Below are positions 1 through 64,000 of a DNA stretch of 64,000 nt, piece after piece (positions within the stretch are counted from its first letter, which is position 1; each line of letters opens with the position of its first letter). Made by a program: the position numbers and the translations under genes. The notes under the pieces are model-generated. The model was not told where the DNA came from and did not search any database. It saw nothing but the letters and a program-made list of their open reading frames with translations. Source of the DNA: Hyaloperonospora brassicae (taxonomy: Eukaryota > Oomycota > Peronosporomycetes > Peronosporales > Peronosporaceae); NCBI GenBank assembly GCA_947650285.1, contig CANTFL010001448.1, forward strand, positions 310,001-374,000. Reading direction: 5' to 3'.

Positions 1-148
1 ACTCGAAGATGTCGCTAGCAATGAGCGACTTCGCGACGAGCTCGTGCTCGTACATGGCCAACACCTCCAGCAGCATCAGTTCTGCCAATTGGACAGCGCA
101 GCACAATACAGTAGTCAGCACCATGTCGCCCCTTCGAGCAACACTCAT
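1..148 (-). CDS. Possible 5' end of a protein-coding gene, cut by the window edge
   Basis: An ATG at 148-146 opens a frame that stays free of stops to the window edge (49 codons). The residues have an ordinary protein composition, with a leucine-rich stretch followed by an acidic, helical-looking segment (around MYEHELVAKS), and no low-complexity sequence. I do not recognise the family. It would be transcribed away from the APP1-type gene, giving a divergent pair about 1.4 kb apart. An open frame this short can occur by chance in GC-rich DNA, so the call is tentative. Confidence 0.3.
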   Translation of the reverse strand, partial: MSVARRGDMVLTTVLCCAVQLAELMLLEVLAMYEHELVAKSLIASDIFE

Positions 149-1543
149 GGCCCACCATATCGGTGCCTGCGGTCTTCTCCTAACGTATTTGCCACGTCAT
201 GCACCAACAAGCGCCGCATTTGCGCATAAACGTCTGCCTACAGCTCCAGCATCCAGAAGGTCAGCAACAATGTTATATGCAATGACGACATACGACCAGA
301 ACAGAACCGTAGCACAACATGACGCACCAGCGCATCGACTTCCGTCTGCAGCCTACTGCAGCATCGGTGGGCCAATTCCCACAACTGCAACCAATCGACA
401 CAGAGCCACAGGCCCAATCGAGGACTCAGCTCACTACTCACTTTGTACCACCGCTTTGTTGTTGTATTGTATGCAAACGTCTCTTTATTGGCGTTTTAGG
501 GTACAAACACACCCGCGACGTCGCCCGACGTTTCAGTGGTCCGCAGTCGGCCAGCGATCCCCAGTGGTCCCCCGTGAGGTATCTGAGCGGCGCGATGTTC
601 GTTAGCTCACCCACATCCACCCGCAGTGTCAGTGCCACACACACACACACACTCACGTGGTCTTCTGCACGCTGTCTGCCACCTTTGCGAGCTGCTCCTG
701 CCCTCGTGCAGAGCGTGTTTGCCACTCGCGGTCGAGTTGCTGCCACGGCCCGAGCCACCAGCAGCTGTCGCGCGCTGCCATGGGTCGTCGAGGCGGTAGG
801 AAACTGTGTTACAGCATATCGATGCTTTTGTACAGGGTCGCTCGGTGTCATCACTGCGGGCGCGTGACGTCGCTTCGTAAGTTGACATTAGCGATAAACT
901 ATTACCGAAATAGCCAAACGACGCGCATGACGCGGGATCTGAAGAAACAGATGGACAGCATTCAGCGAGCGACACAAAGGGTTCGGCCGAACGATACGGC
1001 CTTCCGACATGCGGATAACGAGTCCCTCTAGTCCACTTGCTGTTGTACAAAGCAATCGGTTGTTGCTACGTACGTCCATTACTGCACTGCTACGCGCTCG
1101 TTCTACACGCAAGCGTCGACAAGACGTGTCACCCCTACTGCCTGTGCACGGGCCAAGTTTGTGACACATAGAGCTCTCGCTTCCTACAGTGCGCTTCGTG
1201 CTGCTTTGCAGTCGCGGCGATTCGGTCCGCCACAACTTTGTGCAACTGTACAGCAGCGTATTTGCGGGCGTGCATGCTCGTATACGCCGTTTGATTGGTC
1301 GAAACACGACGAAACAGAGTAGATTCGAGCCGAGGCGCTCGAACCGTCGCACGCATCTCGACACAAGCTGCATAGCCGCGGTGTCGTCTTAATTTGGGCT
1401 CCGTCACTCGCCTCACTTTGGGTCTTCACCGATCACACACTTTTGAGAGAATTGACACAAAGCGGACGAGAAGACGGAACGAAAACATTCGTTCTCTTGC
1501 GCGCCGTCACGGCGGGGAGGACACTCGAGATCGCCGCTCTCTC
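149..1543. other. Intergenic region, probable divergent promoter region
   Basis: No convincing gene. Several overlapping open frames of 60-180 codons exist on both strands, but none shows a recognisable motif and they overlap each other antisense, as expected of GC-rich DNA. It holds a (CA)n microsatellite. The frame of the downstream gene is open upstream of its ATG only through non-ATG codons, so the region just before 1544 is taken as its 5' UTR and promoter. Confidence 0.5.
636..652. repeat. (CA)n microsatellite
   Basis: About eight CA units in a row inside the upstream intergenic region. Confidence 0.85.
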
Positions 1544-4500
1544 ATGGCCCTTACTACGCAGACACGGGTGGACCAGATCGACCAGACATTTCCATCGTCC
1601 CCGCTCTCTTTGCGGGCCACGCCGTCCTCTTTCCAGACGACGATGCGCACAACGCGCCACACAAATACAACGTCAACGACGACGGCAACGGCAACGGCAA
1701 CGGAAACTTCAACGCGCCCGACGACGGCAACTTCAACGACCACCCCAACGACCACGTCAATGGTCACGACAAAGAAGAAGAAGAACGATGCGGCCACGAG
1801 CGCGCTCGTGCTGGTGGCCCTGATCTTCCTCGGCGTGCTCGTGGCGCTTGTGGTCATGGCGTTCTTCGCCTACGCGCCGCTGCTCTGTGCGTCGTGGCTC
1901 GGCATCATGTACGTGATTGTGCTGTACCTGTCCACTGAGTCCAAGTGGCGCTGGCACGACGCCCAGGAGTTTGAGAACCGCTTCTGGACCGGCACGGCCT
2001 TTCTCTTTAGCGCAGCCGTGCTGTACATTCGCGACTCGCCGCTGGCCGTTGGGCAGTGGAACTCGACGCTCGGCCTCGTGCTCGTGTTTGGCTTCACTCT
2101 GAGCGTGCACTACTTTGACCGCTTCTTGCACCGCCAGGAGATCAGCCGCCGCCCGCGCTTGAAGACCGCCACGCGCCACCTGTCGCACAACCTGTTCCAG
2201 TACAAGGCCACGGCCAAAGAAAAGACCGCCCTCCTCGTCGAGTGCGTGAGCCGCATCGACCGCCAGTACCTGCCCAGCACGATCAACAACATGCTGAACC
2301 TCGCCGAGGTCAAGCGGCGCGAGCACAAGATCTTCCGCATCCTCGCGGGCGCCGGCAAAGACGAGCTGAACTACGTGGTGAACCACATCCCGCTCGCGCT
2401 GCTCTTTTACAAGGTCAAGGACCACTCGAAAGTGCGCGAAGACCAGAGCCGGACGCTCATGCTCGACCTGCTGTGCACCACGCGCCTCGGCGACCTCTCG
2501 GTCATGTCGCGGGCGCTGCTGCTCGACGCGCTGATGGTCATGAAGATCAGCGCGCACCCGCTGGCGGAAAAGTGGGTGCGCAACATCATCCTCAAGACAC
2601 AGGGGGACGACCTCAGCAACCTCAAGACGTACACGGACGCCAAAGGCGACTTCCACAGTATGCACAAACTCGTGTTCAACGACATTCGCGACCCGACGAT
2701 CCGGACGGACATTATCAGTCACATCCAGCGCGAAGCAAGTGTACAGATTGCCCACACGCGGCTGGGGACAAAGCGCGGCCGCAGTCGTAAGCAGCAGGCG
2801 TGGCGCAAGGTGCTCAGTGACGTGGACGACACGCTGTACTCGTCCGGTGGACGGTACCCAGCAGGACTGGACACGCGCTTCCCTCGGCACACGCTGTACC
2901 CGGGCGTCCTGGCGTTCTACCGGGAACTGGACATGGGCACAGTCGGGCCGGATGACTGGACAGACGACCGCGTCGGCAACCTCGTGTTCCTCTCGGCACG
3001 TCCGCACGTGTACAAAGACGTGTCGGAGAAAAAGTCGTACGCGAAGTTTGCGGCGCTGCACGAGAAGATGGGAATGCACACGCTGCCTACGCTGCTTGCC
3101 GGGAACCTCAAGTCGGGTCACGCGTTCATGTGGCAAGGGGACTTGGAACCAATGGCACAAAAGAAGTTTGAGAACTTCAGTGAATTCTACCAGCTTTATC
3201 CGGAGTTCAAACACGTGTTTGTCGGGGATAACGGACAAGGCGACGTGCGTGCTGCGGAGCTAATTGTGGAGAGACTTGGCTCGGACGCATTAGAGGCTGC
3301 GTTTTTTCAGCGCGTGCAGCCCATGGAAAAGATGTACAACTACCACTCGAAGGAGGATTTGAACCGCTGGCGCGCAATGAACATATTTTTCTTTGATACG
3401 TACGTGGGTGCAGCTGTCGAGGCTTTTCGTACGAAGAGGATCCGACTTAGTGGACTAAAGAAAATCTGTGATGACGCTGGACGGTCATTTGAAGGCATTC
3501 GTACGTGGCTCACTCCGCAGAGTCGCGAACGCGCGCGATTGATGCTGAACCGTGACCTGGAAGTGGCCAATGCGCTGCTCTGTAAAAAGTATGACCCGTC
3601 GCCGCTAGTGATGAAGCCGCAAGTTTTTGCCTTGAATTCGCTCGTTCGCACGCCGGTCGGACGTGGGATCGTTCGCAAGTTCCGTGGGGTTGATGGCATG
3701 TATCAAGTGCACTTGACGGAATGGTCGTTGTCGCCAACGCGTCAGGAACGGATACAAGCTTACTTTACCGAAGAGAGCCTCACTGCTGCTCTAGGCACGT
3801 ATACATCACCGCCAGCCACGAGCTCTTTGCGGTACGTCAAGTTCTACCCAGCCCCACCTGCTCGCGTCTATGCGTCACACACGCTTGTAAAAACCCTATT
3901 TGGAATCGGGCGCGTGATGAGTTACCGGGCAGAAGACAGAATTTACACGGTATCGATCCCCGGTGACCAGAATATGCTGCATATAACGGCTTTTCTGAAT
4001 GGGGATTCGCTGCAAGCTGTCGATGACGCATTCTTGAAAAGTTATGCGACGAGTGATGTGGCGTCACCGCGAATGTTCGCAGGAGTGCGCTTTGGCATCG
4101 GCTTCATTACGAAGAAATTGATTACGTTCGTACCAGGCAGCTCCGGTGTAAAGCCGTTGTTTTCTGTTGCGGTTGTTGTGGATTCGCCCTTCGGGCGCGG
4201 CGCGGTCATTAACTTCCGCGGAGAAGATCGCGTCTACGAGATCCGGCTATTTCACGGTGAGACGAAAACGCGAAGCGGCGACGCGGCTTCACGTACAAGT
4301 GTATTCGTACAAGAGCAGTGTTTGCAGCCCCCTCCTGTGTCTCCATCTCGAAGCTTCTTCTCCATGCTTGGGCTGAGCTCAGGCAAGAATGCGGTAGCAC
4401 CGACGAGCACACCTGCTCCGGTTGGCTCTTGTGTTACCACGATATATGGCAAGGGTGTTGTCTGCAGCTACCGTGCAGCTGACGGCGTCTATGAAGTTGC

Positions 4501-5500
4501 ATTGACCGATTCAGCTCTCGCCGATGGTCATGACGCTATGGCTTATCTTAGACGGGACCTCATTAATCCAGCAGATATGACATCGGAAGCTGTTTCGGGC
4601 ACGACGAAGGAGCCTTTGACGGATAGAAAAGGCCATGCTCCTCCAGGGAGTGGTGGCATCTTTCAGTTGCTCCGGTATGGGTTTACGACTTCCAGCACGG
4701 GACCGGCGGCTGTTGCCGTTCCGTATGCTGATGAGACTGGCGTTGAGCACCAGATTGACACCATCTTCGGTCTGGCCACTACGGCAATGAGTCAGCCGTA
4801 CAACGGGTGCTACAAAGTGTTTCTCATGAACTCGGATTACGATGGGGTCGTTGCGTACGTCCAGGCAGACCACGCGAAAGAAGTTCTAGTCACCCCGAAA
4901 CGAGCGAGGCGTAACACGCTCGAGCTACTGGCTAGCCCATTCAGCTACTTGCTTTCTAGCAACACGTATGACCGAAGTGGTTTGACTGACACGAAGACTT
5001 TGTTTTCCAAGGGAGCGCTGGTATCGACACCGTTTGGTGAGGGCACTGTACGCTTACACCGATGTGTGGATGATATTTACGTGGTGGACTTGCCGTCAAT
5101 GCACGGTTTCTTCCGCGCGAGCAGCCTCAGGCGGCCGGTGCGTGGCGTGGTTGGACAGCCGGTTGATACAATCTATGGATCGGGGATGCTGGAGCAAGTG
5201 CGTGAAGAGGACGGAGTCCACGTTGTTGCTCTACGACTCGGTTTAACTACTTCGGAAACTCGTGCATACCTGCACCCGTCCAGCGTGATCCGAGCGATCA
5301 AGGCATCTCGTGGTGACATGGTCATGACGCCTTTTGGGTCGGGTGTGGTGATGCAGTATCGTCCGCACGACAGTTTCTACTGCGTGGTTCTGGACTGGGA
5401 TTCGAATGGCCAGAGCCGCGCATCAGCCTACATAAGCGAGGACAGTCTCCTGCGCACGGGTTTGGTGGAGAAACCCCCATCCGGCTGCGTCGTTATGTGA
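1544..5500 (+). CDS. APP1/DUF2183 phosphatase-like multi-pass membrane protein with eight C-terminal repeats
   Basis: 1,318 residues from the first ATG; the frame is open upstream only without an ATG. Order seen: Thr-rich N-terminus (about 35-73), lysine patch (77-80), four hydrophobic segments (about 86-110, 113-130, 148-162, 174-190), a helical region, then an APP1-type HAD domain. HAD motifs: DVDDT (426-430), FLSARP (482-487, Ser484), Lys540/Lys541, and GDNGQGD (561-567). The APP1 catalytic domain is known from yeast phosphatidate phosphatase App1, so a membrane-lipid phosphatase role is plausible but inferred. The C-terminus has eight divergent units opening near residues 701, 782, 879, 964, 1071, 1160, 1207 and 1260, each like V-x-T-P/I-F/Y-G-x-G-x-V followed by Y-x-V-x-L; they look like small beta modules of unknown function. 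No intron is needed. The fifth unit lacks the GxG core. Confidence 0.85.
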   Translation: MALTTQTRVDQIDQTFPSSPLSLRATPSSFQTTMRTTRHTNTTSTTTATATATETSTRPTTATSTTTPTTTSMVTTKKKKNDAATSALVLVALIFLGVLVALVVMAFFAYAPLLCASWLGIMYVIVLYLSTESKWRWHDAQEFENRFWTGTAFLFSAAVLYIRDSPLAVGQWNSTLGLVLVFGFTLSVHYFDRFLHRQEISRRPRLKTATRHLSHNLFQYKATAKEKTALLVECVSRIDRQYLPSTINNMLNLAEVKRREHKIFRILAGAGKDELNYVVNHIPLALLFYKVKDHSKVREDQSRTLMLDLLCTTRLGDLSVMSRALLLDALMVMKISAHPLAEKWVRNIILKTQGDDLSNLKTYTDAKGDFHSMHKLVFNDIRDPTIRTDIISHIQREASVQIAHTRLGTKRGRSRKQQAWRKVLSDVDDTLYSSGGRYPAGLDTRFPRHTLYPGVLAFYRELDMGTVGPDDWTDDRVGNLVFLSARPHVYKDVSEKKSYAKFAALHEKMGMHTLPTLLAGNLKSGHAFMWQGDLEPMAQKKFENFSEFYQLYPEFKHVFVGDNGQGDVRAAELIVERLGSDALEAAFFQRVQPMEKMYNYHSKEDLNRWRAMNIFFFDTYVGAAVEAFRTKRIRLSGLKKICDDAGRSFEGIRTWLTPQSRERARLMLNRDLEVANALLCKKYDPSPLVMKPQVFALNSLVRTPVGRGIVRKFRGVDGMYQVHLTEWSLSPTRQERIQAYFTEESLTAALGTYTSPPATSSLRYVKFYPAPPARVYASHTLVKTLFGIGRVMSYRAEDRIYTVSIPGDQNMLHITAFLNGDSLQAVDDAFLKSYATSDVASPRMFAGVRFGIGFITKKLITFVPGSSGVKPLFSVAVVVDSPFGRGAVINFRGEDRVYEIRLFHGETKTRSGDAASRTSVFVQEQCLQPPPVSPSRSFFSMLGLSSGKNAVAPTSTPAPVGSCVTTIYGKGVVCSYRAADGVYEVALTDSALADGHDAMAYLRRDLINPADMTSEAVSGTTKEPLTDRKGHAPPGSGGIFQLLRYGFTTSSTGPAAVAVPYADETGVEHQIDTIFGLATTAMSQPYNGCYKVFLMNSDYDGVVAYVQADHAKEVLVTPKRARRNTLELLASPFSYLLSSNTYDRSGLTDTKTLFSKGALVSTPFGEGTVRLHRCVDDIYVVDLPSMHGFFRASSLRRPVRGVVGQPVDTIYGSGMLEQVREEDGVHVVALRLGLTTSETRAYLHPSSVIRAIKASRGDMVMTPFGSGVVMQYRPHDSFYCVVLDWDSNGQSRASAYISEDSLLRTGLVEKPPSGCVVM

Positions 5501-5961
5501 AAAGTTGAATAAGTTAATTTTAAAACGCATGTTCGTGTCCGAACAACGCACCCATTTTGTCTCCGAACAGGGATGCCCATACAAGAAAGAGGTCCAAGAT
5601 GCTGCCTCAGCACTGTCGCGCTTGTTCCGATCCTGGCACTGTGAAGTCTGGTGACTGAATTGAACGTCAATGGTGTTCTCTGTTACGCCTCGTCAGGTCG
5701 ACAAGGAACAAACCCATCAAGCAAATCGTGACCAGAGAAGTGGACTGACCGTCTTGGGTTGCAGGCTGTTCACTCCTTAGCCATCATCGACTTTCGACTC
5801 GAGTGAACATGTCCAAAGCGGCCACCCCTCGTGCACGGTTATATTCGGTTATCCGCCGACAGGTCTTTCTCCCAACGGGTGCAGCAAAAAAAACTCCCAT
5901 CTCCCTCCCGATCGACTACCCGTCATGTCCACGACATTACTGATTCTTTCGTCGACGCACC
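5501..5961. other. Intergenic region between APP1-type gene and PLAC8 gene A
   Basis: No gene seen. It should hold the 3' UTR of the upstream gene and the promoter of PLAC8 gene A. An A8 run occurs near 5886. A short hydroxyl-rich frame from 5925 overlaps the start of the PLAC8 gene and is not supported. Confidence 0.5.
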
Positions 5962-6660
5962 ATGCAGAGCCCTACGAGCGAGACGAGTTACGTGATTCCA
6001 GTGATGACTCCTCGAGCGTGCGGTGTCTTGCGTTCAAATGCAGCCGACGCGAAAGAGCGAAAGATGATGCAGAACAACATCGATCCAACGACACCCAGGA
6101 CCGCGCACGTAACTGAGGTCATGGGATACAATGGCAATGACTGGGACGTTCCTTTCTTCAGCTGCTTCTCGGCTGCTCTTCCTAGCTGCTGCATGTCCAC
6201 GTTCTGCCCGTGCGTAGTTATGGCACAAGTCCGGGCCCGAATGGACGATAACTACCCGAACGCACTGATACGCTACGGGGCTGCAATCGTCGGCCTCGTG
6301 GTCTGCGTCCTTCTCTTCATCTCACACTGCGTCACGACCGACACGCACAAGGCGCCACATGATCGACGTTATGGTGAAGTCCGCTCGTCTACCGCTCGAC
6401 AAATTCTGTTCTGCTGTGGAGCACTGTTCTTCTTTGGCCTTCACACCTGCTCCCTGTGTCTCTTGCGAGTGCGTGTGCGGAGACAGTATGGAATTCACGG
6501 CCACCGCGGAAAAGACGTTCTCGTTGCTGCATGCTGTGCGCCGTGCACAATATCTCAAATAGCGTCTCAGGTGCAGAGTTCTGCTCGAGATACTCGTACT
6601 CGCGAGCAGTGCATTATTGCTGACACGCTTCCTCGGTACCCAGCAATACAGATCACTTGA
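5962..6660 (+). CDS. PLAC8 (Cys-rich) family membrane protein A
   Basis: 232 residues, ATG at 5962. The PLAC8 signature is visible: a CC-x4-CPC cluster (Cys76, Cys77, Cys82, Cys84) followed by a hydrophobic segment (about 105-123), a second long hydrophobic segment (146-170), and a C-terminal Cys cluster CCAPC (191-195). PLAC8 proteins are small membrane proteins linked in other eukaryotes to cell size, metal tolerance and ion transport; the role here is unknown. The polar N-terminus (1-60) is not conserved in the family. A related gene (PLAC8 B) lies downstream in the same direction. Before the LINE insertion the two were about 505 bp apart, so they are probably an old tandem duplicate. No intron is needed. 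Confidence 0.75.
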   Translation: MQSPTSETSYVIPVMTPRACGVLRSNAADAKERKMMQNNIDPTTPRTAHVTEVMGYNGNDWDVPFFSCFSAALPSCCMSTFCPCVVMAQVRARMDDNYPNALIRYGAAIVGLVVCVLLFISHCVTTDTHKAPHDRRYGEVRSSTARQILFCCGALFFFGLHTCSLCLLRVRVRRQYGIHGHRGKDVLVAACCAPCTISQIASQVQSSARDTRTREQCIIADTLPRYPAIQIT

Positions 6661-6750
6661 TACCCAACAAGACGTACCCGTCACACTAACCTCATTCCCT
6701 GTTGATCGATGCCCACTCACAAGCTCAACAAAGCCTTCGTCCCCTCTGAC

Positions 6751-6758
6751 TATAAAAG
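6751..6758 (+). promoter_or_regulatory. TATA-like element
   Basis: TATAAAAG lies 79 bp upstream of the ATG at 6830. Before the LINE inserted it was also about 0.4 kb upstream of the PLAC8 B start, so it may have served either. TATA boxes are uncommon in oomycete genes, so function is uncertain. Confidence 0.35.
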
Positions 6759-6829
6759 TGGCTCTATATGTAGTCGAACAAACGCGTCGAAAGCGACGAC
6801 AGACACCAAATCCGTCTCGGCATTCCATC

Positions 6830-7088
6830 ATGACAAATGTACATCTTCAATCGTTTTTGCTTTTGTCATGTTACGTCGGAGCTTCCATCGCGGTGGGACT
6901 CGTTTGTGTCGGAGCTTCACCACTTGGACCGAACATGATCGAGTCGGGTCGACGCATTTACAGATGGCGGGGAAATTTTGCCAGTGCTGGTCACGTGCGT
7001 GACTTGTTACGTGCTCAGCGTGTGTACCGCACGACACACGACAAAGTTGGATGGACCCGAACTTTCGGCTCACCATACGCGAAAGACA
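6830..7088 (+). pseudogene. Small secreted-type reading frame split by the LINE
   Basis: An ATG at 6830 opens 86 complete codons up to the insertion site. The N-terminus looks like a signal peptide: a short polar start, then a hydrophobic run to about residue 29 (LSCYVGASIAVGLVCVGA), then a basic region. If the LINE and one copy of the 11-bp direct repeat are removed, the frame continues from 15814 and meets a TAG at 15882-15884, six bases before the PLAC8 B ATG. It was therefore a candidate gene of about 109 codons, or else simply leader/promoter DNA of PLAC8 B that happens to be open. No RxLR or other effector motif was found. No family is recognised. Confidence 0.35.
7078..7088. repeat. 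Target-site duplication, left copy (LINE)
   Basis: CGCGAAAGACA here is repeated exactly at 15803-15813. The two copies flank the LINE: this one touches its 3' microsatellite tail and the other lies one base beyond its first ATG. Confidence 0.75.
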
Positions 7089-7106
7089 GAGAGAGAGAGA
7101 GAGAGA
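7089..7106. repeat. (GA)9 microsatellite forming the LINE 3' tail
   Basis: Nine GA units ((TC)9 on the element strand) sit exactly between the target-site duplication and the 3' UTR. Some LINE families end in a microsatellite instead of poly-A. Confidence 0.7.
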
Positions 7107-7133
7107 TTCATGACTGTCTATTGCACATGATGG

Positions 7134-10100
7134 TTACGCGCTAGAAGTCTGAAATCTTCTAAGCCTAGAATACAGCGCCGGTCGCGGCGGTGGATCAAGG
7201 CACCTCTCTAGTGGTAGCGAAACTCCGCTAGCCTCAAGAGTAAAAAGTTCAAGGGAGGCATGTAATCGAGCCCCTCGAAGAACTGTCGACGCCCCTCTAT
7301 GCTCACGCATAGCCAAGGCCGTTAATTGACGGACGCCGGTTGTCCAGAAATGGACGACACTTTGAGCCGTCGTAGACTGCACGCCTCTGAACACGGCATC
7401 GTTGCGCTCGCTCCATAAATGCGTAATGCAAACGGAACACATTAAAAACCAAATCCGTCGCCACACCTTTTCCCCCGCTGCGGCATCATCGTGAAACCGC
7501 TCGAGCAACCGAGACCGCTGAAACGCCGGGATCGCCGGAGCCTGTCGATTCGCACAGTTGCTGAGACAACTATGGACTACCGCACTCGACACAGAAGCGC
7601 CGATCCAATGGCTGATGAACTTAGCCCAGCACGCCCGCGCCTTCTGACAATCCCAAAAGACGTGCCTCGACGTTTCGGGCACCCCGTGACACGTAGGCAG
7701 GGCCCGGCAGCTGGGGTCGGCAGCCCGCCCGGCATGATGAAAATTTAGCTGCTTGGTGGCGACTCGATACGCCGTCCAAACTTGATAGTCGGAGAGTCCG
7801 TTATCATGTTTCCAAAGTTGGGATGGTTGCTGATGCGCCGCCGCCCTTAGCCACGAATCCTCTCGATAGACTGCATCCAGCCGCTCCAATAAGGGTAGTA
7901 AAGGCCGAGTTAGTCGGTGTTTGTGCAGCGAGAAAGCCCGGTGCAAAATAGCCTGACGGAGAGCTCCATTAGGAACCGTTTCGGGTACTCCCCACGCAAA
8001 GTGGTGGTGACTTGGGTGAGCATAAAAGACCACGCCGTGCTGCCGGATGTGCGTAGCCCATCGCTGGCTGTCACCGTCCGACGCCGTGTGGAGCTCGGGT
8101 AGGCCGTCTTGAAACAACCAATGCAGCCCATCGGAGCCCTGGCGTAACTGCACCATTCCGTCTCTCTCCTCTAGTGAATTCCTGCGAGCTCCCACGACGC
8201 AACCCCGACTCACAGTGACCCAGTCATATTCATAACGAAATGGGGGGGGATGCCGAAGAGATAATGCTGCCGCCACGCCCAATTCTGACCCGACCGTACA
8301 TAACGGAGACGCCAATAAAATTGCTGTCGCCCACCGGCGAAGCTTCGGCTGGGAATACGTGACTCCCTCTGACCGCGAGGGCGGGATGGTGAAAACATAG
8401 GTGGTCGGGCCCGTCCTCCAAATGTGCAGGTCAGCGATAGAGCAGGCGGCTATTTGATTGAACTTCGAGTGCAACAACTTCACACCTTTAGCATCCCGGA
8501 TCCACGGATTGCCGGACCAGCCAAACGTCCCCCAAAATTGACGCACCGCGCGTAGTTGATAATCAGAACCCTCCGGAGGAGGGACTTCGTCAGGTAACGT
8601 AGTGGAAAAGTGTAGTTCCCAGCCACGCCCTATCCATCGACTTACCGCTTGTAGTACGAGAGAATCAAGAAAAGACGATGTCCGATCCCGTCGTTGACCA
8701 GCGTGCGCCGCCGACGGCTCAAGAAGCAAGTCTAGATCTTTAGCCACGAAAGCCAGCGAAGACCTGCTGATGCGTAAAGGCCGTTCCCGGCTACGCAGCC
8801 ATGTATGCATGACCATACCCGAACCGGTAGATCCGCCTTGGTACGCCCAGGACCTCCAAGCATTAAAATACTTGTCGTGCGATTGGGTGAGCCAGCGCAG
8901 CGCGTGTTTGGTCCGTTGCGTTTTGATGGCCACCTCCACCGAGGCTAGACCAACCCCACCGGCTTTCTTCGGCGTGTACAGCAAACCAGGGTTGATTTTA
9001 TGACGGCGCGCGTCCGTCGAGGTCGAATGGTCCCACAAAAATTGTTTGTAGAGATTTTGAATGTCTTTGCTGACCCATGACGGGATCTCAAAAACGGCCG
9101 CCGTGAACAGGATCGACGGTAAGATGACGGCGTTTAGAATGAGTACTCGAGAAGCAACACTGGTCGATATTTGTGAAGCCGTGAGCAGACGCCGCTGCAG
9201 CCGGCGAATTCGGAGCGCCCAATTGCGATGTTGGAGATCACCCGTCCCAATCTCGTACCCCAAGTACCGCGTGGTCTCACCCGCTTGAAGGACCGAGATG
9301 CCGTGGAAATCAACTAATCGAATCGCGCGGTTTAAGAAAATCAGTTTGCTCTTAGCCGGTTGCGCATGCAATCCGGACAGAGCGCCAAACTGTTGCACGA
9401 GCTGGAGCGCCGCCGGCAACTGTCGTGCTGCCTCGAGAAATATGGTCGAGTCATCAACAAAGGCGGAAAAGGTATGAGAACCTGTCCCGTCGCCTGGGAC
9501 CGGAAGACCGCTCAGGTCAGGAGATTGGTGAATGGCCAGCCCCAAGAGCTCGACCGCCAATAGAAAAAGAAGAGGGGCGAGTGGGCACCCTTGTCGAATG
9601 CCTGATACCACGGGGATAGGCTTGGAAAGCTCACCATTGACGAGAAACGATGCCGTCGTCCCTGCATGCAGCCGATTAATAAGCTGAATATAACGTTCGT
9701 CGAAACCAAAGCTGCGTAGCGCCTCATACAAAAAGTCTCGATCGACCGTATCGTAAGCCTTGCGAAAGTCGAGTAAAAGGATGGCACGGCTATGGAGAGC
9801 CGTGCGAGTCTCATCGTGCCGAGCCGTGGCTATTTGAGCCAACATCATCATCACGAGCTTCATCATCTGCCTGCCGTGAACAAAACCTTGCTGCGACTGC
9901 CCAATAAGTAGCGGTAGAACGCGCTGCAAGCGCGTGGCCAGAACCTTGGCAAAGATCTTGTAGCTTGTTTGCAGTAGGGAAATAGGCCGATAGTCCATGG
10001 CATCTGTCGAATTCCCCTTCTTCCGTAAGGGGATAATTAGGGCCTCGAGAAAGGAGGGCGGTGGGTCGGCGCCTTCCAAAATTTGGTTGCTGATGGCTAC

Positions 10101-11741
10101 AAGAGCTGGAACGAGGAGAGCAGGTGTATCTTTGTAGAAGTCATTGTTGAGACCATCCGGCCCCGCTGCCTTATGGCGACTGAGACTGGTGACAGCCGTC
10201 AGAACCTCCGCTTCCGTTACACAGGAAAAAAGAGCCATATTATCAGCACCAGACAGCTTCCGGGCGCTGGGGACGCGCACGAACCGTCTGATGGCCGAGG
10301 GCAGATCTCTGAGAGACGTCGTACGGTGACTGATTCCCAGGACGGACGACCACTCGGACGCAAATTTATCAGCAATTGACAGGTTCCCGACAAAGGAAGG
10401 ACCGTGGAGCTGAAATATGTTCGTGACGCACTGGTCGCGCTCCCAATTAGACACCCGTTGGAATGTCCATCGTAACAGATCCGAGGACCGCTCGAGGCGC
10501 TGCCCGAGCAGTACGAGATGTTCGCGACGAAATTCCTCCACGTTATGCTCAATCCACTGCTGCCGCGACGTTAGATTACAGGTGCTGCGGTACAGGCACT
10601 TGCGACGCAGCCTGGCACGTCTCTGTTTATCCCGCTTTCGAACCCTGTGAATACACTGGATGCAGATAGCTAAACCAGCATCCCATGATACCGTCGATGC
10701 CCCTTGTCCAACCGCCAAACGATCCATGTCCTGGATCAACTCCGCAAGAACCTGTTCAGGATGCGGGGTTTGAATGGGATAAGTGACCCGGCGACAAGGT
10801 CGCGGGTGAAGCGGACGCTCCGAGGCTCGCAGGTGAAGCACCACCTGCTGATGATCGGACGGTAGCGGGGGTGGGGAGGTGGACACCCACTGGACCCGAT
10901 CAACCCAATGGTCGGGGACGTAAAAGCGGTCGATACGACTGGCGTGACCTCCTTCCCAATAGGTAAAATGATCATCAAAGTCATCGGCGGCGTCATCATC
11001 CGCATGGTCCCGAAGCACCCTCGCATCAGACAACTCGGCGGAGGAAAGTAGAGCATCTAGCGCTGGGCTTTCCGACCGATAGGAACGGTGCTGACCGTAC
11101 CGATCGACCGCTGGGCTGAGCACGCAATTAAAGTCACCGACAAGGACGGTCGGGTGGTCGCGTAAATCCCAAGCGGATAGACTACGAAAAAACGATTCAC
11201 GGTCCGGCCGCACATTAGGGGCGTAAACATTGAGCAACACATCTCCGTCGAGCATTAGAGCAAGCGCCCGTGTTGTCCATAAGTCTGGCTTCCATGGAGA
11301 AGCTTGAGACGCTGATTGAGGATTCAAAAGAATCGCGACCCCCCCTTGAGAGGAAGAGCCTGTACTCCAGTAGGAGAGTGGAGGAGCACTAGACGCTGAC
11401 TGGAGACCCCATAAACGTGTCCAGGTGTCTGCCAAGGATTTCGCCTCCTCCTCTGTGCTCACATGAGTTTCCTGAATGAACCACGCAAGAGGGCGATGTC
11501 GTTGCCGCGCGCCGCGCCATGCCGACATCCATCTGAATCGAGAAGTCTGTTTAAAACCGCGGACATTTTGGGAGACATAGGTCACGTCCCCGAGCCGCGG
11601 CGTGTGCTGGTGGTATGGAATGGCATTGGGTGCCGCCCAATCCCGCAGCAATCGAAGGCGCCCATAGGCATCGACATTTTCCAAAGCTGTGGCCCGAAGT
11701 GCAGAGGCGTAGTGAACCCGTGAGCTGCCCTTAGTACTCAA
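7134..11741 (-). CDS. LINE ORF2: endonuclease-reverse transcriptase
   Basis: About 1,535 codons. The open frame extends to 11795, where a TGA closes it. Seen in order: APE-type endonuclease (SQNVRG, IQETH, VGDFN, SDH), then reverse transcriptase with DYRPISLL, a [10 protein letters not shown] palm motif, [10 protein letters not shown], and the catalytic FVDD box at about 9450-9461, and a C-terminal Cys/His cluster ([15 protein letters not shown]). It nicks target DNA and primes reverse transcription from the nick. No ATG exists before the endonuclease domain: the first in-frame ATG is at 11528, inside it. The frame overlaps the end of ORF1 by up to 65 bases and is shifted relative to it, so a ribosomal +1 (or -2) frameshift or termination-reinitiation is likely. 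No stops or frame breaks. Confidence 0.85.
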
Positions 11742-14700
11742 GTGGAATGGGAGGTAGAGCGGGCTCCAATGCGGTGGAAAAATATTGCACGAGGGTCACC
11801 CAATTAACCACTGTATCTTGTGGAGAATAGTAAGCCGTCCGGTAGCCACTGTTACCCCGCAGCAGACTGATGTGACTGCGAAGTTTCTCCGAAATAAGAG
11901 TAAGATCTTTGCCGTCATTATGCAACGCGGCTATTTCTGCATCAAACAAAGCAGAGCTCAGCAAGTGTTGGCTCAGACGAACCCGTCGACGGGGGTCACA
12001 GAGGCGCAGAACGTCATCCGCGGCATAGTCCAAATGACGGAGGCGAGTCCAGTCGTCGGAATTATCGATAAGAGGGGCTAAACCGGACACGTTCGCGCGA
12101 TGCCGGGCACTGTCGACCCAGCGATCGATCCAGGTTACCGTTCCCGAGTCCGTTGTCCGATCACGGAACGCGTGGAGACCCGCTAGCAAAACATCTTGGC
12201 GCCAAACAGCCGTCCACCGAACAAGAACCTGCTCATCCAGACTGGTCATCAATTCGCTGAGAAAAACAAAACGACGGACATGACACAGCAGCAAATCTGG
12301 GTCCCGATGTGCGGTGTTGAGCCAAGCCTCCACTCCGCCAGCGATGGAGGGATACGGCGTCAAAGCCGCAGAAGGCCAAGTAGAACGGAGAGCGTGCCAA
12401 ACTTCTGGCCAGTCGTCCCGATCAATGCGGTCGTTGTTATGATCGAGCAGAGATTGACACTGTCGTCGCCCGATCCGACCGCGTTTGGCGGTAGTTGGAG
12501 GTGACACGCCTAAGGCGGCGGTCTCACCAGCGTCCTGAGACCCAGCCGCTGATGCGAGGCCCCGTTTACGAGCAAGCACAGTGTCCCCGAGCGCAAGTAA
12601 CATGGAACGCGCAGGGAGTACCACCAGCGACGATGCTTCCGCGCCAGAAGAAGCAATTTCTCTCGACGGCTGCGAGCGCACGACGAGAGTGTTGACGGAA
12701 GCTGTTGTGGAAAGTGATTCCCCGCCCATTCCGGCAGTCAGCTGCAGCGGGACAGCGGGGCTCGTAGACTCGGTCTGCATACGAGTTAGGCTGGGCGGCC
12801 CACCACCCGTACGACCCCTCTGAATAGACGTGGCTGAACGGTCGGTACCGTTGAGAGACGAAAACTCGAGTTCTGTGTGCACGTAGGCATGATACTTATT
12901 CCCCCATAATCGCAGAACCAAAGGGGGAAGCCCCGGGTGTTCAATCTTAGCAGCTTGAATGTCATCGACGCAAGCCATGACGTCGAGAGATGAAATTGTC
13001 GCCGTTTCAACCACTCGGCCATGCCGTGTCACCTGCGTTGGGTGATATTTTAGACAGGTCCACGTGCTCCCCCCTCCGTCATTATATTGAATGACATATA
13101 CATCCCGCCGTACAAAGGTGGCGGTCATTTGAAGCGTGGCGCCGCCACCCCAACAGGTCTCTGGCACCAACGTGTCCCGATCCGACGGAGTGGACGCGTA
13201 GTCGGAGAGATACCACCGCAGTGCGTTCTCAGACTCCTGTCGTGACATGGTAGCCCACGCTCGCCCCACTGTTCGCAACGCCGTGACTCGCTGGGCATGC
13301 CCAAACTGGTCGTCCAAGTTTAGGAGACCCGCAGTCTGGGTTCCCCGTTTGACGCAAGACGTCAGCTGCTCGAAGTGTGTATCCGAAGAAACTAATGAAG
13401 CATCACTAACCGCTTGGGCCAAGGCCATTGCGAGACAATTGCCCGTCGTAGGTGTTGAAACGGCTCGCACACCTAGCAGCCGCTCCAATTCCAGCAGCTG
13501 ATGAGGCACGGCCTCGGAACGTGGTTCCATAGGAATCGCATGAGCACCTCTGCCAGTTGTTTGTCTGACCAGTCGATTGAGCTGCTCACGCTCAGCGCGC
13601 TGGGCAGCCAGTAGGGAAGGCCCTGTCCTTACGGGAGCCGAGCCGCGCCTCCGAGCCCCACTTTTACGGGCTATCTCCTCCGGGGTGAGCCGAGCCTCTG
13701 GTAATCGAACTTGATTTGCAATAGCCGCTCCCGAACCTTCAGTCGCAGGAGAGGCCGCCGCAACCCGTACAGCTGCAGCTGGTGTACCCCGGTCGTCTTG
13801 GACATCATCCTCGTCCCGAAGGACATCAAAGGCCCCAGAATGGAGACGCACTGGAGGGGTAGACGAAGGCGCAGCATGCGCATACAGTCGCCCGCGTCCA
13901 CGAATGGGGCGGGAAAGCCAGGGTCGCTCAGGTCTCGAGGACGCTAATGGTGCACGGGAAACGACCGGCTGGTCTGGAGTCACAGCGCCAGCCGGCTGGC
14001 CGGCTGAAATCGGTGTGTCCGGCTGATTATTCGCTGCTGACGGCGGGGAGGTGCATGCCACTACCTCAGGGGTGACAGCTGCTTGAGCGGCTGCATCTGC
14101 CGACCGCTGCACCAGAAGGCGCTGACTAGCCATCTGGCGCATTTCCTCGGGGCTGCTGAAGGGTTTGGCGAGGTCTTCAACCGCTTGCAGCTCGGCTTCT
14201 GTGGCCACGACTGCTCCTTGATCCGACAACAGGGCATCGGAGAGCTGGCAGCGCGCCGCGGGATGACCCAAATGACCACAGCGGAGACATTGAAGTTGTC
14301 GCCCGACGCCCGGGTGCCGAATGATGATCGTAGACCCAAACCACAATAGTCGCACGATACCCCGAAGAAAAGCGGGACAACCAGCGAGCTGAAAAGTCAA
14401 TCTCCACGCAGTAGACGTACGAGAGTTAGGGGTGTAGGAATCCAAATCCTCAAGGTCGAATTCTGCCGCAATTTTGGATTTTAAGAACGCGGCGATGCGA
14501 CCAATTTCGTGGAAACGTGTTAAGTTGGACAGTACAACCGTGTACTCCGTTCGCGCACGGCCCACTCGACCATCAGGCCCACGCTGGTCCTGCCAAATCG
14601 TTCCAGGAACCGCTCGGTGAACGTTTTCCAGCGTGTAAATACGTCCCTGGAAAGGAATTTGGGTGGTTTGCTGCTGAGCCGCCACAGTCCGAGAAAAGAA

Positions 14701-15801
14701 ATAGAAATGAATACTCCGGCTCGTAAGATTGTAACTAATGGTCTTGGTAAACCCCAACAGTGTGTGGATGGCATGAACGTTGACGCGCGCCAACTCTGCG
14801 GACTCCAAAATCATGTCCGTGAGCGCCCTGGTTGTACGGCGGCTCACAGGAACGTCTCTTCCACGCCCGATGTGAAGGACCAGTTGCCCTTCCACTTGAG
14901 CCTGAATAGTACTGTATAAACGAAGGCGTTCTTTACTATCCATGATCGACCGTAAGAAATCAGGCATACGTCTGCAGGCAATGTGCCCTTCCGCAATCCC
15001 AATAACCGCCTTCCACTCGTCCTCTGTACCTTCCCGCAACCGGCGAGCACTCGCATGGCGCTCCCTGGCTGTACACAGCTTTCTCAATGTATTGACTTCC
15101 TCAGAAGAATACTTGGCGGGGTTGAACATAAAATCTTCGTACACAGCTCGCCGCACACCAGTGTCCGCTGCTTGACCGTCCCCGGCCCCGTGACGGACGA
15201 CGCGTGCCCACTGATTAAGAACCGGTGCCGCAGCCCATTTGTGTTGGCTAGCCAACTTACGAATTATCTGCGTGAAAGCCCATTTCGAGCCCAGTAGCTC
15301 CAAACCAATCGTGCGTGATAATCTTCTCCACTCCGAATACGACCCCTTGGTCTCTACAAACACTTGCTTGAAGAGATCAAGCAAGCAATCAATCTCTTTG
15401 CCCCGCAACTGAGGATAACGCGCGCGCCCTACCGGCAGCAGCGATGAGCGCACAGGTAACCGGCGAAACTCGTCCGCAAAAAGGTCTTGAATGGTTGTCT
15501 TCCACACATCTACGTAGCCCGGCCCCTGGTATGCCTTCATTTCCTCGACAAGCACCGCAAAGAGTTCTTGAGAGGGAGGTTGGGGCGGGGCAGCTGCTGA
15601 CGTTGAGCCACGAGCCGGATCTGCTATAGTCGCCCGAGGAGAAGGCGAGGAACCAATCGGACAAGGGAGGTCCCGCTCGGTCACACCCGGCGTAGCGGCT
15701 ACGCCCTCTGCCTGTCGATCCTGGCCAAACTCCGCGGGGAGCGGAGAGCTGACTGGCTGCGAACTGTCGAGAATATCCCTCGCGGTATCCCGCCCCACCA
15801 T
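11731..15801 (-). CDS. LINE ORF1: CCHC nucleic-acid-binding protein with OTU-like cysteine protease
   Basis: 1,356 residues, ATG at 15801. A CCHC zinc knuckle lies at about residues 505-518 ([14 protein letters not shown]), typical of LINE ORF1 RNA-binding proteins. A C-terminal domain resembles OTU cysteine proteases: TTGNCLAMA with candidate nucleophile Cys789, a [11 protein letters not shown] segment, and a candidate catalytic His971 in KYHAYVH. OTU enzymes usually remove ubiquitin; OTU-like domains are known in some retroelements and viruses. Whether this one is active, and whether it cleaves ubiquitin or the element's own proteins, is unknown. Proline/alanine-rich linkers separate the domains. 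The stop (TAA, 11731-11733) overlaps ORF2. Confidence 0.75.
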
Positions 15802-15802
15802 C

Positions 15803-15813
15803 CGCGAAAGACA
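15803..15813. repeat. Target-site duplication, right copy (LINE)
   Basis: Exact copy of 7078-7088, placed at the 5' end of the LINE and 76 bp upstream of the PLAC8 B start. Confidence 0.75.
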
Positions 15814-15889
15814 TGCGCCGATGCGTCTCGAATAGGCAGTTCCATTGTCTCAACTCGACGCTCGGTACGATTGATTGCACATAGAGATA

Positions 15890-16657
15890 ATGCGTCTTCC
15901 CGACGGTGTCGATGCGTCTGCGCAGACCCATCGTTTCGCCCTTACGATGGAACCCATGCGAGCCGTCGAGTTCCCAACACGTCCCGTGCAGTCGACAGTC
16001 TTACAGGTAAAGTACAATCGTCCGGGAGCAAAGTATGACATTTGCATCGCTGCCGCTCCTCAACGACATGCTCTGAAGGCAACGACAACGTCAACATCGT
16101 CGACATGGGACACCAACTTGTGCGATTGCTGGTGTTCAGTCGCCCCAACGTACTGCTGCAGCGTCGCTTGCTGTCCATGTATGACTGCTGCGTCGGTGAG
16201 AGAAACCTTAGGAGGAGGCTACGAACGGACGTTGGTCTACTTTGGTGCATTGTTCATCGGATCCCTCGTGTCTCTCGGACTGGCGGTGTCCATGCACTCG
16301 AATGAACCTCCTCACGAGAACGAGACGGCACTTCTCCCACTTGTTTCGAGTCATGCAAACCTGAGCAGCTCCGAGAGATGGGAGGCCGTCTCAGCTACGC
16401 TCCTGATGATCCTTCTCTTCGGCGTGTGGCGACTCCGCACACAGACCCGACTGACCCTTGGCCTTCGAGGCTCGCACGTCTTCGATTGCGTGGCGAGTTT
16501 CTGCTGCTGCTTTTGTGTCATTTCGCAACTGCATCTCGAGCTCAAGCGCCACAATGACGAAGAACCGCTGCCACAACAAGGCCATCCAAGTCGGCGAGCT
16601 GGCAACGTTACGTCAACGGGTCCAATCGATACGTTGGCTCCATATGCAGTCATGTAG
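15890..16657 (+). CDS. PLAC8-like Cys-rich membrane protein B
   Basis: 255 residues from the ATG at 15890; an alternative start is Met20 (15947). A TGA at 15872 closes the frame upstream. Cysteine clusters are CDCWC (78-82), CC (89-90) and CCPC (94-97), then a hydrophobic segment (about 113-133), a second (166-180), and a final DCVASFCCCFC cluster (199-209). The layout (Cys cluster, membrane segment, loop, membrane segment, Cys cluster) matches gene A, but the sequence is very diverged. It is probably a PLAC8 paralog of unknown role. The LINE lies 76-87 bp upstream in the opposite direction, so its native promoter is nearly all displaced and expression may now depend on the LINE 5' end. Confidence 0.6.
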   Translation: MRLPDGVDASAQTHRFALTMEPMRAVEFPTRPVQSTVLQVKYNRPGAKYDICIAAAPQRHALKATTTSTSSTWDTNLCDCWCSVAPTYCCSVACCPCMTAASVRETLGGGYERTLVYFGALFIGSLVSLGLAVSMHSNEPPHENETALLPLVSSHANLSSSERWEAVSATLLMILLFGVWRLRTQTRLTLGLRGSHVFDCVASFCCCFCVISQLHLELKRHNDEEPLPQQGHPSRRAGNVTSTGPIDTLAPYAVM

Positions 16658-17641
16658 TCGCAAGACCACGTTCAGGGGTTACAGACTGAGGTGCTGCCGA
16701 AGCTGCCGACTGCAGTAGTCATTTCAGGCGCTATAACGTATTGAGGGCACATGAACGGGAGGAGGGCGTGAATATCAAGACATTGGCGGTGAACGATCGC
16801 TGCTTTGGCAGCTACGAATGTGCTATTTTGGCAGCTATGCCTCTCTCTCTACCACGCGCGAGCGTATGCAGTCTCCGTCGATCACCAATCCGAGTCTGTT
16901 ATCGGTCCCGTGAACCAGCGCGTCGATTCGAGGGTTTCAAGAATCGTGCACTTGCCGGCACTAACATGACCAGTATAGCTTGGCACGGGTCATTACGATC
17001 CATCACCTCTTGGCAGTGGTTGACCGGATCAGACACCTGTCCAGAACAACTCGGGCGATCGTCCGTGGATATCCGACAACGGATCACAGGTATTGCAGGA
17101 AGACCGCAACATCGCCATCAATGGATTTCGTTCGTCGCTGCTTTTGCCGAGTACTTCAAGCGGCTGCAGCAAAGCTCTCCCTCGTAATGGCAGTTGTTGT
17201 TGTTGTTGTAATCGGCCAAAGCGACGACATCCCAAGCACGAGTTACAATGTTCCTGTCAATAGCGACAGCTTAAGTTTGTTTTACGTGATATCCTGTACA
17301 TTCGTATGGACGTTGTGTTTTGTATCGAGGAATGTCTGCGAGAGGGCAGAGGCGGTCATATAAGTGTTACTCGCATGCTACGAAGGAAGTCTTACAGGTC
17401 AGATCACCACATCTGCATCTTCGACGCACTGCACGTTTGGCCGGTGCGTGTAAACCAACAGAGCACTAAACGACCGCAACTGACAATTCACAGCTCTTCG
17501 ACCCGTACTTTTACTTTCCCTGTACCGCTCCACGTCAGCAACTCGCGCCTGCCGCACACAAGACAAAAGACATAGCAACGGTACGCGTAAAAGGTGCATT
17601 GATTGGATTGAGTGAGGCTGCAGTAGAAGAGGTGTTGTTGG
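16658..17641. other. Intergenic region between PLAC8 B and the elicitin-like gene
   Basis: No supported gene. Open frames of 120-150 codons (16741-17187, 16980-17363) show no motif and overlap each other. A short (GTT)n run occurs near 17190. The two flanking genes converge, so this should hold both 3' UTRs. Confidence 0.45.
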
Positions 17642-17992
17642 CTAAGTAGAGAGCGTGTTCACTTCGGCTACCAGACAAGAAGCTCGCATGAGCCGAAATT
17701 TCTCCCTAATGTTTTCGGCAGCGCCGTCCACGAGCGTCGTACAGTCGGGCATGTCGGCGCTATGCAGCATCTCTTTGCACGCTTTGCTCTTGCACATTGC
17801 GTGTGTTTCGTTTTGCGTCGGCATCGAATCGAACGGGAGCAGCACATATCCCGACTCGTCCGCGCACTCTTCCGATATCGACTCTAGAGGAATAAACGCG
17901 AAGCTCAGCGTCGTCTTCGCACACTTCTCGGCAGCGACGAGGGAGCCCAAGGCAGCAGCAGCAACAACGGTGATAAACGTGACTGGTTTCAT
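17642..17992 (-). CDS. Elicitin-like secreted protein
   Basis: 116 residues from the ATG at 17992. The frame is open 45 codons further upstream, but this Met starts a classic signal peptide (about 1-21, hydrophobic core, cleavage near VAA/EK). The mature part has six cysteines (24, 43, 67, 72, 84, 106) spaced C-x18-C-x23-C-x4-C-x11-C-x21-C, which is the elicitin pattern of three disulfides. Elicitins are oomycete-specific sterol/lipid-binding secreted proteins, some of which trigger plant immune responses. The first and fourth spacings are shorter than in canonical elicitins, so this is a diverged elicitin-like member. The C-terminal tail after Cys106 is only ten residues, so there is no room for a GPI-anchor domain. 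Confidence 0.75.
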   Translation of the reverse strand: MKPVTFITVVAAAALGSLVAAEKCAKTTLSFAFIPLESISEECADESGYVLLPFDSMPTQNETHAMCKSKACKEMLHSADMPDCTTLVDGAAENIREKFRLMRASCLVAEVNTLST

Positions 17993-19309
17993 GCGCGGAA
18001 CACCAAACGACGTGTGGAAAGGTCTGCGGATTGAAAAGTGCGAAGGATGCCGCGATGCGATGAACAGCGGCAATTTGTGGCACGTTACCAACTGGATAAA
18101 CACTCGCCATCGATGCAAATCGCACAAAGACAGCTGTCGAAATGGTGCTTAGCTGACTCTATGAATCGTCAAGCCCGAAAGCCACAAAAGCACATGCTAC
18201 AGAGCTTTACTCGATCAAGTTTGGCATGCGAAACCCATGTGCTTCCACGCATACTACGCGCAATCAGTTCGCGTAGTTGCCAATGCGTTTCCAGTGACTG
18301 ACCTCACCAGACATTTGCACGCGGATTTTACCAGAGAACAGCCGACTCCAAGAAGCCCAATGTGTGCTGACAAGTCAGTCGCGAGTCAGTCACGAGTCCT
18401 TCTTGTCATCCACGTCGTTAACATGATAGCAGTCGTGTCATAAACGTTTCCTCTCTCTTCTTCGCGGTCGACTTTCTGTCAGCTTATACCGCAGCGTTGC
18501 GGTTTCTCCGCTGCTACGGGAACCACAAGTGTTTGCTCTGTGCGCATCCATATGTGTAAAACTAAGCAACTTCGATGTACAAACGACAGCCGTTGGCGAG
18601 ACATTGAGACAATGTGCAGATCTTATCGTGCCAGCCAAACCAAACCCAAGCGCCTTTACCCTCTCAGAGCCCAAAACGTGTCGATTCCACGACATTGTCG
18701 TCACTCGCGCGGCAGCCGTTCGTCCGACTTTCCGGCGCAGGTCAGAAACGGCGCATTACATACGGACCGTGTGCCGCAGAGCCGGCGCTATCGGACAGTC
18801 TGTGGATAATCCACTACGTTGTACACGTTATGGCGTTGTGAGTGCCCATACCGCAGCGCTGACCAGACGACCGAAGGTCCGGTTTGGTCTGATTGTCGAC
18901 CATATGGTGCTCTCATAAAAGCGCTCGTCGTGCACGTGCGAATCGACTTTGTGCAGGTGGTAAAGCTGTCTCCATGCAAGCACAAGAGAGACTCCATACA
19001 TGTCTGCCTACATAACGCGCCTCGGGGACGGCGTAAGGCGCCGTGTTGGTGAGGCTATTCAGCTCGATCTCGGTGCGAGGTACTCCTGGCACTCCCATTG
19101 CATCGCTGCCTCATGCAGTAAGGAGGAGACAGAAAATCGGTTGATATGGGCTGACAGCCTTTGACCCGCAGCAGGGCTCTTGACGAAGATCGGTCCGTAG
19201 CTAGCGGATGGACCGCTTAGTACAAACGTGGTAAGATGAGAAGTGAGATTGATGTTCGTCAGCTTGATGTGCTACTTCGTCCCTTGCGCAGGCAGATAAG
19301 GCCACCCGT
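17993..19309. other. Region upstream of the elicitin-like gene
   Basis: Nothing recognised. Open frames around 18529-18918 overlap in three phases and show no motif. The stretch should contain the elicitin-like promoter and ends at a solo LTR. Confidence 0.4.
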
Positions 19310-19778
19310 CGTAACGGGGTGAGCCCGTCACATAAAAATTGGTACGAAAGTACCAATTTTGAATATTATCTATTTTGATAATATTCAATCAACATCACTC
19401 GAGAAAAGCGAAGGTGTCAAAATTACCTCTAAGGGTAATATCCGTGGAGGGGTCCACTTCTTGGTTGATGTACACGATACATCAACCAATTTAACCACCA
19501 ATCGCTGCTAGACGCGCGCAATGTGTGGTGGACAGAAGACCCACATAGGAGATAGTAGTTGAATATAGTTAGATTAAGACAAAATATGATTTAGTAAGAA
19601 ATATAACCATATTAAATAACAGTTCTACTTTTCCCTCAAGACAGAGCTTTCGGGTTCTGCGTTGTCTTGGTTGCGCTTCCTCACGCCACGTGTACGTGAC
19701 GTCGGGCGTGCGCACCCTTGTATTGTTATAAATACAAGGCCTTGCTCAGTTATCTCAGCAAGAGCGTTCCCCGTTACA
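19310..19778 (+). repeat. Solo LTR with perfect 5-bp target duplication
   Basis: 469 bp, starting CGTAACGGGG (the usual TG mutated to CG) and ending CCCCGTTACA. CCCGT lies directly on each side (19305-19309 and 19779-19783). It is related to the LTR at 39244 and to the LTRs of element 2. It contains long perfect hairpins, for example arms of 11, 10 and 12 bp in its first 200 bases. It is the product of LTR-LTR recombination that removed the internal region. Confidence 0.8.
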
Positions 19779-20149
19779 CCCGTCCCTTAGCATGGCAAGA
19801 ATGTGAGATCTGCTTCTGAGTAAAATGCTCCGTTAGCTGCGAGCTGCACTGCAACATGTGTTTGATGACGTCAAGACGTCGTTCAAGTATCTCAAGTTTC
19901 ATACTTACTACTACCGCATGCTTCCTTGCGGATTTTAGGGAAATTTGCAAAAGACGCATACGGTATCAGAAAGCATGTCAGAATGGCTTAAACATGGAAA
20001 AGGAAAGCGGTGAGCGCGGTCTATCTATCTTGTGTGTCCTTGCCGATACAATACGGTTGAACGTATGGACGAAGCCAAGTGACGTTTTGGGGTGGCCATG
20101 GACCCGACCTATCGATCTGAACAAAAGTGTAATGGATTAAACCTGTTTC
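19779..20149. other. Non-coding stretch
   Basis: No gene or recognisable element domain. An open frame at 19856-20140 has no motif. Confidence 0.35.
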
Positions 20150-20339
20150 ATGTCATTGCACTTATTGTGCTAATTTAAATTACACCTTTTAAATAATATT
20201 TAACGATATTACTCTTGCGAATAATTATTGATGTTATATTACCTTAAGAGGTAATATTCGGCTTTGCTTCACAATTGATTGGTATAGGCCATTATTTCAA
20301 CCGAATAATTTACCCAATTGACGCTAGACGTGCGCAATA
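20150..20339 (+). repeat. Old LTR fragment interrupted by element 1
   Basis: It aligns by eye with the solo LTR at 19310: the same order of an ATTACC...GGTAAT hairpin, a GGTTGA-like stretch, and the conserved GCTAGACG(T/C)GCGCAAT box. It stops at the left end of element 1. AT-rich sequence after 28050, including a TATAAAATATAAGG-like stretch, could be its continuation. Element 1 is thus nested in an older LTR. Confidence 0.5.
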
Positions 20340-20879
20340 TGTAACAGGGTACCACGTCGACTGGTAGTCGACGATAGGTGTGGTGCACACAAGAGAGGGG
20401 GGGGGTACCCTGTAAAGTGATATTAGAACACAGTAAGTGTATCAATTGTTGAAGACTGATGTCTGTCAACAGTTGAATACGAAATCTTTTGAGAGGTTTT
20501 ACTTAGAACGTTAGTGACTAGGTCAAGTACGTTGTTCTATAGTGTTCTTTTAGGTTTAAAGAAGAAATAAAGCTCAGTTCCCCTTTTGATCAATAAGAGA
20601 CACGTGCCTTACGAGGCGTCTTTGATAGGGAGGACGAAAGCACCGCCTGTAAAGGTAGCTTGTCCTCGAGCACTCTGTGCTGTGATTCTTTTGAATCGTT
20701 TGGTCCCTCAGGAACAGGGACCGTAAGCTCTCTGAGCTTGTTGAATCTCTGAGTCGGGTTCTCTGAACCAAACCTTAGCTCTCTGAGCTGTTGACTCTCT
20801 GAGTCGGGTTCGTAGAACCAAAGTTGCTCATTTTGCGTAAGTCTTCCTCTGACTTAAGGAGCTGTGTAGCTCCGCTACA
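20340..20879 (+). repeat. 5' LTR of element 1
   Basis: 540 bp, TGTAACAGGG to CTACA. Nearly identical to 27515-28050 with roughly twenty differences, including a G run of nine (20397-20405) against five in the other LTR. Confidence 0.9.
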
Positions 20880-20897
20880 CTTGGTAGCACTCATACT
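20880..20897 (+). promoter_or_regulatory. Primer-binding site of element 1
   Basis: Starts right after the LTR with CTTGGTAGCAC. The TGGTAGCAC core is shared with the same site in element 2. The leading TGG pairs with a tRNA 3' CCA; initiator Met tRNA is the usual primer, but this could not be checked. Confidence 0.55.
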
Positions 20898-20937
20898 CAA
20901 TCTACTCCTGAGTCGTTACGACTGATTTTTTGTGAAG

Positions 20938-21861
20938 ATGGAGCAATCCACACCCATCACTGAGGCCCAAAAGGTCGCGCTTGATAAGCTGACCGCGGCC
21001 GTGGGCCCAGAATATGTGGAGTATCTAGGTGCGCAAGGTCCCGATGTGCTAAATGCACGAGTCGAGACCTTCATGCAGTATGAAACGGCCCTGTTGGGCC
21101 AGGTTCAAAACCGAACAGCGTCGGCTATGCCGACACGCTACGTAGCTATGCCACCAGAAGAGGCTAAGCCTCGTCCCCTTCGAGTGGACGTTAAACATTA
21201 CTCCGGGAAGGAGGGGAAAAATTTGAATCTCTGGATCCGTGAGATTGAGATGGCCATGGACTCTGGTCTCATCTCACTTGAGAACCAGCGGGTCTCGTTG
21301 GCTCTTTTTAAGCTCTATGGAAGAGCTAGAGAGTGGGCTTTGACGTGTGGCACGTCGGTCAACTTGGCATTTCCCACGTGGGAATCGCTCAAGGTAGACG
21401 TCTTGCGAGTTTTCTCGCCGCCTAACCAGGCATATTGCGTGCGCTCACGCCTCTTGTCCACCCGTTTGGGTAAGAACGAGTTAACGGACTATGTCCAGGA
21501 GTTGAGAACTCTGATGGCTGCCATGCAGTCCGACCCTCTCCCTGAGACTGTCTACGTGACAGTCTTTATGGAAGGTATTCTCAATGGCGTTGCCAGGACC
21601 GAGGTCTTTCGAGTCCATCCCTCGACTTTTGAAGAGGCTGTGAGCATCGCTCAGAATGCTGAGCATTACTTTAAGGCAGCAAGACTTGGTTGGAATGGGT
21701 ACAGCCCAAGCTATGCGAGAGCAACCTCTACAGGCACTTCGGCTTACTGTAAGCCAGAACCGATGGATCTCAGCCATGATGAAGATATAGGCGAAGCGCA
21801 GCTTCATGTCGTGGAGCAACGACAGGACGTGAAACGCTGTTACATGTGCGGAAGCACTTAA
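20938..21861 (+). pseudogene. Element 1 Gag (capsid and zinc knuckle), truncated by a stop
   Basis: 307 residues from the ATG at 20938. The middle has the retrotransposon Gag fold signature (KHYSGKEGKNLNLWIREIEM, then F-x-x-P-x-x-x-x-x-x-R-S-R-L). The C-terminal CCHC knuckle begins CYMCG, but a TAA at 21859-21861 falls inside it; the remaining His and Cys codons follow in frame. Gag forms the particle and binds RNA. The stop would remove the RNA-binding knuckle, so this copy cannot make normal Gag-Pol. Confidence 0.8.
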
Positions 21862-22082
21862 CACTTGCGTCCCACTTGTCCTTTGCGTAAGCAACGACCG
21901 ACACCTATGGGTCGAAACCCCAGCCTCAACCAGAAACCTGGTATGGCACGGGGAAACGTCGACACCCAGTAGGCGCGGGGCGCCCTACTGGGGTAGAACT
22001 GAGTTCTGTCACTTCTCTACGAGGTAGAGCAAAACAGGGCTTAGCCCCACAGAGCTCCGTGCCAGCAAGCACAGATCGTGGA

Positions 22083-22535
22083 TACAAGCCTGGCTTGTTA
22101 GTCGCCGAGGCGATATTTAAAGGCTTTGAGAAGCATTAGTCGATCCTAATCGACTCCGGAGCATCATGCAACTATGCTAGACGTCGTTCCCTTGAGGGGA
22201 GTCAGCAATATGCTGACGCGATTAAAGCGCATGAAGATGATTCGATCACTGTTCGGTTATCGACGGGTAGTCGCGTTACTGTGACTAAAGTTTCGTTGAA
22301 CTTGGGCGTGAAGTTTTTGGACTTTGATAGCACAGAACGCTGTCTCGTCCTTGTATTGGATTCGAGATATGATCTCACCCTAGGCATGGACTGGCTTGAA
22401 CGCCATGAACCATGTATTGATTGGAGGTCTAAGACCTTCGGCGCAACGCGCAATGTTCCTAGTGAAGCTTTGGATAGTCATGAACCCACCTTTGATAGGC
22501 AACAAAAGCGCTATTGGCGCGAGCCATTGACGTAA
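22083..22535 (+). pseudogene. Element 1 aspartic protease
   Basis: The catalytic DSGAS motif is intact at 22152-22166, preceded in frame by a TAG at 22137. It is followed by RLSTGSRVTVTKVSLNL and LGMDWLERHEPCIDW, the typical end of a Gypsy protease domain. The frame closes at 22535. The enzyme normally cuts the Gag-Pol polyprotein. Here it is separated from Gag by several stops. Confidence 0.75.
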
Positions 22536-23134
22536 GATGTCAATGTGCTGGACATTGGTATGTTAGAGTTAATTATCTCCAATTTCATTGACATGAAAGT
22601 TGAGCGGAGCTCATTCACCGTATGTGAATGAAGCTGTACTCCATTGAGTGATACTCGTTGTAATAATGAGTTACTGCATGCGCCAAGCATGGTTAGCCTA
22701 CGGCCGAGTCATCCAGGAAGTAATTCCCATGATGTAAGTGCAATGGCACGTGAAATTCCACAGAGTGAGAGCGGCCGTGATGGCACCTCACTGAATGTCG
22801 GTAAGGACATTGTTGGCAAACAGCCAGATCATTCAGGGCAAGGTCCATATGCGGTACGTGAAGTGGTACGTGTTAATATACTGGGTGAAGTGTTCGAGTT
22901 ACATAACCTTTCACCAGATGTTGCTCAAGACATGAGCTCTCATATCGAGCGTGATATAGCAAATAGCAACTTCAGGGATTCTACTGTCCCGACCTCTAGG
23001 AGGCGTAAAGTTTTTTTGAGGAAACAATCACGGCGTCGGGTGGCAACTGTTAAGCGCCAGACGTCCGAGGTGTTAAGGCGTGATAATAGTAATAATACAC
23101 TATGTCCAGTTGAAAATGGAATGAATGACCGGCC
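22536..23134 (+). pseudogene. Element 1 protease-RT linker
   Basis: Mostly open but with stops; a frame at 22644-23147 has polar, low-identity sequence with no domain. Its position matches the variable linker between protease and reverse transcriptase in chromoviruses. Confidence 0.45.
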
Positions 23135-23797
23135 ATGTGGATGGTAACATTAGTCTTGAGACTCTTGGATACTTTCTTTGAGCTAGACGAAATGTCTGAT
23201 GGCGAATTCAGCCAAGCCTTGCAGGCCGGAGAGCTATCCGATCTAGTGGTCATTCGACCCGATGTTGAGTTGAGCTCTTCCTCGTTATTGGACGAGTCCG
23301 TCCTCGAGGGTACAAAGGCGACACTAAGTTCGCGTAGTAAATCCGCGATCCTTAAGAATCCTTTTGATCCGTTATATCCTTTGGTAAAGGAATTTCAAGA
23401 CGTGGTGTGTAACGATCCGCCGTCTGCCTTACCTCCGGATGGAGGTGTACGTCATGAAATTGACTTGGTTCCTGGAGCTAAATACTGTGTAACGCGGCAG
23501 TGGACTTTGCCGAAAGAACAGTGTGACGTCATTGACGACTTCTTTCGTGCAAAGCACGCGGCAGGAATGGTACGTGAGAGCAAATCTTCCCATTCCACAC
23601 CGATATTCTGTGTCAGAAAGCTCAACGGGAAGTGGCGCATTGTTCATGCTTACAATAAGCTTAATGCTGCCACGATCACGGCTCAGACACCAATCCCTAG
23701 GAAAGATGCCCTTCAGAACAATATGGTGGGATGTACAATGTACAATGTACAGTTCACTCGACTTAGTCGATGGTTATTACCATTTGCTCATTCGTGA
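23135..23797 (+). pseudogene. Element 1 reverse transcriptase, N-terminal part
   Basis: Holds the entry to the RT domain: [37 protein letters not shown] and TPIPRKD. The frame is lost at a 7-bp tandem duplication (TGTACAA units at 23732-23750), after which the RT continues in another frame. Confidence 0.85.
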
Positions 23798-25211
23798 GAA
23801 CGATATTCCGCTGGCAGCGGTTAGTATTCCGAGCGGTATGCTCTGGGAGTGGCTAGTCATGCCACAGGGCTTGTCAAACGCTCCAGCTACGTTCAATCGT
23901 CTTGTGACACAATTGTTCAGACCTCATAGAAGTTATGCACAGAAGTTCTTTGATGACATTTTTGTCCATAGTCGTGCTATGAACGGCCGGTCTGATGTGG
24001 ATAATCACATCGACCATTTACGAGCAGTGCTCGAGTGCATGCGCACAAACAAGTTGTATGCCAACGCCTCTAAGTGCATATTTGGTGCACAAGAGATTCC
24101 CTTTTCAGGGTGCTTAATTGGGAAGCGTGGTCTAAGAGCGGATCCCGCTAAGATTAAAGCCATAGTCGATTGGCCGGTTCCTAAGAACCAAAAGGACTTA
24201 CGTAAGTGGCTTGGTCTTGCCAATTACTTACACATATATAGTGCGAACTATGCGGATATGGCTCGACCATTATCCAATCTCCTTAAAAAGGATGTGGAGT
24301 GGTGTTGGACTAGCACCGAGCATGAAGCCTTTACGGCTATTAAAGAGAGTATTCTTCATGCGCCATTCTTGGCTTTGCCCGATCCTGATCGGCCTTTCAG
24401 TGTCGTCTGTGACGCATCTGACTTTGCCATCGGCAGTGCTCTGTTACAAACAGATGATGATGGACGGGAACGCGTCATTGCGTTTGAGTCCCGACAGCTC
24501 AAAACAGCTGAGAAGAACTATCCAGTTCATGCCAAAGAGCTACTCGCGATGAAGTATGATTTGGTCAAACTCAGAGTTCGTCTTCTTGGCTCTAAGACTT
24601 TTGTGATCTTTACAGATCATGCGTCTTTACGCACTGCGACCCAGTCGCCACAGCCCTCTCAGAGAATGGCTCGTTGGCTCTCATTCTTTGATGAATACAA
24701 CTTCGAGGTGAAGTACAATTCGGGCAAGCAGAATGCTTTGGCTGATGCGTTGTCACGTAGGCCTGACAATGAGCTTGCTCATGTTACGACTCTGTCATCA
24801 CCGGTCACTGACCTCATTCGTTCGGCATATGCCAAGGATGAACATTGTATAGCTTTGCTACGTGCTCTGGGAAGCGAGGAGTTTAACGACTCAGACATTA
24901 AATTGTCGGCACGTTTGCGTGCGAGGATACATCGATATTCCATCGATCAAGGCCTGTTGATCTATAGCACAGATATGGAGTATACCCCTCGCATCGTTGT
25001 CCCCCATGATGAGGAATTGAAGTATCGCATCCTCTATAAGGCGCATGATACTGCGGTGAGCGGTCATCTCGGTCGAGAAAAGACACATAGCTCCGTGAGC
25101 CAACATTATTGGTGGCCAAAACTTTTACAAATGGGTAAGCACATACGCGCGTACGTGCGAAACGTGTCAACGGGTAAAACCCTCAGCGCATGCGGCTGCG
25201 CCGCTCGCTAG
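23751..25211 (+). pseudogene. Element 1 reverse transcriptase C-terminal part, RNase H and integrase N-terminus
   Basis: A long intact frame. The RT active site is FFDD (23946-23957; Y-x-D-D family, Phe variant). RNase H follows with VVCDASDFAIGSAL, KELLAMKY, FTDHASL and NALADALSR. The integrase zinc-binding start (KAHDTAVSGHLGREKTHSSV, with HxxxH-type spacing) ends at a frame break near 25170-25211. These parts normally copy the RNA and remove the template. Confidence 0.85.
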
Positions 25212-25827
25212 TCTTCCTATACCCTCTGGGTGCTAGGAGTTTATCAGCATGGACTTCATGTTCGGTTTGCCGAAAGATGTACAAAGCATTACGGGTATTG
25301 TGGTCTTTGTTGACCGTTTGAGCAGGATGGATCACTTGGCGGCTGTGCCAGATACCATTAATTGGTGAAGGTACAGCTACGCTGTTTATCGATCGAGTGT
25401 TTCGACAACACGGTTTGCCTGTGGCAATTGTCTCTGACCGAGACCCTCGCTTCACTGGGAAGTTTTGGAAGTCCATCCTCAAGGTGCTCGGCCTACATTT
25501 GGACATGTCCACGGCGGATCACTCGCAGACCGATGGTCAAACCGAGCGAGTCAATCGCGTTATCGGTGACATATTACGCAGTGTTTGCGCTGAAACGCCA
25601 AAACGTTGGAGTTCGATGCTCCCTGTTGTTGAGTTGCGTTGAATAACGCTGTTCACGCCTCTACAGGCTTTACTCCGTTCTACGTGAACGGTCTCACACA
25701 CCCTCGCGTTCCGTTGACGCAACCACTTCGTGGTTCAGGGCTTGGTGGGGGAGGAGTTGCCGATCGGCTTGCTGATATCAGCCCTGCTACTGTTTAAAAA
25801 CAGGTAAGCGAGTTTCTCGCAGCGCGA
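25212..25827 (+). pseudogene. Element 1 integrase core, heavily broken
   Basis: Fragments of the DDE core appear in alternating frames: SMDFMFGLPKDVQ (first Asp), VSDRDPRFTGKFW (second Asp) and TDGQTERVNRV (Glu), followed by a NNAVHASTGFTPFYVNG-type segment. Stops and frameshifts separate them. A short A/T run and a TTTAAA lie near 25795. Confidence 0.75.
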
Positions 25828-26525
25828 TTGAATGTGTTACGACACGTGCGTGATGCACTGGCTGATAGACAAGATGGACAAAAGGAACAAGCTGATGATA
25901 ATGGTAGAGGTTGTGTTGAACGTTATAAGGATGAAGACCAAGTTCTACTCAATGCTAAAACCCTACCGACAAATGTAGTGTCTGCCGTCTTCAAGACAAA
26001 GTTGCGTCCGCGCTCCATCGGGCCATTAGCGGTCGTTGCTAAAAAGGGATTGACGTACACGCTCAACCTTTTGCGTAAACTGCGCACGCACCCAGTACTC
26101 TACGTTGGCTTGCTTAAGCCGTATCGGGACCCGTCCCATGTGAACTCGGAGGCGCTTGCGCCGGGTAATAGGGCCTTGCCGTCGACTTTTGCATCCGAAC
26201 CAGGAGGTCAAGCTGACCATCCACACGGGCTAAGGCCAACTCCAATGCTTGAACACGGGCTTGCACCGAGTCGAGCGCACTCTGGGTCTTACCCAATGTA
26301 TCACGGAGACCACTCAGCTCAAGGAGGACCTTCTCATGCTCCTCCTTCGGTACCCCGACCACCACCAACGCTGCTCGATGAGCAAGGGAACTACCAGTTC
26401 CATGTGGAGAAAATCCTTCAGCGACGTCGTCGTCGTGGCCAATACCAGTATCTGGTGAAGTAACGAGGGTATCCGGAGAACTCGTGGGAGTATGAGATAC
26501 CCCTTCGGCAGGACTGCCCGTACGC
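25828..26525 (+). pseudogene. Element 1 integrase C-terminus and chromodomain
   Basis: The segment LRTHPVLYVGLLKPY is the usual end of a chromoviral integrase. A proline-rich linker follows, then a chromodomain starting NYQFHVEKILQRRRRRGQYQ and breaking at a TAA (26461-26463) where the conserved aromatic residue should be; RGYP and NSWEYE follow in frame. Chromodomains direct integration to marked chromatin. The same DNA is open on the other strand (antisense frame). Confidence 0.75.
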
Positions 26526-27408
26526 CGTGAATGTATTTGAACATCGTGGTTAGGGTCGCCTCGCGAACGAAAACGCTTCTCACCAATAGTGGTGGGAGGT
26601 AGCGTGTTGCTCCGCACCTTAGGATCGTGACCCATGGTTATCATCGTAGCCGGAGCATAACGCGTACGTGTACGCAACTGGCCTCTGGCCTTGAGCTTGA
26701 CGTACTCGAACCGGAGCTTCCGTTCCAGACGAACGTCAGCCACATCGGCGCTGGCCCGCAGCGCTGACACACTGCTAAGATGCTGCTTGCGGTACGCTTA
26801 ACGGATGAACTGATTGTCCTCCTCCTCAGGCAGTTCGCCAGCGAACAACAAGATGGGCACGCCCTTTATCGGTCGAGCCGAAACACCACGAGATAAGCTC
26901 TCAAGATGCATGCGGTACTGACCTTGTGTGGTCAAGTACGGTTCGAGATATCTCTAATTTAGAGCATTGCGATAGGCGATATCTTCTGGCGACGTAGCCT
27001 CTGGGCCAATGGCCCATGTTAAAAGGCTACGGCCATCCGTTTGACGGAGACGTTGCTCCACGTCTGGTGTTGAAAACACGTAACCACTTCGGTTTTGAAT
27101 AACCGTCTGGGTATGAGTGCGACGTAAAGCACGCTCCTCAAGCTGACGGATTAGCTCCTGTTGCTTGTCGAGCGGGTTCGTGATGATGTTCTCATCTACA
27201 TATGTGGTATGATGCTGCGCCCCTGGCGCTGTGGTCACATACGTTTAGCGAACGAATTCGGTGCTGTTAGAGGTCCAGCCTCAGATACAGCGGAGTGGGA
27301 CGATATCCCGTCATCTCCAGGGACACTGGTATCACTACCATAGTCCACATCCTCATTAAAGTCGAGGTAGGAGATAAGAGTCCGAGACTCGTTGGGTGGT
27401 GATGCCAT
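26114..27408 (-). pseudogene. Element 1 antisense reading frame with coiled coil
   Basis: An ATG at 27408, 107 bp inside the 3' LTR, opens an acidic/Ser-rich start (MASPPNESRTLISYLDF). A frameshift near 27240 leads into the main frame, which runs to 26114 with in-frame stops near 26954 and 26800. The end has a heptad-rich coiled coil (about 26310-26160, EKVLLELSGLRDTLGKTQSA). It overlaps the chromodomain and linker antisense. Element 2 has a counterpart in the same place. I do not recognise the protein; it could be an accessory protein made from an LTR-driven antisense transcript. Confidence 0.5.
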
Positions 27409-27502
27409 GGTGTTTCGTGTTTAGCAACCGTGAGGTTAAGCGCACACACACCGACCTCTTCGAGGAAAGAAACCGATTGACGTTTTGTGGTAACGTCAGT
27501 CT

Positions 27503-27514
27503 GGTGGGATAGGG
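27503..27514 (+). promoter_or_regulatory. Polypurine tract of element 1
   Basis: A purine-rich GGTGGGATAGGG directly precedes the 3' LTR, as expected for plus-strand priming. Confidence 0.5.
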
Positions 27515-28050
27515 TGTAACGGGGTTACACGTCGACTGGTAGTCGACGATAGGTGTGGTGCACACAAGAGAGGGGGTACCCTGTAAAGCGATATTAGAAC
27601 ACAGTAAGTGTATCAATTGTTGAAGACTGATGTCTGTCAACAGTTGAATACGAAATCTTTTGAGAGGTTTAACTTAGAACGTTAGTGACTAGGTCAAGTA
27701 CGTTGTTCTATAGTGTTCTTTTAGGTTTAAAGAAGAAATAAAGCTCAGTTCCCCTTTTGATTAATAAGAGACACGTGCCTTACGAGGCGTCTTTGATAGG
27801 GAGGACGAAAGCACCGCCTGTAAAGGTAGCTTGTCCTCGAGCACTCTGTGCTGTGATTCTTTTGAATCGTTTGGTCCCTCAGGAACAGGGACCGTAAGCT
27901 CTCTGAGCTTGTTGACTCTCTGAGTCGGGTTCTCTGAACCAAACCTTAGCTCTCTGAGCTGTTGACTCTCTGAGGCGGGTTCGTAGAACCAAAGTTGCTT
28001 ATTACGCGTAAGTGTTCCTCTGACTGAAAAAGCTGTGTAGCTCCGCTACA
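27515..28050 (+). repeat. 3' LTR of element 1
   Basis: 536 bp, TGTAACGGGG to CTACA, matching 20340-20879. Confidence 0.9.
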
Positions 28051-31000
28051 TAATAGATCATGCGTGAAACCATGCGTTGGAAATTTGTAGTGTAATTTAG
28101 TGCAAGTATGAAAAAGGAGATTTATGGAAGAGGTTTCACTATATAAAATATAAGGTATTAATCTTTCGCAGCTGAGCAATAATTGCTCAGATTATTATAT
28201 TCTTCTGCACGTACAATGAACGTGTAGTTTTGGCAGCGCACATCATGTGTACATTGCGGTACGAGGGCTTACCAGCTATCTTGTATTACGTGGGCTCCAT
28301 CATACATGGTAGCACTTCGTGGTCCGTCCAGTGACCACGATATTTTCATCCAACATTTACATATCGGATAAGGGATAAAGCCTTCACGCCACGAGCGAAA
28401 ATTACCTCTATTTTATACATCTCGAACGTGTCATGGAGTGGCATTCACAACATTGATGATGTGCTCCCGACTCTGCTCTAATGCCTAGACGATTGACTAT
28501 AGGCGGAATTACTCCGTATTCATGTGTAAAGCCTTTGTCGCAATCTCGCTAGCGTTGAGCTTTAGCGAGTACTGTGTTCCTGAAAAAACTAGACGTGTAT
28601 ACCGTGACGCAAAATGACACGTATTATGTAGCTTAGCTATGTCCACAGACAACTTCCCTGTATTTTTCAAGTTTCCGGCTGAGGTTTTCATGGATGCGCT
28701 TGCAACTTATCTGCGAGCCGATATCTTCGTTTGTCGACTCGTCCCCTTTCTGATATCCTTCGTGTTTCTTATCACTTGTTTTAACCAGTTTCAACCAACG
28801 TTAAACGAGCTCGAGGTGTTTCAGCGACTTTAAGTTGGGAATATATCACAACAGCCTTCCTCTCCTTGTGTTATAATTGGCAGAGCGAGTCGCACCCCTC
28901 TCGGTGATTTATGTTGATGACGTTAAAAGCCGTGGCAGGGATTAAATTTCGGGGCGATAGAGAGGAATTCTTTACTTGATCGTGTTAATTATTTATTGAA
29001 GGATTACTGGGTCTAAGTCACCTTAGTCTAAAGGAGTTCATTATCGTCTACTGTGTGTATACTTGTTCGCTTGGCAATCTGAACACTTGATACGTTCGAT
29101 ATTTCAAACCTTGTCGTTCTCGCTGTAGCGTCCCTCGATCGCAGTTGTGGGTTATATTGTGAGTTCTTGGCCTCTGGCCACATTATACATATATATCACG
29201 TGATTATAAAATGTAGATTCCCTTGACGTTGGAACATAATTTGACCCGGAAGAGAAGTCCAACCGAGTACATGGAAGCAAATTAAACTCTACTAAATATC
29301 GACCAACTAAAACCAAAAGCCTAAGAATGAGCATGCATAATAGTATCACGGCGTATGCCGTGTGTGGCCCTTTAACATCTAAACCCGATCATTAATGAAG
29401 ACCTGATCTCAACTAGCCTTTGTGAAAGATCGATCTCGATCGGCAATTTTGATTATTTGGTCTTCGCCTTGAGACCCTCATATTTTACGAATGTTCTCAG
29501 GCTTCTTGTCAGCCAATCAAAGTATCTCTCTTCAAAGTATACTTTCGATCAATCATCCCCATACACATTATATTGACTTCACTACGATTATTAATGGGCG
29601 ATGTGGCGGTTAATAACGGATGACCAAAAATTGTCGAGAAGGCTTCGAGTATCAACAAGATTTGGGTACTAAGGACCCATACATATTCACTTTTCATTTA
29701 ACTAAACTCAGTGCCCTGAATCATCTACAATACAGTTGGGATATTTGAGCGCGATATTGACTACATATCACACTCTTTACCTTTTTTACGATAATCGCTA
29801 ACGATTTTACCAGACATCGTTTGAATTGTACTTGGTTAAGGGGACAGTCAATAGCGATACTTTGCTTAGTCTACACCACTCGTAATTATATAGTACACTG
29901 TAATGTCGAGGTAGACGCCACCTTGGTCGATCGCTCGTGGTGGGATTAGTAGATAAATCAGAGAGAGGCTTGAGCTTGCAAACCCTCATCGTAATACAAC
30001 GAATGAAAAATGCTTGTCATGTCGACACTTACGATGAAGTTTCACTCAACACTCAATCAGATCCATAATTTTTCTTGCATCTATTTTAGCTCGTTTTAAT
30101 ATTTGCATACAAGATGCACCCATATCTTCATATGTCTTAAGGGTCAATTCGAATAATTTCGGTATATCTTTTACGCATACACGTACGTTTATATGTATAC
30201 ATATATCGATACTCTCGTACTATACAGAATGACATATCATGTTAAAAAATTGTCGCAACCATATGCATAAAACACTTTATACCTGGACACTCCATATCCC
30301 TTTTCTTTCATGTTTTACCCTTATAATATGACGTACAGTTTATCATGACCACAATTCGCAAATTTGCACCATGGGTGGCGTGAAGTATCAGCTTGAACGG
30401 CGGTTCAAATTTGAGCTTTGTTTCTACTTTGATCTTGTTCAATGTATATAAGTGATCTTGTTTGCCCACCTTTGGATGCTCGGTGGCCGGCTATAATTAT
30501 TTCTATGCCTTATAAACATACCGTATCATGATCAGAAGACGCTCTATTTACCTTGAAATGAGTTGTATCATTCATCTTTAAGTAAACGGGGTGTCTCATG
30601 CCGCTGTCGAACAATTGTTGAAGAGTCAAATGTAGTCAGTAAGGTACACTCAAAGTATCTGTACAATATAGCTGGTGAATAAAATGAGATTATTAATATT
30701 GGAGTCAACACCCAAATTCCAACAATGAAGGCAAAGCTGATCACAATTATTGGCAGATTGTATAATGTACTAAAGATTGATGATCAGGAATGGTCGAGAG
30801 ACCTAGCGATCTCTATATATTTCGGAGCCCTTTTATATGGTTTGTTTATTATAAAAGAAGAATAAATGCATTGCTCCGCTTTGAGTTGTAATGATATCAT
30901 AATGTCCAAACTATAGACCACTATGATCTTGCAACATACCGAAATTTTTTCGATCGAATACACGATTTAGGATCGCAAATGTAATTAAAGGGAGCCGCTA

Positions 31001-31145
31001 TCCACCACTCACTTTTCGCTCACCACCACTCACCCCCATTTTGTCAAAAATCTGAATACTTCTGTCGCGCTGTGGTTAGCTAAATGTGAAATGATAGAAA
31101 TAAGATTAACCAAACGCAAATTTTACGCGCAAATGAATCCTCGCT
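28051..31145. other. AT-rich gene-free region
   Basis: No gene or clear element domain. Very AT-rich, with only short open frames. It may contain the rest of the LTR fragment interrupted by element 1 and old element debris. A short frame near 30726 (MKAKLITIIGRLYNVL...) has protein-like composition but no recognisable match. Confidence 0.4.
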
Positions 31146-31159
31146 AAAAAGGTGCGCGT

Positions 31160-31770
31160 GCTCTTCAAGCTCAGCCGGTCAAGTCATGGACAGAGCTCTC
31201 CATCTACGTTTGGCCAAAGAGTACATCTGTTTCCGCATCCTACCTCATGACATTCGAACCGGTGTTCTTGGACGACGAGAAGAATGTGCTCTACGATCTC
31301 TACGCGAGATTCGACGAGATCCCCGAGTCCGGTATCGACAAGTCGATCATCTCGTACAGGAAGACATAAGAGTACGCCACCGTGATGTCCCGCCACAAGT
31401 TTGAGCGTCTGTGTATAATTAAATTTCAGGCGCTCTTCGGATTCCGCCAAACAATGCAATAGTCCATGGCCTCATGATCCTCGAGCTTCATGGACTTAGA
31501 AACATGCTGAGTGCTCGAAAGGGTACAATACAGAAATCGGCGACGAAGTCTTTAGTGCGTATAATACGATTACTGGCAGCACCCTGACGAGCAGTGGAGA
31601 CAACATGTACCTGAACGTGACGTATTTTGACAGCACCTTTGTGGTGACGACAGGCGGTGCAGATACTGGATGTCCGCGGGTGGTGAAGCGAATTGCTATG
31701 ACGAACGACGTTAACAAGTCGTTATTGGATCCTTGGCTTTGGGACGAAAAATCCCTTTCCCGGGATTAAT
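31160..31770 (+). pseudogene. Unidentified coding relic
   Basis: An island of higher GC in AT-rich DNA. Two stretches read like real protein: one at about 31170-31370 containing SIYVWPKSTSVSASYLMTF and VLYDLYARFDEIPESGID, ended by a TAA, and one at about 31510-31770 containing NMYLNVTYFDSTFVVTTGG. They lie in different frames with stops between. I cannot name the family. It may be the remains of a host gene. Confidence 0.35.
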
Positions 31771-32050
31771 AAATCAAAAAGTTCGTGATTGGTTGTGGTG
31801 AGCATCAACTTGTCTGTCAGCAACGTACTTCTGTTAAAAAAACTTGTTGCTGTTTTGTTTTTGTTTTGCTCGATCGAATGTATCGAAAAAACTACGGCTG
31901 TATTTGACTAGGAATTTTTACAGAGCGTTTCTTGTGTAAAGTACCGGAATACCTTGATAGCTCCAACAAATGTTTCACAGGCGGCAAGTGTGTCGCCATG
32001 TCGTCAAAACATTGCTTTGGAAGTCAGTGACGCATTTCAACATGATGTCG

Positions 32051-32570
32051 TCACAGTAAATGAGCTGCTGTGTATGGATTGATTGTCACTGTAAAAGACG
32101 CCCTTGCCATGATCTTATCGTAATTGACGTACGTCATTTGTATAGCATTTTGCTTTGTGTCGGCTGACGTCTCTACGCTCACGTCCAGTCTCAAGGTTGT
32201 CACACGCTCGAAAAAAAAGTTATAGTGGCTGACGCTTCTTGCACTTCCGCGAGGCAAGACCTGCAAGCATCAAGATTTATATTGCAATGACACCTTTGGA
32301 TGGGTCTGCTGGCACAGCATATCTAGCGTCCGGATAATGAAGCACGGAAATCAAAGTGACGTTGTTTTAGAACACTGCAGTCACGGACGTCGATGCTTTG
32401 CAATATATGCACGGGATAAAATCAACTAAAGTGATAATCAATAGATTCGTTCGCTTCCTCACTTATTACTGTTTAGTGGCACACAAAGATTTTGCCGTAT
32501 ACATCCTGGCATCTCTCGAAAGCTTCGCAGTCCGCATAGTCGTTGACGGGCCTGTTGCTACATGAAAAGC
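32051..32570 (-). pseudogene. Unidentified coding relic, possibly a secreted Cys-rich protein
   Basis: On the minus strand, about 32565-32470 reads as a Cys-rich C-terminus (FSCSNRPVNDYADCEAFERC, then C before a stop), and 32266-32051 reads RSVSHYNFFFERVTTLRLDV and a TYVNYDKIMARASFTVTIN segment before a stop. The two pieces may not belong together. No family is recognised. Confidence 0.25.
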
Positions 32571-32907
32571 GCACCATAGATATGGTTACAACGCTATATA
32601 CATGAGTCACTAATTAACGCAACCCTTCATCAAAGTACTTCGGCGAGGTATAATGTCGCTGTTGCATAATAAATAAATATTATGTGACGAGCTATAATGC
32701 ACAAGTGTTGTAAAGATTGTTGTTAAAGAAGCATTATGCGTTGTGGATCGTCAAGTGTCTGACCACCGCTACTACTTTGATTCCGCTCCAAGTCGGCGCC
32801 TTAACTTTAATTAAGCCCGTACGCACTAACAGACGTCACATTACCTTCTGACAAAATAAGCGTCTATTACAGCCGTATGAAGTCATGAACATCACTGCTT
32901 TCTATTA

Positions 32908-33512
32908 TTATCTGTATAAAAATTTATTATTCTCAAGTGCTAACATGTCAAGGTGATACTCATATACATTTGGTGGATATATTTTAAGGTGCTTCCATTT
33001 TTCCTCAGCACCTATATCATTTGATAGTACGAATGCAGTCCCTGAGCGAGTTGGTAGAGGTTGATGGAATCTTCTTCTATTGTGTCCTTCTTCTCCGCAG
33101 TTGCCGAATCGACGTACCGACCGCAATGAATTCTTCACATGTTCAAACTTCGATGGATGGAGATGAGTGGATTTTACCGATTGATGTCTAAACGATTGAT
33201 GACCAAGAGCACCAACAGGACTCCCGCGATCATGTTAAAAAATGGAATAAAGACCTCCGCATCAGGTAGCACATCGAGATGGTCAAATATTACTCGCTGC
33301 CTGTACGAGGTTCCCTCTTCAAATTCTTCTTGAATGCGCCTTTTATTTCCCACAAATGAAGTGAGTGCTTCAGGTTTTGCTTCTTGTTGAGTAGTCTGTA
33401 CCAACCACCAGTGTGAAACAAGATCTCCGAGGCAAAGAACCCTTGGTGGTATATATGGTATTTCTGCTGCTACTTCTGCTGCTTCTAATCTAAACTTGTG
33501 CCTACACGGCAC
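32908..33512 (-). pseudogene. Transposable-element relic with a CCHC-like zinc knuckle
   Basis: Two fragments read in order on the minus strand: 33512-33174, then 33138-32908. The second has NCGEEGHNRRR, a zinc-knuckle-like motif lacking the last Cys (Phe instead), followed by YHLDMLALE. Such knuckles end many MULE transposases and also occur in retroviral-type Gag, so the class is uncertain. Confidence 0.3.
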
Positions 33513-34150
33513 CCCAAGGTAAAAATATCATACCATACCATTCCACATCATTATTCGCGTCGTTTTCCATAAATATACCAAGTCGCAGTTTATAATCTTT
33601 AAAAGCAATATTTAGAGCTGCAGCAGAGACCTTGCCGATCACAGCAGAAAATACCAATTCGTAGCCGAGCATTGTTGACGCCCGTTCTTGATCTGTTTGT
33701 AGCCTTATATTTGCAGGCTGATTATCTTGAGCAATCTGGCAAGCACTTTACACCGTTAACAAATCCCCCGTAGACATAGTTGTGCATGACTTATGTGCTG
33801 CATGCGCGCTTTCAACGCGCAAAGTTCTCGTATGGCCAAAAATGCAGAGAATTCCATAGAAACGCTGCTACGAACCGGTCCTTATACAGCAGCCGCGTCT
33901 CTTTCCGATACACCGCGACACGGCTAATATATTTTCTTTCATCTTAGTCAATGAGTTGGCAAAGGAATCTGTTATCGAAAAGGTGTATTGATCCCGTAAG
34001 GATTTATCTCAGAATGAGACATGATTGTGTTCACTTCTGTTGTTACGCATGAAGTGGTTCATGACGCTGAATATGACGTCATGCATGGTTCAAAGAATGT
34101 TTTGAGGATCTGGGGCCTTGTTGGTAATGCCACTTAGTGAGTTTAAGTTC
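33513..34150. other. Region beyond the Copia 3' end
   Basis: No gene seen. It lies where the 3' LTR of the Copia relic should be, just downstream of its polypurine tract on the minus strand, but the matching 5' LTR was not found, so the boundary is open. Confidence 0.35.
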
Positions 34151-34184
34151 CAAATCTCCCCCTCAAGTCAAGCAGAACTCAATT

Positions 34185-35560
34185 AAATACCTTGAATCTT
34201 TCTCGGCTAATGAAATGCAGAGCTCTGGTGAAACGTTCATGCTTGATGCGGCCAAGTGATCTGATCATTATGTCGAAGAGCATTTCGGATGTCGAGCAGT
34301 AGTGTACCGTGACACGCCTGGCTTGCACATGATCGCGAACAAAGTGAAATCGGATATTGATGTGCCTGCTGTAGGATGAGCTGACCCTGTTCTCCATGTT
34401 TTTGATAGCAGCTTGATTTCCAACAATGACGAGAGAGGTTCTTTGGATGTGGTAAGTTTCAGCTCCGAGAGAAGATCCTTCACCCAAAGGTATTCTCTGA
34501 TGTCTGTTGCACCAGCGATATACTCAGCTTCCATTGTAGACAACGCCACGACGGACTTCTTCCTAGAATACCACGAAATAGGTACTCCGTTCATTGTGAG
34601 TAGAACACCGGTTTTTGACTTCGCGTCTGGTTTATAATCGGCCCTTGAAGCGTCGCGATAAACCTTGAGGCGTGGTTGTGGTCGAACTGAGTTAAGTTTC
34701 TTGATGACTATTCCGTGAGTCGAGATACCCTTGAGGTAACGCATGAGTCGTTCGACATAAAAATGTTCGATTGTAGGGGCGTGCGTCTCTCTACATGGAA
34801 GATTCGCGGTCGTAGTGATGTCGGGACGGGTGCATTTTGAGATCCACAGCAGTGATTCCATTGCCTCTTGGTAAAGTAGCTTATTTGGTAACAAGATCAA
34901 ATTTTGATCGTACAGCTGTGTTTCTTGTCCATCGGTGTTGAACGGGTTGTGCAATTGTCTATTTTGACCTTGGCAAGGAGGGCATCAATATTTTGTTGTT
35001 GTTGCAACAAGCAGCTAGATTCTATTGTCTCCACATTAATTTCGAGGCAGTTGCGAATTAGGCCCGAGTCGTTCATTTCGAATTTCTCGTAAAGCTGTTT
35101 TGTGACAGTGTCGGACAGGGAGTTATCTAGTGCGATAACGATCACATCGTCGACATAAAAGGCCAACGACTGTTGTACCGAGGGGTTCATGTTTGAAGTA
35201 GACACACGGATCTTGGCGACTTTGTCTGAGCTCGCACTCCAGGAGAAAGTTCTGAATCAGTTCGTTCCATAATCGCCCACTTTCTTAAAGACTATAAAGT
35301 CTTTTCAGCAATCGGTATACGGTTCCTTCAACGGGTGATCCGTGTGGCGCCTTAACATAGATGGGGTGATCAATGGGTGCACGGAGATATACATTTGTGA
35401 CGCCATTGTAACGAACCTTGCAGCCCCACTGGGCTTCAAGCGTGATCATAAATCGCGCGCTTGCCATTTTTAATACCGGGGAATATGTCTCGCTAAAGTC
35501 TACACCATATCGCTGAGTAAATCCTCTTGCCAAAAGCCGAGCATTAAACTTGTCAAGCTC
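34185..35560 (-). pseudogene. Copia reverse transcriptase and RNase H
   Basis: RT begins ARGFTQRYGVDFSETYSPVL (about 35530) and has the catalytic YVDD in LAFYVDDVIVIALD (about 35155). RNase H follows with LLWISKCTRPDI, YRDASRADYKPD, KSKTGVLLTMNGVPISWYS and VALSTMEAEYIA. The usual C-terminal KHIDIRFHFVRD-type motif is visible near 34350 in another frame. At least three frame breaks. Confidence 0.8.
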
Positions 35561-36379
35561 GTCTAGTCAGTTGTAATTAATTTTGAAGACCCATCTTGTT
35601 GACACCACCTTGGCTCCGGGTGGGGAAACAACTTCCTCTCATGTTCTATTCGACCATAATTGGTCAAGCTCTCGAATGATGGCTTCCTTCAGCTGTAGCC
35701 AGAATGGAGTAGCCATTGCTTCGCGGTTGTTCTATGAATCTGGAGCACCATCAGAGATGTAGGGTCTAGGCATAGCTGCTCCAGGGGCACTGGTGACGTC
35801 AGAACAATAGACGCAGGTAGCTCGAAATCTTTAGTAGTGAGTTGTTCACCGCGATTGTTAACACCAAAGACGCGGTCAATTGGGCGCTTGGTTAGTGTGA
35901 TATCATCGATTGTATTACCTATGTTGTAGTTACTTTCGTTGTCGCTGACAATGTCGTCGCTTGTCTGACCAACTATTGAAGTTGGTGTAGCAGGGTGAAA
36001 ATTTCGGGACTCACAATTGAGAACCAGACTCGTCTTTGTAGGAATCCGTTGTACTGGGTAGTTTTTCTGATGACTTCTTAACCTCTGACACTGGCCCGAT
36101 TGCGGTGGGTTTGGCGGTGGCACCGTCGGACTTGCTCTTGGCGTGGAGATAAGTGGAGTTTGTCACAATATTGAGCGTGTCGAATGTATCGACGAGGCCA
36201 CCAGCAGCGGACAGGTCAATGCAGTCAACATTTATGATGCTAAAGCTGGTCAGATATGTTCTGGTGCGGGTCTTGCAGAGATTGTATCCATTGTTGGCGG
36301 CGTCGATGTCGAGAATGAATGCTTTTTCGAATCGTTTGCGAAGCGACTTTGCGACGGCATGTTGTAGTCTCACAGTGTC

Positions 36380-37510
36380 GCGAGCACCGACTTGAGCAAA
36401 TGGTTTACGTCGGGTACCTTTCCCGTGAGTACTTCGAGAGGTGGGCGGCGATCTGCATTACCGTGGGTGGGTAGGTAATTGCGCATAGTACTGGCGTAAA
36501 GTAGAGCGACTCCCCGAAATTTCGTTTGCGTTCCAGGTGATCAACGCATTGCGCGGATTGTATTGGACAGCGTGCAATGGAATCACTTAACCTCTCCCTT
36601 TTAACGGAAGTTTACTTTTAAGTTGTCTGGTGAACGATGCCATGGCGCTGTAAATACTGCGTGATCTTGTCATTTACTAATTCGCCACCGGGATCCGAGC
36701 GAATGCATTTCAAACGGACACCAAATTGCCGTTGTTATCTTGCGTGGAACCTGACAAACTTGCTTCAAGCTTCACGCTCTTTATATTGTAAGGAAATACA
36801 ATTGTAGCCAGGTGCATAGTCGACAATGGTTATTACATGTTTGTTCCTTTTGCGATCGACCGAAAAGATACTGAGCTTAAGGTCTAGGCCTATGACGCCC
36901 CAGTCTCATCTGTTGGGGATGATATTGACGCGTCTTCCTTTCCTTTTCGATTGCGAGTCTGTATCGCTTCGGCACACTGCATACAAAAAGGCATTGTTCG
37001 ATTCGTAGGTTTCATACCATTGGCTATCCCCTTGTCAGCCATAAGAATAACATCCTGGTAATTAATATGACCAAGACGTTCATGCCACTGTTGTAGGTTG
37101 AATCTTTCAAAAGAGCAAGGAGCGCTGTAGCCTCATCAATTGTGTCCGTTTCAGCAGATAGAGACCAAAGCCTCGATTTGAGTGGAGCACGGGCAACAAT
37201 ACGGCCATTTGTAGAAATGGTACAGTGAATGGAAAAATATTTCACAAAATCACGATTAATTAGCTTGGAAACAGAGTGTAGGTTGCGTGGCATGGCTGGA
37301 ACGTAGTGCACATCCGTGAGAATGAATTTGATAACTTTTCCGTTCGTAATTGCCTTAAGAAGTACATTTTCTTTGCTAATGGCCTGAAGCTGGCTTCCGT
37401 TTGCGACCCGAACCCGTAACAGACTAGTAGATGGGTTAAGAATGGCAGCAGCATTGTGTGTAAAGTGATGGGTATCACCGATGTCAATTAGCCACTTCGA
37501 GGCTAAAAAG
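36380..37510 (-). pseudogene. Copia protease, GAG-pre-integrase and integrase remnants
   Basis: About 37500-37270 reads SKWLIDIGDTHHFTHNAA (protease start, D-T-x-x-H type), then VHYVPAMPRNLHSVSKLI at 37310-37260. Integrase fragments near 36990-36640 include LDLKLSIFSVDRKRNKHVI and IRSDPGGELVNDKI (catalytic Asp and Glu region). The region 36373-36011 continues as the integrase-RT linker. Confidence 0.65.
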
Positions 37511-37739
37511 TTGTTGTGGAATCTTGAGAGTCAACGCATGAATCACCAATTATAAAGGCATTTGCGGAGGACGGGCTCATGAGAGGTGCCAGGTCATCAC
37601 ACGCTTCGGCGGATCCGAGAAAGAAACAGCCCCCAGTTGCTTCGAATTTACTATCGATAGGAGCACCTTCAACGGCATAAGCGTCGGTATCAGGAGAAAC
37701 AGGTATGTCCATTTCTGTGACAGCGTTGACTTTCCCAGC

Positions 37740-38290
37740 TCGGCGTTGAGCGTCCTGAATGACGGGCAGTCAAAAGATTTATGGTTTGTTGTCTTGCAAA
37801 CACATCAGGGTTTTATGCAGTCCCTTGGTTTATGGCGACTCTTGGAGTTGGTAGGTTCCAGCTAAAGTATGATGGCTGCTTAGTAGCTGTTGCGGAGGCT
37901 GCAGATGCCTTAATTGTATTCACCTTTGGTGACCCTCAGTTGACTGATTTCTGTAAGCAGAGGAATCAGAGGTAATCGCGATCGAGACCACAATAAAAGA
38001 CTACCCTTCGGTTTATCCCTGTGAACATCATCGTGGATCACTGCGATCTGGATATCTGCCTGAATTCCTTCTTCTTCCACCACCACTCGTAAGTGAAAGT
38101 GCCACGGTGGTAATCTGGTGTCAGATACAGAGATCAAAACATCACTGACCTACGTGTCGCTCGATTCCAACCAAAAGATGCTGCACCGTGGAGATCTCAG
38201 TTCGCACTTTACTTATAAACGGCCTTGAATCGTTGAACCCAAGGCTGTCCGGCAAGTGTTTTCCCGCGTAATAGATCGTTCAGATTACAT
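37740..38290 (-). pseudogene. Copia Gag remnant
   Basis: A weak Gag signature at 38290-38170 (LLRGKTLAGQPWVQRFKAV) and a damaged CCHC knuckle near 37800 (CKTTNHKSFDC). Several stops. The assignment rests mainly on position upstream of the Copia protease. Confidence 0.4.
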
Positions 38291-39243
38291 AGCTCCATAA
38301 TTTAATCTATCTTCTTCCACATTTCTTATCGTATTGTTCTAAAATAAGCTTTAGTTCTTTTTATCTCGACTTTTGAGCCGCGATCGAATCTTCGCGATCT
38401 ACAATCGCCACTCACGTTACATATTGCCCATTCACCATCTCATACATCCTCCATGTATTTCTATTTCCATCCGACAACCTTTTCCTAGCTATCAATCTCC
38501 ACCTTGTTAGATTGCGTCACCTCGTAACGATTTCGACTCACCCGAACCCTTACCAAGATCTTGCAACAACGCTCCGCAGTTCATATCGACTTCGTCGATC
38601 CAGGTCGGATCACAAGTTTTCCTTTCACTGGACCAACTAATGTCTGTGTAATCTGCCATAAAAGGTCTTGCGCTCGGTCACACGTCCTAAATCTTCTCTA
38701 CTTCGTATTTAACTGCACTCAACTCGTTCTACCAAGTGGGTTTCGGTCGAAGAGACAATTCTGAAGCAACGTGATCTCCAACTTTGACTGACAAACTACT
38801 ATACGGACAGTCCGGGAATTTCACCACTCGCTTTAACTTGGACACGTAAATGATCGGAAGCAATGTGTTCGGCATTACTGCGATCTGTAAGTGAGCCGCA
38901 TATTCCCTTCATAGCTCATACACCTAAAATATCCCATTTCACATGTGTGCCAGATTGCGGGAGTATCTGTCATTGACTCGAGTCAAATAAAGCTACGCTT
39001 GCATTGCACATCCATATTTTGCGGACCTTTTCTGCATCGTTTCTATCCGCTCGGTCTCGGATCCTGATCTTGAGACTCTCATCAGCTGTCGCTTTTGCTC
39101 GTTGGTTGTGACGTTGAATATTATATCGCATTTTTCTTAGACCCAATCAATTGTAATGCTACTTCCTAGGGGTAAAGTAGTCTCCAATGTCGATCTCGGA
39201 TTTCGACCGTAAATCGGGCAAAACGTAGTATTTCGGCGTACAC

Positions 39244-39683
39244 TGTAACGGGGTAGCCCGTTACATGAAATTGTCCTTCAAACAATTTGACAATAAAGAA
39301 TATTACGTCGAATATTATTTTAACGATATCACAGAGCATGATGATATTGTTGAAGATGACCGAAGGGTCTACTTATTGGTTGATCTCGTGATGATATCAA
39401 CCTACCAATCGCTGCTAGACGCGGGCAATGGATGGTAAGTAGACGTTATCATACATTTAGTTATATTAGTATAATTAGGTCAGGACAACAGATATTCAAG
39501 AATTTATAGGACTTAATTCTATTTATATAGTTTTGCTCTTACCAGAGACTAGTCTAACTACTTAGTATCCTTTCCTTCCTCTGTGTTCCTTCAACACCCA
39601 GCAGGGCGCTGTCTACCACTGTCGTCAGTGGAAGTATACTCCGTACTGGTCAACTAGTACGTAGTCAACAGTGCCCCGTTACA
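39244..39683 (+). repeat. Solo LTR inserted in the decayed Gypsy
   Basis: 440 bp, TGTAACGGGG to CCCCGTTACA, related to the LTRs at 19310 and of element 2. Flanks TACAC and TACGC differ at one base, consistent with an aged target duplication. The first 22 bases fold back on themselves (TGTAACGGG and CCCGTTACA). Confidence 0.8.
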
Positions 39684-40343
39684 TACGCGATCTTGTGACG
39701 TATTGACAGTAAACTTCAGCCTCACCCCGTGCTCGTCCCTATCTATATAATCTACATCTGCTACATGCATCTTAATATCTCGAGATATCACCTGTACCAT
39801 GCGTTCTGCTGTACCATTCGATTAAGGGCGAGGGGCTATAGTAGAATGTTTGTTTCCTTGGATCTTGTTAAATGATCTAAAGAATCCTGACATGACCTAG
39901 GCCCCCGATAATGGAGTATCTTGTCACTTGTCCAAAATTTTAAAAACGTATTCCTCGTCACCTTCTGCGATCGTTTTAGACGTTCTTAATGTACTATCTC
40001 TCGCAAATTATTGTTCCGAGAAAAGATGTGTCCATATCTGTAACATTATATTTTCTTTGAAGGATCACAGCAGATACGGTATGTGATCCATTGCTATCAT
40101 TTGGAATGGGTGTGTGGCTTGCATATTTCCTGGTGATCCCCCAGGAATCGAAGGTTGCCCCTGTCAATTCGTACAATTCGCACGTTGAATCACATACCGT
40201 TGGACGATGTGATTCTATCCGCTCTTATGGAAATTGAAACGGATTCGCGGATAAGTTCTTCCGATCTCTTGGAGGCCACCTTTAATGCCGTTTGGTAATG
40301 GTGCAAAACGTCCTGCTGCACGATGTAAGTAACACACGGCGGG

Positions 40344-42880
40344 TCATCTCCGTGCAATCTTCATGTGATCAAGATGATCTGGGGCAGGAAAATAGCAAAA
40401 CGTTTCGTCCACTTCATAGTCTATAGTTATCCAAGCACATTTATTCGCATCTTCGACTCTCAACTGGGACGCATATCCTATCAGATATTCTGTCACTTTG
40501 GGATTTATCCTTTCTCCTCTTGCGCCTGCTTGATCCGCTTGATCCAATACTATTGTTTGCCTTCTATGCGTATCACTTCGTGCTGCCTGCGCCTTCGCGA
40601 CACTGATCTAAAAATCGTAGTCATTTGTACCAATCGATAACTATTTTCTCGAACGATCAGCTCATCCAACTTATCGAATGACAATTAGTGTTACAAATAT
40701 AGATCTGAGGTAACGGTCGTAACTTTTTCCTGATGTAAGGCTGAACTTGCTAGTCGATCCGCACTTTAATTCCATTCCCGCTTCATGTTTATTAAGTTGT
40801 GCTTCGGTTACGAATGAAGTCGTTGCATTGCCTCGTGTCGTAAAAATGTAGCCCTAGTGCTTTGCAATCGATCTCACTTCGCATCTGACGGATCACCATG
40901 TTGGAAAGGCCACATTGGATAATTCATCCTCTATTTTCTGCTTTTCAAAAGATCTAAATTCTAGCTTAAACCGCGATGCCAGGCTCAATTACCACTTAAT
41001 ATATCGAATATTCCGATTCAGCGGCCACAACTGTCCATTTCGGAAGCTTCCACATTATCGCGCTGTACGCTTCACATTTCCGTTTAATCCGAGCCGATCC
41101 GTCGAAATTGACCACCGCAAAATTCTCGTTTAATTCCACCGTAGGCGGTGGAATCATTATAGGCTACCTCGGCTATCTCTTTGGAGCGATAGTGATCAAT
41201 ATCTCGTTCACTTCGGTTCGATTGGTTATGCTGATAGAAAAGGTACCTAGGTTTTCATCTTCCCTTTCATACATCCCCTAATATCTATGTCTAATTTTAC
41301 AACAACGCGGTCCATCTTCCCAGTCTTCCGTTGAAAACATAAAATTGAACCAACCAAGCAAGGGTCGAATATCGTGTGAGCACGTTAATCTCTGGGGGTA
41401 CTAGCTTAAATAGCACACATCAGAAAATTAATCGGGGCTAGCACCTCTTTCTTCATCATGCTTTAGTTAATCTCGTTAGGCTTGAGTGCGCGGATTACAA
41501 ATGTCACCGGCCAATATATATCATATCATTCTTGCAACGGAGATGATGACACCACCGGCTTTCTTGCATAATGACGATCACCGGGTTACACTTGGGCTGA
41601 AATGCTTGACGATGGATGTAATAGATATCTTAGCCTTTAAGATACTAAATAAATCGCACCTTTTTTTCCACCGGGTCCTACCGTTTGGAATACGCTCCTT
41701 TTCTTAATCCAGGTTAATTCGCGATCTTATTTAGTATTCTTTATGACATCCGTAACACCGGCATCTATCAGGCTGATCTCAAAAAGAATGGCCTTCCTTT
41801 ACTATAACATCACTGATCCTTAGCTTACAAAGGTCTATATTAGATACAGTGCAGTATGTCAGACTGCCTAAGTATAACTGCATTGAGCGCATAGTTGTGG
41901 GGAAAGGAATATTAAACAGCGACCTCAGATCCTTGGGGTGATCTTCCACTCCAGCCAATGACACCCAGTGGCGCATCAGTCTACTTTACGCCGTCCCTAG
42001 AAACGTTTGGCCAATCTGATCGATAAGCTCCATCGATCGCACACAGCCAACAATTTCTACGTCTTCATACAAAGAGTTCTGCGTTGTAGCTGCGATTTAA
42101 AATGGCCATTATATAAGATCGTCTGCTCAGTACAGACGGCGATCAGCCCATTTGAGGTTCTCCTTCCGTGTTCTCATCGGTCAACTTAGGCTGACCCATT
42201 GTGGTCGAACCAATATTATCACCATTTTAAGCTATCAATATAAAGCATTGCCAATCAATCGCTGGTTTATCTGTGAGGAGTTTACAAATACAAACGGCAT
42301 TCTTAACCACTCAAATAGTACCGACGGGGTAGCAAACGCAGATACCATCCTTGTTCGTCCGGTCAGTTCCACAACCCAAAATTCACCAGCCATATCTAAA
42401 GATAGGTTCCACAGTATTTTGTTCATATCCTGCAGCTGCTCGCTGATAAGTGGCATGGGCTAGACTTTCAGCCGCGTTATCTGATTCACCCACCTATAAT
42501 CAATACACAGCCTATTATATTCTCTTTTTCTTGATAATCACGATTGTTGGCGACGCTTAAAGAGACATCGTAGGTTAAATGGCCTTGGCCGACATCAATC
42601 CGTTGATCAAATTCACTAGCTTATCTCAAAATGTAGGTGTAACCGGCCGTACACGCTGTGCAATAAGATTCGACTCATCGACATTGATATCGCCTACGGC
42701 CCCGCGTGATGGGGGGGGGGGTAAAATATATCCTTTTCCAATTATCAGGTAATGATTCTTCCATATCAATTGTCGCAAATTATCTTTATATTCGATAAAT
42801 GGAATAGCAGGATCTCCTACTTGGACATCGTCGATCGCGTTCTCCGCGGACGATATTTCCAATGCTGTTAGTAAAGCCAA
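40344..42880 (-). pseudogene. Decayed Gypsy reverse transcriptase, RNase H and integrase start
   Basis: RT: SLDMAGEFWVVELTGRTRMV and FEWLRMPFVFVNSSQINQRL at 42415-42255, a RRSYI segment near 42120, and LFNIPFPTTMRSMQLYLGSL at 41915-41855. RNase H-type sequence near 41330-40900. EDANKCAWITIDYEVDETFC at 40460-40400 leads into the integrase. All frames are broken. Confidence 0.65.
42711..42721. repeat. G11 homopolymer run
   Basis: Eleven G in a row; a likely source of assembly or slippage error. Confidence 0.8.
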
Positions 42881-43171
42881 ATGTTGATCGACACACTACG
42901 CAGAAAATTACCTCCTTGTGTACAATACACTGATGTGGCATTTATTTCCGCTTCCTTCGCATCCTCGCCGATATTACATGTACTAAAGTCGCCAATCAAT
43001 GTTGGGATGCGGATCGGTGACCACCCAGTTGAGACGTCATTGATTGGCAGAAAACGACACCGGGTGATCTTGCGATCCAAATGGTAGATGGCAGGTGATC
43101 CCAACGAGGCTCAACAATCCATTCCAACTATTACCAGGGTGAAGGAGACAAGGCGATATCTAAGACAAGAC

Positions 43172-43295
43172 GACAAACCAGAAGGATTTCCATTAAGCTT
43201 TCTGGGACAAGATGACAAAGAGAACGATCTCAATGGAGCGATCTGGGACAATATGACAAACAGAAGGATTTACATGGAGCGATCTGGGACAAGGA
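43172..43295. repeat. Imperfect tandem repeat, about 41 bp x 3
   Basis: Three units start at 43172, 43214 and 43255, each opening GACAAA and ending CTGGGACAA plus a few bases. Units two and three are the closest. It sits within the enlarged protease-RT interval of the decayed Gypsy. Confidence 0.65.
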
Positions 43296-45649
43296 AGTGG
43301 GACAAAGTCATACAATTCACCGGGATGTTGGTCAAGGAGAGGATACGTATAATTCGAGTAGGTAAAGACTGGATCGCATAATTTTATGCGAAGGTATCTT
43401 GATTTACGGACATTGGAACGTTGTATTAACTGGATATGGCAACGATCATGGATATTGTGGCCATTTCACTCTGGAAAGGTGCATCAGGGACAAGGTGATG
43501 CGTTATGAATGTTCAGGAGAGTCAAGGGAGCTATGGCAAAGCGAAGGAATGATTGCATCGATCGGATAAACACTGAAGGATGATACGAGAACACGTGCAA
43601 GATACGAGAGAAAACTAATATGGCTGATTTGTGTTAGATCGATCTCCGACAATCGGTATTGGGTATCAGATCGGTAATGTTCCCTATTGATCATGGATAT
43701 GTCGTTGATGAAGCTATTGGATTATGATAAATATGCTGTTTGAAGGTCCATGAGAGATGTCTTAAAAGTTCAGACCAAAAGAGCCAGTTGAAGCCGGTTG
43801 AATTGACGTCGCAAAATGGATTTAGATAATCGGAATTTGGGTGCTATTTCCGTCTCTTTGGTGCCAAAAATGGGAATTTGGTATTACATTTAGGATTTAG
43901 TCCTCTGTTGGCGTTTAATTACGATATCGGGAATATTGGCGCTATCTTTGGAGTACAGGTCATGAAATTATGACACGTGGTCAAGAAGGCGGTCAAGTTA
44001 AAGGATATATCGGTTGGGAGAGTGACCTACAGTCTGGAATAGGCTTAAGGATATGGTGGCTATTAATTTGGTTGGATAATAAAACACTTACCGTTTTTAA
44101 AAATAAAGCACGTCGCAGACTTCTCTTCCTGGTAGGACGTTTGGCCTCCCGTCGATTAAGAGATATCACCTCGCCGTGTTTCGTGTACTCACCTCGGATT
44201 GTTTGGCCAAGGTGGGGTTAAGGTAACTCAACTCAACTCAAACTGCTAGGGTAGCAGCAAACAACGGTAAATTAAACGGACTTTGGATACAAGATCGCTC
44301 AACGGCTCAAGTGATTAGAAGATCTGGAAAAGGAGTTCATGACAAGACCGAGCAACATCAAAGCGATCCACAAGGTAGATCGGCCCGTTTCATTTTGGCG
44401 AACTCCAAGACCTATCTGTTACACTGCGCACTTCCAACAAGATCGTCCGATCCCAAGACCAGATTGGACCGGCGTAAACGAAAGATCGACGCAAGAATGT
44501 GATTTGCTGGGTAAAGGTTTCCGCACAGCAAAGAACCCGATCCCGTAGACAAATCGAGATTGGTGGGATCCAAGATCAAGATCGCGACATCTCCACAAAG
44601 TGATCGTCGCGATATAAGATCCAGATCGCAGAACCCAAATTCGTAGTGTAAAGATTTCCGCTTCTAAAGCAATTTTCAACTGCAAACCCTCAGCGAGATC
44701 GACATCTTCCAACGTCATTACGAAGAGATAAAGACAGCCCAATCGACGAGTACACAAGGTGAGCGCAAGGCTATACAACTAGGCACGGATAGGTGTACCC
44801 CCTCCGTGATTCTGCAAGTCTGAGAAAGTAGAAGATCGGCCCTCACACAAGCGATTTTGTGAGATCGACTCCACCTTATAACCGTCTTAGCTCCTTGATC
44901 TAGTCAATCGTACTGATTTGGCACTATACAATCTTCAATACTGAACTCGTCTGGTTGACAGCTGGACTTTCCTTGTGACGCACGATCGTCAACTTCGATC
45001 TCGTCTGGTTCATGGCTGGAATATCTTTGTAGATGATCGGCCGTCACATGCTCAACCTCCTTATTCGTCCTGAAGCTTACCAATAGAGTTAATTGTACAA
45101 GGCTCTTTTCAAGATCTCCGATCTCTGCCAACATCATTTTCTCCTTCGGTACGGTCCTTAAAATTCTAGTCCTTACAATTGATCTCAGATCCGCACGCGG
45201 CGCGACTCTCCAGAATCTGGTTGAGGTCGTGATGCGATATGTCCAGGGTCTTTGACTTCCTTCGTTTACCTCTTCGAACCGTTTAGAATTCACGCCGGTA
45301 TTATATTTTTGGGGTGAGCTACCAGCGGTCCCGCGTATGCTTCGATGTTTTCCTCTTCTCGCTCTTCCGTATCTTCGTATGCTAATGTCTGCCATTATTT
45401 GTACCCTCTCGAATCACCTGATACATATCCTCGCGATCGTAGAATCATGTTCTAAGTCATCTATAAGGCCAACTAGACACCAAATTTAGCACCCGATCGT
45501 GTATAATTGCCTTTGCAAGCTCCAAGAACATGATCTTTCCCAGTCCGGCCGTCATCGTAGGCACCCAAGCCATATCTCGCCTCACCTTAAGTTTGGACTT
45601 CGAAGGCTTTACTATGATCTAAACTTCGGTCGACTTGCGGTCAGGATAT

Positions 45650-46060
45650 TTGTATGTTGATCGTTAAGATTGAACGACGATACATTCTATCTGTACGGTG
45701 GCCTCCATCCAGACAAACCTATACAAACTTCGTCCGGTAGACATAGTTTCTCATGAACCAGAGTTAAACGGATGACTACCGAATCATAAAAATTCATATT
45801 CGGTATACCCGGTGTAAATTTTTGCCCAGCTATATCTCCAACCCATACGTCGGAATAGTATACGAGAGATTAGTCCAATAGGACCTATCGATTTGTCCGT
45901 CCCACAGTATTGTAAGCATTCTATCCGATCCCAATATTCTTAAATTCGACTATCATCAATCACGCATCCTACCTTACGAGCAAAGGTAGTGTCGACGATT
46001 GAAATCTTGGCACCGGAGTTAAACACATTTAAGCAATTTCATTGTCGATCTTTCTTGCAG
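45650..46060 (-). pseudogene. Decayed Gypsy protease
   Basis: FNSGAKISIVDTTFARKVGC (about 46030-45970) corresponds to the D-T/S-G-A-x-x-S protease start with the catalytic Asp changed to Asn. Downstream WRYSWAKIYTG-like sequence matches the rest of the domain. Confidence 0.6.
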
Positions 46061-46329
46061 TCTTCGCTTGCTTGAGTCACTTATCCGTAGTGTGATACTT
46101 CCAGCATCCACGCAACTTCCCTGGAACGAGATCACCTTTTTTTATCGTGTGATCGATAATATCCGTCTTCTCTTCTCACACTTGAGATCATAGAGACAAA
46201 GGTGCAAATATCACGTATACCAGCGATCGGATCGATCCGACCGTTAGCCTCTTGATCGCTCTGTGGTTCGAAATAAATTCATTGATGCAAAGCTTTGAAT
46301 GCTTGGCTTGTGTCAGATATTAAACTGAC

Positions 46330-47510
46330 GATTGTCCTATTTTAACATCTCTTCGACCTTGGAGGGTAGCATATCGGCATGCTTGATGTTCACGCACTAC
46401 TTGTATATTAAATTGTAGAATTCCTTATTGAGGTATTTACCACCATCATGCATCTCTCCACAAGCTGCATACACGAGCAGGCACTTGTCGGATGGATGTC
46501 CTTTGCGGCCATACTTCTGGCACTAATATCCCATTCAACACCCACGATCGTCATGTATTCTCGATCTGCAGTGGGTGCAAGGTTTTTTTTATCGTGAAGC
46601 GATTTGCACTGCTATCAAGACGATTTTCAACAAGATAAGTACCCCGATATCCCTATTTTTTCGTGCAATCTAAGGCCGCGGCCAAAAACACACTACGAGT
46701 TTCCTTTTACCTGTTCGATCCACTGAAGTCTGAATCTGATCCACCGTTTTAGATCATCACACGAAGGGCTCTAATGCACGGGCTGCTTTGGCGGTGTTGG
46801 GGGGAAATCTGTCGCAGGTCGCGGTCAGTATTTATTCGAGCCTGTGGATGTTTTAATACGTCGAATATCCATAATGGTAAATCAGTACCGTTTCCACATT
46901 TTATATGCATTCACCAGTCGCAAAAAAGTAGATTATTTGGCTAGATCGCGATCGTCAAGCGTCCCGGTAAAATGTTCCCTATGCTCTCGAAGTACGTATA
47001 TCGATCCGACTCAAATAATAATGTTCGCCCTAGTTGTCGCTACATTTTATCGATACAGATACTCCAATGGCGATTCGTTGAATAGATACTTTGCAGGATC
47101 ATGCTGTGTAAAAATCTTATTATCATTACATCGAATCTGTAAACGAAAACATTCCAGCAGGTCCTTCTACGAGCGACAAGCAGATCAGCTTAGCTTGACA
47201 TACAAGTTTTGCGTGGGACCCGATAGGATATCTCCAATCAACAACCGAAGATCTTTTACCGGGTCCCGCGAAACACTCTTTTTCATCTAGGGCTTGATCC
47301 CGTATGAATGCGGGTTTGACCTTGCTGATCCAGCTTCTGGTATAATTCTCATCTCTGTCCTCCCAATTGAACTCCTTCCAATTCGCGGTCTTAGACATCC
47401 AAATCCGATGTGCGATAAGTCCACCCCCGTCGCCGTAATAGTAGCGGTAAAAGTGGTCGTCTGAGATTTTCTTGTCCTGATTTGTCGGGAACCCCATTCT
47501 AGAAAACATG
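46330..47510 (-). pseudogene. Decayed Gypsy Gag
   Basis: SWISKVKPAFIRDQALDEKE near 47330-47270 is typical of oomycete Gypsy Gag. The C-terminal knuckle region reads YGRKGHPSDKCLLVYAACGE, then KEFYNLIYK and KHADMLPSKVEEMLK at 46520-46330. A related knuckle region occurs at 62290-62110, from a second relic of the same family. Further upstream open stretches to 48905 probably belong to the N-terminal Gag. Confidence 0.65.
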
Positions 47511-49094
47511 CATCCGTTCTGAGATGATGAGATCCGACTAATTCCGTCTCGACATCTGGGATGTATGCCTCCTACTTTCTCGCACGTCTTACTATTAGCC
47601 TTTGAAAAAAAGCCTTGCGGGCTAGTTCAGGTTGATCTTGCTGATAAAACGTCTAATGGAAACCTCAAAATATGATGATGTAATTACATTGGGACGTTCG
47701 GTCTTTCGTCCTTTTAGCGCGTACAGCTGCCAAGCACGGCTCGTCCTTCACCCTTTCCATGCAATATCGTAGATGGATTGCCCCACTTGGGACCAGCGAC
47801 ATCCGCTGGATGAAAAGGATTCGTCTGTTTCGATATATGATTCAAATGCGGCGTGCTGCAATGATCCAGTGTAATATCCTCTTGGGACATCTGTGATCGT
47901 TGGACCCGCTTGATCATCGTACTTGTCTTCTCCTGTCAACGGCATCAGCCCTTTGTACAAAGATCAACACGCTCTGATCACCTGATATTGTTTACAACCC
48001 AGTAGTTCCATAGCTTCAAATACCCTTGCGACGAATCCTGCATCCCGTAATAGCTAGATCATTACGCTGATCCCTTCCAGTGTGTTTGATAATGTTGCCG
48101 GAGAGAAATCGGGCCTCGAATTCCCGATTAGCTAAGGTTTCAATATATGTTTAACCGTGTAGCTAAATAACAGCGCCTCGAGTGTCTTACAATGATATTA
48201 TTCCATCACAAGGTCCAATTGCCAACCTTCCTTCTCCATTTTATCCTTCAAGAGATTGATCGGACGATCCGCTACTAATGTGGGATAATCGCGTTGCTAA
48301 AGTTCAGACGCTACTTTCTATATTCTTGTCATTTTGGGCTCTTTTTTATTTGACATCACAAAGATCGTCTTCACTGGATCTTATCCGGGTTTGACCGGAT
48401 AAGGTTTCCACCCTGGTAATCCTCATTTACAGCACCATCCGCTTTGGTACTCGGATAGACCCCATGACGGGATAGAGGTTTCTCTTCCTGATGGAGCGAT
48501 CGATCTTGCTCTTTGGTTATTTTTTTAGTAGAGCCCCTCCTCAAGCTCTAGTAATCTACGGATCCTTTCGTTTTACACGCTGGCCGCTATCCTTTTGCTT
48601 CTGAATCTCTAATTCCAGGTTTAGTTTTTACCTTTATATCTTCATCAAGCGGCCTAACGTGCGCTCCCTGGTTCGAATCTGGGCACGCGCACCATAGTGG
48701 TGGAGTGACGATCGCTCTTTTGAAGAGTCGACACCAACTCTCCACTGACGCTCGGACGACCAACCAACGGAGGAGGTACTTCGATTTCTTTCTGTAACAC
48801 TTCATATCCTTGTGCACCTGTCGGTTGGGCGGGTTGCACTCTTCCAGGTGGACTCGAGTCGATGCCAAGATTGACAATGTTTGAGATTGGCGCGGAAACC
48901 TTCACACGAATGCAGGTGTACGTGTAAGAATCTCGATGTGAGCCACCTTGATCTCTAAACGATTGCCCTGTACAAATGAGATACTTAGCTCGAAAGCCTT
49001 CCGACTACTTGAGCCGTCTTGCAATCTTGCATCCTTGCCTTTACGTTTTTGCTGCTTCCAATCGCAGTTGAAGTTTTGTCTAATGTCATCTATT

Positions 49095-50250
49095 GGTGTG
49101 GGAACTAGCAAGTTCATACGCATACTGAAGGTTACATTTGGATCAAGATTACATTTTATAAATAGTAATCGATTACTTTGATGCTTAGGTGGGTGTATTA
49201 GCGAGTCAAGCGGCGATCGTGGGCATGGATTATATGGTAGTAACCGGCATACGTTTAACGACAGAAGATGGAACGCTCTGTCTACCCCCACATAGTCCTG
49301 ATTTGACCAGCAATACGAAGATACTATACGAATCTACTATGCAAGCGAGCACCGCGAGAGATTAGCATGTTGTGATCCCGGTTGGTGATACAACTGACGC
49401 AATGATCGGTGTAGGGCCCCCCAACGTGGATCTTTGGGTAAGACGGGACGTCAAATGGATCCTGGCTGTGACTGCAAGACCGAGTCGAGTCAAGTACCCA
49501 CTATTAATATTCTCAGCGATAGAGAGGCAATTCTGGATCACGATCCAGCAGTGGGGTTGTGGATTACTGCGAATAAAGATCAAGATTGCCCGGATTTGTC
49601 TCAGTAGGACCGCGTCGTTACAATAATAAATAGACCCTGGTATTTGAAAAAATCGCTAACCGAAAGGAAGAATTGCCGGAAGAAGAGGCTACCCACATAT
49701 AATTAGCTCATCATGTCACACAACGACGAAGGTTATAACTCGTATGGGGAAATAAGCTGAGGTAACGTTTAACAACCGGAGGAAGCCACCTCGCGATCTG
49801 ATGAGGAAATAATGACCGAAGGAGATCGTACAAATGGTAAAGCTCTACGATGGCCAATATCAGTCGTATGTTTCATTGTGGATACGAGGAAGGAAATGAA
49901 CGATCGATAGCCAGATACGATCGGCGAAGTGATCAATGCTGTTAGACATCGTTTATGGACATCGATATCGTCAGGGCGTGGTATAAACGCAGACTAGGAT
50001 GTATTCGGGTGTCGATATTGACAAATTTAGGCCTCAAAGTATTGAGAAATCCTTTCGTAAAGTTTCAAAGTATGTCCTCGAGAATAAATGTATTTGTAGA
50101 AGGGGTGAATCAGCATCTGGCAATACTGCGAGAAATTGCTATGTCTACGGATGGGGTTACGCTCAAAATCAAATAGGTTGGATAGTTATGGATACATCTG
50201 ACCGCGGTTCAATAAAAGTTGCAAAAATAATGATGCAAAGAGTCGCCCTC
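49095..50250 (+). pseudogene. Decayed Gypsy protease and downstream region (left arm)
   Basis: NQ/SQAAIVGMDYMVVTGIRLT at 49205-49265 and EDGTLCLPPHS match the C-terminal part of an oomycete Gypsy protease. LWVRRDVKWILAV follows at 49430. The Gag that should precede it is missing here but present in the equivalent place beyond the right arm, so the left arm's outer break lies inside this element. The rest to 50250 is open in pieces without recognisable domains. Confidence 0.5.
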
Positions 50251-50439
50251 TGCTGATAGGCAATAAAAATGGATACCAACGGCACCACCCGGAGCGATGT
50301 GCGATTTTGATGTAGGATAAGTGACAATGATTGATCGTAGGTTCTGCCGGCTTCTGGACTTCTTTAAAAAAGGCAGACATGACTAATAGTTTACTAATGA
50401 CGAACAAGACGCCGATAAACGCACCAACTTCGTCGAAAC

Positions 50440-51070
50440 GGACTGGCGTGATCGACACCAGCTACATCCGTCGTATAGTGCGCCGGCATAGCTAGGTAGA
50501 TAGAGATGCCGAGCATGTGAAGCGATATGCTCACTGACATGACAAAGCGCATGATCAAGTTTGCACCTTCACGGGACGGTTACATGCACTGGAGAATCAG
50601 CGGCATTGTCGCCATTGACGACGAACAGCCCATGGTATACACGCGCACATGAAGCATCTGGAGCATGAAGGAGAACGAGTTCCGGCGTGTAATGATCAGG
50701 AAGAGTGCAGGCACAATCACGAGCATATGGATGAGCCCGGTCACAACCAGAGTGGTCACCACGATCAGAACCAACTTCAGAGGCTGGACTGCGACCGACT
50801 CGTCCAATGAGGTATCTAGCAAGCCAGCAAGCAAACTAAATATGGCAACGATTGTGAAGCGGAGGATGTAGTGCGCCACGTGCGCGGGTGTCTCGTTCAC
50901 CTCAAGGAAAAGCTACAGCAGTAGATTCAGACTCGCAGGTTCGTCGAAACTGTAGGCCAGCATTGCGCCAAGTGGCAGTGAAAAGGCAGCGATGCTCAGC
51001 AACGTGCTAAAAACAAAGGCAGATGCAATGTTTGCCAGCAGCCGCCTGACAATGATGTTCAACACATTGT
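50440..51070 (-). pseudogene. SLC1/DAACS-type transporter pseudogene (left arm)
   Basis: The core at 50900-50580 encodes hydrophobic segments ending TRRNSFSFMLQML and GCSSSMATMPL, the serine-rich hairpin motif of glutamate/dicarboxylate:cation symporters. Upstream, in frame, is a RRLLAIIASAFVF segment and a TAG (about 50920) shared with the right-arm copy. The usual ATG of the right arm is changed here. The C-terminal transmembrane core is lost after a stop at 50580. Only a fraction of a normal transporter of about 500 residues remains. Confidence 0.65.
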
Positions 51071-51225
51071 TTGACGGTGTTGTATTCGTCTCCGTCAGTG
51101 CTTCAATTCACACTAGCGCACTATTAATATCATCCAGAGCTAATGAGTTGTGACGTAGACTTAAGTCGCCGAAAAGTCAGCCCAACGCCCTCATGTGCGC
51201 CAGTATACTATTGCCTTGGACCCAG

Positions 51226-51296
51226 CGGCGTGGTGTTCAACTTACCTTGGACGGCAAGATGCACGTGCCGTCCAAGGTAAGTTGAACACCTCGCCG
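51226..51296. repeat. Long perfect hairpin
   Basis: A perfect 25-bp stem (51232-51256 with 51266-51290) around a 9-nt loop. Five more pairs follow after one T/T mismatch (51226-51230 with 51292-51296). It lies in unique DNA between the left arm and element 2, outside both. Confidence 0.9.
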
Positions 51297-51707
51297 TTTC
51301 TCCAGAAGAACCGCCTCGGTACATTGGCACACTTGGCTGCCGACGAGGCGTTCTCTCGTCTAGCTCCGAGTTGACGGTTGCTTGTCTTTTTATGTCATAC
51401 GATCTTGGACAATTTAACAGTGCGCGACTGCATGCATAGAAGAGAGCAACACAAAAAATGGCATCAGCTTTTGTGTGACTGGGCGAGAAATATCATCGAC
51501 AAATGATGGTTTTATCTCGAAGTGGGGCTCCTATCAGACTGTGTGATGAACCAGATACGCTGAATCGGCAAAGACGCTCAGCAAATAGTTCTTTGACAAA
51601 GACCACATAGACATGCAGCAAAGAGGCAGATGTGCAGCTGAGCGTAATTTCCGACAAACTATGATACGCCTGCCTCAAGCAAATATAACGTGACGGCATA
51701 CGGGTTC
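51297..51707. other. Unique DNA between hairpin and element 2
   Basis: No supported gene. A minus-strand open frame (51777-51493) crosses into the LTR and has no motif. Confidence 0.4.
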
Positions 51708-52100
51708 TGTAACGGGGCACACCCTTGCGTGAACTTAACCCAGGGTTTGGGTGCCCCGACAGACGTACACGAGGCAAACGAGGAAGCGTAGATAAGGGAA
51801 AAGTAAAACTGTTGCATTAATATAATTCAGTCTTTCAACTACTATCTCTTTGTTTAACCTGACGTAATTATGTTAATATAACTGAGTGTATGGTGACGTC
51901 TCGTCACCACTCATTGCGCGCGTCCTGCGGCGATTGGTGGGTTGATAACGTCAAGATATCAACCAATGAGCAGACTCTTTGGTCGCCTCACCAATATCAC
52001 CACTATCGATGATATTGTTCAAAGAATATTCAACTTCATATTCTTTATTGTCATTGTTTCTTTAAAGTGACAATTCCATGTAACGGGCTGCCCCGTTACA
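51708..52100 (-). repeat. 3' LTR of element 2
   Basis: 393 bp with terminal inverted repeats TGTAACGGGG / CCCCGTTACA. Contains several perfect hairpins, for example GGTGACG...CGTCACC near 51892. Confidence 0.9.
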
Positions 52101-52111
52101 TCACCCCCCTT
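52101..52111 (-). promoter_or_regulatory. Polypurine tract of element 2
   Basis: Reads AAGGGGGGTGA on the minus strand, directly before the 3' LTR. Confidence 0.6.
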
Positions 52112-52230
52112 GACTGATAGTCACTGTGTGACTATCGAAATATGGCGGCCACCCGCTGGGCACCATTGGGACAGGAAGCACTTGTTGGGTCAGTTCCGTT
52201 CATAACTCAACCTGACCTCGCATAGTTAAC

Positions 52231-53783
52231 ATGTCTATGCGGGGTGACTCAAGGCACACAGAGTCTGTGCCTGTGCCAGATTCTGCGGCAGACGATTCGT
52301 CGTCTGCTGCTCCTTCTTCGCCTGCAGCAAGCGGTTCTGCAGGTGCACGCGGTACAGCACCGCGTGCGCATGATGACCCCGACATTGAAATCATCTACTC
52401 TGGCGAGTCAGACGTGTTTGACTCGGGCAATGTTGCAGAGGCGTCTCGATCACCGGCGACGCCTCAGTATTCGCCAAGGCCACTGAAGAACGAAGGACTC
52501 GTGAGTTGCAGCACAGTCTGTTCGGCAGTGATGACGAATCTGATGATGAGTATGTTTGCTCATCACCACGATCAGCTCGTGCTTCTTGGCACGAGCGACT
52601 TGACGATGGTGCAAGCCATCATGATGCTGACAACCGTGGTATCGACAAGGGTACCACTTCGAAGCGTGATGAGATGAAGCCGTGGCGTTTGCCTGAACGG
52701 CTCATCAATAGCTTCTTTCACGAGACAAGCCAACACCATCGAATACCCTTATTCGATGCGACTGAGCTTCAACGGCTTGGATCCCAGCGCGAGCAAATTT
52801 CGCGCTGAGGAAGACTTTTATCTCGATGTCTTCCCTAGACATCGATGGTACAATGGCATCCAAAAGCGTGACAAGAACTCTCTTTTGGCTGCGTGGAACG
52901 CGTTCGTCCAAAACGTAAAGAATTTTGGACGAGAAGGGTGGCTTAAGAAAATTGAGGCAGTACGGCTTAGGTTCGAAAGGCGAACGCCAACCGATGCCAG
53001 GTACCGGTTTCATTGTTTATTAAGTGAGGCCGGCATTCCATGCCTCACTTGGGGAGACCCTTGTGCGAGTTGTGCCGACAACTCGCAACGTGCGCAGAGG
53101 GATGTGTATTCCCTCGATCTCGCCCTGGGGAAGGGCACACATCTCGGCTGAGATGCGTGATGCGATTGCAAACTTGCAATCCGTCTGACAACCGCCAAAA
53201 GCGCGTGTTTACCGATGGTCCCTTGGACCAATCGGATGAGTCTCGTCATACTGGCGGACGAGACCTTCAACATCCATCAACAGCTGAGAGCGGGGCTCCC
53301 AGCTGTTCCAAGAGGGTGGATACCCCCGCCACTGGACGAGGTAGCTCGTCCTTGATCCTGAATCGCCACGGTGATTCAAGATACGCTCCACTAGAAAGCG
53401 TTGATCACCGTGAGCATCCACCAAAGGATGTGGTGGAGGAGGAATAACCTCCTCCAGATGATTCGGTTCACCATCTCGACCCTTACGAGATGGATCGCGC
53501 AATCGATGAATTGCGCGATGACTTGAAGCACGAGCGCGACCGGCGCTACACTTTGACCGATACCATGCGGAAGAACCGCAAGGATTGCGAGGCTGATCGG
53601 GCGAGAGACCGCGTCGATCACGCCACAACGCAGCTTCAGGTCGAGCGGGATGTCTTCTCCCTATTCGGCAAGCTGGCGACAGCTCGCGGGGAGATATCTC
53701 GGTTGAGTTCCAAGGTATCATATCTGCGCGACCAGACGGATCGTCTGGAGCGCGAACGCAAGAACCTTGATGGATGTTCTTGA
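52231..53783 (+). pseudogene. Element 2 antisense reading frame
   Basis: An ATG at 52231, 130 bp inside the 3' LTR, opens a Ser/Ala/Asp-rich start (to about 52500). The frame then continues in pieces: 52506-52808, 52756-53151 and 53040-53447, and in the last frame past a TAA (53445) to 53783. Features: an acidic Ser-rich N-terminus, an aromatic/basic middle (FYLDVFPRHRWYNGIQKRDK), a Cys-rich stretch (CLTWGDPCASC, then CELC and C-x5-C spacing near 53060-53170) and a C-terminal coiled coil (53490-53783, DELRDDLKHERDRR). The last part runs antisense over the chromodomain. No family recognised; three frameshifts and one stop show that it has decayed with the rest of the element. Confidence 0.55.
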
Positions 53784-54082
53784 ACGTGGGGGCTATCTTC
53801 ATCGGAAGAAGAAGGCTCGTACTGACAGTACGGCCTAAGCTTCCCCACGTAAAACGTAGGATGCGTGCGCATCTTACGTGGCAATTCGATCGTGTATGAA
53901 TTGCCCTTGCGGTGTAACACACGAAATAGGCCGATGTATTTTGGCAGTAGTAAACTACTGCCGACACTAGTGACTGCATGTCCAGGTAAGTTTACCGTAG
54001 ACAGTAGTAATAGGTCGTTAACCTTAAATGATAGAACATTTGCTCTTCCATTCTTGTCTGCGTTCCGTTTCTGACGGTCCAC
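53209..54082 (-). pseudogene. Element 2 integrase C-terminus and chromodomain
   Basis: MRTHPTFYVGKLRPYCQYEP (about 53865-53805) ends the integrase. After a frameshift near 53640 the chromodomain reads FLVERILNHRGDSGSRTSYL, then VQWRGYPPSWNSWEP, with the conserved aromatic residues intact. It is followed by about 30 residues to a stop at 53209. Confidence 0.8.
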
Positions 54083-55156
54083 CGCAGTTGCGTTATGTCC
54101 TGAACGAAACCTACTACCGCCTCTCGAGCCATCAGGAAGGTATCTGATGATTCATTGTTGTGTCTTTCAGTGCGCTTCGTGCGCACTGCTAAGAGATCGT
54201 TCTCTATTTTCAACGAGGTTGTCTTCGTCCTCGATGGCGTAGTCGTTGACGATGCTGAATATACCAGCATCGTCATCATCATCCGAATCAATAATAGCGT
54301 CATCGCTATTATTGAGGTGATCTTCTTCACCGATGTCGACCTGATCGACATCGGCATCATAAGTGACGACGTTAGCGTCGACACGTGATGAGCAAGAGCC
54401 AAAACGGTTTTTGCTCGAGCGAGTCCCTCCCCCCTTATCCAAGAGTCACACTCTATAAGGGTGGGCACTCGTGGATGGCGTAGGCCATTCACGTAAAATG
54501 GTGTGTGCTGTGTGGAAGCATGCACCGAATTATTGATGGCGACTTCCACCATGGGTAGGAATTCGCTCCAACTCGGAAACAAGTGGACATATCCTCGACG
54601 GATCTATTCGAGGACACGGTTCGCACGTTCCGTCTGACCATCTGTTTCTGGATGGTCTGAAGTGGACATCTTCAATCGTGTTCCGAGAGTACGGAACACG
54701 GTTTGCCAAAACTGCCGCCATGAACCGAGGGTCACGGTCGGATACGAGTTCACGGGGTAACCCGTGGAGTCTAAAGACCGTGTCTAGAAAGACACGAGCA
54801 CAACCTTGAGCCTTGATCGACTCAGGGACTGCAGCAAGATGGACCTTCTTGCTGAATCGGTCAACAAACACAAGAATACCAATGTTCTTGTGAGCGTCGT
54901 CGGGAAACCCGAAGACGAAGTCCATGGAAACGGACTGCCAGCACTCTGTCGGAACAGGCAGAGGCTGCAATGGCGCACGGGATGAAGGACTAGGCTTCAT
55001 CCGTTGACAAACCTCGCAAGCACGTATGTACTTGCGGACAAACTGATACTGGCGGGGCCAGTAAAAGTCACGACTTACCGTTAGGTAAGTCTTTTCCCTT
55101 CCACGATGGCCGCTTGTTGGGGCATCGTGGCACTCATACATGATGCGCAAACGCAA
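54083..55156 (-). pseudogene. Element 2 integrase
   Basis: The zinc-binding start (CHDAPTSGHRGREKTYLTV and CEVCQRMKPS, an HHCC type) is intact, followed by SMDFVFGFPDDAHKN (first Asp) and LVSDRDPRFMAAVL (second Asp). The frame then breaks near 54700, so the Glu region is scrambled. AINNSVHASTQHTPFYVNGL resumes at 54540. A Asp/Thr-rich insertion at 54440-54160 is unusual and rich in short hairpins. Confidence 0.8.
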
Positions 55157-56001
55157 ATCATGATGAGCGAGTACGACGACACGAGGCGTGTCACCGCAAC
55201 AGCTGTATAGTACAGCAATCCGTTGCGTGTACTATGCCGATCCGATGAGGATCGGTACAAAGCCGGTAAATCCCTCATGGATTTACTGGATGGATTCACG
55301 AGATGATCCATCAATCGCAGAAGATCCTTATCTTCCGCGTATGCCTTTCGTACGTCGTCAAGTAAACTTGACGACGGGACACTGACTGACAGTGTCGCAA
55401 CAGTGGGCTTATCCTCACTGTTGAATTGTGCGTCCGCCTCGAAATCGGGCCGGCGCGAAAGCGCATCAGCGACGACATTGACTCGTCCTGGTTTATACTC
55501 GACGGAGAAGTTGTACTCCGCGAAGAAAGACAGCCACCTCGCCATCTTTTGCGAGAGGTGTGGACTGTTTACGGCCGTGCGTAGTGAAGCATGGTCCGTA
55601 TAGACGATAAACGGTCTATCTCCCAAGAGATAGACCCGAAACTTAGCCAGTGCGTACTTCATGGCAAGGAGTTCCTTGTCATGCAATGGGCAATTGGATT
55701 CAGCTGACTGCAGCTGACGCGACTGATAACAGACGACGCGCTCCGCGCCATCTGCATCAAATTGCATTAACGCACAGCCGATTGCAAAATCGCTGGCGTC
55801 ACAGACCACATGAAATAGTCTGTCCTGATCTGCAATCGCCAAGATCGGCGACTGCATCAAGCTTTGCTTGATACCTTCGAAGGAACGCTGACACTCAGCG
55901 TTCCATGACCATTTGACATTTTGCTTGAGTAACCAAGAAAGATGAACATTCATACCGGCGTAGTTGCGAAAGTACTTATTACAAGTACGCCGCTTGTCCA
56001 A
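55081..56001 (-). pseudogene. Element 2 RNase H
   Basis: 306 open codons: FHVVCDASDFAIGCALMQF, CYQSRQLQSAESNCPLHDKE, LLAMKYALAKFRVYLLG, YTDHASLRTAVNS and VVADALSRRPDF, all typical of chromoviral RNase H. The first part continues the RT thumb. The frame differs from that of the RT piece upstream. Confidence 0.85.
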
Positions 56002-56098
56002 GGAACTTCCTTAGTCCCTTGACATCGACTGGCACTGGCCAGTCGGTGATCGCCTTGATCTTTTCGGGATCAGGGCGTACGCCGTGTTTACCCACGAT

Positions 56099-56838
56099 TC
56101 ACCCAAGAGGTGGTATTTCGCTAGCCGCGAATATACACTTCTTGAGGTTTGCGTTCAACTTATGCTTGCGCATAAGTTGAAGGACTTGACGAGCGTGAGT
56201 TCTGTGAGCTTCAACGTCCGTCTTTCCGTCCATAGCCCGGCTATGGACGAACACATCATCGAAGTAACTCGGTGCGAAGTCTCGCACCGGTCTCAACAGA
56301 TTTGTAACACATCTGTTGAATGTTGCAGGGGCATTACTCAGTCCCTGTGGCATCACTAGCCACTCCCACAACATACCGCTGGGGGTGCTCACTGCTGTGT
56401 ACGGGATGTCCCCTTCACGCATGAGGATCTGCTAGAATCCATCCATCAGATCCATGGACGAAAAGATGGTACTCTTTGACATACCATCTATGATATGATT
56501 ACGTCCTTCCTCGGTATCGGCGTCTGAGCCGGTACCGTTGCAGCATTCAACTTGTTAAACGCGTGCACTATCCGCCATCCTTCTATGTTCTTTCGCACAC
56601 AGAAGGTCGGAATGCAGTGAGGGGATGTCGATTCCCTCACATGGCCCGCTGCTAAGCGATCGGTAAAGAACTTGTCGATCGCTATCACTTGTTCACGAGG
56701 CAGTGGCCACTGCTTCATGACACAGTACTTCGAGCCCGGTTTGAGCTCGATCTCGTGTCGAGTGCCTTTGTCCTTAGGCAACTCGCAAGGTACGTATTCA
56801 GGGAATACATCCTTGAATTCTATCAAATCCTTATACAA
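56099..56838 (-). pseudogene. Element 2 reverse transcriptase
   Basis: The N-terminal part (56838-56488) has TRHEIELKPGSKYCVMKQWP, FCVRKNIEGWRIVHAFNKLN and [11 protein letters not shown]. After a break near 56430-56490 the second part (56422-56099) has GMLWEWLVMPQGLSNAPATF and the active site YFDD (56255-56266). Both parts align closely with element 1. Confidence 0.85.
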
Positions 56839-57177
56839 AGGATTTGCCTGAAGTGACTCCCAGGATTGAGACGTCTATCGCTCAATCCAAGTCTTCTCAT
56901 CGAGGACACTTTCGTCCATCGATGAGCTGCTGAGAACCCGTTCGTTCTCAGCAAATGCTGTTGCAGACCGAATATCGGCCACACACTCGTCCTCTGTGAC
57001 GAGTATGCAGATCTGCTTGACTTTGCCACTACGCAGATCACGCAAGAACCGTTTCGGTTCTAGCGTTGGCAACTGAGTTATCTCCGAAGTCAACTTCGGA
57101 GGCACAATCAGATCAAGCGTATAAGCGCCTACGCTTGATCCGTCATTAACCAAGACGTTCAACGTCTCGGTTACTTT

Positions 57178-57981
57178 CTAAGAACTTGCTTCCACAGGTT
57201 GCTGAGGGCCTAATCCTTCAGCAAGTGGATCTTGAGGAATTCCTTGCTCAAGTACGTGGGGACTTATTCCCTCGACGTCTTCCGACTGTGGCTGTGCAAC
57301 CACAGTCAGGTACCGATTCTCTACGGTCGACTCTCCAGTCGACCTAGGACATTCGTGTTGCCCCTTGGGGGCAACAGGTTTCTTTTGTCTAAGATGCTGC
57401 CCGCTAGGCATGCATCCATGTCCCGGTCCACTCGACTTATTCGTGTGGTGGACCTTCGGCGCAGCCTGTACATCTGTACAGCCGCCGGGAGCTTGCTCCA
57501 CATTGTAGTGATCAACTACACTGTGATCTTGTGCAGTCGTGCTAACGACCGTACCGCAAGTGAGGCCATCGCACTCACTCGCAGAACATCCACACGCTTG
57601 TGGACGCTCCAAGATGAACATCAGATGGCCATCTGATGAACAAGCGGCAGGCATCTTCACGGATCGATGCTGCCAGCTCACCCTTGGCTCGTATTTTCTG
57701 AGCCAAGGTAATCCCAGGATGACATCAAATTTGTCATCCAGATCTAGTACGATGAAATCATCATCGTACTGTTCGCCCTCCAACGTGTAGTGAATTCCTA
57801 ATACACGTTTCTCAACAGTTATCGATGCGCCTGTTGCAAGGCGCACCGTCATCCTTCTGAGGGGAATGTCGCGCTCAACGAACTTGAGCCTACGACCCTC
57901 TAGTGACTGGCGACGAACAAAGTCGTTCGACGCCCCACAGTATACTAGGGCACGAAGCGACAAATCATTTGTCGCTTCCAA
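57178..57981 (-). pseudogene. Element 2 protease with catalytic Asp lost
   Basis: 267 codons. The protease start reads ALVYCGASNDFVRRQSLEG; the codon for the catalytic Asp is TAC (Tyr) at 57942-57940. LGLPWLRKYEPRVSW closes the domain. The remainder is a variable linker. In the same frame 57162-56875 continues toward the RT. Confidence 0.8.
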
Positions 57982-58109
57982 CTATAAGGTGATGAGCGAA
58001 ACGTCATCACCAGGTGCAGAGACACACAATGATTGTGTATCTGGAGCAACTTCTGTCAAGAGATTTGCAAATTCTCTTGAGGTTGCTGGATCAGTAGGGC
58101 GCTCCGCCC

Positions 58110-59264
58110 CTACTGACCTCGACCATTTTTTGATGGTCCGTTTCGCTGTTGCGGTTTCGCAACAGCGCTGGACCCACGCCCATTGCGCTTTCTGGCAAAT
58201 GGTCGTCCATTTCGCTCAGTACTGTTTGGTACTGGGCGTGGAGCACTACACTCATGTGCGAAGTGCCCTAACTTCTGACAGCGATTGCACCTCTGCAATC
58301 GCTTGCTGTTTGAAGAGCGAGGTCTCTCGCTCTCAACATAGCAGAGATCCATTGGTTCTGGACCTCCACTCTCTTGTCGTCTCGGTGGAAGGTAAGAGTT
58401 TGAGCTAGCATGAGCCTGTCTCATGCTAAAGTCTTCCTGTTCCGTGGCTGATATCGCTTCCTCAAGCGTATTCAGCTCAAGGCGGAACAGATGGCTCCTG
58501 ACGGGATCTTATGCGAGCCCTTGCATGAACACCGTAATCAACGTGTGTTCATGAACTGAGTTAGCAGTTATACTACTCGCGAGGAGTCGTATATGTTGTG
58601 CGTAAGCGTGCACATCACGCTTACCCTGCTTGAGTTTCAGGAGCTCTGAACGAGCCCTGAACTCAGCTCGTGGCGGCTCAAACGTTTGTCTGATCCGGGC
58701 CTTGAAGTCATCTAGCGACCTAAACACATTTGGGTCGCTACTCTCGAGCCACAAAGACCAAGTTTTAGTACTTCCTGCCAAGTGGGTTTGAGCAAATGAA
58801 GCTCACATTTGCTCATCTTCGACGCGACGAGCCCTTAGGGCTCTGTCGAGTTCGACAAACCACAGTAACAGGGAGTCCTCCGGGACTCCACTATACTTGG
58901 AGATGTCAACCTCCATGACCTCGGGACGACGCGCATGTGCCGTCCCGCCCACAGCAGCATGGAATTGCTGCTGTCTCAACAGCTCTGTCTGTTGAGCACC
59001 GAGTTCTCTCAACTGCTTGGCCTGTTGAGAGCCTTGCTGGTGAAGCAAGGCTACTTTTTCCCTTTCGGCGACAAGTTAACTTTGGATGAACTTGGCTATA
59101 GCGGCATGTTGTTGGTCTCTGTCTAGAGACTCCAACATGGCGCTAATGGCGAACTCGCCTACGGTAGAACTCATTTGTTCTACCGCACCCCATTCGATGT
59201 CACTCAAATGGGTAAACCCTTCACGCGTGGCGTAAAAGGTCTCTTCATCATCCAACATGTTCAT
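58110..59264 (-). pseudogene. Element 2 Gag, one frame with three in-frame stops
   Basis: Four open pieces (59264-59076, 59048-58803, 58781-58509, 58424-58110) are all in one frame, separated only by TAA, TGA and TAA. They encode a Gln-rich N-terminus, the capsid signature (DISKYSGVPEDSLLLWFVEL, then KARIRQTFEPPRAEFRARSE) and an intact CCHC knuckle (CNRCQKLGHFAHEC). Each stop could arise by one transition from CAA or CGA. Gag could not be made without readthrough. Confidence 0.85.
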
Positions 59265-59290
59265 GTTGGATGCTGTGGTCCTTGAAAGGA

Positions 59291-59308
59291 CTACAAAGTG
59301 CTACCAGG
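59291..59308 (-). promoter_or_regulatory. Primer-binding site of element 2
   Basis: Reads CCTGGTAGCACTTTGTAG on the minus strand directly after the 5' LTR, sharing TGGTAGCAC with element 1. Confidence 0.55.
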
Positions 59309-59701
59309 TGTAATGGGGCACACCCTTGCGTGAACTTAACTCAGGGTTTGGGTGCCCCGACAGACGTACACGAGGCAAACGAGGAAGCGTAGATAAGGGA
59401 AAAGTAAAACTGTTGCATTAATATAATTCAGTCTTTCAACTACTATCTCTTTGTTTAACCTGACGTAATTATGTTAATATAACTGAGTGTATGGTGACGT
59501 CTCGTCACCACTCATTGCGCGCATCCTGCGGCGATTGGTGGGTTGATAACGTCAAGATATCAACCAATGAGCAGACCCTTTGGTCGCTTCACCGATATCA
59601 CCACTATCGATGATATTGTTCAAAGAATATTCAACTTCATATTCTTTATTGTCATTGTTTCTTTAAAGTGACAATTCCATGTAACGGGCTGCCCCGTTAT
59701 A
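59309..59701 (-). repeat. 5' LTR of element 2
   Basis: 393 bp, differing from 51708-52100 at seven positions, all transitions. Confidence 0.9.
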
Positions 59702-59719
59702 AATACGACACCGTCGAAC

Positions 59720-60350
59720 ATGGAGTTGAACATCATTGTCAGGCGGCTGCTGGCAATTATTGCATCTGCCTTTGTTTTTAGCACGTTGCTGAGCATCGCT
59801 GCCTTTTCACTGCCACTTGGCGCAATGCTGGCCTACAGTTTCGACGAACCTGCGAGTCTGAATCTACTGCTGTAGCTTTTCCTTGAGGTGAACGAGACAC
59901 CCGCGCACGTGGCGCACTACATCCTCCGCTTCACAATCGTTGCCATATTTAGTTTGCTTGCTGGCTTGCTAGCTATCTCATTGGACGAGTCGGTCGCAGT
60001 CCAGCCTCTGAAGTTGGTTCTGATCGTGGTGACCACTCTGGTTGTGACCGGGCTCATCCATATGCTCGTGATTGTGCCTGCACTCTTCCTGATCATTACA
60101 CGCCGGAACTCGTTCTCCTTCATGCTCCAGATGCTTCATGTGCGCGTGTATACCATGGGCTGTTCGTCGTCAATGGCGACAATGCCGCTGATTCTCCAGT
60201 GCATGTAACCGTCCCGTGAAGGTGCAAACTTGATCATGCGCTTTGTCATGTCAGTGAGCATATCGCTTCACATGCTCGGCATCTCTATCTACCTAGCTAT
60301 GCCGGCGCACTATACGACGGATGTAGCTGGTGTCGATCACGCCAGTCCGT
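59720..60350 (+). pseudogene. SLC1/DAACS-type transporter pseudogene (right arm)
   Basis: An ATG at 59720 starts RRLLAIIASAFVF and PLGAMLAYSF segments. A TAG interrupts at about 59873-59875, probably from CAG. The frame resumes with ILRFTIVAIFSLLAGLL, TRRNSFSFMLQML and GCSSSMATMPL and stops at 60208. The serine-rich hairpin motif identifies the glutamate/dicarboxylate symporter family, which moves anionic amino acids with cations across membranes. Degenerate sequence after the stop (ANLIMRFVMSV) still resembles the family. The nonsense codon is shared by both arms and so predates the duplication. Confidence 0.65.
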
Positions 60351-60519
60351 TTCGACGAAGTTGGTGCGTTTATCGGCGTCTTGTTCGTCATTAGTAAACT
60401 ATTAGTCATGTCTGCCTTTTTTAAAGAAGTCCAGAAGCCGGCAGAACCTACGATCAATCATTGTCACTTATCCTACATCAAAATCGCACATCGCTCCGGG
60501 TGGTGCCGTTGGTATCCAT

Positions 60520-61690
60520 TTTTATTGCCTATCAGCAGAGGGCGACTCTTTGCATCATTATTTTTGCAACTTTTATTGAACCGCGGTCAGATGTATCCAT
60601 AACTATCCAACCTATTTGATTTTGAGCGTAACCCCATCCGTAGACATAGCAATTTCTCGCAGTATTGCCAGATGCTGATTCACCCCTTCTACAAATACAT
60701 TTATTCTCGAGGACATACTTTGAAACTTTACGAAAGGATTTCTCAATACTTTGAGGCCTAAATTTGTCAATATCGACACCCGAATACATCCTAGTCTGCG
60801 TTTATACCACGCCCTGACGATATCGATGTCCATAAACGATGTCTAACAGCATTGATCACTTCGCCGATCGTATCTGGCTATCGATCGTTCATTTCCTTCC
60901 TCGTATCCACAATGAAACATACGACTGATATTGGCCATCGTAGAGCTTTACCATTTGTACGATCTCCTTCGGTCATTCTTTCCTCATCAGATCGCGAGGT
61001 GGCTTCCTCCGGTTGTTAAACGTTACCTCAGCTTATTTCCCCATACGAGTTATAACCTTCGTCGTTGTGTGACATGATGAGCTAATTATATGTGGGTAGC
61101 CTCTTCTTCCGGCAATTCTTCCTTTCGGTTAGCGATTTTTTCAAATACCAGGGTCTATTTATTATTGTAACGACGCGGTCCTACTGAGACAAATCCGGGC
61201 AATCTTGATCTTTATTCGCAGTAATCCACAACCCCACTGCTGGATCGTGATCCAGAATTGCCTCTCTATCGCTGAGAATATTAATAGTGGGTACTTGACT
61301 CGACTCGGTCTTGCAGTCACAGCCAGGATCCATTTGACGTCCCGTCTTACCCAAAGATCCACGTTGGGGGGCCCTACACCGATCATTGCGTCAGTTGTAT
61401 CACCAACCGGGATCACAACATGCTAATCTCTCGCGGTGCTCGCTTGCATAGTAGATTCGTATAGTATCTTCGTATTGCTGGTCAAATCAGGACTATGTGG
61501 GGGTAGACAGAGCGTTCCATCTTCTGTCGTTAAACGTATGCCGGTTACTACCATATAATCCATGCCCACGATCGCCGCTTGATTCGCTTTATCACCCGCC
61601 TAAGCATCAAAGTAATGGTATGGCGTTCGTTAAATGTAATCTTGATCCGAATGTAACCTACAGTATGCGTATGGTCTTGCTAGTTCTCCC
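60520..61690 (-). pseudogene. Decayed Gypsy protease and downstream region (right arm)
   Basis: Same content as the left arm: YFDA..., QAAIVGMDYMVVTGIRLT and EDGTLCLPPHS around 61610-61490. Here the upstream Gag is still present beyond the arm. Confidence 0.5.
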
Positions 61691-64000
61691 ACATTCATTC
61701 ATCTATTTGGCTCTAGTCCACGGCATTGACTATATAAAGAGAAAGGGAGAGTCGAAATATTAAAACGCAGCGCTCTCAGCAAAAATGCAGTGCTCTCAGC
61801 AAAAATGAAGACCTCTCTTCATTCATTTTTAACATTTCTGTAGCTTAACTAATCTGTGAGGTGTATAAGAATCGTAGCATCCGCGCAATTTTTTTAGTTT
61901 AAACTCGATATCCACTTACGCGTGGGATCGGGAATAGTTCCTACCCTATCGAAACTTGATATTGGTCGCACAATATTTGAACTTTGACATGCCTTTATCG
62001 GATTACTTATCGTTTCAAACCCCTGGTCCGTCGCTATTATCTCAACATCTGCATAAATCCATATCCTCTATAGGTCGGCTCATACCAGACCCATCATGGC
62101 AGCGTCATAAAACATCATTATCTTAGCCTTCAAAGGAAGCATATCTGCGTGTTTGGTCGGCATACGCTACTTGCGGATCAGAAATTAGAATGCTTCCATC
62201 GGACAATTTCTACTTTTATAAATCTCTATCTAATAAGCACAAGAGCAAATGCAATTGCCTGAAAGCTGTCCCTTTCTCCCAAACTTCGTACGCGCCAGTT
62301 CCCTTTAACAACCGCAATTGTTATTTTCTATGATCTGCAATGGATGAAGGCATTTTTTGCTAGTACTCGGTCTAGACTCTCGTCATATTATTAATGAACA
62401 TACGAGGTGTGTTGATCAATCATCCTTTTAACTCTTTTTAACTTTGTGGCCACACACTACATCTTTTCATTTCAATATATGTTCCACTTCAGTCCGAGTT
62501 CAATCCGTGCCACCATTTTTAACGCGGATATCTCGTACGACACGAGCCATTTTCGAAGGTATCTGAAAAATCTAAATGCAAACGCTGTCGATTTTTTACC
62601 ATATCCTTCGACCTTTATATATTCATCCGTTGGTAGCCGCTCTATGTCTTCAGCATCTCAATACTGGAGCACCACTAATCTTTTATTTAGATTGCACTTG
62701 TCTGAAGTCTCGATAAAAAGTCCAACATACTCCGCTGGATTGCAGCCAATACATCCATTATCAGAATATTCGCTCGTATCGCCTCCTCCGTCGATACACA
62801 TTTACATGTGGACTTTTCTCTCGATTGATTCTTTGCATGATGAAATTGTCTTCCAAGAGACACAACATATCCTTCATACTCGATTAAGAAACCGTTAGGC
62901 AAAAAAATTTCGCGAGTGACAAGTGGATTGCCACTCGCGAAAAATCTGAGCTAACTAGGAAAGTTCTGGGCTTACAGATTAAGTATATCACCTAAACAAT
63001 ACCCTTTCGGGATCTGAAGCTTCTTTACGTACTAATGTCAATATAACCTTGCTATTCCGATCCCGGTATTATACTTGTCCTGTCCTCGAAGTTTCTAAAA
63101 AATAAGCTATTGCTGACATCCAAATTCGGTACATGTGCGAATTTTATAGCGGTCGTCTTGAGCACTCAATTAAGTCATCACTTCTTCCATCGTGATGTTG
63201 TCAGTGGTTGGTACGACTATGAAGCGATCCACCAATTACATTTTCACATCCGGGCCACAAATTTCTAGCGATTTCGTGGTGATCCTCTATCTTCTTCCGG
63301 TCCACCGCGAAATTGCCGTTCATCGTCTTCGTATTTCTGCATGGCCGCCTCATATGTATATTTATGAGCCTGATCTTGTCAAATACGTTCTCTGATGTAC
63401 ATGTACGTGCGGTGATCGCTCTTTGATGCTCACAGGTTTTATATCTCCGCGTATGAGCGCTGCATCAGACTTCCCGAGCGAACCTTATTGGGTGTTGATC
63501 TAATCCTATTGTTAGGTTGCACTTCAGATTACGCGAAAGCGTGCTGAGGAGATCTAGCATAAGGCCCTATGAAATCATTCAAATCTGCCTAGTCTCCTAA
63601 TTCGCAGAATCGTAGTTGACCGTGAAAGGAAATTATGCAAAAGCGACCGTGCCGCACAATCGCTTGGTCCAGGTCGCACTCCAGCAGTATCTGAGCGTTA
63701 AAAGCTGATCCGGCAGACTTGCGCCTTTTTTTATTTCAGAAGCCGACAAATCGCTTCCAGCTAATTCTGCAAGGTACAGTATCATTTCTCATAACAAGAA
63801 AATTGTTGTAGGGATTCCAACTGTACCTTTAAACGGTATGAGAATTTTGCCTTCCGACTCATCAAAACAAATCTCCTGACTACAAATCTCAATATAAACG
63901 TCATGCAAGTAGGTTCAATTGACCGCGTTCCGTTATCGTGCCGCAATTATAAAAAAACTTTATTTTAAATATTATGATCCAATCTTGTCGTCTTTATCTT
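61691..64000 (-). mobile_element. Decayed Gypsy, Gag side, continuing to the window edge
   Basis: At 62290-62110 on the minus strand a Gag knuckle region is readable (FGRKGQLSGNC, NCPMEAF, PTKHADMLPLKAKIMMFYDA), matching the one at 46520-46330. Beyond that, to 64000, only short open frames remain and no clear domain. It is AT-rich. The element continues into the right arm, so the arm copied part of it. Confidence 0.5.

What the first reader, a model, noticed from the sequence alone, without database searches (positions are those of the whole stretch)
51708..59701. Element 2 is saturated with short perfect hairpins
Perfect inverted repeats with 7-10 bp arms and 4-11 nt loops follow one another through coding DNA. 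Examples (arm/arm): 55266-55273/55279-55286, 55353-55362/55367-55376, 55378-55384/55390-55396, 55398-55405/55416-55423, 55613-55622/55627-55636; 58922-58928/58941-58947, 58951-58959/58966-58974, 58975-58982/58989-58996, 59006-59013/59024-59031, 59030-59037/59045-59052; 52737-52745/52750-52758, 52905-52913/52923-52931, 53022-53030/53042-53050, 53065-53073/53078-53086. In random DNA an 8-bp perfect arm pair with a 3-15 nt loop is expected about once or twice in 8 kb; here there are five in about 130 bp. It crosses all domains and reading frames, so it looks like a property of the RNA or DNA rather than of a protein. Possible causes: selected RNA structure (packaging, silencing escape or silencing bait), or a copying process that turns near-palindromes into perfect ones.
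Basis: seen in the sequence. Interest (0 to 1): 0.88.

Follow-up and report, generated by a model that had tools for sequence, protein, structure and literature searches.

The report
Retrotransposon saturated with perfect hairpins
A mobile genetic element in what is probably a water-mould genome has had almost its whole sequence, genes included, shaped into a chain of short perfect hairpins that are kept by matching changes on both sides, which looks like a far stronger version of a folding trait known from some RNA viruses.

Summary
All 14 listed hairpins are exact. The element, a chromodomain Ty3/gypsy LTR retrotransposon, holds 113 perfect hairpins (arm 7+, loop 3-15) against 4.7 in dinucleotide shuffles. 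In a copy with an open pol frame, pol has 70 against 4.4 in codon-preserving shuffles. The LINE, a host ORF and a second gypsy element in the window lie within their shuffles' range. All 29 other fetched family-A copies have more hairpins than this decayed one. Families B and C show a weaker form; A and B hairpins do not coincide.
Between two subfamilies, stems change half as fast as the rest at third codon positions, loops faster, and 11 pairs changed on both sides and still pair (1.9 double changes expected). In the non-coding LTR, 2 of 109 stem sites but 13 of 40 loop sites differ. So stems are kept while the element is active. Folding excess is about 50% on both strands; the highest virus in the paper I consulted is 23.4%.
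Best reading: selection for local folding, perhaps against silencing (untested). Main rival: template switching that perfects palindromes.

The parts
51708..52100 (-). LTR at the 3' end of the gag-pol strand (TGTAAC...GTTACA), itself with several conserved stem-loops
   Evidence: 98.5% identical to the other LTR over 391 bases; ends read; stems compared with three A2 copies
59309..59701 (-). LTR at the 5' end of the gag-pol strand
   Evidence: ends read
52101..59308 (.). Internal part: 106 perfect hairpins (arm 7+, loop 2-16) against 5.5 in shuffles; 74 with arm 8+ against 1.4
   Evidence: 106 hairpins with arm 7+ and loop 2-20 are listed one by one for 52107-59306
58509..58781 (-). gag fragment (Retrotrans_gag)
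   Evidence: PF03732 E 9.8e-14
58110..58424 (-). gag zinc knuckle (CCHC)
   Evidence: PF00098 E 2.5e-4
57178..57981 (-). protease region
   Evidence: ORF; corresponds by reading to the start of L028's ORF, which matches RVP_2; not scanned itself
55081..56838 (-). reverse transcriptase and RNase H, broken into several frames in this copy
   Evidence: ORFs; domains RVT_1, RT_RNaseH in the aligned copy L028; not scanned itself
54530..55156 (-). integrase region (H2C2 and rve)
   Evidence: ORF; domains in the aligned copy L028; not scanned itself
53212..54082 (-). Tf2-1-like SH3 and chromodomain at the end of pol
   Evidence: PF24626 E 1.3e-9 and PF00385 E 2.6e-13
52231..53783 (+). Opposite-strand ORF, in several frames in this copy; no Pfam match above cut-off in the four pieces scanned; piece 52756-53148 has 15 relatives in environmental contigs
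52101..52111 (-). G-rich stretch next to the LTR, likely polypurine tract (inferred, recalled rule)
   Evidence: sequence
59290..59308 (-). Likely primer binding site next to the LTR, with TGG on the gag-pol strand (inferred, recalled rule)
   Evidence: sequence; not matched to a tRNA
55266..55423 (.).
58922..59052 (.).

Best explanation
This is a family of chromodomain Ty3/gypsy retrotransposons whose whole transmitted genome is held in a chain of short, locally folding, mostly perfect stem-loops. Shown here: the excess, its spread over LTR, gag, pol and 3' part, its restriction to some related families, its maintenance between subfamilies (conserved stems, free loops, compensatory changes), and lower counts in diverged copies. 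Inferred: that selection acts on folding as such and not on particular hairpins, because positions turn over between families while stability stays alike; that the selected molecule is the full-length genomic RNA (or its first-strand cDNA), because loops are A-rich on that strand; and that the benefit is shielding of that RNA, most likely from pairing with antisense or small RNA and hence from silencing, since the element carries an opposite-strand ORF. The shielding step is a guess from the analogy with genome-scale ordered RNA structure in RNA viruses.
For: Third codon positions, A against A2, columns where three copies of each agree: stems 31 of 321 changed, outside 102 of 519, loops 31 of 98; stem against outside P 9e-5. 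Pairs in L028's hairpins, same columns: 684 in all, 202 set aside, 482 scored; 435 unchanged, 34 changed on one side, 13 on both, 11 of these still Watson-Crick; 1.9 double changes expected, P 1e-7. Non-coding LTR and adjoining stretch: stems 2 of 109, loops 13 of 40, outside 34 of 147; stem against outside P 2e-7. Among 29 copies of family A, changes shared by 3 or more copies are rarer in stems (22 over 1337 sites) than outside (90 over 2577) or in loops (25 over 460), while private changes are nearer even (124, 289, 62); Fisher P 0.017. Stepwise gain: the hairpin at L028 2956 exists in a form lacking two pairs (7 copies, also in two A2 copies apart from private changes), a form with one added (2 copies, L014 and L015) and the full form (14 copies and variants); at 1575 each of two one-step forms is seen in one copy, which could also be a private change. 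Stability is alike in A and B (mean -11.7 and -11.9 kcal/mol) although B has shorter, GC-richer arms. Loops are A-rich on the gag-pol strand in A (0.32 against 0.24, P 6e-4) and B (0.30 against 0.23, P 0.02), and T-rich on the window's plus strand over 52107-53999 (P 0.049), the same polarity. Folding excess in L028 about 50%, every one of 12 fragments at least 34.8%. Diverged copies hold fewer hairpins: window copy 40, L027 47, L038 49, the most alike copies about 60 with arm 8+ in 4.5 kb. Five of B's 20 hairpins in the shared span coincide exactly with one of C's 11 (0.7 expected within 4 columns), one with a covarying pair.
Against: No wobble tolerance: G-U and A-C states are about equally common in one-mismatch stems (15 and 16 in A, 4 and 8 in B), fixed differences (11 and 8) and shared changes (4 and 10); sum 34 and 42, P 0.42. 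Selection on one RNA strand should favour G-U. Both strands fold about equally well. Hairpins of A and B are not at corresponding places (4 of 70 within 4 columns, 5.0 expected). Stable RNA tetraloops are not strand-specific: GNRA in 5 of 35 four-base loops of A and B on the gag-pol strand and 4 of 35 on the other, 1.1 expected, UNCG none; in the window copy 1 and 0 of 25, with 2 UNCG on the other strand. All 8 compensatory pairs in pol touch a first or second codon position, a high price for structure. LTR stems could be conserved for another reason (protein binding); the LTR comparison rests on the window copy and three A2 copies and has no double change in 51 scored pairs. The shielding role has no direct evidence.
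Confidence: 0.5

Rival explanations
1. The element's own copying machinery makes the hairpins. During reverse transcription the growing strand folds back at a near-palindrome, copies itself for a few bases and returns (template switching), so that imperfect inverted repeats become perfect. Protein selection filters the result. No selection for folding is needed.
For: Stems are mostly perfect and Watson-Crick, with no wobble preference; both strands alike; few arms pass 10 bp in A (8 of 78) or 9 bp in B (2 of 51); LTR, gag, pol and 3' part all affected; only some element families affected; registers unlike those reachable by synonymous change alone (A 31/12/27, B 18/13/11; P 0.001 and 5e-5); some B hairpins look like one arm rewritten, e.g. 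codon 1028 with TPEL kept on one side. The published model predicts creation and multi-base repair of stems (PMC8794818, abstract and discussion read).
Against: Conversion without selection should not slow stem evolution, yet LTR stems are nearly invariant (2 of 109). Third-position stem sites are equally slow whatever the codon position of the partner (0.09-0.10), though the third-with-third class is small (6 of 60, P 0.08). A stepwise intermediate shared by two copies exists. No significant 5'/3' arm asymmetry in fixed single changes (13 and 21, P 0.23). The base-pair asymmetry of the intrastrand model (G-C over C-G and T-A over A-T) is not seen: A-T exceeds T-A in L028 (171 and 149) and B (72 and 65).
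Confidence: 0.3
2. Selection acts on single-stranded DNA (the first-strand cDNA) or on both strands at once, for example to keep sense and antisense transcripts or cDNA from long duplex formation. This explains the strand symmetry and the lack of wobble tolerance.
For: Strand symmetry; A-C at least as frequent as G-U in sum, and A-C in the RNA is G-T in the cDNA; loops T-rich on the cDNA strand; an opposite-strand ORF in the element with relatives elsewhere.
Against: The A-C surplus is not significant (P 0.42); no transcription data; whether families B and C carry the opposite-strand ORF was not examined.
Confidence: 0.14
3. The pattern is chance, base composition, codon bias or an assembly artefact.
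For: None found.
Against: Excess over dinucleotide and codon-preserving shuffles; present in all 30 family-A loci and in the 8 further ones among the 20 loci; conserved with compensatory changes; neighbouring elements within or near their shuffles' range.
Confidence: 0.01

Closest known systems
[quoted passage not shown] coronaviruses, hepatitis C virus (PMC7642675: passages found by search read)
   Same: Hundreds of local stem-loops along a whole coding genome; positions poorly conserved between relatives while the degree of folding is kept; thought to shield the RNA from recognition (PMC3950689: abstract read)
   Different: Here an LTR retrotransposon; folding excess about 50% against 15% in SARS-CoV-2 and 23.4% for the highest virus named there (methods of shuffling differ); short mostly perfect Watson-Crick hairpins, about equal on both strands, with no wobble preference; includes non-coding LTRs
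Coding palindromes of nematomorph mitochondrial genes (PMC6649704: abstract and discussion read)
   Same: Perfect inverted repeats inside conserved protein genes, gained and lost between species; authors weigh repeat conversion by template switching
   Different: There long repeats (up to 284 bp) in mitochondrial genes; here 7-13 bp arms, about one per 60 bases, in a nuclear retrotransposon, with stems measurably conserved and compensated
Template-switch mutations creating or repairing hairpins (PMC8794818: abstract and discussion read; PMC7202029, PMC3820800: abstract starts in a search listing)
   Same: Would explain perfect stems, multi-base compensatory changes and strand symmetry
   Different: Described there for rRNA and microRNA genes and for quasi-palindromes in bacteria and yeast, not as a process that saturates an 8-kb element; the predicted base-pair asymmetry is not seen here
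Chromodomain Ty3/gypsy elements of oomycetes
   Same: gag, CCHC, protease, RT, RNase H, integrase, SH3, chromodomain; close protein relatives in Phytophthora, Peronospora, Pythium, Aphanomyces
   Different: Hairpin saturation is strong in family A, present in B, weak in C, and within or near shuffle range in E and in the other RT elements sampled; other species could not be tested at the DNA level

Membership tests
Chromodomain Ty3/gypsy LTR retrotransposon | Two LTRs with TG...CA ends | tested here: met
   LTRs 51708-52100 and 59309-59701, 98.5% identical; the second ends TA instead of CA in this copy
Chromodomain Ty3/gypsy LTR retrotransposon | Order PR-RT-RNaseH-IN with a C-terminal chromodomain | tested here: met
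   L028 domains in that order; SH3 and Chromo in the window
Chromodomain Ty3/gypsy LTR retrotransposon | Target site duplication | tested here: not met
   Flanking 5 bases GGTTC and AATAC differ; only this copy checked; it may be a recombinant
GORS | Folding energy well below shuffled controls along the coding genome | tested here: met
   L028: 47% by codon shuffles, 50% by dinucleotide shuffles, all 12 fragments 34.8% or more
GORS | Trait kept while positions of stem-loops turn over between relatives | tested here: met
   A and B: 4 of 70 within 4 columns, 5.0 expected; closer relatives A and A2 keep most positions
GORS | Structure acts in the genomic RNA strand | tested here: inconclusive
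   A-rich loops on the gag-pol strand for; no wobble preference and equal antisense folding against
GORS | Positive-strand RNA virus | tested here: not met
   It is an integrated LTR retrotransposon; likeness is claimed, not membership
Template-switch / quasi-palindrome correction | Perfect stems made or repaired in one step, several bases of one arm rewritten | tested here: inconclusive
   Some one-arm clusters, but a stepwise intermediate at one of the hairpins inspected
Template-switch / quasi-palindrome correction | Stem sites free of other constraint evolve at the neutral rate | tested here: not met
   LTR stems 2 of 109 against 34 of 147 outside; third-with-third sites 6 of 60, P 0.08; LTR stems may be constrained otherwise
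Nematomorph-type coding palindromes | Long perfect inverted repeats inside conserved genes, all or nothing | tested here: not met
   Arms at most 13 bp in L028; one-mismatch stems in excess: 55 against 12.0 at 8 bp
Known structured RNA family | Match to an Rfam model at the gathering score | tested here: not met
   0 matches in 51500-59900, both strands, 4227 families

The most novel reading that the evidence does not exclude
Probability: 0.4. Interest if true: 0.9.

Novelty: new variant of a known kind. Interest (0 to 1): 0.82.

Why it matters
Whole-genome folding is known as a trait of some RNA viruses; nine full-text searches listed no paper that, from its title and abstract start, describes it in a retrotransposon (one search listed 15 of 19 papers, 15 of 192, 8 of 15). 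Here it is stronger than in the viruses I could compare, sits in related families at graded levels in one genome, and comes with many copies of differing divergence (40 scored of 1985 candidates). That makes an open question testable: is pervasive folding selected, or written by the polymerase? Transmitted and merely decaying changes can be compared site by site, in coding and non-coding sequence. It also shows an open 1267-codon pol frame in a stretch of which some 40% lies inside perfect hairpins, loops included.

Tried and rejected
Chance, base composition and codon bias: rejected by shuffles. Short repeats in general: direct repeats show no excess at the same distances. A known RNA family: none. 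tRNA genes: none in the window. Deamination of loops: private changes show no clear loop-specific C-to-T excess (by reading). Directional copying: no significant arm asymmetry. Regular spacing: gap variation in A is that of random placement (CV 1.03); B is somewhat more even (0.76). Special tetraloops: GNRA slightly in excess, but on both strands. Protein cost: codons in A's stems differ from agreeing B and C residues slightly more often (40 of 112 against 104 of 343), P 0.29. Relatives in viral contigs: none. Single origin of the trait: in the RT tree A falls with relatives that include Peronospora and apart from B and C, E in a third group; the separating branch is very short, so one or two origins cannot be told (D did not align and is not in the tree; 60 of the 120 listed homologues at most were used).

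Subfamily A2 was found because copy L012 is a recombinant; L012 was left out of the counts (copy part). One search used 3 of the family-A copies and the 3 A2 copies fetched; columns in which three copies disagree were dropped. Family A, B and C counts rest on single representative copies for the shuffles and folding (L028, L060, L046, L047).
Full report
What was checked. The element at 51708-59701 holds 113 perfect hairpins with arms of 7 or more and loops of 3-15, against 4.7 (sd 1.9) in dinucleotide shuffles, and 20 with arms of 10 or more against none. Loop length peaks at 4-5 and falls off by about 15; direct repeats show nothing similar. In the same window the LINE (13 against 6.6), a host ORF (5 against 3.9) and a second gypsy element, E (8 against 5.2), are within the range of their shuffles. 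Milder signals exist: the slice 16001-24000 has 17 against 5.0, and E's gag half equals its shuffle maximum (6).

What the element is. It is a chromodomain Ty3/gypsy LTR retrotransposon read on the window's minus strand: gag (PF03732), zinc knuckle, protease, RT, RNase H, integrase, SH3 and chromodomain (gag, knuckle, SH3 and chromodomain from window pieces; the rest from the aligned copy L028), with LTRs at 51708-52100 and 59309-59701 that are 98.5% identical. The copy is decayed: its pol is split over several frames. An opposite-strand ORF lies in the 3' part (52231-53783), also in several frames here; its piece 52756-53148 has 15 relatives, all in environmental contigs. The host genome is 100.6 Mb in 898 contigs, and the named RT relatives in the list of 120 are from oomycetes such as Peronospora, Phytophthora, Pythium and Aphanomyces, so it is probably an oomycete; the species was not determined.

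Other copies and families. A DNA search scored 40 places, the window's own and 39 at 94-95%. Thirty fetched loci (the window's own among them) give 40 hairpins with arm 8+ per 4.5 kb for the window copy and 47-60 for the other 29. The copies most like each other, down to 0.04% difference, have about 60, so the full set belongs to recently active copies. Of 20 further RT loci, the eight that match family A (L050-L057, 92-94% identical) have 9-14 hairpins with arm 8+ per kb; L048 and L058 (family B) 3.3-4.2; L046 and L047 (family C) 1.7-2.5; the other eight 0-0.4. The eight RT loci L001-L008 have 0-2 in 3.7 kb each. Protein identity in that region is 0.53 between A and B, 0.70 between B and C.

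It is not a coding by-product. Codon-preserving shuffles of the longest frame: A (L028) 70 against 4.4 (sd 1.6); B 42 against 4.8; C 11 against 2.0 and 8 against 2.0; D 2 against 2.0; L003 1 against 1.5; L005 7 against 2.5 (maximum 6), a little above its shuffles. Folding energy against codon shuffles: A 47% below on the sense strand and 53% on the antisense strand, B 14% and 16%, C 2.5% and 7%, D 7% and 8%, L005 and L003 between -3% and 1%. Against dinucleotide shuffles in 350-base fragments: A 50% and 51%, the decayed window copy 36% and 38%, an old A2 copy 34% and 34%, B 15% and 17%, C 5-7%, E 13% and 17%, D 11% and 8%, L044 4% and 6%, LINE 1% and 1.5%. E is thus elevated in folding though not in perfect hairpins. 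For comparison, the paper I read in passages gives 15% for SARS-CoV-2, 7-11% for hepatitis C virus and 23.4% as the highest then recorded in a vertebrate RNA virus (PMC7642675); its shuffling method differs.

How hairpins evolve. An older subfamily, A2, about 16% different from A, was found through the recombinant copy L012. Taking columns where three A copies agree and three A2 copies agree, third codon positions differ at 31 of 321 stem sites, 102 of 519 outside and 31 of 98 loop sites (stem against outside P 9e-5, loop against outside P 0.01). Of 684 pairs in L028's hairpins, 202 could not be scored; of the 482 scored, 435 are unchanged, 34 changed on one side and 13 on both, 11 of them still pairing, where 1.9 double changes are expected. 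In the non-coding LTR and adjoining stretch, 2 of 109 stem sites differ, 13 of 40 loop sites and 34 of 147 outside. Within family A, differences shared by three or more copies, taken as passed on by active elements, are depleted in stems relative to private ones (Fisher P 0.017). One hairpin (L028 2956) shows a path: a shorter form shared with A2, an intermediate in two copies and the longer form. Between families, A's hairpins are not where B's are (4 of 70 within 4 columns, 5.0 expected), whereas five of B's coincide exactly with one of C's 11, one of them with a C-G to T-A exchange.

What is selected, if selection it is. Stability is nearly the same in A and B (mean -11.7 and -11.9 kcal/mol) though B reaches it with shorter, GC-richer arms. 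Loops are A-rich on the gag-pol strand in A and in B, and in the 3' part with the opposite-strand ORF the same strand shows it weakly (P 0.049). That polarity points to the genomic RNA or its cDNA. Against a pure RNA reading, G-U pairs are not significantly preferred over A-C mismatches in any of four counts (34 and 42 in sum, P 0.42), G-U makes up only 5-6% of predicted pairs in A against 12-13% in shuffles, and GNRA loops are slightly in excess on both strands alike (5 and 4 of 35).

Selection or copying. Template switching would explain perfect Watson-Crick stems, strand symmetry, the upper arm length and hairpins in costly registers. Alone it should not make stems evolve slowly where no protein interferes, and the LTR result speaks against it, with the reservation that LTR stems may be protein sites. 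Third-position stem sites are equally slow whatever they pair with (0.09-0.10); the cleanest class is small (6 of 60, P 0.08). A mixture, with copying as supplier and selection as keeper, fits these results and is not excluded. I put 0.5 on selection for folding of the element's RNA, 0.3 on copying alone, 0.14 on selection at the cDNA or two-strand level.

Function. Silencing escape is the most natural benefit: in Phytophthora infestans most annotated small-RNA loci overlap retrotransposons (PMC3804510, passages read), and in vertebrate cells structured viral RNA is poorly recognised (PMC3950689, abstract read). Nothing here tests it.

Novelty. The nine searches named under Why it matters listed no paper that, from its title and abstract start, describes such a retrotransposon; only open-licence PMC papers are held, and three of the listings were cut. 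The closest kinds are GORS and the nematomorph coding palindromes; it works like GORS but is not a member.

Noticed in passing
20340-28050: A second chromodomain Ty3/gypsy element (E) on the plus strand, LTRs 20340-20879 and 27515-28050 at 96.5%, gag, RT-RNase H-integrase and a weak chromodomain match; RT about 65% identical to family A; perfect hairpins within shuffle range but folding excess 13-17%.
   Followed up: partly
51232-51290: A perfect inverted repeat with 25-bp arms and a 9-nt loop 0.4 kb outside the element.
   Followed up: no
19335-19489: Three perfect hairpins with 11-12 bp arms within 155 bases, outside element E; origin not determined.
   Followed up: no
52231-53783: Opposite-strand ORF in the 3' part of the element, overlapping the chromodomain frame; the piece searched has 15 relatives, all in environmental contigs, 54-77% identical over 32-94% of its length.
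   Followed up: partly
L012:4000-4494: Copy L012 is a recombinant: its last 500 bases or so belong to another subfamily (A2), with hairpins of their own.
   Followed up: yes
51703-51707 and 59702-59706: No target site duplication flanks the element (GGTTC, AATAC), so this copy may be the product of recombination between elements.
   Followed up: no
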